The translations under genes were made by a program, and so were the position numbers. 64,000 nt of DNA from Porphyra umbilicalis. Its lineage: Eukaryota; Rhodophyta; Bangiophyceae; Bangiales; Bangiaceae. Within the stretch, counting starts at the first letter, position 1. Every line of letters starts with the position of its first letter. Under the pieces are notes generated by a model. It had not been told where the DNA came from and searched no databases. It was given only the letters and a program-made list of their open reading frames with translations. This document shows positions 1-64,000 of the stretch, one piece after another. The stretch lies in NCBI GenBank assembly GCA_002049455.2, contig KV918774.1, forward strand, positions 62,001-126,000, read 5' to 3'.

Positions 1-188
1 TCCAGGTTGCTGGATTGTTGCTGACTGCGTCGCCACATCTGCAGGATCTGACCAATGAGATGCCCTCGGGCGACTCTGTCGTCTGCAAACAGTTGAATAC
101 TGCGTTCTCGTGCGCCCTCGGGCAAGGAAAATCCCTCAGTTATATGACATGTCATAAAACTGGAGCGCATATAACCGGATATTGACTG
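1..188 (-). repeat. pogo-type MITE, truncated by the window start
   Basis: This is the reverse-complement relative of the complete MITE at 48006-48239. It ends in the terminal inverted repeat CAGTCAATATCCGGTTATAT (read on the minus strand from 188) and is followed by TA at 189-190, the target duplication typical of Tc1/mariner/pogo elements. The near-palindrome around 136-163 (AGTTATATGACATGTCAT core) is shared with the other copy. It has no coding capacity. The terminus resembles the right end of the pogo-like element at 4494-6670, which suggests that family mobilised it. Confidence 0.8.
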
Positions 189-190
189 TA

Positions 191-846
191 CATCCCTACG
201 GCGACCGCCGGCGTACTTCTCACGGGCCTCTGACCTTGTCGCCTCTGCCACAACTCCCCCTTTCGCGCACTTTCTGTGTAGGGTATTGTCCTTGCATGAA
301 CTTGTGGCGACCTGGACAGTAGCAAAACAAGAACAGGACATGTTTTGATTGGTGCTCTGCTGATTTCCTGCCAATTCATGGGCCAAAAGTTTGGCTCTGG
401 CGCAATTACTCGTGTTGACATCGGCAACAGTTCCTGGCAGACAAATGCTACCGCGCACGCTCCCGCTGTGGGGTGGAGTAACGGTAATGCCAGGGTTGGA
501 TTGTGGATTAGTAGGGTTGAGTCGTGTAGTTGGGGTTGGATCGTGTAATAGGTACCACTAACGGTGTACTAAGAGAGCGTGTGGCAAAAAAGCCGCGGGT
601 TTGAGCCCCGGATCGCTCGAAAAGAAGCCAGTCGCTATCAGGGCGTGCGGCTATCAGGGCGTGCGCGCCCCCCACCTCCGCTACGCCCCCACCGCCTCCA
701 TATGAGGCGCTGCGCGCCTGATGTAGCGCGCACTTTTTCGGCGCCCCGCACGCTCCATGGGGGCGCCTGTGCAGTGTTTTCCGGGGCAAATCCTAGAGGC
801 AGCCACGCTCCGCTCTGCGCGAAAAACGCAGTGTCATCTCGGCATG
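191..846. other. unassigned stretch, no gene seen
   Basis: Short open frames only, on both strands, with no recognisable domain. Moderately GC-rich unique-looking DNA between two MITEs. I see no feature in it. Confidence 0.5.
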
Positions 847-848
847 TA

Positions 849-1289
849 TTGCTGATCCCCCAATTCTGTCCTCGTCGACCAGGAACGGTTCCTGGCGGTA
901 CGGTTCTTGTGGAACTGGCCATCTATTGGTTAAACGCAGCCGTAAACAGCTGCTCAGCACGAATCTGAGGCGTCCTATTGGCTCTCCCTCCGCCACTTCC
1001 GTGCAGAACCGAGATCCTTCTTTTTCTTGAGATTTTCTTCCGATCCCTTCCGTGTCAAGGGAGCAACTGGCCCGCAATCGTTGGGATATCGAGATTTTCT
1101 GGGAGATACGCAGAAAAGTGCAGAAAAACGAAGGCGTCGATTGTGCGATTGGGGGCCGTACGGGCACATTCTGTAAAGATCGGGCCGGACATGCACTGCT
1201 GTCGGACTGCTCGACCAATGAGAGATCTGCATTCATTGCCGTTCCACTACCGTTCCGGGGCGATGAGGACAGAATTGGGGGATCAGCAA
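849..1289. mobile_element. M2 MITE, intact 441-bp copy
   Basis: Near-perfect terminal inverted repeats (TTGCTGATCCCCCAATTCTG at the left, its complement at the right) are flanked by TA on both sides (847-848 and 1290-1291). The element is non-coding. Its left half recurs at 47014-47187 and, reversed, at 42700-42875. Its right half recurs, reversed, at about 39806-40026. A smaller relative with the same ends lies at 40287-40685. TA duplication and short TIRs point to the Tc1/mariner superfamily as the source of transposase. Confidence 0.85.
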
Positions 1290-1544
1290 TATGATCCCAG
1301 GATCTAAAACAACATGCAAACGTTTGCATCTCAAAACAGCTGAGAAGCTCTGAGAGCGCTCGCTGCGCGTTGCTGCGGCCGTGCGTCCAGAACGTGTCCC
1401 AGGCAACAGAAGGGAATGCCTCGGCCAGTGCGTTTACTGCTTCGCTATTGCAATACCATGGCCAGGCATGGGATGTCGGTGGTGATGACGACACGCACGG
1501 CCACCCCCCCAGGATGCTGTGCGGCACCCCCTGCACAAAAGTGA

Positions 1545-2650
1545 TCCATCCCCCCCCCCCTCCCGATGCTCTGAGCCACACCTTCCGACCGCCGTGTCAG
1601 CCGTGATGCACGTGTCGCGGCCGTATTGCACCTGTCCCGCCCGCCTGCCACGCCCCCCTCCCAAAGCCCCCCCCCCCGCCCCCCCCCGCTGCTCCCCTCT
1701 TCTCCCTCTGCTCCCCCGCTTCCATCCCTCTACTCTTCTCTCCCCTTCTTCCGCGTTACGCCCATGGGGGGCCGGTGGCGGGAACGGGCACCACCCCCTG
1801 CGCCGTCGCACCGCGCTGCGCCACCCGCCCCGGTGCGGCCCCCGCCCCCACATTGCCTCCCCCCTGCCCAATCCGCCACCTTCCTCCCCTTTTCCTGTCC
1901 CAGGCCCCCTTGCGCGCTCCCTCTTCACCCCGGGGGTTGGCGGTAGCAGCGGGCACCGCGCCCCGCCGCGCCGCGCCGTGGCTCTCCCGACGCGGCGCAG
2001 CGACCTCCGCCCCTGCCCCTCTCCGCTCCCCCGTGTGAAGGGGTCAGCGGCGGCAAGTCGGGCCGACGACGGGCCCAGCGTGCGGCAGGGGCGGCGTGTG
2101 GCGGAGGCAGCTTGTGCGGGGGCGGCCTGAGAGGTGGCGGCCTGTGCGGGGGCGGCCTGTGCGGGGGTGGCGGGCGGCGGGGGCGGCGGGCGGCGGGAGC
2201 GGCGGGCGGCAGAAGCGGCGGGCGACGGGAGCGGCTTACTGTGGGAGGTCCGCCTGCGAACGCAGCCGGATGTAGGCGTGGCCGGCGGCGGAGGCGGGCG
2301 CTGGCGGGCGCGGCGGCCGGCGGGCGAGGTGGCCACTGGCTGCGGCGGGTTTTAGGTTGGGTGGTCGGCGGGTGGGGTACCTGGCAGCGAGGGATGGTGG
2401 TGGCAGTGGCCAATAGTGGGAGCGGCCGGCGGCGGGAGCGGCCAACGGCGGGGTCGATCGGCATCTGTCTGCCGGCGGCGGGGGCGACCAGCGGCGGGCG
2501 GCGATGGAGCCTGTCAGGGTGGGTGGTCGGTGGGGGTGGTGGCCGACCGCAACTGCTGGTTGGCAGCGGGGCTGGCGGGGGGGCCTGCGGGCGGCGGCGG
2601 CTAGCGGCGGCTGGTGTCGGAGTGGGCGGTCGGTGGGTGGTGTGGCTGGC
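1545..2650. repeat. low-complexity C-rich then GGC-rich block
   Basis: From about 1545 to 2040 the + strand is dominated by C runs and C/T stretches. From about 2040 to 2650 it switches to GGC/GGGGGC-rich sequence. The long open frames here on both strands are composition artefacts: few A/T-rich stop codons and translations of only P, R, A and G. No domain is visible. Confidence 0.7.
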
Positions 2651-2690
2651 GGCCTCACAGGGGGATTATGCGCCGCGGTTGTGTGAGAGT

Positions 2691-4490
2691 GGGATACCCT
2701 CGAGCTATAAACGAGTCTGAAAAGAGCTCACCGGATGCCTGGTGTGCAAGGGACCCACGCTCACCATGTGCGGACTGCTGGGTTGATCAAAAGCACTACG
2801 TACGTACTGCGGGCGTCCAGTGGGGGTGCTGATGTGGTTCCAGTGGGGGTGCTGATGTGGTTCTTCGGGCTCTACACATAGTATAGGGTGTGCGGTGAGC
2901 ACACACACAAAATGTTGGCTAGCCCACAGTCTGAGCACAGTGGGGAGGTGGTGGCAGTTTCCAGGTTCGGTGGTAGGGGTTGTGACCTTCGGGGGGTGGA
3001 AAGAGCATGAAGGAGGCCTTTGTACGCTTAGCCAGTCACAATGCCGTTCCCAGGACCCTTCAAAGGTTCAAAACCGAGTCTTTAAAAAAAATATATATAT
3101 ATATTTTGGTCGAGTTCCGCCGAGGCGTGCCGTCCGGTCCTTCATATCGGACCAGACGGCAGCTGAGTACCACGCGACAACAAGGCCACACCAACTCATG
3201 TGGAAACTAAGAAGAATGGGCACAGAGTACTGTAGGAGGAATGTGGTGACGTTTATTCTGCGAGAAAAGAAACAGAACAGTCGTAGGCAGGAAACGAAGC
3301 GTAGAGTCGTAACCCACTGGATTGGACCGTGTCAGCACCAACACGTGATTCACTGGATTGACCAGTGTCAGTGTCAATCTGCTGTTTACAATGAATCTGA
3401 CGCGCTGTCAGAGGGGGTCCTGACGCACCAGTTGATGGTGGTCTCTCCTGCCTGCTCTGTGCTCATGCCTCCCTCAGTTGGGCGGTGTCCCAGCTGGGCG
3501 GTGTCGCCACGTCAGCTGCGGCCGCTGTCGTGACTGTTTGGAGGCACGCTGAATTCCACCGTTGCTGGCTCCCCCCAGCGTCGCCGCTCCCACCACATCA
3601 GTGCTTCCCCCGTTCATTGCGGCCTCCCCCCACCACCGCTACCTACCTCGATCAACGCTGCCTCTTTCCTCCACCGCTGCCTCCCCCCGCCACTGCTGCC
3701 CCCCACTACCACTGCTGCCTGCCCCCAGCGTCGCCGCTCCCATCGTTTCACAGCTCCCTCCTCCATTGCTGTCTCCCCCCAATTCTGCTACCTTCCCCCA
3801 CTGTTGTTTTCTCCCCCCACTGCTGCTGTGTCTCTTTTTCAACGGCATCCCCCCTCCATCACCGCTGCAACCATAGGTAGCCTCACGCAGCTGGGTGGTG
3901 GCGGGGGGGCGAGCCAGCGTCCTGCAGCGTGTCACCGCAACAACTCTCTCTGCTGCCCGTGCGGCCGCAGCCCAGCTGCCTACCCCCGTCCTTCCTTCTG
4001 CGCGGAATGTGATTTTTGCCCCATCTACCGTCGAGCCGGACACGCCCGCCGCCGCCACCGCTGCGGAGCAAGCGGGGACGGCGGCAGCCAGAAGCGGGGA
4101 GGGGTGGCGGCGCGCATAAAGACTGCGGCGACCAGGGGGAGGGGGGGGGGCGATTACCGCGCGGAAGGAGGGAGGGAAGGATCAGCAGGGAGGAGGCGGC
4201 AGTCAACTGGTCAAGGCGGTGGCCAGGAACATGCGTGGGAAACAGTAGCAGTGTCGGACGCAATGAAGCTATACCGAGGCAGACGGTCATGCACAGACAC
4301 GAGTACAAGGGGTACAAGGAGTGTTGTGAAGTACCATCCCTCGCACGTGGCATCATCCCCGCTAGAACCCCCCCCCCCCCAGAAGCCCCGAAATCCACTC
4401 CCTCACCCCTCCACGTGGCGGCACGGCAGGCGTTCCCCCCCCCCCGAAGTGAGGTGCAAATGTTAGCATGTTGTTTAAGATTTGCAAATC
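2691..4490. other. gene-free stretch with small repeats
   Basis: No gene recognised. It contains a direct 23-bp duplication (2817-2839 and 2840-2862), an A-run followed by a (TA)n tract at about 3084-3107, a C/T-rich degenerate tract with repeated CCGCTGC/CACTGCTGC words (about 3550-3870), and short C runs near 4370 and 4435. Confidence 0.55.
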
Positions 4491-4516
4491 CTACAGGAAT
4501 ATACGGTTAAATCCGT

Positions 4517-4547
4517 CCCGGTTATATCCACAGTGGATATAACCGGG
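4517..4547. repeat. palindromic subterminal motif of the pogo-like element
   Basis: Perfect inverted repeat: arms CCCGGTTATATCCAC (4517-4531) and its complement (4533-4547) around one central base. It duplicates the core of the element's own right terminus, so it is probably a transposase-binding site. Confidence 0.7.
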
Positions 4548-4655
4548 CCGAAGAACGCACCAAAGGCGCCGAGAGAACGGGGAATGTGGACTGCAAACGC
4601 ATTTATGGTCCACCTTTTGAATTTATTCCAAGACCGGATCAACTGACACAAATCC

Positions 4656-6431
4656 ATGGATGACTATATAACCCCTTCCCTCGGCGGTCGGATCAGAGCC
4701 GATCGACCACCGGTGCGCGCCTTGTCACGGGCGATCCGCCCCCACTTTGCGCACCTCCGCTCCTCTTCCTACCCCCGCAACCACACCAACCGCACCTACC
4801 GCACTGTTCACATCACCAAGACGCTCGCAAACGCCATTGACGCCGCCGCTGCGGCTGCTGAGGCTGTGTTGGCCGAGAGCAGCCAGGCGTTGGCAGCGGA
4901 GCACGGGGAGAGTCTACGTGCGGCTGCTAGGGCCGCCGCTGTGACGGCGAATGCTGTCTTGTCGTCACCCCCTGCTGCACGCGCGCCGGCTCGACATGTT
5001 GGAGGCGCGCGTCGGCGCCGTACGCCGATGTCTTTTGACACAAAGCTGCGCGTCATTGGCTGGCATGCAGCGGGGACGAGCATCGACTTCATTAGCCGAC
5101 AGCTGAACCAGCAGTATGACCGCAGCGGGCTCTACAAGATCATCAAGCAGAAGGACGCCCTGCTGGCCCGAGCCGCCGAAAGAGCGGCGGGCCGCGGTCT
5201 CACTTCCAAGACAAGCAACAACCCGGACGTCGACAAGAAGCTCCTGGAGTGGTTACTGGCCGTGCGCGCGAGGGGCCGGAAGCGTGTGCCGCTGTGACTT
5301 GCTATCCTCCGGGCAAAGGCCGTACAGATTGCGGAGCACCTCGGTGTTACGGACTTCGCGGCGTCCAACGGCTTCATCCAGCGGTGGGCGCGGCTTCACG
5401 GCCTTTCGAACGTCGCGCTACATGGGTGCGGCGCGTTCGCCAATGTGAAGGAGACGGCGGCGCGCATGGCTGCCATCCGGCAGCAACTGGAGGGCGTCAA
5501 CCTGATCTACAATGTGGGCGAGACCGGGCTTCTATATCGGGGCCTACCATCGAGATCATACGTGCCTTTGGAGGACCGTCGAACGGCTCGGGGGTCTAAG
5601 GCGATAAAGAGCAAGGACCGCGTCACACTCACGCTGTGCTTCAACTCTACTGGCTCCCACAAGCTGCCGGTGACGATGATCGGCAAGGCGGTGCAGCCGA
5701 TGTGCTTCGCAGGCGAGGGCAATGAGTGTCCCCTGCCCTGCTTCTCTCAAAAGTCGGCCTGGACGGACGCGTCGGTCTTCAAGCCCTGGTTCGATGAAGT
5801 GTTCGTCTCAGCGGTGCGGGCGCGCACGAGACACCAAGTGTACCTGATCATGGACAACCTGAGCTGCCACGGCTCCATCGCCAACCCGCAAGTCACCATC
5901 ATTGAGCTTCCGCCCAACACGACAGCTGTTTTCCAGCCGCTGAACGCTGGCATCATCGCGACGCTGAAGATCCGATATAAGAAGCGGCTGCTGCACCAAG
6001 TCGTCTCCAACCTCGACGTTCTGCTGTCGAGCAAAGCGCGCGACCCTCGAGAACCGCGGGGAGGGGTTCTCGAAGACGGGGGACATGCTCATCTCCTCGA
6101 CGCGGCCAAGTTCATCCTGGAGGAGTGGAACGAGATGCCGCCCGAGCAGATTGTCTGCTGCTGGCTGAAGGCGGACTGCCTGCCCACCGAGGCCAACGCT
6201 GAACTGAGGCGCCAGCTGGGTGACATTCTGCTTGTCGCCGACAGCGAGCACATGGACGTGTCTTCTCTGGTGGCCATGATGGCCAACACGACGCTGGAGC
6301 ACGAGTTTGAGGGCGTGAGCGGTCCGGACCAGGCGCAGGCGATGCGTCGCTGGCTGGTCGCTGAGACCGAAGTTGAGGCCATGGATCAGACGGTTGACAT
6401 GGTCCTGGCTGGGGCGGACAATGACGAGTGA
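4656..6431 (+). pseudogene. pogo/Jerky-type DDE_1 transposase, inactivated
   Basis: One frame of 591 codons runs from ATG 4656 to the stop before 6432, broken by one in-frame TGA at 5295-5297. The N-terminal third has a basic helix-turn-helix (around RRRRTPMSFDTKLRVIGWHA) and a CENP-B-like second DNA-binding segment. The C-terminal part is a DDE_1 nuclease with the family landmarks ETGLLY, MDNLSCH and QPLNAGIIATLK. Established knowledge: the family signature is N-x-DETGL, then L-D-N, then QPLD. Here the first Asp reads Gly (codon 5517) and the third reads Asn (codon 5943), while the middle Asp (5853) is kept. With the stop codon, the protein should be catalytically dead. It lies within the TIRs at 4494 and 6670. 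Confidence 0.85.
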
Positions 6432-6672
6432 TGGGGCATGAGGGAGGGATACGAGTGACGTTGACGCGCTATCAGGTTCTGCCAAGGCAAATAAATCTTG
6501 CATTTCATCCCGTCTGAGATCCCCATAAATGCTGCCTTCCATACTTCTTTTGCTGCCGAGTAGTATTGAAAGACCTCATTGCAGCCGATCGCGAAGTCTC
6601 TCAAGGCGCTCATAACTTCTGTCAGCAACTGTAAACAAAAATGGCGATGGATATAACCGAATAATGACTGTA

Positions 6673-8017
6673 CCTCCATCTCGGCACCCTCGGTGCCCGG
6701 CTCCGGCGCTCCGCGCCTACGCTCGCCCGAGCCGGGCCCCGAGAGTGCCTCGCTGACACTGCGTTTTTCGCCGCAGTGCTCGCTACCAAATTTATATAGA
6801 AAGATGACCCGTGCATTCCGGGACATGTGATTGATTTGGCGGCGTGCTGTGATTGGACACGAAGCCTTGAATCGATATTCATCGCATCAACCCCCCCTTT
6901 CCAAGGCTGGCATTATCTGAGTTGTGGGGTGGGGTCTTGAGAAATACGCGAAGGGCGGGGGGTTGCCACTCTCAGTCGATGCGGCTGCCGCTACGGCGGC
7001 AGCCACCGCCCTGAGTCGGGAACAGCCCGCCGGCTGTGCGCGCGAGCGCCCCCCCCCCCCCACACTCACGGCGGCGCTGCTGAAATAAGGGGCCGCATCG
7101 CGTCTCTGCGCCGTCTGCCTCGAGTGCTTCGCCCCCGACGCGCTGAGCGAGTGCCTCCGCGCCACAGGGGGGGGGATCTCCCAGTTATAACCAGGCCTCA
7201 CCAAGAGTATTTTGGGAAGGGTATCACTCGAGTATATTTTTCGGGTATATACTCATACTCGCGGGATTTTTCGGTCCTTCCCCAATACCCATACTCGGTA
7301 AATGAGCAGTGGTCAGATACCCGCGAAGCCTGACGTCCAAGGGTATCAAGAGTGTCACTCGTACTCTCGATTCTGGATAATTCGACACTTTTGACGGTGA
7401 ATTGACCGGATACTCCCACATCAAATGGATTCCTGGCAATCTGAGCAGAGGCAGAGCGTGCGATTCGGGCCAACATCACGCATCTGCATGCGTGCGAAGC
7501 GAGTGACAGCCCACCATCGTCTGCCTTTGGGCCACGCTCATCGAATTGGGAAAACCGACCCAAGTCCTGATCCGGTTTCAGACCGCATCAGAAGCTGATA
7601 CCGTTGCGGTTTTGATGGGGCTTCGCGATGCGGGTCGAACCGATGGGGTTCTGATGGGGCCGCAAATGGAGCATTTCGGGAGATTCAATATGATGACAAA
7701 GGATCTCGTGACCCGGATCACGTGCGCGATGCCGTCGGGCTGCCCCACCCAGCCCGGCTGCCCGCTCTATTTTTGGACGCTGGTCCAGCCCGGCTGCCCG
7801 CTATATTTTTGGACGCTGGGCGCGCGGCCCCGCATCGCTACGGGGGCTGGTCCGGGGCGCGACAGCGCCGAGGTCGCTGCTCGCAGATAGAAATACAAAC
7901 CCTTCTCATGCTATGGCGAAACCGACGATCCGCCGCCGTGGAGCATCCCCAAGGCAGCCAAAGACGACTGCAAAAAGATGCGCGCACAATAATGCGCACA
8001 TCATGATTGTCGGCTTG
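6673..8017. other. gene-free stretch containing a GTATC-rich repeat
   Basis: No gene recognised. From about 7188 to 7420 lies a repeat rich in GGGTATCA/TACTC words that begins with CCAGGCCTCACCAAG after TTATAA. A reversed relative lies at about 31871-32092. A partial direct repeat (GCCCGGCTGCCCGCT, at about 7751 and 7789) follows further right. Confidence 0.5.
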
Positions 8018-10608
8018 TTAGTACTGTGGCAGGCTGCGCTCCAGGGCCGCACCGTCGACCATCTCCAGGCCGTTGTCAACCTTCTCAGTCCTGGGGAAAT
8101 TTGCGTCCATGCGGCGCACCTCGGCCACCCACATAGGGAAGTGGCCGTCACCGACAGACTCAGCACGCGATGACACACGTGTCCCGGCGGCGAGCTCGAG
8201 GACGTTGCGGATCTTGGTAGAAACGAAAGCAAAGTGCCCAAGGGTGGCGCGGATGATGCGCCCGTCGGTGGGACCCGTCGGCTCGGAGACGAGGGTGGCG
8301 GCGCCGACGGCGCGGAAGAGAGCGGCGAGCGCGTCGAGGCACGCCTCCCGTCCGCGAGCGGTCCGGTAATACGCACAGCCTTCCAGCAGCTGCTTTGCCG
8401 TGGCCACGTCCAGCGTCTTGACCTCCACGCCCAGCGTCGCAAAGTACGTGTTGGTGATGAGCTCTGTCCAAGATTGATGCAGGTGAGGCTTCACGCGCAG
8501 AACAAGCATTGACAGGCGGACGTTGACAAAGATGGAGGAGTTGCGCCTGCTGGCGCGGCGGATGAACTCGTTCAGCCACGCCTCTGCCTTGGTTGTGCCC
8601 TGCTTCATGCAGGACTCGGCAGCATCGATGGCCGTGTCCCAGTTGTCGTCACAGTTGGAGAACACCGCCACTGTTTCAACGGCCGTCGCAAACTGGTTCA
8701 TTAAGACATCACGGTAGGCCTTCTGTGGGACACTCAATGCAAGCCACCTCAGAGAGCATCACAAAAACAAGCAGAGACAGCGGGGGGTGGTCAGAAGCAG
8801 GACCAGGAAAGGAAGGGCAGGACGACGAGGCATCACACCATGCCCCGTCGCCATGGAAATCACCCGGAAAAGAGACTTCGCCGTGGGCCGATGGAGAAAC
8901 TCACCTTGACGTCTTCAAGCAGGGTCTTGGTGCGCTGCTTCGCGGTCTCGGCATCCTCCTTCTCCGATATAGAACCCTTCTTTATGACATCGTCCACGGC
9001 CACCTTTACAGCAGCCTCCACTTTCCGGACCGCCACCAGCGTCTGCTGGGTGAGGTTGACGGTCGTGTCGACCTTGGTCATCAGCGTCTTCATGTTCATG
9101 GCGGCCTCGTTGGTGCGGGCGCATAGGGAGGCCACGTCGATGCGCAAGTCGGCAGTGGACGCTCGAATGGCGTTGTCAATGACCTTCGACAACCGCGAAG
9201 CCGACGGTCCCATGCCCTCCACCGCAGCTCCAGCAGCCATGGTCTGCCCACCTTGCACGCACAAGGTGGACTGGGGCGGGGGAGGCGTGGTGGCAAGCGG
9301 GAATCTCACCACGGGTGAGGGGATGCTGCGGTTCGACCGCCACGTCAGCGGTCGCGACGGCGACGGGGGGGGCGATTCAACGTCGCTCGTCCCGGGAGTC
9401 GAAAAGCCGCCGACGGAACCCGACAAGGACGTCGACCTCGGGGGGCACGGAGGCGCTGACCCTGAGTCGCTCGCGTCGGCCGCCGAGACGACCTCCACCC
9501 AGCCGGCTGTCGACGTAGACGGCTGTGCCACACGGGGGACACCACTAGTCACCGCCCCATGGCGGTGGTCGACGCCCAAAAAATCCCCGTTGACATCATT
9601 CGTGGCTGCACCGGCGTTGATGATGCCGGCGTTGTCAATCGACATGCCACCGCGCGTCGCCGCAGGCCCCTCCGACGCCTCGTCGGAATGGGCCGCCGGC
9701 GCCGGTGACGAAGGACGAACTCCAGCGACGTTGGATGACGAGCCCGCGTCCATGAACGAGCGGCTGGCGGCGCCATCAGCACTGCCGCCAGACAGATCGA
9801 GCCGCTTGGCGGCTGCCGTCGCCCCGGCGGCCTCCAACTGACGCGCTAGGCGTGCCGCCGGGACGCGATGCGTCCGACGGCGGACCCCCGACACAACTGG
9901 CGACGCCGCCGTGATGGCGCACTTGCGTCGCGCCCCTTCGCATGCCTTTGTCACATCCGTCGTTGGTGTCGAGCCAACCACAAAGCCAGCCACCGTGGCG
10001 GTCCTCGTGCCCAAACTCCCAGCTGTATCCATGGGCGAGCCTGCTTCCGACAGGCCAGCAGGCAGCGCGGATGTGTACCGCCCAGCCGGAGGGCGTGTAC
10101 CGGTGGCTGTACTGCTCGAGGAGAGCGGGCTGTCCGTCGCGTCGAGAGATGGCGGTGACGACGACAGCGGGTAGGGAGGCGGTCGCGGCGCCAGCGGCGT
10201 CACAGTGGCGCCAGAGGTCGCGGCAGACCCCGCAGACATAACCCCAACAGGGGAAGCAGCCACCGGCCGGCGAGCCTTCTGAATCCCAAATGCCGGGCCG
10301 AGGTTGCCGTCCCGCCACTTGCCCTTTCCGCGCGCCCTAGGCGTCGCCGGTGAGGCTACTGACGCCGCCGCTGCCACCATGGCGCCCGTTCCCGTCGAGC
10401 GGCTCTGCTCGCCGTCGCCCATCGCCATGGACAGCATGATGTCCGCCGTGTTGTGCTCGTCAGTGACCGTGGCACCTTGCACACTGCCGGCCGACTGGCC
10501 AGCCGAGATCACCGCGGCTGCCGCGGCTGCGGCATTGGCTGCGGCTACGGCGGCGGCCTCTTGGCGCATCTCCATCTTACGGGTGCGGTCCGCCGCCGTG
10601 GGAGCCAT
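8018..10608 (-). CDS. two-exon gene, function unknown
   Basis: Proposed coding: 10608 down to 8905, then 8722 down to 8018 (802 aa). The intron 8904-8723 starts GTGAGT and ends CCCACAG, and both exons join in phase 0. The chosen Met (MAPTAADRTRKMEMRQ) follows a G-rich leader. A start at 10743 is also open but adds a low-complexity leader. The first about 460 residues are Ala/Ser/Pro/Thr-rich and probably disordered. Around the exon junction is a helical, charged segment (IKKGSISEKEDAETAKQRTK) likely to form a coiled coil, followed by a roughly 230-residue compact domain (AYRDVLMNQFATAVETVAVF onward) rich in helices. I do not recognise the family. It could be a host regulator or an accessory protein of a transposon, and nothing in the flanks decides this. 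Confidence 0.6.
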
Positions 10609-12870
10609 CGTCGAGAAGGGGGGTCGAGGGGGGGGTGGGGGAGATAAGAGCGGCCAGGCGAATGGAGGCGGACAGTGTAGAGTGCAAGCGACGGGCGGGT
10701 TGTGGTGAGACGGGAACCGTGTCGAGACGAAGGCACCGCCCACCGCGGGTTCTTATGCAATGCTCGTGCCAGCGCCGTCTGCGGGAACCGACGGGCAGAG
10801 CGGTCGCCACGCAAGCAAGACCAGTCGTCCCGCGGAGCCGGCTGGCTGTACGCACCGCCACACACCCACGCAACGGTGGAGACCAATGCACGACGAACAC
10901 CCAACCCGCAACCTTTCGACCACAGAGGAATAGAAGAAGCAAGCTCACCCATAGGAAACTCTGCAGCCGGTTCACCGCGGTGCGGCCAAGTACCCGCGGA
11001 CCCCCCATTGGGGGCCGGCGGCGGCGGCAGCCGTCTGTGGCGGCGGCCGTCGGCCGCGGCCGTCCACAGGGGCGATGCGGAGGAGATATTCCCCGATGCG
11101 CACCGACTACCTGTCTTAGGAGCCAGCCAGGGGGGGGGGGGAACCACGAAGAACAAAGGTACTGCCAGACCGCAACAAAGCAAGCAGATGGGGTGGATAG
11201 GGGTGAGGTCAGAAGCGTACGACGACACACAGACCGCCGTTCCATATCACACCAGGGCATTCTACACGGCGGAAGCAAGTGGACCGCTCGCAGGCAATCT
11301 GCAGTAGCAAGAGAAAACGGCAGCCAGACGTACAAACGTCTGTACGGCAGCGACGCCGGCAGAGCCGAACGGACGGTAGATCTCCGTGTGCAACCGCCGG
11401 ACGGCAGGCAGCCGGACGGCAAGCCGCCGGACGGCAGGCCGCCGGACGGCAAGCCGCCGGACGGCAAGCCGCCGGACGGCAAGCCGCCGGACGGCAAGCC
11501 GCCTCCCTCATCCGCTGCCAAGTCTCATCAAGCCGAAAGAGCCGCAGGCTGCCCGCAGGGGCGTCACCCCCTGCGTAGCGCGCGAGGAACGTGCGCACGA
11601 GCAACGGCGGAGAACTGCTGAGGGTCCGCAATCTCGAAGGCGGCTGACAGCCTCAGCTGCGGAGCTCACAGCCGCTCTTGCGTGTCGGTCCCACACAGTC
11701 ACGGCACAGATCCGAAGCTTGTCATAAATGGGTCGCTGACGTCCTGACAATACAGCGATCGCGTCACTCTTCTACAGCAATCAGATCAGTCAGCTGCCAA
11801 CAGGCCCTGGTGGTTGGCTGCACAGTCCGGCTGACGAGCTCTTTTCCTGAGTCGATATTCCAATCGTGGTCAAATTGGGGTAATTGTTTCTGTGATTGGA
11901 CTGTGTTGTAGGAGTTGCCGCGTGCCATTGATCTCCCAATCCGAGCGCTGACTGGACAGGCGTTGCTGAGCCGCACAGCTCTTCGGCCCGCTCCTGGGAC
12001 CGCTTCGCAGCCACGAGGGAGGCGTTTCTGGGAGGCGGTTCTGGCCTTCCGCCGCTGCTGCTCGTCACTTCGCGTTCTGCTCGCTGCGGTCTGGTGCCTG
12101 TGCGCCTGTCGCACAGCTGCCACCCGTGAACGAGCTGTGCTCTCACGGCTGCTCCCCCGACCAGTGACTGCTGTGGAATACTTGTCCCCACAACCCACCC
12201 GAGTGACCTCTCCGGCCGACGCCCCGTTGCCACCCCTTGACGCGCCTCGCGGTCTCTCGCCTCCTCCACCCACCCGCCCTCTCCGACCGGCGCCAGGCTC
12301 TCCCACTCGTCTGCCTTGTTCTGCCTTGGCCGACTCGTCCGCAGCAATTCCGCTCCTCGTCGGACCTACCACCCCCAACTATCTGAGCAATCGGTGCGGC
12401 CCCCATGCACTTTGAACCCCCACGGCGCCTGCAACCCTGACGTCTCGCCGTTTCACTCCATCGACTTCCAAGGTAAGAACTTTTGTCTGAGCGCCCCCAT
12501 CTGTGTGTGTATTGTGAGCCTGGCCACGCGCCGCACTACAGGCCAATATCGAGTGCCGCATATGACCCGCAAGCCCGCTGCCTGGCACCACACTGTTTCC
12601 GTAACCCCGTCGTCTTGGTCTTGCACCGCGCACATGGTATTTTCTCTGTCCTGACCCAAGTGGCCACCCGCCCCCATCAGGTTATGTGTCGGCTACCCGC
12701 CGTCGGTGTGCCAAAGGCGTGAATGCCTGTGCCTGGTCGCGTGTGGCGGCCGCGTCAGCGTCGGTTGGGCAAGCCGGTCCCCGCGGGACGCCAGCGTTTG
12801 TCGTCGGGCATGGCCGCAACCCGTTCTCCCCGGAGCTTCCCTGTCGTGATCCTGGCATACCGCCCCCAAG
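10609..12870. other. intergenic stretch between divergent genes
   Basis: No gene recognised. It lies between the minus-strand gene ending at 10608 and the plus-strand KDZ gene starting at 12871, so it should hold both promoters. It contains a 15-bp tandem repeat at 11397-11510 and G runs near 10620 and 11130. Long open frames here run through the repeat on both strands, have no domain and are considered artefacts. Confidence 0.5.
11397..11510. repeat. 15-bp tandem repeat, about 7.5 units
   Basis: The unit is GCCGGACGGCAAGCC, with minor A/G changes in the first three units. The period is a multiple of three, so both strands stay open (PDGKP on one, GGLPS on the other). The conserved core CCGGACGG is not a perfect palindrome. 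A minisatellite is the simplest reading. Confidence 0.9.
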
Positions 12871-15800
12871 ATGCAGCCCACGTATGGGCCATTGACTTGC
12901 AAGCTGTGCGGCTTGACTAAGGCCAACACGGCGGCTATGCGGAAGCACACACTTGCTGCCCATCGGGAACTCGGCCGCAACGCAAACCGCAGGTTGCCCC
13001 CCCGGCAGCAGGCACCAAGCCCCGCCCTCGTCACCGCAGCTGCAGCCGGCGTGGCGCCATCCCGTTCAGGAGGGTCCTCTTGCGACGCCACGTCGGCTTC
13101 ACTCTGTGGCCAACAGACGGCTCTGCGGCAGCACCCTCTCGCCGCGGGCTCTTCGTCATCCGTCCCGCCTGCCGGCGATGCGCTGCCGCTGGTGGAGCCG
13201 GGGAAAGATGTGCTCCCCTTCATCGCCGCGCTCGAGACGGCCGCGACCGTCGCTGACCGTAGCACCGACGACGGTGTCGTGGGACTGCCAGAGGAGTGCG
13301 GCGACGACGATGCCACTCTTTTGCTCAACCTGTCTCAGGCAGCGGAGGTGCAGGCGTCCCGGGAGGAGAATCTACATCCCGTTGTTGGCGGCAAGCCACC
13401 GCTGGGTGGACAGCAGGCCTTTACCAGTGGCCATGCGCACCACTTCTCTTCGGTCGCAACGGAGGCGCAAGCTGAGTACGAGCGTATTGGCAACGCGAAG
13501 CGGTGCGAGCCCGCCATCGATGCGAGGCAAAATTGCAAGCCGGGGCAGTTCAACACCCCAGCGCTCAAGATGCTGCAGACGTTCGTCAACGAGTGCAATG
13601 GCAGCGGCCTATCCACGGCGTCCCAGACGCGATTGTACGAGTTGCTCGCGAGGTGGGACGGGTCTGACGGCAGCGGCAGCGCGGACGCCGGCGGCCCCAG
13701 CCGCATTGCCGACGTTTTTACCTCGCCGACGGCGTTTCGAAACGCCGTCCGCGACGACTTGGACGACGCAATCTTGTCTGCAGGGTGGAAAAAGTGTACG
13801 CTGGTACAAGGGGGGGTGTCTTATGTGACCTTCTTCCGCTCCGCTCTGAAGACCGCGCTCGACGCGCTGCGCAATGCAAAGGAGGTGCAGCTGCGACGAG
13901 ACGACGGCGACGTTGGCGACCGTCGCGAGGCCCCCATGGACGGTGAGGCGCTTCGTGCGCACCAGGAAGCTGTTGACGACACCACTGCTGAGAAGGCCTT
14001 TGTCCTCGGCCTTTACGTCTACAGTGACGCAAGCTTATTATCCTGGTCGGGTGGTACGTTCCTTATGCTGCTTGTTGACCCGTGCATGAGTTCTCTGTGC
14101 CTGTTCTTGGGGCGTGCTCACTTCTGTGCGGATGCCCGCGTCGTGCTACTGCCTCACACTTGTCTCACTCTAACCGCGGCACTATCGTTGGGCTTCGTTT
14201 TCGTCAACCCTATCTTGTACTTCTTTGTCGCAGCACACTACCTATATCCCATCAGAATTCGAGTCGTCAACGACGTCTCGGGGGAGGTCCGCTGCTTCAC
14301 CGTCGCGTACGTGCCCATCGTGCGGACTCTCAAGGAGCCGGGCGGCAAGGTGAAGGCAACGGGGAGGTGCTGGGGCGTTCTCCAGCGCACTCTCTACATT
14401 GCCTTCCGTGAGGCCATCGCTTCCAGCCACAGTGGCCAATCCCTAGAGACGAGCATCGGGGGCTACACTCTAGCGTTTTTGCGGGTACTGTTGTACACGT
14501 GCGACAGGCCAGAGGAGCGGGCGGTCCTCTGCATGAAGGCGAGCAACTTTGGCAAGTGCTGCTCGTCGTGCGAGGTGCAAGCCAAGGATGCGTGCTCGGA
14601 GGAGGGGGTGACAACGGCACCGCGAGACGTCGTTGAGACACTGACGAGGCACCTCGAGGCGGCCAAGCTCCGGCGCACAACTAGGGCACGCAAGCGCCGC
14701 GTCCTCCTGGAGACGGAGAGCAGCATCAACTCCTTTGTACCCGCACTAGCTTCGTTAGGAGGGCTCAGAACGTTCCCGCACCACCTTTACAAGATGATTG
14801 CCATAGACCCGCTGCACGTATGTTCGGTTTCTTTGCTCAGCTGAGGGCTGTGTGTCATTGTGCATGCCGCATCGATGTGCGTGTCAGCTGCTCATACGAT
14901 TCTCATTGAACCCATTGCTGACATTCTTCTGGTCTGGTTCTTTGATCTGCTTTCCTCTTCGCTTGAGGCACAGGTGCTAGACCTTGGAATAACCCGCATG
15001 CTATGCCATCGGCTCATCGTGATGTTCCCGCATGTTTGCCATGAGTGTTATCCGGAATACAGAGACGAGAGCGCCACTGCCCGTGCGGGAAACGTGCGGA
15101 CGGAGTTCCTCGGGCGCCGTTGCCTGGCGCCGTTTATCGCTCCTGGGTACGTGTATCTGCCGTTCACGCGACGGGTTTTCGGTCCGGGGCTCCTTGGGCG
15201 TGGTCTGCTTTGCATAGCCCCCTGACATTATCAGCTGCCTTGACCTCATGTGGCTGTCTCGATTGGTGCATCTGCTCCTCCCACAGGTACCTCGTCGGCC
15301 TGAAAGAGAAGCAGGCCACCTTTACAGGTGACCAGCAACGGGCTGGATTTTGGATTCTCATGTTCCTCGTTGCGGGTCTGTTTCGGCCAAGTACCCGGCG
15401 GCGGCCGGTGCCAAAGAAGAGGGCCAAGAGACACCCTGCCCCTTGCAAGACCAAGCGAGCATCGCGCTCAACCGCCGCAGCGCCCTCGGCTGCGCCCACC
15501 CTGCCACCGTCACCCATCTCCCCCGCCTCACCATCGGCCGCCCGCCCCGTCACTCTGTCGGCCGCCCCAGCCCCCGCAGTCTCTACCGCCCGCCCCGCCG
15601 CACCTTTGGCTGGCCGCCCCCCCCCACTTCGGGCCGCCCACCCCCCACCACCGTCGCCCGCGCGCCCCGTCACGCCGTCGGCCGCCCCACTCATCCCACC
15701 CTCGGCCGCCCGCCGTCCCCCACCCTCGGCCGCCCACCCTCAGCCACCGTCGGCCGCACGCCCCTTCACGCAATCGGCCACCCCAGCAATCCCACCCTCG

Positions 15801-17156
15801 GTCGCCCGCCCTCCCCCACATTCGGCTACCCTGTCCCACTCACTTCGGGCCGCTCGTTCCGTCACGCCGTCGCCCACCCGCCCCGTCACGCCGTCGGCCG
15901 CCCGCCCCGTCATGACGTCGGCCGCCCCACCCGCTCCACCCTCGGCTGCCCGCCCCCCCCCACCTTCGGACTTCCGCGGAGGCCCACTCCTGGCCAACCA
16001 CGCCCTACCACCATCGGCCGCCTGCTTCGCCCGCCCCGTCATGCCGTCGGCCGCTCGCCCCATCACGCCGTCGGCCGCCACACCCCCTCGACCTTCGGCC
16101 GCCCGCAGACCCCCGCCGTCGGCAGACCGCCCCGTCACGCCAACGGCCGCGTCAACCCCTCCACGTCCGGCGCCCCCCCCCCCCCAACCGTCCGCGCGTC
16201 CTGATCGAACGCCCTCTGGCGATCCACTGACTGGAGATGAGATGCCGGCGAAGGACTATGTCGACGACGTCGAGAACCTCATGGCGTCCCTGCTCGGTTT
16301 GAGCAGCAGCGACCACGGCGGCGGCTTAAGCGGCTTAGACAACAGTTGCAGTACCGATGGGAACAGCGGCAGCGATGGTGGGGAGTCGGAGACGTGCGAG
16401 CAGGTCGCCAATGGCAGCGGATCCGGCGGCGGCGAAAGCGACGCGGCTGCAGGACCGACCTCAACGACCGACGACTTCACGTGCGTCACCAAGAACCTGG
16501 AGTTCGACTATGAGGCGTACCGTCACAAGTTCGGTGACACTCCGTACGACGTGGCCGTCACGCGTATGTTCGCACGGTACGCCCAGCTGGTTGACCGGCT
16601 CACCGGCACCTACCACTGCCGTAAGCCCATGTCCGTGGCAGAGGGGGAAGTGGTGGCCGCCCTGGCGCGCTCTTTCGTTCTGGACCTGTTGACGCCAATC
16701 CTCGGGAAGTTCTTCAGCACGAAAGTGCACAAGCTGCTTGCCCACGTGCTCAGCGCCATCAGGCTGCACGGCTCGATCAAGAACGGTGACACGGGGGCCA
16801 ACGAGGCCCTCCACGGGCATGAGAAGCGCCGGTACGGGCGCACCAACGGAGATGAGGACACCTTCCGTGGGCAGTTGCTCCGCATCGGACAAGGGTCGCT
16901 CGAAATCCGCGACAGGTTTGAACGTGAGGCGGCGGACTTTGACGCGTGGTTTGATGACCACGACGACGCTGCGGGGGCACCGGGGACGCTCGCGCCGACG
17001 TCCGTTCCACCTGACGGCGGACGTGTCGGCGGACGTGCCTCTCGTCGGTGGACTGCGGTCACCGTTGCCCAGCTGGCCGCGCGACCGGGGCTCAGTGCCG
17101 TCGGTAGTGTCCTGGGGCTCCCCCTAGATACCGCTCTCTTGCGGCTCCCCAACTAA
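12871..17156 (+). CDS. KDZ-type (Kyakuja-Dileera-Zisupton) transposase, four exons
   Basis: Proposed coding: 12871-14053, 14234-14817, 14974-15146, 15287-17156, which joins in frame to 1269 aa. Introns begin GTACGT, GTATGT and GTACGT, and all end CAG. Removing them restores the family core: YSDASLLSWSG joined to AHYLYPIRIRVVND, then AIDPLH joined to VLDLGITRMLCHRL, then APG joined to YLVGLKEKQATFTGDQQR, the KDZ signatures. The N-terminus has a C2H2 zinc finger (C10, C13, H26, H31). Exon 4 carries a Pro/Ala/Arg linker of about 270 residues built from degenerate CGGCCGCCCGCCCCGTCAC-like repeats, then a second conserved block (STKVHKLLAHVLSAIRLHGS ... GANEALHGHEKRRYGRTN). The linker is unusually long and may hide another intron. 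Terminal inverted repeats of the element were not found by eye. Confidence 0.75.
15440..16205 (+). repeat. degenerate GTCGGCCGCCCGCCCC repeat inside the KDZ gene
   Basis: Irregular repeats of CGGCCGCCCGCCCCGTCAC-like units keep several frames open on both strands. In the gene frame they read as variations of PSAARPVTPSAARPP. The units are about 20-40 bp and variable. This is an expanded low-complexity linker, not a conserved domain. Confidence 0.7.
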
Positions 17157-17627
17157 TACACCTTCTCCACTCGATTCCCGTGCTGCACGGGCGGTCATCC
17201 ACGGCAACATTTACGGGCTACCCCTATGTACCGCGGCTTGCCGTGGTTCGACTGCCTGGCGTACGCCCTCCCGGGTGACTCCCGGGGGGTATTGCGTTAC
17301 GGTGAGGCTCGAGCCATTGTTGGGAAGGCTGCGGACGATGACATCGACGTCGTTATTGTCGCGGCTATGGATGTGTGCGAGTCCATACCAGGGTGCCCGC
17401 TCGAAGAGGGCGGCTGCAAGTGATTGTGCTGGTCAATGGGGGTTGGTGACGAGTGGCCGGCGCTGCACGCTGTCCCACTGACGTCTGTGTTGCGCCTCGA
17501 GCACGTGGTGCCGGACCAGGACCAGATTACGCGAGACTATGGATTTGACGCTACGCCTCAGACGGTGCCCAAGACCCTTGCTCACAGGCGCGCCCAACGT
17601 TTCTTCGTCAATGCTTTTTATCCTTGA
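17157..17627 (+). pseudogene. KDZ element C-terminal coding, cut off by stops
   Basis: Directly after the TAA at 17154 and in the same frame come MYRGLPWFDCLAYALPGDSR... (from 17226) and, after an in-frame TGA at 17421, MGVGDEWPALHAVPLTSVLR... to 17627. The composition and the WFDC...YGEAR...VVIVAAM pattern resemble the C-terminal extension often found on KDZ-transposon proteins. Either the copy has decayed at its 3' end, or the stops lie in short introns I cannot define. Inference rests mainly on frame continuity and position. Confidence 0.45.
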
Positions 17628-18910
17628 CCATAAACTGTTCCTTTCTTCTCTTGTCATCGGTACTCTCCAGCTCTCCTCTTGCGCCGACCTTGGGTGGCAA
17701 CTGTATCCCCACAGGGGCCTAGCCACCACGATTGGACTGGGTGGGAGGAGCAGGTGAAGGCAGCATTCGCAGAGGGGCAGGGGGACGCCGCGGTTGCTCA
17801 GGTGGGCGCGGCCGGCAGACGCCAGAGGTACCGGTCCAGACTCTGTCGTTGCAGAGCCAGGTGAGGACACGGGCCGGCTTGGAGTGGGGAGAGCACGCAC
17901 TGGAACAGGTGAAGCAGTGGCCGTGCCGTTGTTGTCTTGTGAGGAAATCGCGGGTCATTGATTGGTTGACGTTGCAGGGGGGAGGCCTTTGCGAGTCGTC
18001 GCCGGCTCGTGCCGCCCGACACGTGAGACCCAGGCCTCTACAGCCCTCCGTGGGAGCGCCACAGGTGGCCGTCTCGAGCCAGTAGCCCCCTGTTCTTGAA
18101 TAACCCCATCGAGCGGATAAATTCAGAGGCCCATCAACTCGATGGGTGCGATGTGAGGCAAGAAAGGCATCGCTAGCTCCATCCAAAGTTGAGCCGGATG
18201 GGAGTGATGCGCATCAGCCAGATTCGATGGAAAACCGATGGGGTGTGCCCAAACGCAGACGATCCACCCTCTTGCGCTCTTAGGCGTCCGTCATCCTTCT
18301 CTGCTCTCCCCGTTCCTCCGCCCCGATCTTCATCCTCGCCCACTACGCGGCGCGGCGGCGGTCACCTTCCCAACCCTCCCGTTCGTCTCGCCTTTCGCGA
18401 GCCTCTCGCTCGCTCCTTGCACTTCCACCGAGAGTTCCAATCGGTCCTTGGGGTGGACGCATTCGAGAGGGCCTGTAGCCCTGATCGCCGCCCGGTCGGA
18501 TCCAGTGAGGGTCATTTTAGGGTCGGTCCGCACCACGAGCGTTTGCCCGAACGCCGAATGCGGACGCCCATCCCATTGGTCAATGCCTGTTACGTGGTCC
18601 ACGTGGAACGTAGCGCGTTCGGGCTTCCTGTCCCAATGTCCAGCCTGCCGAAACAAGCTGGACGGTGCAATATTGATCCTTGCATGACAGTCAGTTGAAA
18701 TGAATAGGTGGGGCCATGCAGTCTCCATCGGGCCCGACCAATACGCAATGGAATACAAAAATTCACAGCCTCAGCCCGCCACCGATGGCGGGCAGATAAA
18801 CCCTCGCCGCATCCCTGGCCTCACCTGCCCCATCCTGTCGACTGGTGACACACACATACGAGCCAGCTGTACCGACTCCCATTTGACGCTCCCACCCAAC
18901 GGCAGCTACC
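17628..18910. other. gene-free stretch with a TIR fragment
   Basis: No gene recognised. At 18523-18570 the sequence GGGTCGGTCCGCACCACG followed by GCCCGAACGCCGAATG matches, reversed, the segment at about 31530-31589, so part of a Harbinger-like MITE family is present. The segment just before 18911 is the presumed promoter of the SAP gene. Confidence 0.45.
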
Positions 18911-20295
18911 ATGTCGGAGATCTCCATCGCCGCCCGCCCGACGCAGGGACCGTCGCAAGGCGACCCCCGGTCCCAGACAGTACCTGAGGTGTCTGGTGGG
19001 TCGACCGTGCCACCCGTGGCCACCTCCATCGCCGCCCGCCCGACGCAGGGACCGTCGCAAGGCGACCCCCGGTCCCAGACAGTACCTGAGGTGTCTGGTG
19101 GGTCGACCGTGCCACCCGTGGCCACCGCATCCACTGCATCAGGACAAGCCCCACCACAGAGCGAGGTGATTCGGCCACCGGCGGCGACGGGCGAGTCGGA
19201 GGAGATCATCAAGAAGGCGCTCGAGTTGCGCTTCAACAAGGCCCAAATGCAGGCCATTTGCAAGGAGGCCGGCATCACTGTCGGTGGCATCAAGTCCGTC
19301 GTGGCTGATAGGTTGCTGCGCGACGTGGCGCCCGCCGAGCTGTGCCTCAAGATATCTAAGCTCTGCGCCGAAAGCGCTGACAAGAAATTCCCTTCGGGCC
19401 CTTTTTACTTCATGGGGGGGGATTGCACATCATCCCCAACACCAGCGGCCTGCTGCGCGCGCCACCGGCGTCGCGCCCGCCGCAGACCCCGTTCTCACTC
19501 GACGAGTATGCCCGCTTGTTCCACGCCATGTCCACGCCGACGGTGTTTGCCGCCCTCGTTGCGGCCAAGCAGCACAAGTCTCGAGACGAACTGGAGGAGG
19601 AGCAGGTCAACCCCTTTACCCTCGTCGCCGAGGTCTTTAATGACCTCACCTGGGAGCCGGACGCGCCCGCGCCGCTGCCGGCGCAACTTGCTATCGTCGA
19701 TGCGGGTGAGCGCCCTTACGAGCGGACGCCGGACTTCCTGCGGACGAAGTGGGCGGATGTGCGGCGGGTGTGGTCCAATGCCCACGTCCTGTACACGGCT
19801 AGTGGCCAAAACGTGGTCGCCCTGGGAGCAGATTTGCACCTGTACAAGACATTTATCGCAGACGACGTGTCAGTGCTATTTAAGATGGCTGTGCTGTACG
19901 CATGGTCCTTATTTTCGTGCTCACCCACTTTCCTGCAATTCTCCATCCGGTCGTTGGCGCCAGCTGACGCCCATGAGGGTGGCTACCGCGGGTCGCTCTC
20001 ATCGGGCGCGGGTGGAACGCCCGCGCCCTCCCAGCAGCGTACTCGTGGTCGCAAGCGCGGGGCGCAAGAGGAGCTGTTTGAGAACTTTGACAAGCGCATG
20101 GAAGCCATGGCCCCTCCACCGCGATCGGTCGCGCTGGACCAAGCCGAAGAGCTGGAGGCGCTCGCCCGTGCATCGAAAGCCGTGGAGGCACTCGACCAGA
20201 CGTCAGTGCGCACGCGTCTTATGAGCAAGATGGCGGACAGGCAGGCGGAGGACATGGCTGCAGCCAGGAACGTGACGATTGACCTCACCGAATAG
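18911..20295 (+). CDS. SAP-motif protein with one frame break
   Basis: Starts MSEISIAARPTQGPSQGDPR. A 34-residue unit (SIAARPTQGPSQ... VPPVAT) is repeated exactly in tandem (102-bp period at 18926-19129). Residues after it (EEIIKKALELRFNKAQMQAI CKEAGITVGGIKSVVADRLL) fit a SAP helix-extended-helix DNA-binding motif. At a run of eight G (19414-19421) the frame shifts by one, and the protein continues in the second frame from about 19423 (IIPNTSGLLRAPPASRPP...) to the stop at 20295, ending in charged helical sequence. The total would be about 460 aa. The break may be a sequencing or assembly error, a real mutation, or a polymorphic tract. A role in DNA or chromatin binding is inferred from the SAP motif alone. 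It could be host or transposon-borne. Confidence 0.6.
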
Positions 20296-21126
20296 AGCAT
20301 TCTTTCAAAGAAGTCGGGTTGCGTGCGGGCCCAGGCCCGCAAAGAACACGCCGTTTTTTCTGTTTTTTTGTATTTGCCTGTACGCCCTCAGCCACCTGTT
20401 GTACCTCCCCGCCCCCCCATGCCCGCACTCCCCCCACCCCATGTGTACAGCTTCCTTGGCCAAGGCATCCAACCACTGCCCCGACCCGCCGCATGAACTG
20501 TTCCTGCACACTTGGTCTAGCGCAATGACGTATCGAGTCTCCCACTGTGCTACCAGTTGTATCAAGCAAAGGGCAATGTGCTCTGTTCAATCCGTGAAAG
20601 CAACCGGTGCAGTACGCGGTGCGCACATAAGAAGAGCGTCATGGACGAATATGAGAAGGCGCGCTGGCATTTGCGAGGAAAGATGGCGCAACACTGGCGG
20701 ACGCGTTGGAGAACTGCCTGTTCGGCACTGTCCCATGTTATCCTGAGCGAGAACTGTGTACAGTGATCACCAAAGAACGAGAAAAAAATTGTAAAAGAAG
20801 GCAACAGAGAAAGCAACGACAGAGAAACCGATGACAGGCGGTCGACGGAACACAGTGGACATCAAACAGCGATGAAAACAAGTACAGTCGGCTCATAAAC
20901 CCAAAAAGAAGGGTCACTATAAGGCACTCCAACATCCTATTGAAACGCAACAGAGTTGACCCTGCAGCACACGACGCACCACCAAGGTCACAACCCTCCT
21001 CCTGTAACTGCACATCAAGGTGCTCAGCAGCACTGCCACAGCGTCCTCCCGGTTGAAAAAGACACAGCAACCGCCGCCTGCAGTGCTGGGACGCAAGGTC
21101 AGCCTCTGCCAGATATAAGCAGGCAA
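20296..21126. other. gene-free stretch
   Basis: 3' flank of the SAP gene followed by unique-looking sequence up to the left edge of the foldback. Only short frames without domain content. T-rich just after the stop (about 20350-20375), which could serve as 3' UTR. Confidence 0.45.
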
Positions 21127-22105
21127 AGAAAACGAAGCAAAGTAGAAGCAAGACACAGAGAGAAGAGAAACAATGCAGGCGGGGGGGGTGAGACACTGGG
21201 CAGCTTTTTGGCTCCAGCACAGGCCCGGGGCGACGGAGCACCCGGTGGCGTCGGAATACCGACACAGAAGAGCACCCTCACAGTTGGGCACGCAAGTGGG
21301 CAGGGCGGGTGGGTGCATGCGTAAAGGAGAAAGCGGGCGAGCGGGGGCATGCGAGGGTGGGCGACTACATACTCGGGCGGGCGTTCACGCGCCGGAGCGG
21401 GTGGGCGGGTGCGTGCACGGGCGGGTGGGTGCGTACGAGCGGGGAGGTGCGTGGATACATACCGCGGGGTAGGGTACTCGGGCTCATAGAGAAACACCTG
21501 ATGACAACTGGCAGCGGAAGGGTATGCCCAAAAGCAGCCGTGCGGAGGAGCACCCGCGGGGGACACCCGAGGAAGCTGCTCGTCGTCTGGTGGTGGGGGG
21601 GGTGGGGGTGGGAATAGCGGGACACAGCGCGCGCGGCGTGGGACCTCGAATGTGGCAGGGACTGCAAGGGCGCGTGTGGGACGGGGTGGCGGCCACATTG
21701 CGGCGCGCGGGTCCGGGACACACAGCCCACGATGCGGGCGCGCCGATTTGTGTAGGCACGCGCTGCCGTGTGGCGGGGTGACGGATCCCAATTGCCGCCG
21801 CACGTCGAACGCACCGAAACTGGCGGCGCACAGCCGTCTCGAGCAATGCGACGTGTGGTGACGATTGGAATTTGATCCGACCGTTGTGGAATCGTATTTA
21901 CAAATTTCGTTTTCTGTGGGGATTTATTATTCGCTGCAAGGGTGCACGGCCACCATCTTCTTCCCTTCTGGCAACCCCATCTACTGCCCAAGTGTGCCAC
22001 AGCCTGCCCCATCGCCCCCAACACCGCCGCGACTTCCGTCCTCGCCCCCCCCCCCCCCCCGCTCTCCTTGCCCCTGTGTCGTCTCCCCCCCCCCCCCCCC
22101 CCCAT
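21127..22105 (+). repeat. foldback left arm, outer part
   Basis: This segment is the near-exact reverse complement of about 28530-29509. The arm starts AGAAAACGA (21127) and matches the complement of the right end (TCGTTTTCT ending at 29509). It continues as 28076-28215 on the other side of the inserted copia element. Its C-rich tail (about 22040-22103) is the inserted element's target region. Long open frames in it recur mirror-wise in the right arm and show no domain. Confidence 0.85.
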
Positions 22106-22478
22106 TGTTGAGCATGGCTCAGCAATTCCATTTGTCTATACTTACCCGGTTGAGCATTGGGACTCAGTTTTGGGTATTTACCTATGCACTTGTTGTATGT
22201 TTTGTACTTGTGTGTACTTGATTTGTTGGTCTCGTAGTGGGCACTCTCTGCTGGGGTGAGCTCGGGGGGGGGGACTTGTGCGGGGAGGTGCATGCCCCGT
22301 TCTGGGAGGTGCGCCGCGGCCCGCGTGCACTGAGAACTGAGGCACGTGGGTGTGCTCCGAGAGCGGGCTGCCCGACGACCTGTCCTGGGGCCGCCTGGGG
22401 TACATTAGGTGGCTGGACACGGCCCAGGACCTCTGCCATAGTAAAATAACGCATCCACTTGACCACACCGACTTCACA
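22106..22478 (+). repeat. copia 5' LTR
   Basis: 373 bp, TG...CA ended, nearly identical to 27698-28070. Preceded by target duplication CCCAT. Confidence 0.95.
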
Positions 22479-22492
22479 GGTTATGGGCCCAG
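22479..22492 (+). promoter_or_regulatory. primer-binding site, half-tRNA type
   Basis: GGTTATGGGCCCAG directly follows the LTR and is complementary to the anticodon-stem and loop region (CTGGGCCCATAACC) of eukaryotic initiator tRNA-Met. Drosophila copia is known to prime from such an internal half-tRNA fragment rather than the 3' CCA end. Confidence 0.8.
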
Positions 22493-22634
22493 TGTCGCTG
22501 GTGGTCATCGTCGTCTTCCGTGCCGTTGTTGGCGGGACGACCTTGGTTGGGTTGCCGTGTGTTCCGGCGTCGGGCAGGTGGGTATAGCCTCCCACGTCTT
22601 CAGTGCCGCGCCTGCTGGCGTGGTTGTCATCGTC

Positions 22635-25600
22635 ATGTCGGAGTACGGCCGCTACGCTGGCCCTCGCTTCGCGCAGCTGGACGACGACTACAAGGTCTGG
22701 GCTGTGTACTGCCGTGCACAGATGATCAAGGAGAAGGTTTGGGCTGCGGTTGTGACGGACCGCCCCGCGTCTGGGAGCGGTGCCAAGAGCGACGTTGCAG
22801 CTGAGGCGTGGGACCTCATGAACGAGTCGGCCCTGGCGACTATCCAGATGTCGGTCAAGCCGGTTCATCTTTATTCGGTGACGGCGGTCAGTACGGCCAA
22901 GGAGGCGTGGGATGCGCTCAAGGACATCTTTGAGGCGCGGGACAACGCACGCCTGCTGCAGCTCATGCATGAGCTGAGCAACCTCAAGAAGGGCAGCGAC
23001 GAGAACATCATCAAGTACACGTCGCGCGCCAAGGGCATCCGTCAAGAGCTCTCCATGCTGGGAAATCAGGTGGACGAGAACACGCTTGTCCTGCAGATCC
23101 TGTCGGGCCTTCCGGCCGAGTATGACATGATCAAGACCGTTCTGGAGAACATGGACGGGAAGCGCAACCTCGCTGACGTGAGCGCCAAGCTGCTCACTGT
23201 GGAGCAGCGGGAGAGCCATGGGCGGTCGTCCTCGGCGACCGGCGTCAAGTCGCAAGCGTTTGCGGCAACGGTTTCTAAGAAGCCGTGGGACAAGCGCGCG
23301 GTCGTGTGCTACTACTGCGACAAGAAGGGGCACATGAAGCGCGACTGTCTCAAGAAGAAGGCCGACGACGCCAAGGGCAACAAGAAGCCAAATGGCGGGC
23401 GTCGTGAGGGTGGCGGTGGAGGTGGTGCACCTCCCCGCGCTGCATTGGCCTACGCTGCGTCGGCAGGCCAGGCCGGGAAGCTCAACGCTTCCGGGAGCAC
23501 CAGCGGGTCCTCGACCTGGGTGTTGGACTCGGGTGCGACCAACCATATGGCCGCCCAGGACGCGGGTTTCACCGTCAAGACGACGGGGAGCGGGGCCAAG
23601 GTCACTCTAGCTGACGGCCACAAGGTGCCCATCAAGGTGCACGGATACGCGTCCATGGACGTGGGGAAGGGAATCACCACGGCTCGCATGGTCCTCGATG
23701 AGGCCATGCTTGTGCCGGATCTGACAGACAACCTTCTGTCGGTCCGAGCGGTCGACCGCTGTGGCGGTGCCGTGGTGTTCGTTGGCGACGCCTGCTATAT
23801 CCTCAGTGATGGGGAAGCGGTGCTCGCGAGCGGAGTTTTGAGCAACGCGTCTGTCGTCGGCTCGGTCAACGAGTCGGAGAACTACGTGCTCAAGGTGACT
23901 CCGGTCACGGCGTCGGCCAGAGCCGCCTCCACGCACATGGACGGCGAGGCAGAGCTGTGGCACCGCCGGTTCAACCACTTGGGTTTCGAGAACCTCAAGC
24001 GTGTGGTTGGGATGGTCGATGGGATGCCATCGACGGTAGCCGACGCCAAGCGCGTTCCTGGTACGGTATGCGTGCCTTGTGTCGACGGAAAGATGGCGCG
24101 TTCTCCGCATCATCGCTCGACAACGACCACCACCAAGTGCGAGTTGGTTCACACGGACGTTGATGGGCCGTTGACGGCGTCGCTGGGCGGCTCTGTCTAC
24201 TTCGTGACTCTGATGGAAGACTCCACTGGGTTCATCACGGCGACGCCCATCAAGTCCAAGGGCATGGTTCCGGATGTCCTCAAGGCCCGCATCAAGCAGC
24301 TAGAGACCCTAACTGGGCTTAAGGTGAAGCGGGTTCGTCACGATGGCGCCAAGGAGTACGTGAGCCGCGACCTCCAAGCCTGGTATGAAGACAAAGGCAT
24401 TACGTCTGAGAAGACGGCGCCGTACTCTTCGCAGCAGAACGGGAAGGCAGAGCGCGCCAACCGGTACATCATGGAGCGCGTCCGTGCGGCTCTTCTGGAC
24501 GCCGGAGCGGAAGAGGAGCTGTGGGCGGAGGCTTTGTCATCCGTCATCCACGTGCTCAACCGATCCCCCAAGGCGGGTCAAGATGTGACCCCGCTGGAAG
24601 CCCTCACGGGGAGACGCCCCGACGTGAAGGGATTTCGGGTCTGGGGGAGCCGGGCATGGGCTCTGAAGCCCAAGCAGCAGCAGCGAAAGCTGGAACCCAG
24701 GACCGACGTCGGCCGTTTTGTCGGCTACACTGTTGGTGGCAAGGCCTACCGCATCCTAGAGGATGGCTCAAACAAGGTCTTTGAGCGCCGAGATGTGCTC
24801 ATGGAGGAGACCTCAAGCAAAGCCATCAAGATGACCTCTGTCCCTGGCCCTGCTTCCACCCCTTTCCTGACCAGTCAGACGGATGGTGACAAGGAGGACG
24901 GCGCCATGGACATGCTGGAAGCGGAAGCCGCAAGCGGGGACGAGTATGCCTCGCAGCAGTTGTCAGAGAGCGACGTTGAGCCGGACGAGGCTTCCGGACT
25001 CGACGCAGAAGACGGAGATGACAATGACGCCGGCGAGGACGCGGCGGATCATGATGGACACGACGTGCTGTCTGGATCCACCTCAGAGAGTGGTGAAGAC
25101 GGGGTGCAAGCACTCCGGCGGTCGAAGCGCAAGCCGGCACCCAAGGTTACCTGGTGGGAGCGTAACCCAAAGGCATACGCTGCAGAAGGACCCAAGGGCG
25201 GAGATCCGTCGGGATGGGACCTGACCAAGGCGCCAGCCAATGCGAAGGAGGCGCGTGCGCGATCGGACTGGCCGCGTTGGAAGGCGGCTGAGAAAGAAGA
25301 GTACCTCGCACACATGAAGCTTGGTACCTGGTCCAATACCAGGAGCAGCAACAAGCGTAAGGCTGTCAAAACGCGGTATGTGTACGACATCAAGCACGAT
25401 GCTGAGGGAAACATGACTCGGTACAAGGCGCGACTGGTGGCGCAGGGCTTCAACCAAGTGCCGGGGCGCGACTTTGATGAGACATGGGCACCAGTGCCGA
25501 GCTCGGCCACGTCACGCGCGCTCTTCGCGGTGGCGGCGGCCAAGGACTGGGAAGTTCACCACGTGGATGTGAAGACGGCCTTCCTCAACGCAAAGATGGA

Positions 25601-26819
25601 CAAGGAGATGTACATCAAGCTTCCGGTCGGAGCCGAGCCGGGGGAGGAAGGTGATGTCCGCCGTCTGAACCTGGCTCTCTATGGGACCAAACAGGCGGGA
25701 CGATTGTGGGGCATCAAGCTTAACAAAGAGCTCAATGCCATCGGAGCGGTCCGGTCCAAGGTGGACCCGTGCCTCTACACGTGGAGCCACCCTGTGCACG
25801 GGCTTGTCTACATCCTCGTCTACGTGGACGATCTCATTGTGGCTGGAAAAAGCCTCGAAGGGGTCCAGATGGTCAAGGCCTCGGTGTCGGCGTCTTTCGA
25901 CGTGCGCGACATGGGTGAGGTCAAGGACTTTATTGGCATGAAGGTCATGCGAGATCGGGCTGCCAAGGTGATCACCCTGAGCAATCCGGGGCATGTCAGT
26001 TCCCTGCTTGAGGCTTTCCAGATGGACAAGTCTGCGCCTAACAAGACGCCCATGGTGTCAGGTGCCAAGCTTTGCAAGACGGGGGAGAATCTACTGCCCG
26101 AGGGCAACCGGTACGCCGAGCTTGTTGGCTCGTTGCTGAACCTCTCCACGACGACGAGGCCGGACATTGCCTTTGCCGTGGGCGTGCTCTCCCGCTACAT
26201 GTCATGCCCCGAGGAGGACCACATGCGCGCGGCCAAGGGGGTGCTCCGATATCTTCGCGGGGCTACGCGACTAGGGGTCGTGTACGGCGACGACAAGCCT
26301 CTCCAAGGGTACGTTGACGCAGACTGGGCAGGCGATATTGACGCTCGTCGGTCGACGACGGGCTTTGTCTTCACCCTCAATGGCGGGCCGATATCGTGGA
26401 CGAGCAAGCGCCAGTCGACCGTGGCGACGTCAACGGCCGAGGCCGAGTACGTCGCCGCCGCTATGGCGACCAAGGAGGCGCTGTGGCTGCGCAAACTTCT
26501 GTCGGAGCTGGGCGTCGACGGGGACGCCGTGCCCATGGGGGAGGACAACCAGGCGTGCCTCCCTTTGGTCAACAATCCCGAAGCCACCGGGCGTACCAAG
26601 CACGTAGACGTTGCGTACCACATGGTGCGCGACTACGTCGCGCGTGGGGAGGTTGCCTTCTACTTTCTTCCCAGCGCCGACATGCCCGCAGATGGCATGA
26701 CGAAGCCACTGCCGGCCCCGGCGTTCACCACATTCCGGGGCGTCATCGGCGTTGGCTCGGATCTGGGCACTTCGAGGAGTAGTGGCACGCGGGCCCTACG
26801 TCCTGCGCCGCAGTGCTGA
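22635..26819 (+). CDS. copia gag-pol polyprotein
   Basis: Single frame of 1394 aa from Met 22635 (MSEYGRYAGPRF). An upstream in-frame Met at 22350 lies in the LTR and is unlikely. Order of parts: Gag with a UBN2/DUF4219-like region, a CCHC zinc knuckle near residue 225 (CYYCDKKGHMKRDC), aspartic protease with DSGA near 298, the GAG-pre-integrase block (HRRFNHLGF) near 442, integrase core ending in SSQQNGKAERANR near 600, reverse transcriptase with YVDD near 1063, and RNase H (DADWAGDIDARRSTTGF) near 1229. Protease, integrase, RT, RNase H is the copia order. It acts in cytoplasmic particles and then the nucleus. The frame looks uninterrupted. Confidence 0.95.
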   Translation: MSEYGRYAGPRFAQLDDDYKVWAVYCRAQMIKEKVWAAVVTDRPASGSGAKSDVAAEAWDLMNESALATIQMSVKPVHLYSVTAVSTAKEAWDALKDIFEARDNARLLQLMHELSNLKKGSDENIIKYTSRAKGIRQELSMLGNQVDENTLVLQILSGLPAEYDMIKTVLENMDGKRNLADVSAKLLTVEQRESHGRSSSATGVKSQAFAATVSKKPWDKRAVVCYYCDKKGHMKRDCLKKKADDAKGNKKPNGGRREGGGGGGAPPRAALAYAASAGQAGKLNASGSTSGSSTWVLDSGATNHMAAQDAGFTVKTTGSGAKVTLADGHKVPIKVHGYASMDVGKGITTARMVLDEAMLVPDLTDNLLSVRAVDRCGGAVVFVGDACYILSDGEAVLASGVLSNASVVGSVNESENYVLKVTPVTASARAASTHMDGEAELWHRRFNHLGFENLKRVVGMVDGMPSTVADAKRVPGTVCVPCVDGKMARSPHHRSTTTTTKCELVHTDVDGPLTASLGGSVYFVTLMEDSTGFITATPIKSKGMVPDVLKARIKQLETLTGLKVKRVRHDGAKEYVSRDLQAWYEDKGITSEKTAPYSSQQNGKAERANRYIMERVRAALLDAGAEEELWAEALSSVIHVLNRSPKAGQDVTPLEALTGRRPDVKGFRVWGSRAWALKPKQQQRKLEPRTDVGRFVGYTVGGKAYRILEDGSNKVFERRDVLMEETSSKAIKMTSVPGPASTPFLTSQTDGDKEDGAMDMLEAEAASGDEYASQQLSESDVEPDEASGLDAEDGDDNDAGEDAADHDGHDVLSGSTSESGEDGVQALRRSKRKPAPKVTWWERNPKAYAAEGPKGGDPSGWDLTKAPANAKEARARSDWPRWKAAEKEEYLAHMKLGTWSNTRSSNKRKAVKTRYVYDIKHDAEGNMTRYKARLVAQGFNQVPGRDFDETWAPVPSSATSRALFAVAAAKDWEVHHVDVKTAFLNAKMDKEMYIKLPVGAEPGEEGDVRRLNLALYGTKQAGRLWGIKLNKELNAIGAVRSKVDPCLYTWSHPVHGLVYILVYVDDLIVAGKSLEGVQMVKASVSASFDVRDMGEVKDFIGMKVMRDRAAKVITLSNPGHVSSLLEAFQMDKSAPNKTPMVSGAKLCKTGENLLPEGNRYAELVGSLLNLSTTTRPDIAFAVGVLSRYMSCPEEDHMRAAKGVLRYLRGATRLGVVYGDDKPLQGYVDADWAGDIDARRSTTGFVFTLNGGPISWTSKRQSTVATSTAEAEYVAAAMATKEALWLRKLLSELGVDGDAVPMGEDNQACLPLVNNPEATGRTKHVDVAYHMVRDYVARGEVAFYFLPSADMPADGMTKPLPAPAFTTFRGVIGVGSDLGTSRSSGTRALRPAPQC

Positions 26820-27689
26820 ACCCCCTCGGGGGGGGCGGCGGTTGGCGGCGGAGTGGCGGTGTCGGCGGCCCGGAACGGCTTCGGGTCGATTGGGCGGTTT
26901 ACGGCGAAGTCGGGGGCTGGGCTGTATCAGTACAGCCCTCCTCGGAATCGGGATCCGATTGTCGGCGGGCTGTACTGATACAGCCCGAGTCGGATTCGTG
27001 CCGAAATTCGTCGATCAAGTCGACGTTTCGCCGATCGAGTCGGGGGCGGCCGGTCGAATCGATGTCTACCGAACGTTTCGTCGGACGATCCGATCAACAT
27101 TGGACGACCGCGTCAATTCGATTTTCGGCTGGGCGGTAGCCGTTACGGCCGTACTGATACAGCTCCAGGCCCTTGCATCGCTACGAAGGCAGCGGCTTAC
27201 GTCGCCTTTACGCCGACTGGGTGGCCTGCGGCGGTCGGGCGGTCGGCTAAGGGCTTCTCCGATGCTGTCCGCGTCGACCGAGGCGGACTTGGCGGACATC
27301 GTTTGTTTTTGTTTTAAGTGGCGGGGGGAGGGCTGTACTGATACAGCCCAGCTTCATGCGTCTCTACCAAGTCGGCGGTTTGCGTCGACTTTGCGGCGGT
27401 TGGGCGGCTTGCGGCGGCCTGGCGGTCGGCTGGCGGGTGCTCTGATGCTGTCCGAGTCGGCGGTTGTCGACTTGGCGGTGGGCGGTTTTTTGGCCCACAT
27501 CGCGTTTTGCGGCCAAGTCGGGGAGGGGGGGTTCTGTATCAGTACAGCCCAAACCTGATATGGCTTCCCGAGGAGGGCTGTACTGCTACAGCCCGGGCCC
27601 GAGCAGCGGCGATCGGGAAGCCAAACCAAGCTGTAAGCCGGAAGCCGGGCTACCTTGCATCCGGACTCCAGAACCGTCACAATGTAATT
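26820..27689 (+). repeat. 3' untranslated block of the copia element with six hairpin motifs
   Basis: Between the pol stop and the purine tract lie about 870 non-coding bases. The 20-bp inverted repeat GGGCTGTACTGATACAGCCC, or its complement, occurs at 26919-26938, 26967-26986, 27147-27166 (diverged), 27330-27349, about 27529-27550 (diverged) and 27575-27594 (one loop change). Each is an 8-bp stem with a 4-nt loop. The DNA between them is also repetitive (CGGCGGTCGGGCGGT-like words). No frame of interest crosses it. Confidence 0.85.
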
Positions 27690-27697
27690 GGGGGGAG
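27690..27697 (+). promoter_or_regulatory. polypurine tract of the copia element
   Basis: GGGGGGAG-type purine run directly before the 3' LTR, in the position where plus-strand priming is known to start in LTR elements. Confidence 0.75.
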
Positions 27698-28070
27698 TGT
27701 TGAGCATGGCTCAGCAATTCCATTTGTCTATACTTACCCGGTTGAGCATTGGGACTCAGTTTTGGGTATTTACCTATGCACTTGTTGTATGTTTTGTACT
27801 TGTGTGTACTTGATTTGTTGGTCTCGTAGTGGGCACTCTCTGCTGGGGTGAGCTCGGGGGGGGGGACTTGTGCGGGGAGGTGCATGCCCCGTTCTGGGAG
27901 GTGCGCCGCGGCCCGCGCGCACTGAGAACTGAGGCACGTGGGTGTGCTCCGAGAGCGGGCTGCCCGACGACCTGTCCTGGGGCCGCCTGGGGTACATTAG
28001 GTGGCTGGACACGGCCCAGGACCTCTGCCATAGTAAAATAACGCACCCACTTGACCACACCGACTTCACA
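27698..28070 (+). repeat. copia 3' LTR
   Basis: 373 bp, near-identical to 22106-22478, and followed by the target duplication CCCAT (28071-28075). Confidence 0.95.
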
Positions 28071-28075
28071 CCCAT

Positions 28076-28215
28076 CTTCCAGTTTTTTGTTTTTTGCGCT
28101 GCCCACCGACGAGACGGCCATCGCGTCGCTGGTCGGCACCATCGCCTCCGCCAAAGTCGATCGCCGGACCGCCTCCCCCCTCCCGTGCTTCCAGGTTTGC
28201 ACCGGTGTGTTCGCT
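28076..28215 (+). repeat. foldback left arm, inner part
   Basis: Continuation of the left arm beyond the copia insertion. It is the reverse complement of 28389-28530. With 21127-22105 it makes an arm of about 1.1 kb. Confidence 0.85.
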
Positions 28216-28388
28216 CAAGGCGGCCAAGAAGAGGGGAACATGGGGAGGGCGCACGAGCGGGGGAGAGCGCGCATGAGGGGCATCGCGGACAAGGACAAGC
28301 GGGTCAGCACGTCTTTTGGTACCGCTGAGAGTGCGCGGGTGTGGCAGAAGGACTCAGAGAACGCCAAGGCATTGTCGGCGAGGAGGCG
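28216..28388. other. central spacer of the foldback
   Basis: About 173 bp between the two arms, not itself repeated in this window. Open on the + strand within a chance frame through the arms. No recognised content. Confidence 0.7.
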
Positions 28389-29509
28389 AGCGAACACACC
28401 GGTGCAAACCTGGAAGCACGGGAGGGGGGAGGCGGTCCGGCGATCGACTTTGGCGGAGGCGATGGTGCCGACCAGCGACGCGATGGCCGTCTCGTCGGTG
28501 GGCAGCGCAAAAAACAAAAAACTGGAAGATGGGGGGGGGGGGGGGGGGGGAGACGACACAGGGGCAAGGAGAGCAGGGGGGGGGGGGGGGGGCGAGGACG
28601 GAAGTCGCGGCGGTGTTGGGGGCGATGGGGCAGGCTGTGGCACACTTGGGCAGTAGATGGGGTTGCCAGAAGGGAAGAAGATGGTGGCCGTGCACCCTTG
28701 CAGCGAATAATAAATCCCCACAGAAAACGAAATTTGTAAATACGATTCCACAACGGTCGGATCAAATTCCAATCGTCACCACACGTCGCATTGCTCGAGA
28801 CGGCTGTGCGCCGCCAGTTTCGGTGCGTTCGACGTGCGGCGGCCATTGGGATCCGTCACCCCGCCACACGGCAGCGCGTGCCCACACAAATCGGCGCGCC
28901 CGCATCGTGGGCTGTGTGTCCCGGACCCGCGCGCCGCAATGTGGCCGCCACCCCGTCCCACACGCGCCCTTGCAGTCCCTGCCACATTCGAGGTCCCACG
29001 CCGCGCGCGCTGTGTCCCGCTATTCCCACCCCCACCCCCCCACCACCAGACGACGAGCAGCTTCCTCGGGTGTCCCCCGCGGGTGCTCCTCCGCACGGCT
29101 GCTTTTGGGCATACCCTTCCGCTGCCAGTTGTCACCAGGTGTTTCTCTATGAGCCCGAGAACCCTACCCCGCGGTATGTATCCACGCACCTCCCCGCTCG
29201 TACGCACCCACCCGCCCGTGCACGCACCCGCCCACCCGCTCCGGCGCGTGCCCGCCCGCCCGAGTATGTAGTCGCCCACCCTCGCATGCCCCCGCTCGCC
29301 CGCTTTCTCCTTTACGCATGCACCCACCCGCCCTGCCCACTTGCGTGCCCAACTGTGAGGGTGCTCTTCTGTGTCGGTATTCCGACGCCACCCGGTGCTC
29401 CGTCGCCCCGGGCCTGTGTTGGAGCCACAAAGCTGCCCAGTGTCTCACCCCCCCCGCCTGCATTGTTTCTCTTCTCTCTGTGTCTTGCTTCTACTTTTCA
29501 TCGTTTTCT
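28389..29509 (-). repeat. foldback right arm
   Basis: Reverse complement of the interrupted left arm. It contains G-runs of 19 and 18 bases near 28532 and 28575 that mirror the C-runs of the left arm. It ends TCGTTTTCT at 29509. No clear target duplication flanks the foldback, so it may be a foldback transposon, a local inverted duplication or an assembly palindrome. Confidence 0.85.
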
Positions 29510-29977
29510 ATGGATGTTTTGTTTCTGCCCGTCACTTGTCCCCCTTACGTTTTTTGCCGGCCCCTGTTGCTTTTTCTCAACGACCTGGATCGATGATAGT
29601 CCCCCTGCCGAGATGCTCATCACGTTGTTGGCGTCCGTGAGTGAGTCGGTTGTCGGGCTTGAAGGTCTTGTCGGCGTTCGTGCGGAGCCGTGTTGCAGTG
29701 GACGTCGGCTGATGGCATCTGAAACAAGACCCATACATTTTTCGCATAAATATTGGCGTGATGCACGAAGTCTTTTTTTTGTTGCATGCGACATGGATGT
29801 GTGGCGGAGCAATGAGTTTTTTTTTCTCGATTTTCGCCTGCTTTCCACACTTGGACTACATGGTGTGGTGTCTCCGGGATATCCACAGCGGTCTGGCTCA
29901 GGGACAAATGGTCAAGTTTGTACGGTCTATGACGTACAATGATGTACCGGAGCCAGACTCACAGGGCACCTCTACAA
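29510..29977. other. gene-free stretch downstream of the Harbinger gene
   Basis: T-rich in places (29766-29830) and without a recognised gene. It is the 3' flank of the minus-strand transposase at 29978-31078. Confidence 0.45.
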
Positions 29978-31078
29978 CTATTGGTTTGCTCGCACGCGAC
30001 GAATGCGGCCAGCAGCCTGGATGCTGCGCGTCAGGTCGACACGCCGAGGGGACGCCCGGGCGTCTCTGGAGGTGTACTCCTGGGAGTCACCTGGGGCCCG
30101 CTCATCCGAGATAGTCATGGAGGGCTCGTCGACGTCGCAAGCGCTGGTACCTGTGGCATCGGCAGCGTCATGCGAGTGGTCGACTATGAAGTTGTGAAGC
30201 TTCATAAGGGCAGCAATCAGGTCGCCACAATCAGCAAGAGACAAACGTAGCGGCCGTTGGAGCACCCCCCAGCGCTTGTTCAAAATGCCAAACGACCGCT
30301 CGATGGTCTGCCGCAGCTGGCTCAAGAAATAATTAAATGCATCCTTCCCCATCGGTAGCTTTTGGCCCGGCCACGGACATTGCAAAAACAAAGAAATAGC
30401 GTACGCGTCGTCACCAATAAAAAAAAATCGCCCCAAGTTCAGAACATTGTTCCCCAGATCCGTACCCAGTCGCGTCTGCGCCCAAGCCGCGCTGTCGTGC
30501 ATTGACCCGGGCGCCGCGGTAGCGACGTAAATGAAGCGTGTGTCGCCGTCACATATGGCCTGCACGTTGAGTGCAAAAAAACCCTTGCGACTGTAGAATT
30601 CCGCCGGCGTCAAAGTAGAGGATGCGGGTGGCCCCGCGAGACGGATGGCGATGCCGTCGAGTGCGCCAATGACCCGGTCCGCGAGCGGGTTGCTTGGCAG
30701 AGCGCGCCGGAAAGACGCCGCGAGCGCGCTCCGTCCTTGCTCCGACTCAAAGTCCCCCGCGAGCTTCATGTGCGCGTGCACCGCCCCGACAACCCGCCGC
30801 ACCGTGTCGTAGAATGTCGTCTTCTGCAACATGTAGATCTTAGTCAAGTCCAGGTACGAGCCACCAGCAAAAAAACGGAGAGCGACTGCCACCTGCGTCT
30901 CTGGGCAAACGGAGCGCTCCCCAGGCTCGCCCCGCCCGTGTCGTCGCACGGCTTGCACCTCCACACGAGCCAATGACGGCCGCAGCACGTCCACAGGCTC
31001 CCTAAACTCCGTGAGCCCCATTCTGTACGTCCTCCGGAAGTCCGCGCCAACGCGAGTTACCTCAGCGTCCCAGCTCAT
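29978..31078 (-). CDS. PIF/Harbinger transposase-derived nuclease (DDE_Tnp_4)
   Basis: Uninterrupted 366-aa frame, about the length of HARBI1-type nucleases (about 350). An N-terminal helical region with a trihelical fold (LRFFAGGSYLDLTKIYMLQK) is followed by the catalytic core. The acidic triad is visible: Asp in VIGALDGIAI, Asp in GSMHDSAAW and Glu in TIERSFGILNKRWGVL. The RKGFFALNVQAICD stretch between is also family-typical. All three catalytic residues are present, so this copy could still be active as a nuclease. Harbinger elements normally carry a second Myb/SANT-like gene needed for nuclear import and DNA binding. I see none next to it. The C-terminal about 50 residues are basic and unlike the family core. 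Confidence 0.9.
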   Translation of the reverse strand: MSWDAEVTRVGADFRRTYRMGLTEFREPVDVLRPSLARVEVQAVRRHGRGEPGERSVCPETQVAVALRFFAGGSYLDLTKIYMLQKTTFYDTVRRVVGAVHAHMKLAGDFESEQGRSALAASFRRALPSNPLADRVIGALDGIAIRLAGPPASSTLTPAEFYSRKGFFALNVQAICDGDTRFIYVATAAPGSMHDSAAWAQTRLGTDLGNNVLNLGRFFFIGDDAYAISLFLQCPWPGQKLPMGKDAFNYFLSQLRQTIERSFGILNKRWGVLQRPLRLSLADCGDLIAALMKLHNFIVDHSHDAADATGTSACDVDEPSMTISDERAPGDSQEYTSRDARASPRRVDLTRSIQAAGRIRRVRANQ

Positions 31079-31530
31079 ACGGTCTTACGCTCTGCCCCGG
31101 TCCTCTGCTGTGCACCGCAGTGCGAGCAACGAGCTGACCAGCAGAGCAGTCACAGCCAACCGCCGTCGAGTTGCCTCGGCATGGCGACTGACACGGAGGC
31201 GGTGGGTCTTGGCGACCGCACGGCCGGAGCCAGTCATCGAAAGCGGGCTGGGGATGCTGGTGATTGGGAGATGCAGCGACCGATGTGGGGAAGCAGGATG
31301 GGACCGTCGTGCTTCTCCCTATCGCCCCACCACCCACAGTGTGACGCGTGATCCTGCGCATCAATGACAGTTGACCACTCGTCGGGCCGAGGCCCGAGGC
31401 AATACACAAAAGTCTCAGTTGTGACACATGCGTGGCCGGCCACGATCGGATTCTCAGTATGTAGCCCACCCCCAGCTGTAAGATCCATTCGGACCATCCG
31501 GGCTATTGCAAGAGTCCATGTTTTGCCCGA
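31079..31530. other. 5' flank of the Harbinger gene
   Basis: No gene recognised. Should hold the promoter of the minus-strand nuclease. Terminal inverted repeats of the element were not identified by eye. Confidence 0.4.
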
Positions 31531-31748
31531 ACGCCGAACGTTCGTACATTCGGCGTTCGGCCAAAAGCTGCGTGGTGCGGACCGACCCTTACACCAGCCC
31601 GAACGCCCCGAACGTCCGAACGCTAAACGGCCAGATCGAAATTCCATTGGCCAAGCATCCCAGCCGAGGCCACGTCGCCCAATGGGATTTTGATATGGCC
31701 GTTCAGCGTTCGGACGTTCGGGGCGTTCGGGCTGGTGTAGAATGACCC
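31530..31748. mobile_element. Harbinger-like MITE(s), composite
   Basis: 31587-31748 is a copy of the inverted-repeat MITE at 41946-42113, with the right end GAATGACCC intact and the left end altered. Directly to its left, 31530-31589 carries a second terminus (GGGTCGGTCCGCACCACG on the minus strand) shared with 18523-18570. The two share GCCCGAACG words, so this is either two related MITEs abutting or a recombinant. It lies about 450 bp from the Harbinger nuclease gene. Confidence 0.65.
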
Positions 31749-31870
31749 TGACAATGCTCGTTCGGGCCGAGGAGCCAACGGAGGTCCGGCACCACGACGA
31801 CATCAGCCGCTTAACGAATAAATTGGTATCAAAACTACAAAGTTAGCTGCCCGAAGAAAATATGGATTCC

Positions 31871-32092
31871 TGTGAAGGTATACGCATACCCGCGCCTCGG
31901 AACGACATTGGAGACCGACGTCCCACAACTTCAAGGGTATGCACTCTTGATACCCGCTCTGTCAGGTTTGAGCGATACTCATACTCGGACGTCTAAAATC
32001 CGGCTCACTGTCAGCCAATACCCGTGGATCCGAGCCACATACCGTACTCGTGGCTGAAACTGATACCCTTGGTGAGGCCTGGTTATAACCCC
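31871..32092 (-). repeat. GTATC-rich repeat, reversed relative of 7188-7420
   Basis: Read on the minus strand from 32092 it begins TTATAACCAGGCCTCACCAA and is rich in GGGTATC/GAGTATG words, like the copy at 7188. Similarity is strongest at the terminus and around GGGTATCAAGAGTG. Family unknown; non-coding. Confidence 0.6.
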
Positions 32093-32342
32093 CTTTTTCT
32101 GGTCTTACGGCTACTACGAGGCTGTGAGGTAAAGGGACGCGACGAGCTTCTGTGAGAGAAAAAAGCATGACAAAGGACAAGAAGAAAAAGATCATCTACC
32201 GAGCATGGGGGTCCCTTTTTATTCGGCCTGGAAGGTCTGCATCTCTGTCTCTCGGTCTGCAAAAAACAGCAGAATGGCACGTCATTGCTAGCACTCTCAG
32301 GCAATCAGAAGGCTCCGTTTTGACTCAAAGGCCCACAGTTTA

Positions 32343-33559
32343 CTGGGGATTGGCGGGGGGCTGGGCGACGCCAGCGCGCGCGGGGCCGCCCTGTGGCGGG
32401 GGTGTCCGCTGGGGTGGAATCCGGGGCCCACGGAGGCTGTAGGGTGTGGCGGCGGCCGGCGGCGGCGGGGGAGGGAGCGGCGGCGGCGAGAAGGGCGGCG
32501 GCGGCGGAGGCGCGGGCGAGGGGACTGCGGCTGCCGGAGACGGGGGCGGGGGCGGCGGGGCCGGCCGACAGCAGCGGAATTGGCGGCGGCTGTGAAGGCG
32601 GCGGCCGCTGACGGCAGCAGGGGCGGCGGGGGTCGTGCCAGCTGACAGCGGCGGAGGCCGGGGCGGCCGCGCGGGGGGGCGTCGGCGGCGGGATTGGCGG
32701 CGGTGCGGCGGTGTCTGACGGCAGCGGCGGCGGCGGCTGCTGTGGAAGTGGGGGCAGCTGTGGCGCCGGCGGTGGCGGGCGCCGCCGTCGGCGGCGACGG
32801 CGGGAGCGGCCTACTCCGTCGTCGGTGGCGGGGGAGCGGGGGAAGCGGGGGCGGCGGTCAGCGGCGGTTGTCGTGGTGGTGGGGAGGGCGGGGGCGGCAG
32901 TCGGCCGCGGAGGGGGCGAGAGCGGGGGCGGGGGCGCCGGTCAGGGGCGCCGGTGCCGGCGGGGGCCCCGGTCGTCGGCGGAAGCGGAGAGGGAGGCGGC
33001 GGTCGACGGTGGCTGTTGCGGCGGCGGTGGTCGACCGCTCCGGGGACGGCGGCGGGGGCACGGCGGGAGGTCGGCGGGGGCGGCGGCGGGAGCGGCGACG
33101 ACGGGGGATTCAGTCGGTGGGTGCAGCGGGCGGGACGGGGGCGGGGGTGGGGGCCGCTGTCGACGGGGGCGGCGGTCTGCGGGGGCGGTGGCGGCGACGG
33201 TCTGCGGTGGCGGGGGATGCGGAGACGGCGGGGGCGGCGGCCGAAGTCGACGGCGGGGGGGGCGAGCGGCGACGGTCGGGACGGGGGCGGCGGCGGTCGG
33301 CGGCGCCGGGGGCGGCAGCGGTGGCGGAGGCTGGGGCGGTGGTCGGCGGCTGCAGTGGGGGGGGCTGGCGGCGACGGCCTCGACGCGGACGGACGGCGAC
33401 GGCGGGGACGGGGGCGGTGGCGGGGGAGGCGGTCGACGGGGCCGGCGGTAGGCGGGGGTGGTGGTGGCGGCCGTCTGCGGCGGCGGAAGCAGCGGCGACG
33501 GCGGGGGCGACGATCGGAGGCGACGGCAGGGGGGGCGAGCAGCGACGGTCGACACGGGG

Positions 33560-33590
<31 letters not shown>

Positions 33591-34275
33591 TGGCGGCGGT
33601 CGCCAACGGCGGGGACTGTGGCGGTGGCGGGGACGGCGGTCGGCCGAAGCGGTGGTCGGCGGGGGCGGTGGCGGCTGCGGTCGGCGGCGGCAGGCGAGGC
33701 AGCGACGGCGGGGGCGGCGGTGGGGGCGCGGCGGTGGGGGGGCCAGCGGCAGACGGCGGCGCGGGTTGCGGCGGCGCCGGCGGCCGACAGCGGCGGGGGC
33801 GGAGACGTCGGCGGCGGGAAGGGTGGCGGCAGCAGGCGGCGTGCGCAGGGTCGGCGGGGGAGGCCGATGGCGGAGTTGGCGGCAGGGTCAGCGGGCGCGG
33901 CGGCGGCGGACACCGTCAGTGGCGGCCGACGGCGGCGGGGGCGGCGCGGGACGGGCGGGCGGCGGCTGGCAGCGGCGGTGGCGAGGGCGGCGGGGGTGGC
34001 GGCTGCAGACGGCGGCGGGGGAGGCGGGAGCAGCGGCCGATGTCGGCGGCGGAGGGGGGGCGGTGGTCTCGGGGGCGGTGGGGCCGGCGACGACCGACGG
34101 TCGCGAGTGCGGCGGCAGCCGGATGGGACGCCGCTGGCGGCGGCGGGGGTGGCGGGGACGGCGGGGTTGCGGCGGGTGGGGTGCGACCGGCGGCTGTCGG
34201 CCTGCGGGGGTGGCTGTTGCGGTGCCGGCGGCGGTGGTGGCGGCCGTGGGCACTGCGGGGGGCCACCACCACTAG
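32343..34275. repeat. 1.9-kb GGC/GGCGGCGG-rich block
   Basis: The + strand is overwhelmingly G-rich with GGCGG-type words and almost no A/T. Because stop codons need A/T, all six frames are open for long stretches (up to about 530 codons), yielding only G, R, A, P or S-rich translations. I regard none as a gene. Abrupt edges at both ends suggest a single expanded low-complexity tract. Confidence 0.8.
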
Positions 34276-36390
34276 GGGGGTTCACGTAACCTAAAGGTGT
34301 ATCTCACGGTTTAAGACGGATAGAAAAATCGTTGCTGAGGACTGAGTGTTGCACCAATGGCCACGAGACTTTCGCGTGTTTTAGGACAGTGGGTGGACGT
34401 TGCCTCCAAAAAAAATGGCGCTATGAACCTCGAGTACCTGGGAGCTGGCTGTCGGTGAGTGTCATTCGTGAAGCGCTGGACTCGATTCCTGCGCTCTGAT
34501 CTCGTGGCGAAACGCAGAATTGACATATATCGGCTTACACATCGAGTGTGCAGGGGCCTGGCGGGCATTCTGAATCGAATGGAAGCCCCCCTACTAAATT
34601 AGGGATCGAGCGGGGACACACTTGCAAGAATCGGACCCCTGCTGGAGAGCAGCGCTTCACTTCTTGGATGACCCCCTGGCGCTTCAGAAATGCATGTTTT
34701 GGACAACCAACTGGATGGAAGGCTGTCTATGGTCAATTGCGACTCCTGTGACCGTCACGTGCACGATTTATCGCTGAAGCGCATACGGTACAGGATCGAG
34801 TGTTCTGGAAGTGCCCCGTTTTTTCATGCCTATGTTTTTTGCATGCGCTACAAGTCGTCCGGGGACACTTGGAAGATAGCATCTAAAGATGCACTCTTGG
34901 AGCTCTTGACTCACTCTTCCTTTCTGTGTGCTTTTTTCTCGAATACAGTGCGCCCTTGGCGGCTTCGTGCCAGCCTGAAGTCGCGTCGCCGCCATCCCTC
35001 TTATTGCGTGAGATGCACCTTTAGGAGGGGTCTGGTACCAGAGGGGTTGTGGCGGTCTTAGGGGGTCTCAGGGGGCCTGACTGGGAGCCTCGCCCGAATC
35101 TGATATTTCGGCGGTATCGCCACGCTGACCAATTGTCGGAAGTTAGTTGCAACTCCAACAAAGTCAGATATCGCTCGCCCCCAGGCGCTCAAGATGTTCA
35201 AGTCGTGTAGTGCACTTAAACGTAGTGCTCACGATTGCTCGACACAGGCCCCTCAAGCTCGCCCCTTTCACATAGTCAAAAGCCACACGTCGTCGCCGAG
35301 CCACCCCGCGCACATCACGTGTAAGATACCCATAGCGCTCTCATTCAGCCGCAATATCGAAACATGCCTCTAAGCTCTTCAAACATCGTCCACTGCTCGA
35401 AACGAGCTGGGATGGCTTGGTACGCCGGCGAGACAAAACGCGCATGAGCCTGTATCGCTCCGCTCAGGTCACTTCATGGTATATGCCGATGTTCGTCTCT
35501 CACAAATGACAAGAGGGGCGCCCGTGGTTGGCTATCTTGGACCCATTTCGTGCTAGAAAGGATAGTGTTTCACCGAGAGGTGCCATGCGCGTTGTACGGG
35601 CTCTACGGCTGATTGCTTCACGGCTGACTGATGTCCCGTCAACAGCTGTGAAATCGTACTTACCTGCCACCGAGTTCAGCATGTCTTGTATTTTCCTCTC
35701 TTTCTCTGCCTTACTGTCAAATCCTGGATACCACCTTGTGCCGAGAACCTGTGGAAGCATTGGTGATGGACTAAGTTGCGGTGCTTTTGAGATTTGATGG
35801 TTGACAGATCCTTCGTTCGGAGGGGGGTCTGGGTCCTGGTGGCTTCGTGAACCCACCTACTGTAGGTTGGTGCTAGGGTTGCCCAACTGGTTTATCGAAG
35901 AGTGAAGGTGCATGTACCTAGCAGCCTCGCGTAGATCTGGGAAAGAAAAGAAACAAGGAGGACCAATTCGCATGCCAAGAACACATCATGCACACAGAAG
36001 CAAAAGAGAAGGGAGCGCCGCGCAGCCCTACGGGAAATTCCGGATCAAAAAGCACGATCTCATAGGGTTAGGAAAGCTCGATACCCCACCAGGTTGGGAA
36101 CCGGGGGTGAGACGGAGGAAGGCTCCCCATTGGTCCGATGATAAAAAAAGCACGCCAAATGGAACTCTGGAAAGGGTCTGTGACGCACCCTGACATATTG
36201 TGCGGCTGTCATTGATTTGATTGCTTGGCTGCTGTTGACCCTGGGACCATGACCCGACGAATAGCATGCCCCCAGGACGTCATGATGCGGCCTGGCCTCT
36301 GTGTCATGGCCAATGGAAGACATATACGTTTGACGAACGTGTCACGGAAAGTTTATATCTTACACTGCGTGGCGGCGCACGCTTCGCCCC
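34276..36390. other. gene-free stretch
   Basis: Near-balanced base composition, many stops in all frames and no domain in the short frames. The frame at 35500-35856 (minus) has no recognisable content. I see nothing else in it. Confidence 0.45.
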
Positions 36391-36960
36391 CGCACCTCCC
36401 CCCACCAGCCGGGATGCCCGCCTTCCCCCCACTTCCTCCGCCCTCCTTGATCCCCCCCCCGCTCCCCCCCACTCCTTCCGCCCCGCCCCGCCCCGGCCTA
36501 CCTCGCTCCACACCGGGCATATCGCTCAACCCCGTCCCGCCCCGGCTCCACCCCGCCCAGCAACGACACGCCCTCCCTCGCCTCGCCCCGTCCCGTCCCG
36601 CCCAGCGACGCCCCGACCCACCCGGCCCAGCTTCGTCCCGCCCAACATCTACAAACCCCACCCCACCCCGCCCCGCCCCGCCCCGCCCCACCGCACCCCG
36701 CTCTACTCCACTCCGCCCCACCCCGTCCCGACCCGCCCCGCCCAGCACCGCCCCGCCTCGGCCCGCCCCGCCGCGCCCCGCCGCGCCAAACCCGACCCCG
36801 CCCGGCAGTGCCCCGCCCCGCCCTGCTCCGCGCCGCCCCACCCTGCCCAACCCCGCCCCACCCCGTCCTGCCACGCCCCCCCTACCCAGCTCCACCCGGC
36901 TCTGCCCCACCCTGCCCAGTCCTGCTCTGCCCCTCCCACCCAGCCCCGCCCCGTTCCGAT
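36391..36960. repeat. CCCCG/CCCCA pentamer-like satellite
   Basis: Degenerate tandem array of CCCCGCCCCGC and related five-base words on the + strand. Open frames on both strands read as PAPPRP or GRGGAG repeats. A simple-sequence array; no gene. Confidence 0.8.
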
Positions 36961-37966
36961 GCGCCCCGCCTCTGCAGATGCACACGCGACCGGAAACTCG
37001 TGGTGGGTGCTACAGGGCTGCGTTCTTGTAGTCACGCGGACCACGGCCTGCGGGGCGCGAGGGAAGCCGTCGGCGGTGGAAACCGTCAGTTTTGAGAACA
37101 AAGCCCCCCTGAAGTTGCAGGCCGGATGGGGTGGCCAGGTCTTCGCATGCGGGACACCTGTCCAGCAATCTAGTCCAGCAGTCGGTCCATGAAGACGGTG
37201 CACCGTCTCCACCGGTGGAGCCAGCAGCGGCGACAAATTCATATAGGAATGCGACAGTTCTGTGTCCAGATCAGTCGCGTAGGCCACTTCCGTCGTCACG
37301 CTCTGAAACCCAGGCTACTTGAGTTGGCAGTGTGTGGCTCATGCAGGCTCATTGATTCCGAGTCGGCAGCGATTGTTGTTCATCGTCAAGTCGGATCAAA
37401 CCAGAGACTTCGACTGGTGAGCTTCACTGTCCAAGCCACTTTGGGTAGCGGGTCAACATACGGGATTCTGATTGGCCAGCGCTTGGGATATCGTGCTTTT
37501 TTGGTCCGGCATTTCCCGTAGGCCAGAGGAGACAGATGCTCGTGTCAGACGCGCTGCACACAGACAGCATCACATGTACTGGCAGCTCGAGCGACGTCCA
37601 CATATCACCTACAAACGTATCACTCACAAACACAGGCGAGCACAATTCCATGTATCATACCATGCGGCTGGACGTGATGATGAGGGATGATGCCACAACC
37701 CTATGCGGTGCAGTAGACGGATGCCTACAACAAGTCAAAGACCAGCGTGGGTACAGCACATGGCACCAATGACCAACCGACGACAGAGCGTTGGGCGGGG
37801 GCGCGAGGAGGGAGGTAGACCTGCAACGGGCTCGTTAGGCGTGGCACCGAGAGCAACAGAGACAACGGAACAGGATAGGGTGGGGGGGGGGACGAGTGTG
37901 GCGCTTGGGTCGGCATGGCCTGGGACAGTGGATTGCCCATGCCCGGGATGGGCCAACACGGCTGAA
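36961..37966. other. gene-free stretch
   Basis: Short open frames only, none recognised. Unique-looking sequence between the CCCCG array and repeat R. Confidence 0.4.
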
Positions 37967-38682
37967 ATTCCCTGGCCTTCAGGACAGGGTGCTCTCAAAG
38001 TGTAGTGATGCACACATATACTTAGATAACGAAACTTGATCTCCATTTCAGAGGCGGCAGTCTGCATTCGTGTCCTCAGGGATCTGAGGGCGTGTCAGCG
38101 TTGGAAAGGTCGCGATGACCCTAAAAAGCGAATAGAGTTACGTGGCTGAGAAGGACTCTCTTGCCACAAGGGTCACAGGGCCCGGACGGCGTCTGCCCCT
38201 CTGCCCCCCCCCACCGCCCCGAGTTGCGCGCGGCGACCGCGCGCAGCGACTCTCGGGGTTCGACGCGTCCACGATGACCCGCAGGTGATCGTGCCTGCGC
38301 GCCGTCTTTAGTTGCGGGGGCGCGTCGGCGGTTGCTGACGCCACCTAGCGGCGCGGTTGGAGGCGCCCCATCACGCGGCGATCAGTCCCACCCGCCCGCC
38401 CGTGCGCCGTGTCGGCCGCCCTGCCGGCCTTGCGCAGGTGCGCTGCGCAGCGGAGTGACGGCCCCTCCTGTGGGCGTCGCGCGACGCCGGCGGGCCGCCG
38501 CCGCTGCGGTGGCGGCGGCAGCACCTCTTTCCCCGCCCCAAATTCTCCCCGCCACGGCAGCGTGGCTTTGCATGCCCCCGTGCGCGCTTGCGGCTATGGA
38601 GCCGGGCGGCGTGCCCCGTGTCGATGCGTCGCCGAGCGCGCCACCGCCCTGAAGGCCAGGTTATTGCACGCACGTGCCTGGA
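37967..38682 (+). repeat. repeat R, uninterrupted copy
   Basis: Begins ATTCCCTGGCCTT and ends GTGCCTGGA. A second copy, broken by three insertions, spans 40027-42699, and a 5' fragment lies at 47188-47286. Open frames in it (for example 38332-38652) are conserved between copies only as DNA repeats and show no domain. In its other two locations the 5' edge abuts half of the M2 element, so R may be the interior of a longer M2-type element. Confidence 0.8.
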
Positions 38683-39556
38683 TCTTGCCGTGCGGGCTGT
38701 CCGTGCACCTGTCACCTCTTGGGTGGCTGCGACCCACTCGCTGCGGAGCCACAGACACGCAGTCTCATTTGTGGCTGGTGCTCGCCCTTGTCCAACTAAC
38801 TAGTTTAAAAACTGGTTATTGGCTACCGAACACATCGGATGACCTGGTTCGGCCGCGCGAACCAATTGGGCAACCCTAGTTGGTGCGCGTAGGGGGGGGA
38901 GGGGGGGGAACGGGCGCGCACCGGCGCTAGCCATGGCCGCCACGCGGGCTCGCGTGGCGGGCGGAGCGTCCGCGTTGCAGCCTGAGGAGGGTCTGACGCG
39001 GGGCCCGTTGGCCCCGCCCCGCCTCGTGTGCCCCCTCGTTAGCGCAGATCCTCATGTTTTGCCAGTGTAGGTGGAATTGTGAAATGCAGAAGAAGGTTGC
39101 CCCGCCGGAGATCGGCGGGGGGACCGGTCGCTGGTGGCGGTTTTATCTAGGCAGGCGGCATCAATCTAGTGCGGGCGGAATCAATCCAGAGGCGATTCAA
39201 TCAACATAAATCAAAGCGGCGATCCAATGCGATATAGCAATTCGGGCGACAGTCGGTCTTGTGGATCGGGGTTGTAGGCCGAGCATTCCACAGGAATCGC
39301 ACCGCGTGTTGGACGGGCCCGAAAGCACGTTCGGCCACGTGCCACCGCAATATGGATACGTGACACGCCCCATCGATCTAGACCCTGGGGCCGAGTTGGC
39401 ACGCGGCCGTCCACTTCCGAGAGGTATCATATTCCATCCGTGGCCAGCCTTCGTCACAAAAGTATGATAAATCGGGTAATCTGAGGACAATATGAAGTGC
39501 CACATTTCACTCATTTAACCCCGTGAAACCGCGATGGACCAATCAGAGCACAGGAC
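38683..39556. other. gene-free stretch
   Basis: No gene recognised. Contains G-runs near 38890 and a small hairpin (CCGCCACGCG / CGCGTGGCGG) at 38938-38961. Confidence 0.4.
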
Positions 39557-39570
39557 CCGTTGGCCCCTGC

Positions 39571-39613
39571 GCCAACGAGTTGCCAACGGAGGCTCCGTTG
39601 GCAACTCGTTGGC
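39571..39613. repeat. perfect 21-bp palindrome with one central base
   Basis: Arms 39571-39591 and 39593-39613 are exact complements (GCCAACGAGTTGCCAACGGA core). Pairing continues imperfectly outward to about 39557 and 39627. Could extrude as a cruciform or fold as a strong hairpin in RNA. Confidence 0.9.
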
Positions 39614-39805
39614 CCCGGGGCCAACGGCTCGGACCCCGAATCGGACTTACGTAAATTCGCGTTTTAACTCGGTTGACCTCGGTTGGCAACGCCGCGTGCA
39701 CATTCGACATTGATACCCGCCCCGAGAACTGGCCAACGGCGACTTTGAGCACGTTTCTGCAACGTGTGCCCAATAAGGAGTTGGCCCGACATTGGTGGGA
39801 ATGCT

Positions 39806-40026
39806 CTAATGGAACAGCAAGGGATGGAGACATGCGATTGGTCCATCAGTGGGACAGCACCGCATATCAGGCCCGATCTTTACAGAGTGTAACCATACGG
39901 CCCCCGATCGCACATTGGACGCCTTCGTTTTTCTACACTTTTCTGCGTATCTCCCACGAAATCTCGATATCATAACGATTGCCGGCTCGTTACCGATACG
40001 GACTGGAACGGAAGAAATTCTCAAGA
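39806..40026 (-). repeat. M2 right half, reversed
   Basis: Aligns, reversed, to the right half of the intact M2 MITE (about 1030-1250), with moderate divergence. It ends exactly where repeat R begins (40027). The terminal repeat itself is not recognisable at the left edge. Confidence 0.65.
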
Positions 40027-40049
40027 ATTCCCTGGCCTTGAGGACAGGG

Positions 40050-40832
40050 TAGGGTTGCACACGACGCCCCTATTTCGGGGGCGTCAGGGGCGCGCGACGG
40101 ATGAGACGCCTTACTGACGCCCCATTAGGCAGCCAAAACGCCCGCACGACGCCCTAAGTAGCACCCTCAATATTCGCAATATGGGCCAAGTGGCACCCAT
40201 ACTTTGCTTTCATAAGTCATTTTTGTGTCAAGACGGGGTGCCTGTCCCCAACCAAGGTGCACAGCCGCCACCTGCTGAACTATGTATTGCTGATCCCCAA
40301 ATTTTGTCCTGGGGGACAGAGACAGAGACTGACTCTGAATAAGAGCACTCTATTGGTTTAAAACGACAGTAAGAAGGCAACGAAGCCAATAGAAAGCCCG
40401 CGTTCGGAGCCGGGACCTTGCACCCAGCAGAACTCACTGTTTGTTGCTGCTTGATCCGCATTTCTTGGCACGGAGCAATCTGCCCACGCGAGATCTTGAC
40501 ATTTTCTGCTGTCTCCTTGCCAGAAGTGCAGTAAAAAAGAGGAGCTGATGTTGATTTCCAGGCTGTATGGGCACATGTAAGCAATCAGGAGCACCAAGTC
40601 AGTCCCAGGGGCGCATCTGATTGGTGGAGAGAGTCGGTCCGCAAGTCAGTCTCTGTCCACCAGGACAAAATTCGGGGATCAGCAATAGACACCCATGAAT
40701 ACTTTCTCTTCGCGACGCCTTGCTGACGCCCTTTTGAGTTGGGGCATTAGGGGCGCACGACGCCCAAATGACGCCCTAGTGACGCCCTTAACGACGCCCT
40801 TAACGACGCCCCTGGCGTTCTGAGCAACCCTA
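40050..40832. mobile_element. hAT-like non-autonomous element
   Basis: 783 bp. Ends TAGGGTTGC and GCAACCCTA; 8-bp target duplication GGACAGGG (40042-40049 and 40833-40840), the size used by hAT transposases. About 12 GACGCC/GGCGTC motifs cluster near the two ends, like subterminal transposase-binding sites of hAT elements. No transposase frame. It encloses an M2-type MITE. Confidence 0.85.
40287..40685. mobile_element. M2-type MITE nested in the hAT-like element
   Basis: 399 bp with ends TTGCTGATCCCC and GGGGATCAGCAA, flanked by TA (40285-40286, 40686-40687). Internal sequence differs from the 849-1289 copy; the termini are shared. Confidence 0.8.
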
Positions 40833-40914
40833 GGACAGGGTGCTCTCAAAGTGTAGTGATGCACACATACACTTAGATCAAGCGACTTGCTCTCCGTTTC
40901 AGAGGTGGCAGTGT

Positions 40915-41907
40915 CACGCGTAGTTAAGGTGACTCTTACGGGTCTGAGCATTACACTCGACAGAGCTGCAACGTGCTAAAGTACCACTGGTCGAGGGCGA
41001 TTTGGGACGCGTCCCAATTTTATAGGCCTTCAATGCCCCTGTGAGAGGGGTGGCTGACCGGAGAGGATGAGCAATGGATCGAGCCGTGATCCGCCGGATC
41101 ACGTGTTGCCCGCGTTTTTTTGCCTGCTCGTTTCCACGCCGGTCGCCTGCAGGCGTTCCAGAGGCCCCCGAGCCCATACGATCGCCGACTGGTTGTCTTC
41201 CTGCTGTGGAGGGGTGCAATATGGCGGACAACGATGGAGACCGGATGTAAGTGCGATCGTTTTGTGAGGAGTAGCCCGCAGCGGAGCGGGGGGAGACGGG
41301 GGGGGCGGCTGGGTCCTGCAGACTGCAACAGAGACACTCACACTTTCTGCGTAAGAACACCGCGCCCTGAGCGGGGCGGGGGTCGCTATCACCGACCGTC
41401 AGTGTTTTGGGACGTCCCCCGTTGCCGCTCCGAGTAAAACATGTGCGCTGAGCACGAATATGGCCTCAGAAAGTGTATTCCACTTTTCTTTGACGTGGTG
41501 CGCATGCAAAGCATCGTGAGTTGAATCCCAGCATATGAAGCTCAAGAGGAGCTCACATGGTCCAGTAGGGGCGGAGCTATGCCGTTTTTGCCGCCGGTGC
41601 GCCAGGCACTCGTTGGTGCGAGCTCGATTCCGTTGTGCCAACCTCCAACGCGACCTATTCAAGATTCGCGCAACGACCGAAAGCGATTCGCTCGCCATCG
41701 TCCCGTGCTGGTCCTTGAGCCCTGGTGGGATTGGCCACGTCGCGATCTGGCGAAATAAGGACGCTTCCTTTCAACAGACGATAGAAAATAACTGACATGA
41801 AGACAGTCGCCCAATGAGAAGTTGCATTTGGATGTAGGAGCCAACCATGTGCAGCAAAGCCTTCAAAAACTCGTAGGAGCGGATACACTGGGCCTTAACT
41901 AGGCGTG
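40915..41907. mobile_element. 993-bp TIR element of unassigned family
   Basis: Ends CACGCGTAGTTAAGG and CCTTAACTAGGCGTG form a 15-bp inverted repeat with one mismatch. The uninterrupted R copy lacks this DNA. The target duplication is short (GT at most) and not clearly resolved. No transposase frame is visible inside. Confidence 0.65.
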
Positions 41908-41945
41908 GTCTGCATTCGTGTCCTCAAGGATCTGAGGCCGTGTCA

Positions 41946-42113
41946 GGGTCATTCTACACCAGCCCGAACGCCCCGAACGTCCGAACGCTGAACGGCCATA
42001 TCAAAATCCCATGGGGCGACGCGGCCTCGGCTGGGATGCTTGGCCAATGGAATTTCGATATGGCCGTTCAGCGTTCGGACGTTCGGGGCGTTCGGGCTGG
42101 TGTAGAATGACCC
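41946..42113. mobile_element. Harbinger-like MITE
   Basis: 168 bp, nearly all of it inverted repeat (arms about 64 bp, ends GGGTCATTCTACACC). Flanked by TCA on both sides (41943-41945, 42114-42116), and the clean R copy has TCA once. Three-base duplication and GGG-start termini resemble PIF/Harbinger, although that family prefers TWA. A second copy is at about 31587-31748. Confidence 0.85.
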
Positions 42114-42699
42114 TCAGTGTTGGAAGGGTCGTGATGACGCTAAAAGCGAATGGAGTTACGTGGCTGAAGAGGACTGTCCTGCCACAGGGGTCACTGGGCC
42201 CGGACGGCGCCTGCCCCCGTGCCCCCGCTACCGCTCCGAGTTGCGCGCGGTGACCGCGCGCAGCGACTTCCGGGGCTTGAAGCGCCCACGATGACCCGCG
42301 GGTGATCGTGCCTGCGCGCCGTCTTCTGTTGCGGCGGCGCGTCGGCGGTTGCTGACGGCATCTAGTGGCGCGGTCACATGCGCCTCGTCGCGCGGCAATC
42401 ACTCCCATCCGCCCGCTTGTGCGCCGAGTCGGCCGCCCTGCCCGCCGTGCGCAGATGCGCTGCGCGGCGGAGTGACGGCCTCGCCCGTGGGCGCCGCGCG
42501 ACGCCGGCGGGCCGCCGCCGCTGCGGTGGCGGAGGTGGCACCCCTATGCCCGCCCGACGCCCCCCCCACCACGGCAACGTGGCTGTACGTGCCCCCGTGC
42601 GCGTTCGCGGCCATAGAGCCGGCCGGCGTGCCCGGTGTCAATGTGTCGCCGAGCGCGCCACCGCCCTGAAGGCCAGGGTATTGCCCGCACGTGCCTGGA

Positions 42700-42875
42700 A
42701 TAAGAAAAACCTTGAATCTGCACGAAACTGGCCGTTGGAGAGCCAATAGAACGTCTCAGATTCGAGCTTAGCAGTTGTTGGCAAGTCCTTTTGACCAATG
42801 GCTGGCCAGTTCTACCAGAACCGTCTGTCCAAGAACCGTTCCTGATCGATGAGGACAGAATTAGGGGATCAGCAA
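42700..42875 (-). repeat. M2 left half, reversed
   Basis: Matches the left half of the M2 MITE in reverse, ending in the intact terminus GGGGATCAGCAA (to 42875) followed by TA. It starts exactly where R ends. Confidence 0.75.
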
Positions 42876-43208
42876 TACAGCTGTTCTCCCAAAATTCCCG
42901 CACTCCAAATGTTGCAAAACAGTTAGAAATCGGCCTCTGCGGGGTCGTAGAGGCCGATGTGGAACTCTTCTGCAACTGTAGGACTGCGGAATTTTTCGGA
43001 GAACAGCTGTAAGTATAGTCCTTCTCCGTTTCTCGGTTTGCTCTCAAAATGTATGACGCCCTTTTCAATGGGCGTGCGAGTGGCGCAAACTGTGTAATTT
43101 CCTTCGGTCAACGCTTTCTCAAACGCCCTTTAGAGAACACCACTAACCGAGCTCTGAGCGCTATTCATCATCACCATTGCCCTCCTTGTTTTCATCGTCT
43201 TCTTCTTC

Positions 43209-43505
43209 TTATTCTTCTTCTTCCTCTTCGGTGTCTTCATCATCATCTTCATGCTTCGTGAAGATCAGAGTGAAGGAAGGCGTATCAGATTCGCGAATGC
43301 CCAGCTCAAAGATTGTGGCGGAGTGCTCACAATTAGTGCCGTTCAATATCAAGTCTGTGAATTCACCGTTAGACAGATCGTTGTCAGGCGTGGCCCACTC
43401 GGTGATGCATGCGTTCATGGTGCCAATCACTTGTTCGACCGTGTCTGTGAGACTCACAGGCTTGACGAGGACAATGCCATTGCATTCAAAACTTGCGCGG
43501 ACCAT
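43209..43505 (-). CDS. small ubiquitin-like protein with acidic tail
   Basis: A 98-aa frame from Met 43505 (MVRASFECNGIVLVKPVSLT) to TAA. The spacing of hydrophobic strands and the segments DTVEQVIG, FTDLILNGTNCE and TIFELGIRESDTPSFTLIF parallel ubiquitin (DTIENVKAK, QRLIFAGKQLE, TLSDYNIQKESTLHLVL), so a ubiquitin-like beta-grasp is likely. It ends in an Asp/Glu run encoded by a TCT/TTC microsatellite on the + strand and lacks a C-terminal GG, so it would not be conjugated. The frame is open upstream to 43580 and may be one exon of a larger gene. Function unknown. Confidence 0.5.
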   Translation of the reverse strand: MVRASFECNGIVLVKPVSLTDTVEQVIGTMNACITEWATPDNDLSNGEFTDLILNGTNCEHSATIFELGIRESDTPSFTLIFTKHEDDDEDTEEEEEE

Positions 43506-43580
43506 GTCGGGAGACGAGCCGCGCAGTGCAGCCACTTGATGAGGCGGCAGAGGTTGCTCAGTGCGAGAAGGGACAGGCAC

Positions 43581-46500
43581 TCCGTGTTATGTGCGGCTCT
43601 GCTCCGATGTATCGGTCGCAGCGCGTGTGTGGAGCCGTGTGATGTCGAGTTGGTTGCGTGCCTGTGGTGCGGAAACGAATCATCGAGGCGGTCGAGAACA
43701 ACACTTTTTATAGCCTACCGAGGCTTGCCAAGGCACACCTTGGGTGCCAAAGGATCCATCACGTATCCTGTACTCCTTGGCAGCCTCCTCAGAGCAGAGG
43801 GTGGACCGCCCAGCACGACCGAATCAAAGTGCGGATGGGAACAAGCGGTGCACCCAGCTCAGCACAGCGCAGCAAAGAGGGTTTCACACGAACAAACCGA
43901 TGACGAATGCATTCTTTCTCCATTGCAGTGGCATCCTTTCTTTAGCACAGTGCCTGATAACGGATGTTAATACATCGACCGGCCTCCGTGGTGCAATCAA
44001 GGTCGATTCTGGTCCGCGATTGTTGGCCACGTACGCAAATTGGGGCGCCACGTACGCGGAATACGACCGCCACAAAGGATGCCGAGCTGTGCAGAAAGAC
44101 TGCAAGGAAGTGTACGAGGCTCGTCTCAATTTCTCGTGATAGTCGCTGGATCTCAAACCAGCTGGCACTGGCGCGTACGACACCGCACCACAACACTCGT
44201 CTCGCGGGGATGCTGCAGAATATGATTTCGTCCCCAGCACACTACACAGAAAAACCAAACGGCTCGTATTTTGACAGCACGGCTGGTGTTGCAGTGTCCG
44301 TCCGTCGTGTGCACGTCCCGTGACCGTGTGCACATTTCGCGGTGCTGGCAGCGGCGGGCGTGGCGACAGTGGCTCCACCGACGGCATTGCCATCCGTCAG
44401 CTGTGCCGTCGGCCGCGCCACCGCTGAAACGCTGCAGTCGATCTGCGCAGCCGCCGGTCGAACCCCGCTCTGCACGTCGGCAACCGCCCCCATGACGAGG
44501 CCAGTGGCCGAAGTCACGCAAGCAGCGGCGACCGCCTTGGCTGCAGCCATGCCGGTGTGTACCGTCGACTCAACATGGCGCATGCGCACCCTACAGCCTG
44601 GTGAGCTTGTTACTGTTGGAGATTTGACCCGGTCTGCGCCCGGCAGGCGCCATGAAATCGTCGCAGCAAGCAAAAACACACCACTCCACGCGTGCGCGTC
44701 ACAGCCCGGTTTGCACAGAGCAGACATGCCGCCTGACGTGGCAGGGCGTTGTGGGAGCGGGGATAGCAAGTACTACGAGCATCCCTCCGCACTCACGGCA
44801 CCCCGCCATGTCATGGAGCGGGTGGCACCTACTGTACGTGGCATCACCGAGTGAGAGCCACCGTGGCCGCGGTTCACAACAGACGGAGGGGCTGGGTAGC
44901 CAGCCACGCTGACGATGCAGGCCCGCGGAAGAGGGGCCTGGAGAGAGCCGGCGAGCAGCGGCAACTAGCGCGGAACGACCCAACGCAGCCGGGGGGCGGC
45001 TATGGTCACGCCTGGGCACCGCCGCCTGTAGGGGTGGAAACCGGCTCGGAAACGGCGCTCGTTCCAGAGCGAGGGAGACCGCATGGCATGATCGTGCACG
45101 GCGTGCGGGGGAGTGTGAGGCGAAGGCAGAGTGCCGCTGGGAGAGAGTGGGCGCCTACTGAGGGTTTTCACAAGGTGCGCCTTGGCGACTAGCCTCGGAC
45201 GCGGGGGGAACTGGACTGGGAACAGAGTTGTGCCAGAGACGTAGCGTCTTACCATTTACATGAGCGTGGGGATCTATACGCCGGACCCCGCGCCGGCAAA
45301 GGCGACCAAGCGTGGGTAAACAGCAAAGTCGAAAAGCAAAGCGTGCGGACCAAGCGCAATGGGAAAAGCGCTCCACGTCCAACCGGCCTTGTACACGTCC
45401 GAATGCGCCACTGCAAGTCGTTGCGGGTACAGGTCAGTGTAGCCGCACGTCCCGACCCGCAGGAAGAAGTAGAGGCACTTGCCGATGTTCTAAAATAGAT
45501 TCAGGGTCGCGAGGGAACAAATCAAGGAGAGGAAAGGGACCGCGAGAAGAAAAAGACGTTGAGTGGCAAGGAGGAGGAGAAGGCGAGCACCAAAGCGTGC
45601 CTTTCTGACACCCTCGACACCGCCGCACTCCGTCCGCACCTTCCCGCCCATCCGCCCGTCGTCCTTCCCCGCACCAGGGGGAGGTCACGCAGCGCGCGCG
45701 CTCGGCCGCGTGCGTGCGCATTGCTTCGCTGGGCGGCCCCGAGCCGTTGCGGCGGGGCGAGGGGAGACGTCGCCCCGTGGCGTGGCCGCCCTGTGGGCGG
45801 CTGTGCGGAGGTCGCAAGGGGGTGGGAGGCTGCTGCTCGAACTGATGAGCATCTGGAAGTCGGCGGGGGGTGCTGACGTGGCGCCCGCGCGCCCCGGCCG
45901 CCGAGGCCGCCAGCGCAGTGGTGCTTGTCGTGGTGGGTGAGGCCCTTTCTTATCTGCGGCTTCGTTTGTGTGACGGTTCATGTGATGATCGTCCGCCTTC
46001 GTGTTTTCTCCATCTACCGGGAGGTTGCCCAATGACTGACCGGGTGCCGAAAGACTGATCTGGCTGTAAGCAGCCGATTGCAGCTCCCTGAGCCACCTTT
46101 CTGCCTGCTAGTGACCAAGTCAACGGAAAGAAGGGGCAGAAAGCTAGAGTCTGCGCCGTCCAGACGACTGAGTGAAGCAGGTCTGGCATCTAGGGCTGAG
46201 AATAGGCCAAGAAGGGGCACTTTCCGATCCTGTGTAAAGGTACGAGATGATTTGCCTGAAGGACCAAGAAACTGCACGTCCGTCACTATGCATGGGGAGT
46301 GGCAACTGGAGTCGATATCGAGTCCCTGGAGCCTGGCGAATTGTGCCTTTGTCCAGGAGAGGTCTTCTTTGACAGTGGAGGGTTTTTGTGCACCCTCAGT
46401 GGCCCCCCAAAAAAGGAAGACACCAGCTTTTTGTCGATGGGCGGTGGAGGGGGGGGGGGAGGCGGGCGGTGTGGGGCCGGTAGACGGACTACTGAAAGAA

Positions 46501-47013
46501 AAGCACCCACTCAAGATACCATTTACAAGCGCAGCCAGCCGCCTGCCACTTTGTGGTTTTTTTTTTGTAGCAGGAAGGCTACGATGGGCGCAACCCTGCA
46601 GGCTGGATGGCCTCCAGTCGGATGAGGTTGGGCAGGAGACCCAAAGATGATGATCCGCACAAGGAAATGTGCCCTGACGGGGTCAGAAACGGGTGCTTAC
46701 AGATCAGGTGTTGGGCACCGATCCGCCCGATATCGGGCCTATAGGAGAGACACAATGCCGCAATAAAAGAAAAAAACACAGAGATCAGGCAACATTTTCA
46801 TCAACAGAACATATTCCGCTACATCATCAGTTTGATAAAAATATATCTCTTGCGCTATGGCCCCTCCACGCTCTACTTCTCTGTGTTTGTTTGTTCTCAA
46901 AAGGTCAGATAATAGGCAACCTTCCGGTAAATCCAATCGTTCCGGCCCGATGCGCATCAGTCGAACAGCGAGCGCTTTCGAAGTTGGATTCGACAATGCC
47001 CATCACAGAGGTA
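43581..47013. other. gene-free stretch
   Basis: Several frames of 100-175 codons overlap on both strands, but none shows a domain or a consistent winner. Some are Arg/Ala-rich composition artefacts. A T-run at 46556-46567 and a G-run at 46450-46460 are the only simple features. Confidence 0.4.
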
Positions 47014-47286
47014 TTGCTGATCCCCCAATTTTGTCCTCATCGGCCAAGACCGGGACTGCTTTGTAAACCAGGCCAACCATTGGTCTAGAACAGCATCAAA
47101 CAGCTGCTGAGTGCATATCTACGACGCGCCATTGGCTCTCCAACCGCCAGGTCCGTGCAGAAGCGAGATTCTCTGTTTTCTTGAGATATTCCCTGGCCTT
47201 TAGGACAGGGTGCTCTCACAGTGTAGTGATGCACACATATACTTAGTTCATGGGATTTGCTCTCCGTTTCAGAGGTGGCAGTCTGC
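47014..47286 (+). repeat. M2 left half joined to the 5' end of repeat R
   Basis: 47014-47187 matches the M2 left terminus and left half (TA at 47012-47013). From 47188 it switches to R and keeps R identity for about 100 bp to 47286, then ends. The M2/R junction is at the same M2 position as in the 39806-42875 copy. Confidence 0.75.
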
Positions 47287-48003
47287 TGTGTGGGGATGGC
47301 CAAACGGTTGGGGGCGCATCCAAACAGGTTTGTTTGGTGTGGCGCGCCTCCGAACGGGCCCGTTTGGACTGGCGCTGCCGTTGAAGATCCAAAACTAGAG
47401 CAATCGTGTGTCATGGACACGAGGTCGATTAGGCGACTAGAATACAGTCTTTCTCCAGTGCTGTCCACCCTTTTCGTCGCCTGACAGACTCCTAAGTAGC
47501 CCTCTTTTTTCGTGCAGAAGATGGCAAAATTGCCCTTCCTGGCAGTGCAAAGCTGTCTCGTTCTTATCCAGGGGTGGATAGCAAAGGAACCTACAGGAAT
47601 GGAGAAAGACTGTATGTGAGGATGGTCTATTTTTGGACCGTCACACCCTAGTTCTGGGTCCCAGCCACCAATGCCCGTTTGGCAAAACCGTGCCACGTTT
47701 AGGCGTTTCGGTGTTTGGATCCATTGGTGGAGACGCTCTGAGGGGGGGGGGCGGGCGGCCTGTGCGCGCGCCACGTGGGGGGTTTCAGGGGGCGCGAGGG
47801 GGGTGGTTTGGTGGGGGGGCTAGCTCTTTTTGAATTCTGTCGACTTCGTGCCACGATGTGACCTCGTGCATTGTTGTACTTGCAATGGAGCTCGTGTCCA
47901 GACATAACCATCCTAACCAGGAAAGCCGGGTTCCTCGGCTGGATTATAATCAGTTCAGCAACCAGTCTCTGGCCCGGGCAGTAACTGGTTGAACCAGTTG
48001 CGT
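47287..48003. other. gene-free stretch
   Basis: No gene recognised. GGCCCGTTTGG-like words recur near 47290-47380 and 47668, and a G-rich patch lies at 47740-47820. Confidence 0.4.
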
Positions 48004-48005
48004 TA

Positions 48006-48239
48006 CAGTCAATATCCGGTTATATGCGCTCCAGTTATATGACATGTCATATAACTGGGGGATTTTCCTTGCCCGAGGGCGCACGAGAACGCAGCATTCG
48101 ACTGTTTGCAGACGACCAAGTCGCCACAGGAAATCTCATTGGTCAGATCCTGCAGATGTGGCAGCGCAGTCAGCAACAATCCAGCAACATGGACAGTTGA
48201 CCAAGTGCGCAAGGGTGTCATATAACCGGGTATTGACTG
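48006..48239 (+). mobile_element. pogo-type MITE, complete
   Basis: 234 bp, TIR CAGTCAATATCCGGTTATAT at left and its near-complement at right, flanked by TA (48004-48005, 48240-48241). A perfect 28-bp palindrome (48031-48058, core CCAGTTATATGACATG) lies just inside the left end. Same family as 1-188. No coding capacity. Confidence 0.9.
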
Positions 48240-48241
48240 TA

Positions 48242-49383
48242 TGGTGCTTTGCTGAGAAATGGAGTATGCACGTTTGCGAGTGCAAACGTTTGCCGAGGTG
48301 GACCGATGTCAGGATGACCATCAGATCGTCTCTCACCTGGCTTCAGGGGACCGATAGCGTCCTAAGTGCAATTGCACCTGGCATCACCGGCGAAAGCCAC
48401 AGCCACCCACTGGCACATCGTAAGACGTGGGACTGAGGGCTCATCATGCAGCCAATGACTTCTCATTATTCAATGTCAAGAACACTGCCCAAACCCTGTC
48501 AGAATACCGGTTCAATGAATGTGATCACGCGCCCATTGGCTGCGTCAGGCGGCCTAGTTTCACAGTATTTGAGCCGGCTCTCCACGGTCCACAAGACAGA
48601 GACTGCGCACCTGTGCCATCTGGTGCCCCAGAAGAAACGCAGGTGGGCTGGATCCAGTCACTGCTGTACCCTTCATCGATGGTGACTGGTCAAAAGAATG
48701 TCAGTGATACGTCTCGATGTCAATAAACAAAGGCGATCTACTGGTCACGGAGCTCACGTGTTCAGAGGGCCAATGAACGGCCCGAACGGAGAGAAAAGAA
48801 TTGCAAGAACTCCTCAAGCGTCATGCATGTTCGGAGGCCGATTCAGCCTCTGCGAGCAAACATGAGGGGCCGGTTAGGGGGGACGCTCCTGACGGCACCG
48901 CTGTGGCCGGTGGCTTAAGAAGTCTTGTCCTGATTAGGCTGTCAGCGTGCATGTTCTGGCATCGTTTCACAAAGACCACCGCGGGTGTCAGCAGGTACTT
49001 GCCACCGGGTCACTCAGAGTGCAGTTTTCCAGCTCTTGTCAGCCGTTGTCGGCCCAAGGGCCCGGCGAACCTGGTCGGGATGCTTGACATGTCACACATC
49101 ACCCGGAAATATCATGGGTCTCCCCACAGCACGGGTCAATGCTCGCAGTGGTCGGGTGTGCATGTTTGTTTGCGCAAACGTGCATGCTCCATTTCTCAGC
49201 AAAGCACCATACCTGAGCCAGACGCACAGCACTGCTTTGCTTGCCGCACAGTGTGGTCGCGTCCTTGCTTTGAGTTGGGCCGCGAGGTGGCAGACGGGTC
49301 TGCTGTTGCGTTGTGCGCGCGGCCACTGTGCGCCGCTGTCGCTTCTTCTTTCTCCCTCCCCCACCCACCTCTCCATCATCGCG
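48242..49383. other. upstream region of the NB-ARC/WD40 gene
   Basis: No separate gene recognised. The NB-ARC frame is open back to 48985, but that part reads without domain character, so the promoter and 5' UTR are expected here. T/C-rich just before the chosen start (49340-49380). Confidence 0.45.
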
Positions 49384-52300
49384 ATGAACCTATCTTGTGC
49401 CGCTGCTACCTGCTCGCCCTCCATGGCGTCAATCGTAGGGGCCTCCTCGTCAGTGCCGACGGCCGACGGCGCGTCGGCATGCGGGGATTACGGCCTGCCA
49501 GCGGGTGGGGACACGGCCGCCTGGGCCGCCCTGATGCGCCCCTGCATGGGGCACCTGCAGCAGATCAAACCGGCTGGGATGATGGCGTGCGTGTCGGGCC
49601 TCGCCCACAAGGTGACGGTGACCGCCGTGTCTGTCTGGTTGCACTGCGGCTTGCACTACCAGCCACGGCCGCCGGATACACCCGTGTGCACGCCACCCGT
49701 TTCAGGGAACATGCCGCCTGTGAATCAGCCCAAGAAGGGCTTTTTTTTTTTCCCCCTGCGACGCGACGAGGCGGGTGTGGCCCGTTGGGAGGTCCGCGTC
49801 TTCCACGCTTCACCGACCGGGGAGCTGCCGGCAATCGCTGGACGCTGGGTGATTGAGCTCGTTCATCTCCCAAACTGGGGGGACCCGCTGCGGTTTTGTG
49901 CGGCGTCCGAGGCAGACGCGCTCGAGTGGTATCGGCAGCTGCGGATGCGCGCGGCCCCGCTGGTGCTTGTTTGGATGCGGCACGTGGGCGTGGCGGACGG
50001 CGGCGGCGGTGGCGGCGATGGACTCGGCCCAGCGCTCGGCGGGCCGGCGGTGGTGAGGCGTCTCCTGGTGATGGACGCCCCCACCCGCGGCGCTGGCCAC
50101 CTGGTGGCCACCGACGCGCTGGGGGGAGTGATGGGGGTGGTGGAGTTTGTGGCGGAGGTAACGCAGAAGGAGGCGGCCCACCTCGCCGCCGTGGCCGGTC
50201 CTGTGGTCGGCGTGGCGCTTCAGGCGGTCTGTTTTGCGGCTCGCGTCTTTGCTGCTGCGCAAGTCGTCTTCGAAGAGGCCGCGCAGGCGTCGGCGGATGT
50301 GAACGACCTGCACAGAGTATGTCGACGCCTGCTCGTCGCCCTCAAAGACGTCCGCGGTGACGCAGATGGGGTAGCGGTGGAGCTGTTCCACATCCTGAGC
50401 CGCCTCCTCGCCGATATTGAGGCGGCGGCGGGGGAGCTGCACCACCTGGTGCGGTCCCGCCGGCAGCGTACATGGCTCGCCTGCAGTGCGTCGTGCCGGG
50501 GGGTGGACGTCGGCTCCGACCTGGGCGACCGGCTTTCCCAGACCCGGCGGAATGCGGACGGGCTGATGGACGAGCTAGTCCTGGCGCTGCAGCGCCAAAC
50601 GGCGGTCGACACGGGCCGCATTCTGGCGGCAGTCGGCCCAGAGACGCAGCTCGCGGTGGCGGCGCGGGCGGGGTGGCAGGGCTTACCGGAGCTGCCCGAA
50701 GACACCAGCATTTTCAACGACTGGGATGACCCGACGTTGCCCGCTGCGAGGCTGTACTCTGCGGTCATGCAGTCCGGCGCAACGACTGCGGCGGTCGTGG
50801 GCGCTCACGGAATGGGCGGCGGTGGTAAAACGACGACATGCTTGCTTGTGGCGCACAAGGTTTCGCTGGAGAGCGTCGGCCAGTTGCGATTCCCAGACGG
50901 TGTGCACTGGATGCAGCTGTCCCGGCACTGTGGGTTGGGGGACGTGCGCGCGCAGCTGTGCTACCTGGCGACCACCCTGTCGGGCGAGCTGGTGGAGGCG
51001 ATCGACCTCGAGTTAGCCATTAAGCGCCTCAAGACTGTGGTCAAGGACAAAGCGTGCCTTGTCATCCTCGACGACGTGTGGCACGAGCCGCGGGCGGCGC
51101 CATTTGTACGCGCGTTTGCCCGCTCGGAGCGCTCGTCGCTGCTGTTGTCGTCGCGCCGGGTCGACATTATCAACGCATGTGGCCGTGGTCGCATTGTGCT
51201 TTGTGTCGAGGTCAGCGAGCGGCACGGCACCGACGCGGAGAGTGTGCTCCTCACGCACGCCGAGCGTGGCGGCGTCCCCGCCGAGGACAAGACCGTCGAG
51301 CGCGTACGGCATGCGGTGGAGCTGTGCGGCGGACTGCCCCTCGCTTTGGCCGTGTTCGGCTCACTCGTACGCGGTTATGCACAAAAGAGCCCTCTCGAAG
51401 GCGGGTGGGCTGCCGCCCTCGACCAGGTCGGCAGCCGTCAAGGTAGCCTGCTCACCCAGTCGTCTGGTATCGACATCGAATATGGCTGCCTGTCGGACTG
51501 CCTGCGCGCCAGCTACACAGCGCTCGGAGAGGACGACGACGATCGGCCACTGCGGACTCGAAACTTCCGCGCGCTGTGCGTCGTGCGCTCCACAGAGCAA
51601 CTCCCGTGGACCGCGCTGGCGGCGCTGTGGAATGTGGAGAGTAGAGCGGCCGTGGCAGTGATTGCGCACGACTTTCACGCGCGGTCGTTGGTGTCGCTGC
51701 GCGGCCTAGGCCCTGGCGAGACGCTCTCCCTCAGCCTCCATGACCTGGTAATCGACTTCTTGGCTGGCGTGTTTGTGACTGACTCCGCGGGACAAGCGGC
51801 GTGCTACAGCTTGCTGGTGAAGCGTTACTGCAAACGCAACGGCATCGCGGCGGCCAGCGAGGAAGTCTCCCTTGGGCGCACGCGCGTGGCGCTGCGGCCA
51901 CTGTGGTTGTTGCCCCCAGATGGGTACGTGGAGCGCGCGCTACCCCGCCTGCTTGTGGCTGCGGGCGCCTCTGACGAGCTCTACCTGCTTCTGTTAGATA
52001 TGTGCTTCATCGCCTCGCGGGTGGAGGTGGTAGATGGCCACTGTGGCTTGTACCGTTCCGACTGCCGTCACGCGGTCGATTTGGCCGTGCTCGGCGATGT
52101 TGCCACGGTGATAGAAGGCGCCTTGGCGAACACGGGTCGCCCCCTGAGCGCGCGGCTGCAGCAGATGGCGTGGGAGGTGGCCGTCAGGTTTGGTTCCCTG
52201 TTGGCGGACGGCGCCGCGGAGGCCGACCGGCCGGCCCTCACGTACTTGTGCGAGGCGGCGCGTGCCTACCTCGTCGCCCCCTCTGTCAAGCTACTCGGCG

Positions 52301-54528
52301 CGTCCCACCTGCATGTGCCCTAGGAGCGAAACGTGCTGCCGGACTCCGGACGTGTGAAGCTTATGTGTGCTGGCTTCAAACGCAGCGGCGGCCTGTTTGT
52401 TGTCACCGCATGGTGTCGCGATAAGGTGGCCTCCACCCTCAGCGTCTGGGACGAAGAGGGTGAAGCGGGTGTGTCTGTGATGGACGGCCACGTCGGGGTG
52501 GTGACATATTTGGCGGTGGTTGGCGGCAGCGCGTCCGGCACTGCGCAACTGGTCGTCTCCGCGATAGGCTACGCTCTGCGTGTGTGGGACACCGAAGACT
52601 GGTCCTGTGTGGCTGTGTTGAAGGGTCAGGCCAAGGCCGTGTGCTGCGTGACGATGGTGGGCGCCAGTAGAAGCGACACGCCAGCCCGTCTCGTGTCGGG
52701 TAGTCGGGACGGGACGGTGCGCGTGTGGGACACCACGCGCTGGTCGGCGGGGAGCGTGACCGTGCTGAATGGTCACACCGAGATGGTTACGTGCCTGACG
52801 CTGGTCAACAATAGCCAGTCCGGGAGCCAGGTGCACGTTGCTTCGGGGTCGTGCGACAAGACTCTTCGGGTGTGGGACCTGAATGACGGCAAGTGTGTGG
52901 CCGTGTTGGAGGGTCATGCGGACAAGGTGACGTCCGTAGTGGTGGTCGGCGGCGACAGGAGCCGCACGCCCGTGCAGATGGTGTCGGGATCCGTGGACGG
53001 GACGTTACGGGTGTGGAGTGAGGCTGAGAGCTGGTCTTGCATTGCAGTGTTGGAGGGCCACCTGCAGTCGGTCGACTACGTAGCTGTGGTGCGCAGCGGG
53101 GCCTGCAGTGAGCAGACTTGGGTCGTGTCGGCGTCCGGGTCACACGAGACTAAGGACAACGCGTTGCGGGTCTGGGGCACCAAGGAGTGGGCGTGCGTGG
53201 CGCTATTGGTGGGCCACACCGAACCGATTACCTGCTTGTCGGTGGTGGACGACGACGCGCTCGCTTCCCCACGGGTTGTATCGGGGTCGCGGGACCATAC
53301 CGTGCGGGTCTGGGACGTCGCCACCAAGTCGTGTGTTTCGGTGCTGGAGGGCCACGTCAACTGGGTAGAAAGCCTGGCTGTGGCCAGTGGCCGCTGCTGT
53401 GGCAAGCCGGCGCTTGTGATATCGTCGGCGCTCAACGACAAGGTGCGGGTGTGGAACGTGGCGGGCCGGTCAACGCGAGTGGCGTCATCTCCGCACAAGA
53501 AGGGAATCCGGTCTCTGAGAACGATGGGCCACGGAGGGCATGATGGCGCTGCGGTGCAGTTGGTGTCCGTGTCAATAGACGTGGTCGGGCAGGTATGGGA
53601 CACTGACACCTGGTCGCACCTGGCGGTCATGCCTTGGTGCACCTGTACGTGTCTAGGCATGGTGGCGGTCAACCGCAATGGGTGTGGCGTGCCCACCCAC
53701 GTGGTGATGACGTCGTCCAACAAGCTGGAGGTCTGGGATATGGCCGGTACGTGCGCGGAGGAGTGGACTGGCCATACCTCCACTATCTTCGATGTGGCTT
53801 TGGTGAGCGGCGGCCATGGCCGTGCCGCCGGACGCGTGCTCTCGGCGTCGGCCGACAAGACGGTGAGGGTGTGGGACGTGGGCAGCGGCACCTGTCTTGA
53901 CGTCATTCACTTTCCCGACAGTGTGAAGCAACTGGTAGTGCTCGACTCTGGCGAGAACGGCTCACCAGTGCGCTTTGCGGCCGGTCTTGGCCGTGCTGGC
54001 TTGTCGGGCGCGTTCGTCGTGCACGTCAAGTGTCTGGGCCAGGCGTCGACGCACATCTTGGACGACGTACAACAAACGTCCTTCCACCACATTACGGCCG
54101 TGGGTGACGGTTCAAGTGGGTGCGCCCCGTACATCGTGTCGATTTTTTACGATGGCACGGTGCAAGTGTGGGACTGGAAGCGCACCAGTTGCTTGCACGT
54201 CTTCAAGGAGCCCGTGAGCTGGTCGCGGTGCGCGTCCTGGTGGCCCCACCCACCGGCGGGGGCGGGGCGGCCGAGTGGGGTGCTCGGCAGCGACGGAGCG
54301 GCAGCGGTCAACGACGCGGCGATGGCCTGCGGGTCGGCCGCCGCGTTTGAGGATGCCGCCGTGCTGATTGACGGGAAGGGTTCCTGTGCGCTCCTTGACT
54401 GTCGACAGCTGACGCTGCGATGGCTGCCCGGCCCACCCGATACAACGTTGGTGTCTTGCCTCCCTGGTGGGCGGTTGGCATGGGGCACCCAGACGGGTGG
54501 GGTGTATGGCGGCCAGATCGCTTTGTAA
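49384..54528 (+). CDS. NB-ARC ATPase with PH-like N-terminus and WD40 propellers (NLR/Apaf-1-like), one in-frame TAG
   Basis: One frame of 1715 codons from ATG 49384 (a second Met is at 49423), interrupted only by TAG at 52321-52323. Residues about 95-190 look PH-like, ending in ASEADALEWYRQLRMRA. About 200-375 are helical. The NB-ARC follows: P-loop GMGGGGKTTT (K482), kinase-2 LVILDDVW (D563, D564), LLLSSRR sensor, GLPLA at 650, and LHD in place of MHD at 785-787. After the TAG come about 13 WD40 blades (RVWD endings) up to about 54220. Order and motifs match STAND signal ATPases such as Apaf-1 and fungal and plant NLRs, where the repeats sense a ligand and the ATPase oligomerises. The TAG sits in CCCTAG|G, a possible splice acceptor. 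Otherwise this is two adjacent genes or a broken one. Cytoplasmic sensor role is inferred. Confidence 0.8.
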
Positions 54529-55592
54529 AACCGCCTGCGGCCCTGACGTCTGAACCGCCACATGAGACGAACACGGATGCAGTCAAGGGCAGTGACGCGG
54601 GTGCGTCACGCGCGGGGCGTGTCTGTAACCAGGCGCAAGCCGGCCAGCCCCCCTGTGGCAACACCCGATACCGTCAGCACACAATGCCCGCCGCAGGGGC
54701 GGCCGCCGTCAGGCGGGCAAGGCTACCAACGCGGGCGGCGAGCACACGAGCGAGACTTTACGCGGCACTCACACTGACGCCGCGCGCCGCCAACTGCCCG
54801 GGGTGGGAACCAACGCACCACGACACAAGACCGCCACCCATCCGTGCAGGGCGGCGCGCGTCAGATAACATGCGCGCCAGTGGGGCGGCTCACCAGGACA
54901 GCACCACAACACCACGCAGTGCGCACGGGTCCAGTAAAGGGGAAACACCCGTGCGGACAACGACAATAACAAAAAAACGCACCCCCACCGGCCGCCGCGC
55001 TGGCGCGCACAGGCGGCGCCCCCTCGCCGCGACGCGTCTGGACGAGCGAGCCATCCGTGACGGTCACACCAACGACGCCGCCGCGGCGCCCGCGCGGCAC
55101 GCGGCACCTTCCTTCCGACGGCGTCGACACGTGCAGACGCGGCAGCCCCAACGCCCGCCAACTGCGCACCGCCGCCCGCATCACACAGCCGACGGTGCCG
55201 CCCGGTCGGGCCGCGCCGCTCCCCATCAGGGTGGCAGGACCCCGAGCGCCGCCCGCGAGGCCGTCCTGCCACAGACTACTGCAGCCGCTGCAGCGGCAGG
55301 CGGTATGCGGCGGCCGCCAGGCGTGGCTCGACAGCGTGGGGGAGTGGAGAATCGGGGGGGCGGCGGGCAAGCCCGAGCGCATCACAACGACAGCAGCACA
55401 GAAAAGCAATAACAAACAAATGAGAAAGGCGCCAACGCAACTAATAGCAACGAAGCGAGCCTCCTAAAGACGTCGGGGGGACTCGGAGGACTGCCGGTAA
55501 CCACCGACCGCTCCCGCGCCGCCATACCGCTCGTAACCCGCCCACTCTGCGGCCGCTGGCGTGGCGCCGTGGTGTTCGCGGCCGCCTCTACC
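54529..55592. other. 3' flank of the NB-ARC/WD40 gene
   Basis: A long frame (54420-55412) overlaps the gene end in another frame and continues here, but reads only R/A/P/T-rich sequence without a domain. I treat it as an artefact. No other feature seen. Confidence 0.45.
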
Positions 55593-57173
55593 CTGTGGTG
55601 CGTGTCCCGAAAACGAGACATGCGCGTTTTCTCAAAGACTGACACTTCACTGCACGGGGGCAGGCGGCGTAGAAATTCTCGACTGGCCTCCATGGAAAGA
55701 GCCCCTCCCGACGCGTGCTTGGCTGACAACTCCTTAATATCCGTCTGTCACCAGTTCTTGACACTTGCACCAGTTCTTAGCAAATCGGGGTTGTGTGGGA
55801 AATCCACAGTGTTTACATATGAAATCGGGTTCCTGGGGATGCTCCGGAACCGCCTACGGCGCAGTTCACTGTTTTTTATAAAATAAACAAAGCATATCAG
55901 CGCGGTCTGAGTCACACCACTGGACTCGTGAACTCATCAGCTCTCCAACGATGCCTTGTGCGCCTCAAACGGAGCACTTCTGGACGAGAACAGCGTGTTT
56001 CCCTGGAAAAGAACAGGAAAAAGTACATGGCCGGATCGGTGCAATTCCGCGTCCACAGAGCCCTTCCAGTGATTTCCGATCGGAGCGTCTTGCTCCCGCC
56101 CGCGTTCGACGCAGGGATCCGGATGTCGAGTCACTCCGATGCACCCCGGAGCCCCGTAGTGGCTGTATGGGCCGATTTCTCGGCCAAGGTCGACGAAGAG
56201 GTGTGGTCAGCACATGAGAGAGGCTCTGGAGCCCGAGGTTCGTGGTCACATTGTACTGTGCGAGTTTTTCAGGGCTACCTATCGCCCCCCCCCTCGCCCC
56301 GCCATTCATGTCACCACAGCACAACCCTGTCCCAGTTCCCTGCGTACCAGCACAGGCTTACTCATCATTTTATAGTCCATCTGATAGCCCCTGAGCCCCC
56401 CTAACCCACCTCCCCCCTTCCCATCCGCCGCCCTTCCTCCCCCACCCGTGCGCCCCCCGTCCCCACGTATGTCCTTGGCCTGCAGCCTTCCCCCCCCGCC
56501 TCCCCCCCTCCCTCCCCCCTGCTCTATCCTCGACCCCCGCCCAAAGTCTTGTTTTAGCAACCCTCTGACTCTCATGACCCTAGAGGTTCCTCGAAAACTC
56601 ATGTGCCCCTCGTCTGCGAAGCGTCTAGAGCTACACGCGCTCCCTTCGCTGTCCACACAGCTCCTTCGTGTGGTCAAAGGCGACACAAGGATGGAAACTC
56701 GGGGCTCCAGATGATCAAATACTCCGTTCATGCTAAGTTTTTCTGACTGTAATGTGCGATTCCGAGCCGTTCTCATATGAGAAATTATTGTGTCAAGAAC
56801 TGGTGCAGACATTTGCTTGGGTGCATTTTCCAGTAGAAGAACGGATGCGCCCCAGCGGAAACAGAAAAAACCGCCGACCCCGCCAGACTCTCCTGAGGCG
56901 AGCCATATTTTTATTTTTCGGTGGGGATAAGATTAAGCCTTCATCAAAGGCCAGTTGCTAAGAATTGGTGTCGGACGGATACCCGCCTGTGGGCCCTGTT
57001 CTGTGGACCTCTCAGATAGCCCCGATCTTGGAGCCAGTCTTTTTCAGGTTCTTGGGGTTAAAGGTTTGCAACGCCAAAGCTCATGTGCTAACTGGAGCTT
57101 CGATGAGGGGTGTCCCAATTCGTGTTTTCCTCACAGGGGGCTACATGGGGGTCTTTTTCACGTTCTTATTGGT
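55593..57173 (+). repeat. tandem unit A, split by a mariner-like element
   Basis: 55593-55739 plus 56980-57173 together match the adjacent unit B (57174-57521), about 85-95% by eye. Only the DNA at 55740-56979 is extra. The unit contains GTGCGTGTCCC...GAGACATG, and the complement of that word recurs at 57775-57802. Confidence 0.8.
55740..56979. mobile_element. mariner/Tc1-type non-autonomous TIR element
   Basis: 1240 bp with termini TCCGTCTGTCACCAGTTCTT (left) and a matching diverged complement at the right (TCCGTCCGACACCAATTCTT read from 56979). Flanked by TA (55738-55739, 56980-56981), while the empty site in unit B has TA once. An inner copy of the terminal word lies at about 56793-56813. 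It contains a C-rich tract (56405-56530) and no recognisable transposase. Confidence 0.8.
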
Positions 57174-57521
57174 ATGGTGCGTGTCCCAAAAATGAGACAT
57201 GTGCGTTTTCTGAAGGACTGACACATTACTGCACGGGGGCAGGCGGCGTGGGGTACGAAAAAATTCTCGACTGGCCTCCATGGAAAGAGCCTCTCCCGAC
57301 GCGTGCTTGGCTGACAACTCCTTAATACCCGCCTGTGCGCCCTGTTCTGTGGACCTCCAGGATAGCCCCGATCTTGGAGCCAGTATTTTTCAGGTTCTTG
57401 GGGTTAAAGGTTTGCGACGCCAAAGCTCATGTGATAACTGAAGCTTCGATGAAGAGTGTCCCAAATTGTGTTTTCCTCACAGGGGGCTACATGGGGTCTT
57501 TTTCACGTTTTTATTGGTAAG
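57174..57521 (+). repeat. tandem unit B, uninterrupted
   Basis: 348-bp direct duplicate of unit A, starting TGGTGCGTGTCCC and ending TTATTGGTA. Serves as the empty-site reference for the 55740 insertion. Confidence 0.8.
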
Positions 57522-57999
57522 GTGGTGCCCTTTTCTCCGTGCACAAATTGTCAGGACATGCCTGCTTTAGTATCTGTGCATTTGATTGGGCCGCGTGATC
57601 GTCACCTGTCGAAGTTGCAATGAATGACACTTTCCCCCATGACATGTCAGGATGTGCCGCCTCTGCTAACACTGTCAGGGGCTGTTCTGGAAGCACAGTG
57701 GGACCGAGTGGGTCACATTACATTATCGGACCGTTGCAGAAGGCCAGTGGGCCGAGAAGAAAAGAAAAAACCGCGATGTCTCATTTTTGGGACACGCACC
57801 ATATGGCGCTTCCCCCTTTTCTGATGGCGATCTCTTTTTTGGTTACAGTGAGGAGGGGTAGTCCGCATTTTTTTTTTCTAGCCAAATCGACCAATGGCGT
57901 GCCTGGAGCGCTGGCCCGCCGTTGACTCAGCAGACAGCTCGAACGCACGAGTTGCTGCAAGCCTCCATCGCCAAATTCGCAACCCACAGGACCCGAATC
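57522..57999. other. gene-free stretch
   Basis: No gene recognised. Holds the reversed GTGCGTGTCCCAAAAATGAG word at 57775-57802 and a T-run near 57870. Confidence 0.4.
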
Positions 58000-58860
58000 T
58001 CCCATTTTGTCGCGCAGTAGCGTGCTCGCGCTCGTCGTCGTCGTCGGCGGTGAGACCGTCGCGATCACGGTCGGCGAAGCGGCCGCTGTCGCGCTGCCTA
58101 ACACGGCCGTGGTTGACGGCTGCATGGGGGGCATCGTCGGTCATTGAGATCGTCATCGTGCTCAGCACCGGGGCTGGGGTGGTTGCGAGCGGGACGGCGG
58201 GCGCCGTCGCCGTCGTTTGGTTCGACGGTGTCGCGCTCGTCTGTGGAAAGGCGTTCGGTTTTCATCGTGACAGCAAAAACGTCGACGTCTTCCCGCCCAG
58301 AGTCTGCGAGCGCCCCGCTGGTCTCGTGCTTGGTGCCGGGGAGGAGCTCGTCGTCGTCGGCGGCGACGCTGGCGTGCCGGGTTTACTCGAGGTGCGCTCC
58401 GACGAGTACGTCAACGAGCGCACCAACGTCTGTTACGACGCGGTCACACTGATGATGCGCAAGGTGCGCGTGTAGGAGGGCGACAGCGTGGTCGCCGTCG
58501 TCGGCGGCGAGGCAGTCGAGCTTGTGCTGGTGTTGGCCAGGGCGCGCGTGTTGGACTGCGTGCACGAGGTTGTCGTCGTCGGCGGCGAGGCCGTCGTGCA
58601 GGTGCATCTGTTGGCCAAGGTGTGCGCATCAGCGCGTCCACGAGCTCGCCGACGTCGGCGGCGAGGCGGTCGTGGTGGTGCTTGTATTTGCGGAGGTGTC
58701 TGTGCTCGCGGGCGTCCGCGTTTTCGCTGTCGTCGGCGTCTACGTGGTCGTGCTGGCGTTGGGCAAGGCACCTGCGGGTGTATCCGGGGAAGCACTTGTC
58801 TTCAGGATGTACGTGGCAGCTCTGCGGTTTGCAGCGATATCGATGGTGCACCACGGTGTT
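58000..58860 (-). pseudogene. degenerate 27-aa repeat coding region, unknown
   Basis: On the minus strand a repeated peptide is visible: HHHDRLAADVGELVDALMR, HLHDGLAADDDNLVHAVQH, HKLDCLAADDGDHAVALLHA, DRVVTDVGALVDVLVGAHLE, RHASVAADDDELLPGTKH and RDGLTADDDDEREH. The pattern is roughly H-x-x-D-x-L-A-A-D-D-x-x-L-V with a spacing near 75-81 bp. The copies fall in two frames and one stop intervenes, so the coding is broken or spliced. The + strand reads the same DNA as VVVGGEAV-type hydrophobic repeats, which is less protein-like. I do not recognise the family; it could also be a minisatellite without coding role. Confidence 0.4.
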
Positions 58861-58989
58861 CCGCGCTCAACCATCACGGCGGTTATTAGATTTCTCTCTG
58901 CGCAGCTTGAGCGTTGGCTGTGCTATTGGAGGCGCAGCGAGAGCGTGTGGCGCGTACCTGAGCGACAAAATCGTCACGAAAATTCCTGA

Positions 58990-59802
58990 TGGGAGGACGA
59001 CACACTGCTGCGTGCCATCATCGCTCTCGTTCAAGAGCATCCACTGGCACTTCTGAGAGAGCACACATCCATGATGACGTCCATGCGGGCGCTGCCGTCG
59101 GGTGAGTTTGCCCATCTGCGTGTGTCTAGGAGCACGGTGGACCGCATGCTGCGACGGCTCGGCTTCACACGGATGGTCATCATCCGCTTGAACCGAGCGG
59201 ACAACCGAGAGCGTCGCCGCGAGCACGCAGTGTTGCGTCAGAATGTCGGAAGCGGCTGCATCGTATCCGTCGACGAGATCCACACAGACGGTCGCGACGT
59301 TCTACGCAGGTACGGGCGTGCTCTCCGACAAGAGCACGTTGACATGCTCGACATCAGTCCTCGGCACGTCGAGCGCGTCAGCACGATGATGGCGGTGTCG
59401 TCAGACGGGCGCATCCTTGGCTTACAATTGGTCACGTGTGAGCGTGCACTGACGAGCAACGACTGGCGCCTGTTCTTGGGTCGTGTCATCCAAAAGATGG
59501 GTCGGTACACCCCTGGGATCCCTTGGGACCTTCAAGCAGCAGCTAGCGTTTTGCTCTTCGACAATGCGCCAATCCACGATGCTGCTGGCGACGCCTTCTT
59601 GGAGAAAAATGGAATCCCCTTCATCCGGCTACCGCCCTACTCTCCCGACCTGAAGCCCATCGAGGGTGTGTTCAACGACTTGAAGGTCATCATTCGAAAC
59701 CTGGTGTACTTCAACCCGCATTTCCTCGAAGACGGCGTTCGTTTGCAGGCCCTGGCGGCAAGCCTCATCACGCGTCGACAGATAGTAGGGCACTTCTCTT
59801 GA
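58990..59802 (+). CDS. Tc1/IS630-type DDE transposase
   Basis: The frame is open from 58990, first Met 59071, to the stop at 59802. It begins in the second half of the DNA-binding region (VSRSTVDRMLRRLGF helix-turn-helix), then the nuclease: first Asp in IVSVDEIHTDG, second Asp in VLLFDNAPIHD, Glu in YSPDLKPIEGVFND, with about 33 residues between the last two, all typical of the DDE_3 family. The catalytic triad is complete. The expected first helix-turn-helix (AISMVHHGVPRSTITAVIRF) lies just upstream in another frame at about 58830-58890, so the 5' part has either an intron or a frameshift. Terminal repeats were not identified. It could be a source of transposase for the TA-flanked elements in this window; that is inference. 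Confidence 0.85.
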   Translation, partial: WEDDTLLRAIIALVQEHPLALLREHTSMMTSMRALPSGEFAHLRVSRSTVDRMLRRLGFTRMVIIRLNRADNRERRREHAVLRQNVGSGCIVSVDEIHTDGRDVLRRYGRALRQEHVDMLDISPRHVERVSTMMAVSSDGRILGLQLVTCERALTSNDWRLFLGRVIQKMGRYTPGIPWDLQAAASVLLFDNAPIHDAAGDAFLEKNGIPFIRLPPYSPDLKPIEGVFNDLKVIIRNLVYFNPHFLEDGVRLQALAASLITRRQIVGHFS

Positions 59803-61525
59803 GTCGAAGAGAAGCTCGCCCGTGCTGCGGCCGGGCAGTGATTCAAAAGCTGTTGATGTAGACCAAAACTCCATGGCCTCCCGGAAACAAAACCCACACA
59901 CGACATGCACACCAACATGACCTGTAGATATGACAGACGCAAGGGAGGGTTGTGTCGGGTACCCATGGCACTGGAGCAGTGAGGGTGGCGACGCACTCTA
60001 ACAGTGCTGACCATTACTGTCGTGTAGCGCGTCATGCAGGGCGCCAGGAAGACGCAGTTGACCTATGGGACGCAACAGGTGCCATCTGGGACTTGGCCAA
60101 GGGAACACAACAGGTACCATCTGTGACTTTACGAATAAGCCGCAAGGGGTGGTGATCAAAGCCTGCTCATCAATGTGAAAAACTTATTTGTTGCACTCTT
60201 TTGAAATAGAAAGTCCTGCGCCATCGAAACCGAAGCTTTCCCACAGAAGTCGAGCCACTTTGGATTCTTTGAGATCGACAAAAGAAGAAGCTTGCTGGAG
60301 ATTGTTGAAAGTCGATGCCGTAGGGATCCGTTGACAGCAATTCTGCGTGTTTCTGTGCTGAAGGTAGCATGAGCAGGGACATCGCGCCGCCATTTGAGAG
60401 CCTATCGCATCGACTGTGTGCCACAGCTGGTGTTGGTTTGGTATGCTACACAAGGGACAGTGCTGGGAGCATGTGCAGTAGTGCTCGCCGGTCAATGAGC
60501 GCTGGAGCGGCGACTGCGCGGTGAGATGCTACGAGGCACGACTCCCAAGTCACTGCCATAGCAAGCGTTCTAATTTTACTTGCAAAGGCGGCTGCGTCGA
60601 GTGACAATCGTGCTCTGGAGCTGTGAGGAGTGGTACAGGCGGGCACCAGACTGGAGGCCATCGGTTGGCATAGGTGGGCATCACACTGGTGGCAAAGCGC
60701 CTCGCCGTTGCCGCACGGCGTTGTCGCGCGTTTCCAGCTGCGGCGGGGTCACCGCGGTTGTGGCCGTGGCAGCCCCAGCGACGAAGAACCCACGCGCTGC
60801 TGTCTTACGTGCAGCCGCCTGCCGCTGGCCACGGGCAGGCAGCCGCACCCTCCGTCACCAACAATTACGGCGTCAATGCGCCAGCCTCCCGTCAGCGGCG
60901 CGGGCCGACGGTTGCGGCCGCCACGAGGGTGTGCAGACCCGGGCGGCCGGCGTCACACCCTCGGGCGACGGGCCGCCCGAGGGTGTGATGCCTAGCACCG
61001 CCCCCGCCGGAAGCGGTGTAGCGCCGCCATCGGTGGCGGCGGGCGACGAGAGTACCAAGTCGACGGCGGCGCGACAGCCAATTGCGTCGAGGTAGCGGCC
61101 TTACGCACCCCCCCCCCGTCCCCCCCCGTCACGTCATCGTCGCCTGCGACGGCGACCGCCTCTTACGGCCGTGCGGCCGCGGGGCGGCCGCACAACCGCG
61201 GCAGCCGCGGCCTCAGGCGCCAGCCGTTTCCCTGCCGCCACGCTCAGCGGCACTGCCACTGACACGCAGACGGGCGAAAAACCATTACGCACGAATTGTG
61301 AAATGACAACTGACAAGCCTCGCAATTAGCCTGTCCCAGATCAGCATGATTGGTCCACGCACCAACTGGGGCGCGGAAGTCTCGTGATTCGAGCACTTAA
61401 GCGACAAACTCAGGTCACGACACCTGCTGAGGTGCGTCGGGGGGAGCACGGTCAGCTGTCGGCATCAGCTGTCGGCATCTCGTTGTGGCTGGTCGCGGCC
61501 GCGGACACCGTCTCGCCTTGCCACA
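59803..61525. other. gene-free stretch
   Basis: No gene recognised. The frame at 60580-61095 is Ala/Arg/Pro-rich without a domain. A strong hairpin lies at 60953-60988 and C-runs at about 61110-61130. The segment before 61526 is the presumed promoter of the E(z)-like gene. Confidence 0.45.
60953..60988. repeat. perfect 15-bp hairpin
   Basis: Arms TCACACCCTCGGGCG (60953-60967) and its exact complement (60974-60988) around a 6-nt loop ACGGGC. The stem extends by further pairs on the outer side (GC at 60950-60951 with GC at 60990-60991). Confidence 0.9.
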
Positions 61526-64000
61526 ATGGCGACAATGCGCTGTGTCCCCGAGGAGAACTATTTGGAGGATTGGCCCAACGATGAGGGGACTTTGTTCGAT
61601 GTGGACGACGATTCTGAAGCTGCCGACCTTGTGGGTGTCGCTTCTGGGGACGGCACTATTCTGAAGCGTGTCATCCATCGTCTGTATGGCGGAGCGTGGC
61701 GCCGCGCCTGTCGGCGTCGTCGCGCGGAGGGGCGCATAGCCATTGCGGTGAATCGGGCCGCGGCTAAGCGCTACGCCCGCGCCGCGGCAGCGGTGTCTGT
61801 GGCTGTCGTCTGCCGCCCTGTTGAGCAGGCCCCCACATCGTCCGCGTTGCTCGCGCGTGTTGGTGCCCCCGACGTTGATATTCGCTATGCCAGTGCTGTG
61901 GCATCATCCAGCAGAGTTGGCCTGAGTTGCTGTCGCGGCGAGCCTTTGAGTCCGGGTGGGGGGGATGTGGTGTATGGAAGGCTCCTAGAGAGGAGCAGCC
62001 GGAAGAATGGGGCACGCGCCGCGCAACCTGACGACGACGAGAGGCGCCCCCCCGAGAGGCGCAGCGCACTATGTTCGGCTACCTGCGCTCCGCACGGCAC
62101 GCGCGGGCGGCGCCGAGCGGCACCGCCGCGGACGACGCTGTGGTCGTCACGATTCTTCCAGCAGCTGAGCGTCTCCCAACGGCGACTCCTTACACGTCAT
62201 TGCGTCGGTCTTGGCGACGGCTTGAGCACGTGCCTCCCGCCAAGTTCACACCATACCTTGGCCCCTCGGACGAGGCGCATGCAAAGGTGGACAAGATCAT
62301 GCGAAAGAACGGATGGGCGCCCCCCGAGTGGAACAGTGACGGCAGCGACGCGTCTGATCCGGACACCATTCATCACGACGGACACTACCGAACGCTCCCG
62401 TCGCTTGCGTGTCGGTTGGCGCAGCGGGCGGGGATGCGAGCTGTCGTGGAGGCCCTGAGTGAATCACCTGCGGTGTTGCGCGCTATGAGCAGCGCATTGG
62501 GCGAGACCGTCTCCTTCCTGACCCACGTCATACAACTCATCAAGCGTCGAGCGAATGACCACCGCCGGGCTTCTGCCGGTCGAGCCGCGCGCGCTAAGAG
62601 CCGAGCGGCGATCAAGCGCTTGACGGGCGGTGCCAGCCTCGCCGTTGTTCTCGGCAGTGGAGCCGTAAGGGAGCAAGTCGTCAGTCCATCGGTCGGTGAG
62701 TGCGTTGCGCAGGTCGGGCGCCTCGGCCATGAGGACCTTCACGATCGTCAGGCCGCGGCCGTGGCGCTCGCCGTCGCTGCGACGACAACTGCGTCTGACG
62801 CGCTCGCTGCTGGTCTTGCCCCCGCCAGTCGCGCGTGGGCGACGCGGGAAGCCGCACTTGTATGAGAGTCGCACGCCGACAACGGCGCGCTGCGGGCCGA
62901 CGTTGCCGCGCTGCGGTCTGTTCACGCTGCTCTTCGTGGTCCAGAGGGTCCTGCCGCGGTCACGCTTCTGCCGTGTATGGGCGCTCTGTTCTCCACGGAC
63001 CATGTGGACCGCGCAGACGCTGTTGCATGCGAGTGTGCGCTGGCGTTCGAATTTTCTGGGACATCGAGAGAAGTCTTCATGCGTCTGTTGTGTCGAACGT
63101 GCCTGCGCTACACTTGTCGCGTGCACGGCACGCATACGGCGGAGCTGTCGTCGTCTGTACCTGTCGCTCGCCGTGATGATGCGTGTCGAGGCCGTGATGC
63201 ACACGCGCGCGCGGACCCAGATCGGGTTGCGGGGGTCGTCTCTGGAGAGTGCAGAGCGTCTTTCCACGCGGCGTCCTTCGCGCACCGCGAGCGGCATCGC
63301 CGTCGCAGGGTGCTCAGCGACAGTGATGGTGACGCAGACGGTGTCGCGGCTGGCAGCGCGTTATCCTGCCGCGTGCGAAAACGTTGTTGGCTCTTCGAGA
63401 GGCGTTTTGGACCGTTTGTGTGGAGGCATTGACAGCCTCTCGGTCAATGATGGGGACGAACACGTTCCCGACAGTGATGTACCCGTCTTCGCACGGCCCT
63501 CCGTGTCGGATGGTCTCCGTGGTGGCCACGCAGGCATTTTGCATGCTTCCATTGCCACAGCAGCCAGTTGGTGCGCGGATTGTCGCCAACGCGCTGGCGT
63601 GAAGGCGGCCATGACGTACGAGAAGCCGACCGTCGATGATTGGAGTGACGCACAGGTGGCGCTTCTTCACCTAGGCGCAGACATTGTCCGAGACGGAGAC
63701 ACTTGTCTTCTCGCCAGATTTGTTCCTGGCAAGACGTGTCGCGGTGTTGCTGACTACGTTGCAGGGGCGAGGTGGACTGGGCGGAGCGTGTCGCACGTAC
63801 AGCAGCGTGACGAAAATTTCGACGTGGATGCCGCCGCACGCGACAGCTCCACGCCCGTGACGGGGGCTGGGGCGGCGTTTGCACGTGACTTGCAGCAAAC
63901 TTACACGCGTCCGGCTTCACCGCCGTTGTCCCTGGGTGCGTTTTCCTGGCCTGGGAGAACCACGAACGGCAGCAGTCAGGAGGAACCCGACGCGCTTGAT
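61526..64000 (+). CDS. Enhancer-of-zeste-like histone methyltransferase, 5' part, cut by the window end
   Basis: Two family landmarks are visible. FMRLLCRTCLRYTCRVHGTH (about 63078-63135) matches the LFCRRC...DC.LH cysteine block of E(z)/EZH proteins, and WSDAQVALLHLGADIVRDGD...CLLARFVPGKTCRGVADYV (63643-63760) matches their SANT domain (…CAIARLIGTKTC in human). The CXC and SET domains should follow beyond 64000. Coding spans three frame segments: an acidic then basic N-terminus from Met 61526 (MATMRCVPEENYLEDWPNDE), a second segment of about 62071-63432 with one in-frame TGA at 62863, and the SANT segment to 64000. The switches imply introns (or breaks) that I could not place with confidence. 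Predicted role: catalytic subunit of a Polycomb PRC2-type complex methylating H3K27, in the nucleus. Confidence 0.6.

Follow-up and report, generated by a model that had tools for sequence, protein, structure and literature searches.

The window, that is, the whole 64,000-nucleotide stretch of DNA analyzed here, harbored an NLR-type (STAND, NB-ARC) gene running from an ATG to a terminal TAA and interrupted by one in-frame TAG (Table 1). The initial annotation had started the gene at 49384, and the ATG at 49423, which is kept in the paralogues, is probably the actual start. The same annotation had described a single frame, which does not hold, as the TAG lies in the same register and divides the NB-ARC from the WD40 part; the interval annotated there spans the TAG. 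All four of the motifs that it had named (P-loop, LDDVW, GLPLA, and LHD) were located in the sequence. Additionally, a tblastn comparison with the paralogue L024 (1701 aa) gave a single colinear match with 79.2% protein identity, in which the lone stop occupied alignment position 966. This colinearity over 1701 codons indicates that the architecture of the window gene is beyond chance.

Table 1. Features of the NLR-type gene and its upstream region in the window.
Feature	Position	Strand	Remark
Two nested or adjacent TIR-flanked, transposon-like insertions	48003..49212	.	Between the conserved 5' flank and the gene
Inverted repeat 1	48004-48026/48219-48241		23 nt, 96%
Inverted repeat 2	48239-48287/49164-49212		49 nt, 90%
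Whole NLR-type gene	49423..54528	+	ATG to terminal TAA, 1701 codons, one in-frame TAG interrupting
PH-like segment	49504..49950	+	Last strand and C-terminal helix clearest (LRFCAASEADALEWYRQLR)
Helical segment with hydrophobic stretch	50074..50613	+	Candidate effector bundle
NB-ARC domain	50785..51447	+	Pfam NB-ARC; P-loop, Walker B, GLPLA
P-loop GMGGGGKTT	50809-50835	+
LVILDDVW	51058-51081	+
GLPLAL	51331-51348	+
Winged-helix region with LHD motif	51571..51762	+	APAF-1-like_WHD E 0.053, below Pfam cut-off
LHD within SLHDLV	51733-51750	+
In-frame TAG stop	52321..52323	+	Between NB-ARC and WD40 parts
WD40 part, at least 12 blades	52324..54525	+	Pfam WD40 and blade ends

The NB-ARC domain was identified by Pfam with an E-value of 1.3e-18 (67.6 bits, cut-off 23.5; residues 468-688 of the frame 49384-52320), and its best solved relative in a PDB search was Apaf-1 (E 1.6e-13), followed by plant NLRs. 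The WD40 part matched Pfam across 52333-54525 (E 8.3e-40) and contained 12 clear VW[DGSN] blade ends, so the earlier count of about 13 blades was a fair one. The single PADLOC match was confined to the WD40 part.

The genome contained 41 NB-ARC places, and the 33 that were read comprised 18 WD40-type and 15 TPR-type copies (L026-L033 and L040-L046). Eleven of the 18 WD40-type copies were uninterrupted, with the NB-ARC and WD40 parts in one protein, and the intact members were single long frames in which the PH-like and helical segments preceded the NB-ARC, its winged helix, and the WD40 repeats. The proposed STAND architecture is thus borne out for the family and fails for the window copy, in which the TAG separates the NB-ARC from its repeat sensor. 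In the TPR-type family, the repeats were continuous in one open frame (e.g., 14.6 copies of a 138-bp unit in L040). Genes for light harvesting were also found in the genome, suggesting that the host is an alga. A pattern search located one SSU gene copy, and a search for Zn_clus gave no match, which carries little weight as to the host.

The PH-like segment suggested by the initial annotation gained support from profile comparison and matched weakly in Pfam. With hhalign, 13 family members matched four PH domains encoded by this genome over 62 columns (P 9.3e-5, score 31.0), and none of 200 column shuffles scored as well. Matches to PF00169 were all below cut-off, involving five of 14 N-termini (best E 0.12) and one of 10 segments (E 0.044), and none of the five places listed in a genome-wide PH search was an NLR place. 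Against solved structures, the profile matched Pellino chains (E 0.11, 0.31, and 0.84) as well as ribosomal L37 chains, both probably by chance. The N-terminal segment of the TPR-type family had no match to PH (21 of 200 shuffles as good), nor did it when the comparison was repeated with only the five sequences caught by a text pattern. Because shuffle scores in this control came as high as 28.7, not far below that of the PH-like match (31.0), we grade the support for a PH-like identity of the window-family segment as moderate. No homologue of the N-terminal alignment was confirmed in viral_contigs or genome_contigs.

The helical region that had been claimed is likely present, its helices coming from a low-confidence single-sequence model. 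Neither Pfam (14 + 7 N-termini) nor the PDB yielded the supposed death or HeLo-like match, or a match to MLKL or RPW8; MLKL_N had no place in a genome search, and no CARD was detected by Pfam at E up to 1 in the window protein or 14 N-terminal segments. Structure prediction, which had been recommended, gave two single-sequence AlphaFold2 models of window pieces with mean pLDDT of 38.8 and 36.0, which were unusable. A hydrophobic stretch (KD19 1.68-2.28) was present in all 20 helical segments examined, with a peak of 2.04 in the window copy; in L013, L016, and L024, other stretches of the same frame were more hydrophobic. The helical segments of the WD40-type and TPR-type families aligned weakly (P 0.0064), and the comparison weakened on adding sequences (P 0.018 with 12 TPR-type sequences; best of 200 shuffles 20.9 vs 20.98). 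MLKL, HeLo, and plant CC domains occur at a free N-terminus, whereas the helical segment of the window family is internal.

At the position of the TAG, 10 close paralogues had CAG (8/10), CAA (1/10), or CTG (1/10). The paralogue alignment ran codon for codon on both sides, so an intron hiding the stop is not needed. Downstream of the stop, the window copy showed an excess of unique amino-acid changes (54:20 vs 251:176, p 0.02), and the excess was confined to this region, as the part upstream changed like other members (47:43 vs 238:209, p 0.91). In addition, a TIR-flanked insertion of approximately 1.2 kb lies 0.2 kb upstream of the gene; it was missing from L016 and L020 and, judged by match spacing, from L021, and approximately 0.5 kb of unmatched sequence stood in its place in L012 and L025. 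These observations point to a recently broken gene, the product of which would at most lack the WD40 part, and the window copy is unlikely to work as a full-length receptor.

The even pattern of change upstream of the stop, together with the relaxed WD40 part, would also fit a functional truncated PH-helical-NB-ARC protein, a sensorless helper or executor serving the rest of the family, and L014 likewise has a frame that stays open across the NB-ARC and lacks WD40. We consider this unlikely, since the tail of L014 resembles, by eye, the result of a frameshift more than a purpose-built terminus, the 1.2-kb insertion sits just ahead of the start of the window copy, and three close copies are broken elsewhere (stops in L012 and L023, a frameshift in L019). 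These three lesions, all upstream of the NB-ARC P-loop, lie at differing places, which fits plain decay. It is far less probable still that the stop is read through or that TAG is a sense codon for Gln, giving a full-length protein. The TAG does occupy a CAG position, L026 and its near-twin L027 have an in-frame TAG where the TPR consensus has Q, and one TAG was also found in a third actin place. However, other copies were broken by TAA at Tyr, TAG at Val, TAG at Glu, TGA in a WD40 blade, or a frameshift, 13 Cpn60 matches were free of any stop, and L009, L011, and L033 terminate in TAG. Stop-codon reassignment was therefore rejected on the mixed stops at other residues and the frameshift, together with the clean Cpn60 matches. 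Recent inactivation remains the reading that we prefer for the window copy.

Selection on the repeats was assessed by dN/dS from pairwise counts. Among seven intact close paralogues, dN/dS was 0.62 in the WD40 part and 0.34 from about the NB-ARC onward. The anchors W at columns 140 and 723 and GH at 251 (false) and W at 286 (gapped) were dropped by hand. The first set of variable positions had been chosen on these very data, and a fair test is offered instead by the hold-out analysis of the variable registers, with dN/dS of 1.65 and 2.50, and by the fungal positions. In the available text on fungal HNWD repeats, positive selection is reported at codons 7, 9, 25, and 27 (PMC1805685). In the close paralogues, these four registers together had a dN/dS of 1.37 (bootstrap range 0.84-2.21). 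The performance of the fungal positions was equaled by 57 of 20475 four-register sets and by none of 5000 random sets. Three of the four were elevated in the close clade of the window gene, W-5 (0.36) being the exception; W-9 (3.18), W+4 (1.70), and W-12 (1.16) also exceeded 1 with few silent changes, and the neighboring registers G+5 (0.08) and W-6 (0.28) were conserved.

The signal was more uniform in L009, L010, and L011, which have near-identical WD40 repeats and dN/dS of 2.40, 7.37, and 2.18 at the fungal positions vs 0.38, 0.35, and 0.65 elsewhere (in L011, seven repeats caught by one text pattern were used, another pattern giving 10). No near-identical WD40 array was found in L013, L015, or L017, and the window array is not of this kind. 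For the TPR repeats, positions 2, 5, 9, 12, 13, 33, and 34 of the groove were taken by us as the expected binding positions; five of seven arrays tested, of the 15 TPR-type copies, exceeded 1 there, L029 (0.96) and L033 (0.89) did not, and the result for L031 was no better than chance (374/5000). Both the close paralogues and the TPR arrays thus exceeded 1 less uniformly than L009-L011. That amino-acid changes are in excess on the binding face of the WD40 repeats supports a role in recognition.

Compared with Apaf-1, the window family has in common the NB-ARC, a putative, weakly matching Apaf-1-type winged helix, and WD40 repeats amounting to at least 12 blades; it differs in having the PH-like and helical segments in place of a CARD and in being multigene and diversifying. 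The HNWD proteins of Podospora (HET-D, HET-E, and HET-R) resemble L009-L011 in their near-identical WD40 repeats with the same positions varying, as far as the accessible text describes them (PMC1805685), and decayed copies likewise occur in the window family. They have NACHT where the window family has NB-ARC, and the window host has light-harvesting genes; Pfam found no HET in the window protein or 14 N-termini and no NACHT in the window protein. In the alga Chondrus crispus, 58 of 61 NB genes are NB-WD40, 23 of these 58 with TIR and a transmembrane peptidase-like domain, according to the available portion of PMC7145615. This multigene algal family likewise joins the NB to WD40, and a PH-like and helical N-terminus goes unmentioned in that portion. 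Algal NB-WD40 proteins are already published (PMC7145615); the PH-like and helical N-terminus on NB-ARC-WD40 was not found described in the literature searched, which leaves most subscription journals outside its coverage. The brown-algal NB-ARC-TPR genes have diversifying repeats in common with the TPR-type family, but on separate, shuffled exons rather than in one open frame.

Taken together, we consider it reasonably probable that the window gene belongs to an NLR-type receptor family, probably of a photosynthetic eukaryote, and was inactivated recently. In an intact member, the top face of the WD40 part would bind a foreign, self-marker, or altered-self protein. As in plant resistosomes and Apaf-1, this binding might release an ADP-bound NB-ARC, and the NB-ARC could then oligomerize. 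The PH-like part may carry the clustered helical segments to phosphoinositide membranes, where they might render a membrane permeable or give a signal for cell death. The roles of STAND proteins are varied, and the family could instead be a developmental or stress scaffold with fast-evolving repeats rather than an immune or self/non-self receptor. This is improbable in our view, as rapid change is concentrated at few registers with conserved neighbors, and the copy number, decayed copies, and near-identical arrays are like those of the fungal HNWD genes in the text available (PMC1805685).

The best reading of the family is a diversifying NLR repertoire with a predicted recognition function. 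More tentatively, at slightly under even chances, it may be a two-branch repertoire of a photosynthetic eukaryote, in which a similar N-terminal and NB-ARC chassis carries WD40 or TPR sensing, both diversifying via near-identical intron-free arrays with ligand-facing residues positively selected. Within the literature examined, as far as its accessible text goes, the near-identical repeat-array form is documented for fungal NLRs. If this reading is true, the route of fungal NLRs to new receptor specificities through repeat arrays would also operate in an algal lineage, with two sensor classes. One could then test whether this use of repeat arrays was inherited from a common ancestor or arose by convergence, and whether it serves algae in defense against viruses and parasites or in strain discrimination.

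A whole-genome search of the 83.8-Mb assembly returned 41 NB-ARC places, a lower bound, of which 33 were read (the window, 20, five and seven loci; eight were left out). Eighteen of these, namely the window copy and L009-L025, form a WD40-type family, in which L014 breaks off before any WD40 repeat. The remaining 15 (L026-L033 and L040-L046) were assigned to a second family by N-terminal and NB-ARC sequence, plus TPR repeats where the printed frame extends that far. In five full frames, Pfam identified NB-ARC with WD40 in L009, L010, and L016, and NB-ARC with TPR in L028 and L040. The second NLR family, with NB-ARC and TPR arrays, has its own N-terminal segments.

All motifs named in the initial annotation are present in the window copy, and Pfam recognized its NB-ARC (E 1.3e-18) and WD40 (E 8.3e-40) parts. 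The claim of a single open frame from 49384 to 54528 had to be abandoned because of an in-frame TAG. Against paralogue L024, positions 49423-54525 align colinearly over 1701 codons as a single block, with 79.2% identity and one stop, and ten close paralogues carry CAG (8/10), CAA (1), or CTG (1) at the TAG position. Upstream of the stop, changes unique to the window copy numbered 47 amino-acid to 43 silent, versus 238:209 in ten others pooled (p 0.91); downstream, they numbered 54:20 versus 251:176 (p 0.02). This downstream-only excess is consistent with a stop of recent origin and weakened selection on the WD40 part. The upstream insert, counted as a second sign of decay, is absent from L016 and L020 and, judged by match spacing, from L021, and L012 and L025 have approximately 0.5 kb of unmatched sequence at its place. 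The window copy itself is thus probably a pseudogene, from which a truncated product might still be made.

Coordinates of features in the window
Feature	Position	Strand	Remarks
DDE_1 transposase-like frame	5298-6428	+	E 7.9e-31
Plavaka transposase match	12850-14841	+	weak, E 2.3e-4, under curated cut-off
Copia-type retrotransposon	22341-26816	+	1492-aa open frame; copia-type gag, integrase, RVT_2
Compositionally distinct stretch	32001-34000		78% GC, GC skew 0.354; differs from remainder of window
Transposon-like insert	48004-48241 and 48239-49212		~1.2 kb; two terminal inverted repeat sets; between conserved 5' flank and gene
NLR-type gene	49423-54528	+	PH-like, helical, NB-ARC, WD40
P-loop	50809	+
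LVILDDVW	51058	+
GLPLAL	51331	+
LHD	inside 51733-51750	+
In-frame TAG	52321-52323	+	between NB-ARC and WD40
Region matching repeat element L034:565-1199	55589-57803		94% to 57170-57803, 96% to 56979-57179; element sits within a copy of the SSU rRNA gene (matched by Rfam over 1-1657)

No stop was found in the match for 11 of the 18 WD40-type copies, counting L024, the query; the matches of L010 and L011 stop short of the C-terminus, their own frames being open for 1693 and 1798 codons. Stops occur in the window copy, L012, L017, and L023, and a frameshift in L019 (match to L024), while the L014 match ends at residue 862 and that of L015 starts at residue 124. Recoding of a stop codon is disfavored as an explanation, since the stops in family copies are of all three kinds and at differing residues, and 13 Cpn60 matches in the same genome contain none; the lesions therefore look like decay. 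In the second family, in-frame stops were found by frame position in L026, L027, L042, and L043. L026 and L027 share the same NLR stretch and the same in-frame TAG on contigs C211 and C390, being either a recent duplicate or unmerged haplotypes.

Among seven intact close paralogues, pairwise dN/dS was 0.62 in the WD40 part versus 0.34 from about the NB-ARC onward. Change in the WD40 repeats clusters after the GH dipeptide and just ahead of the b-c turn aspartate, with dN/dS of 2.16 at G+3, 2.34 at G+4, 1.66 at G+6, and 1.95 at W-7 (registers counted from the GH dipeptide or the conserved W), versus 0.08 and 0.28 at the conserved neighbors G+5 and W-6. Values also exceeded 1 at W-9, W+4, and W-12, where silent changes are few. 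When registers were picked on half of the blades and tested on the other half, dN/dS was 2.50 and 1.65. For fungal HET-E, Paoletti and colleagues reported four codons, numbered 7, 9, 25, and 27, that map to the top face of their model (PMC1805685). Equated with G+4, G+6, W-7, and W-5 by place around conserved residues, these gave as a prior set a dN/dS of 1.37 in the close paralogues, with a bootstrap range (0.84-2.21) that includes 1 because W-5 is not elevated. By analogy with that model, the variable registers of this family would lie on the top face.

Near-identical WD40 repeats in L009 (13), L010 (10), and L011 (10 or 7, depending on the text pattern) give an independent and clearer selection signal than the close paralogues. 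The L009 array has a 141-bp unit in 12.8 copies (85% matches). Between-repeat dN/dS at the fungal positions was 2.40, 7.37, and 2.18 in L009, L010, and L011, versus 0.38, 0.35, and 0.65 at remaining positions, and only 4, 23, and 50 of 20000 random four-position sets did as well; some loop positions vary as well. No such arrays were found in L013, L015, and L017. In seven of the 15 TPR copies, tested at groove positions that we assume from general knowledge, dN/dS was >1 in L030, L031, L032, L040, and L044, with L031 no better than chance, and <1 in L029 and L033.

The proposed PH-like part has moderate support from profile comparison, but Pfam was weak. A profile of thirteen family members matched one built from four of the genome's own PH domains (L035-L038) with P 9.3e-5, across 62 columns in a region ending in the C-terminal helix including its tryptophan; 0/200 column shuffles scored as high as the observed 31.0, and shuffles in a control with another alignment reached 28.7. 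Pfam PH hits with E up to 1 were found in 5 of 14 N-termini, the lowest E being 0.12; in a set of ten segments there was one hit (E 0.044), and a genome-wide PH search gave five places, no NLR place among them. The helical part has a hydrophobic stretch in 20/20 segments (KD19 1.68-2.28), but in L013, L016, and L024, other parts of the protein are more hydrophobic. No known cell-death bundle was matched with Pfam on the N-termini, PDB, or a genome-wide search. By eye, we take the helical segment to resemble MLKL-type bundles. The helical segments of the two families align weakly (P 0.0064, 0/200 shuffles), and with 12 sequences P was 0.018, the best shuffle nearly tying.

Ten light-harvesting-family matches, with sites including contig C7, which also bears an actin and a Cpn60 gene, and one end of contig C40, which carries L011, suggest that the host is a eukaryote that is photosynthetic or, at a minimum, possesses plastids. 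One actin place (G000:C139:26005-26904) holds one in-frame TAG, and the two best actin places hold none. No Zn2Cys6 match was returned by a genome search unable to prove absence.

NB-WD40 proteins in algae are already published (PMC7145615), diversifying NB-ARC-TPR genes are cited for brown algae (PMC11378527), and fungal NLRs have internally conserved, diversifying repeats (PMC4986451; PMC2873952). The terms pleckstrin and PH domain are absent from two fungal NLR surveys (PMC9815663; PMC4986451). Among the titles and opening abstracts that literature searches listed, we found none describing a PH-like N-terminus on an NB-ARC-WD40 protein.

Apaf-1 and plant resistosomes are models for ligand-driven NB-ARC activation. 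What the sequences establish for this family is architecture and selection; a ligand, oligomerization, lipid binding, and cell death are inferred by analogy with those systems. On this view, ligand binding to the WD40 face would release the NB-ARC, which would then oligomerize and cluster the N-termini at a membrane.
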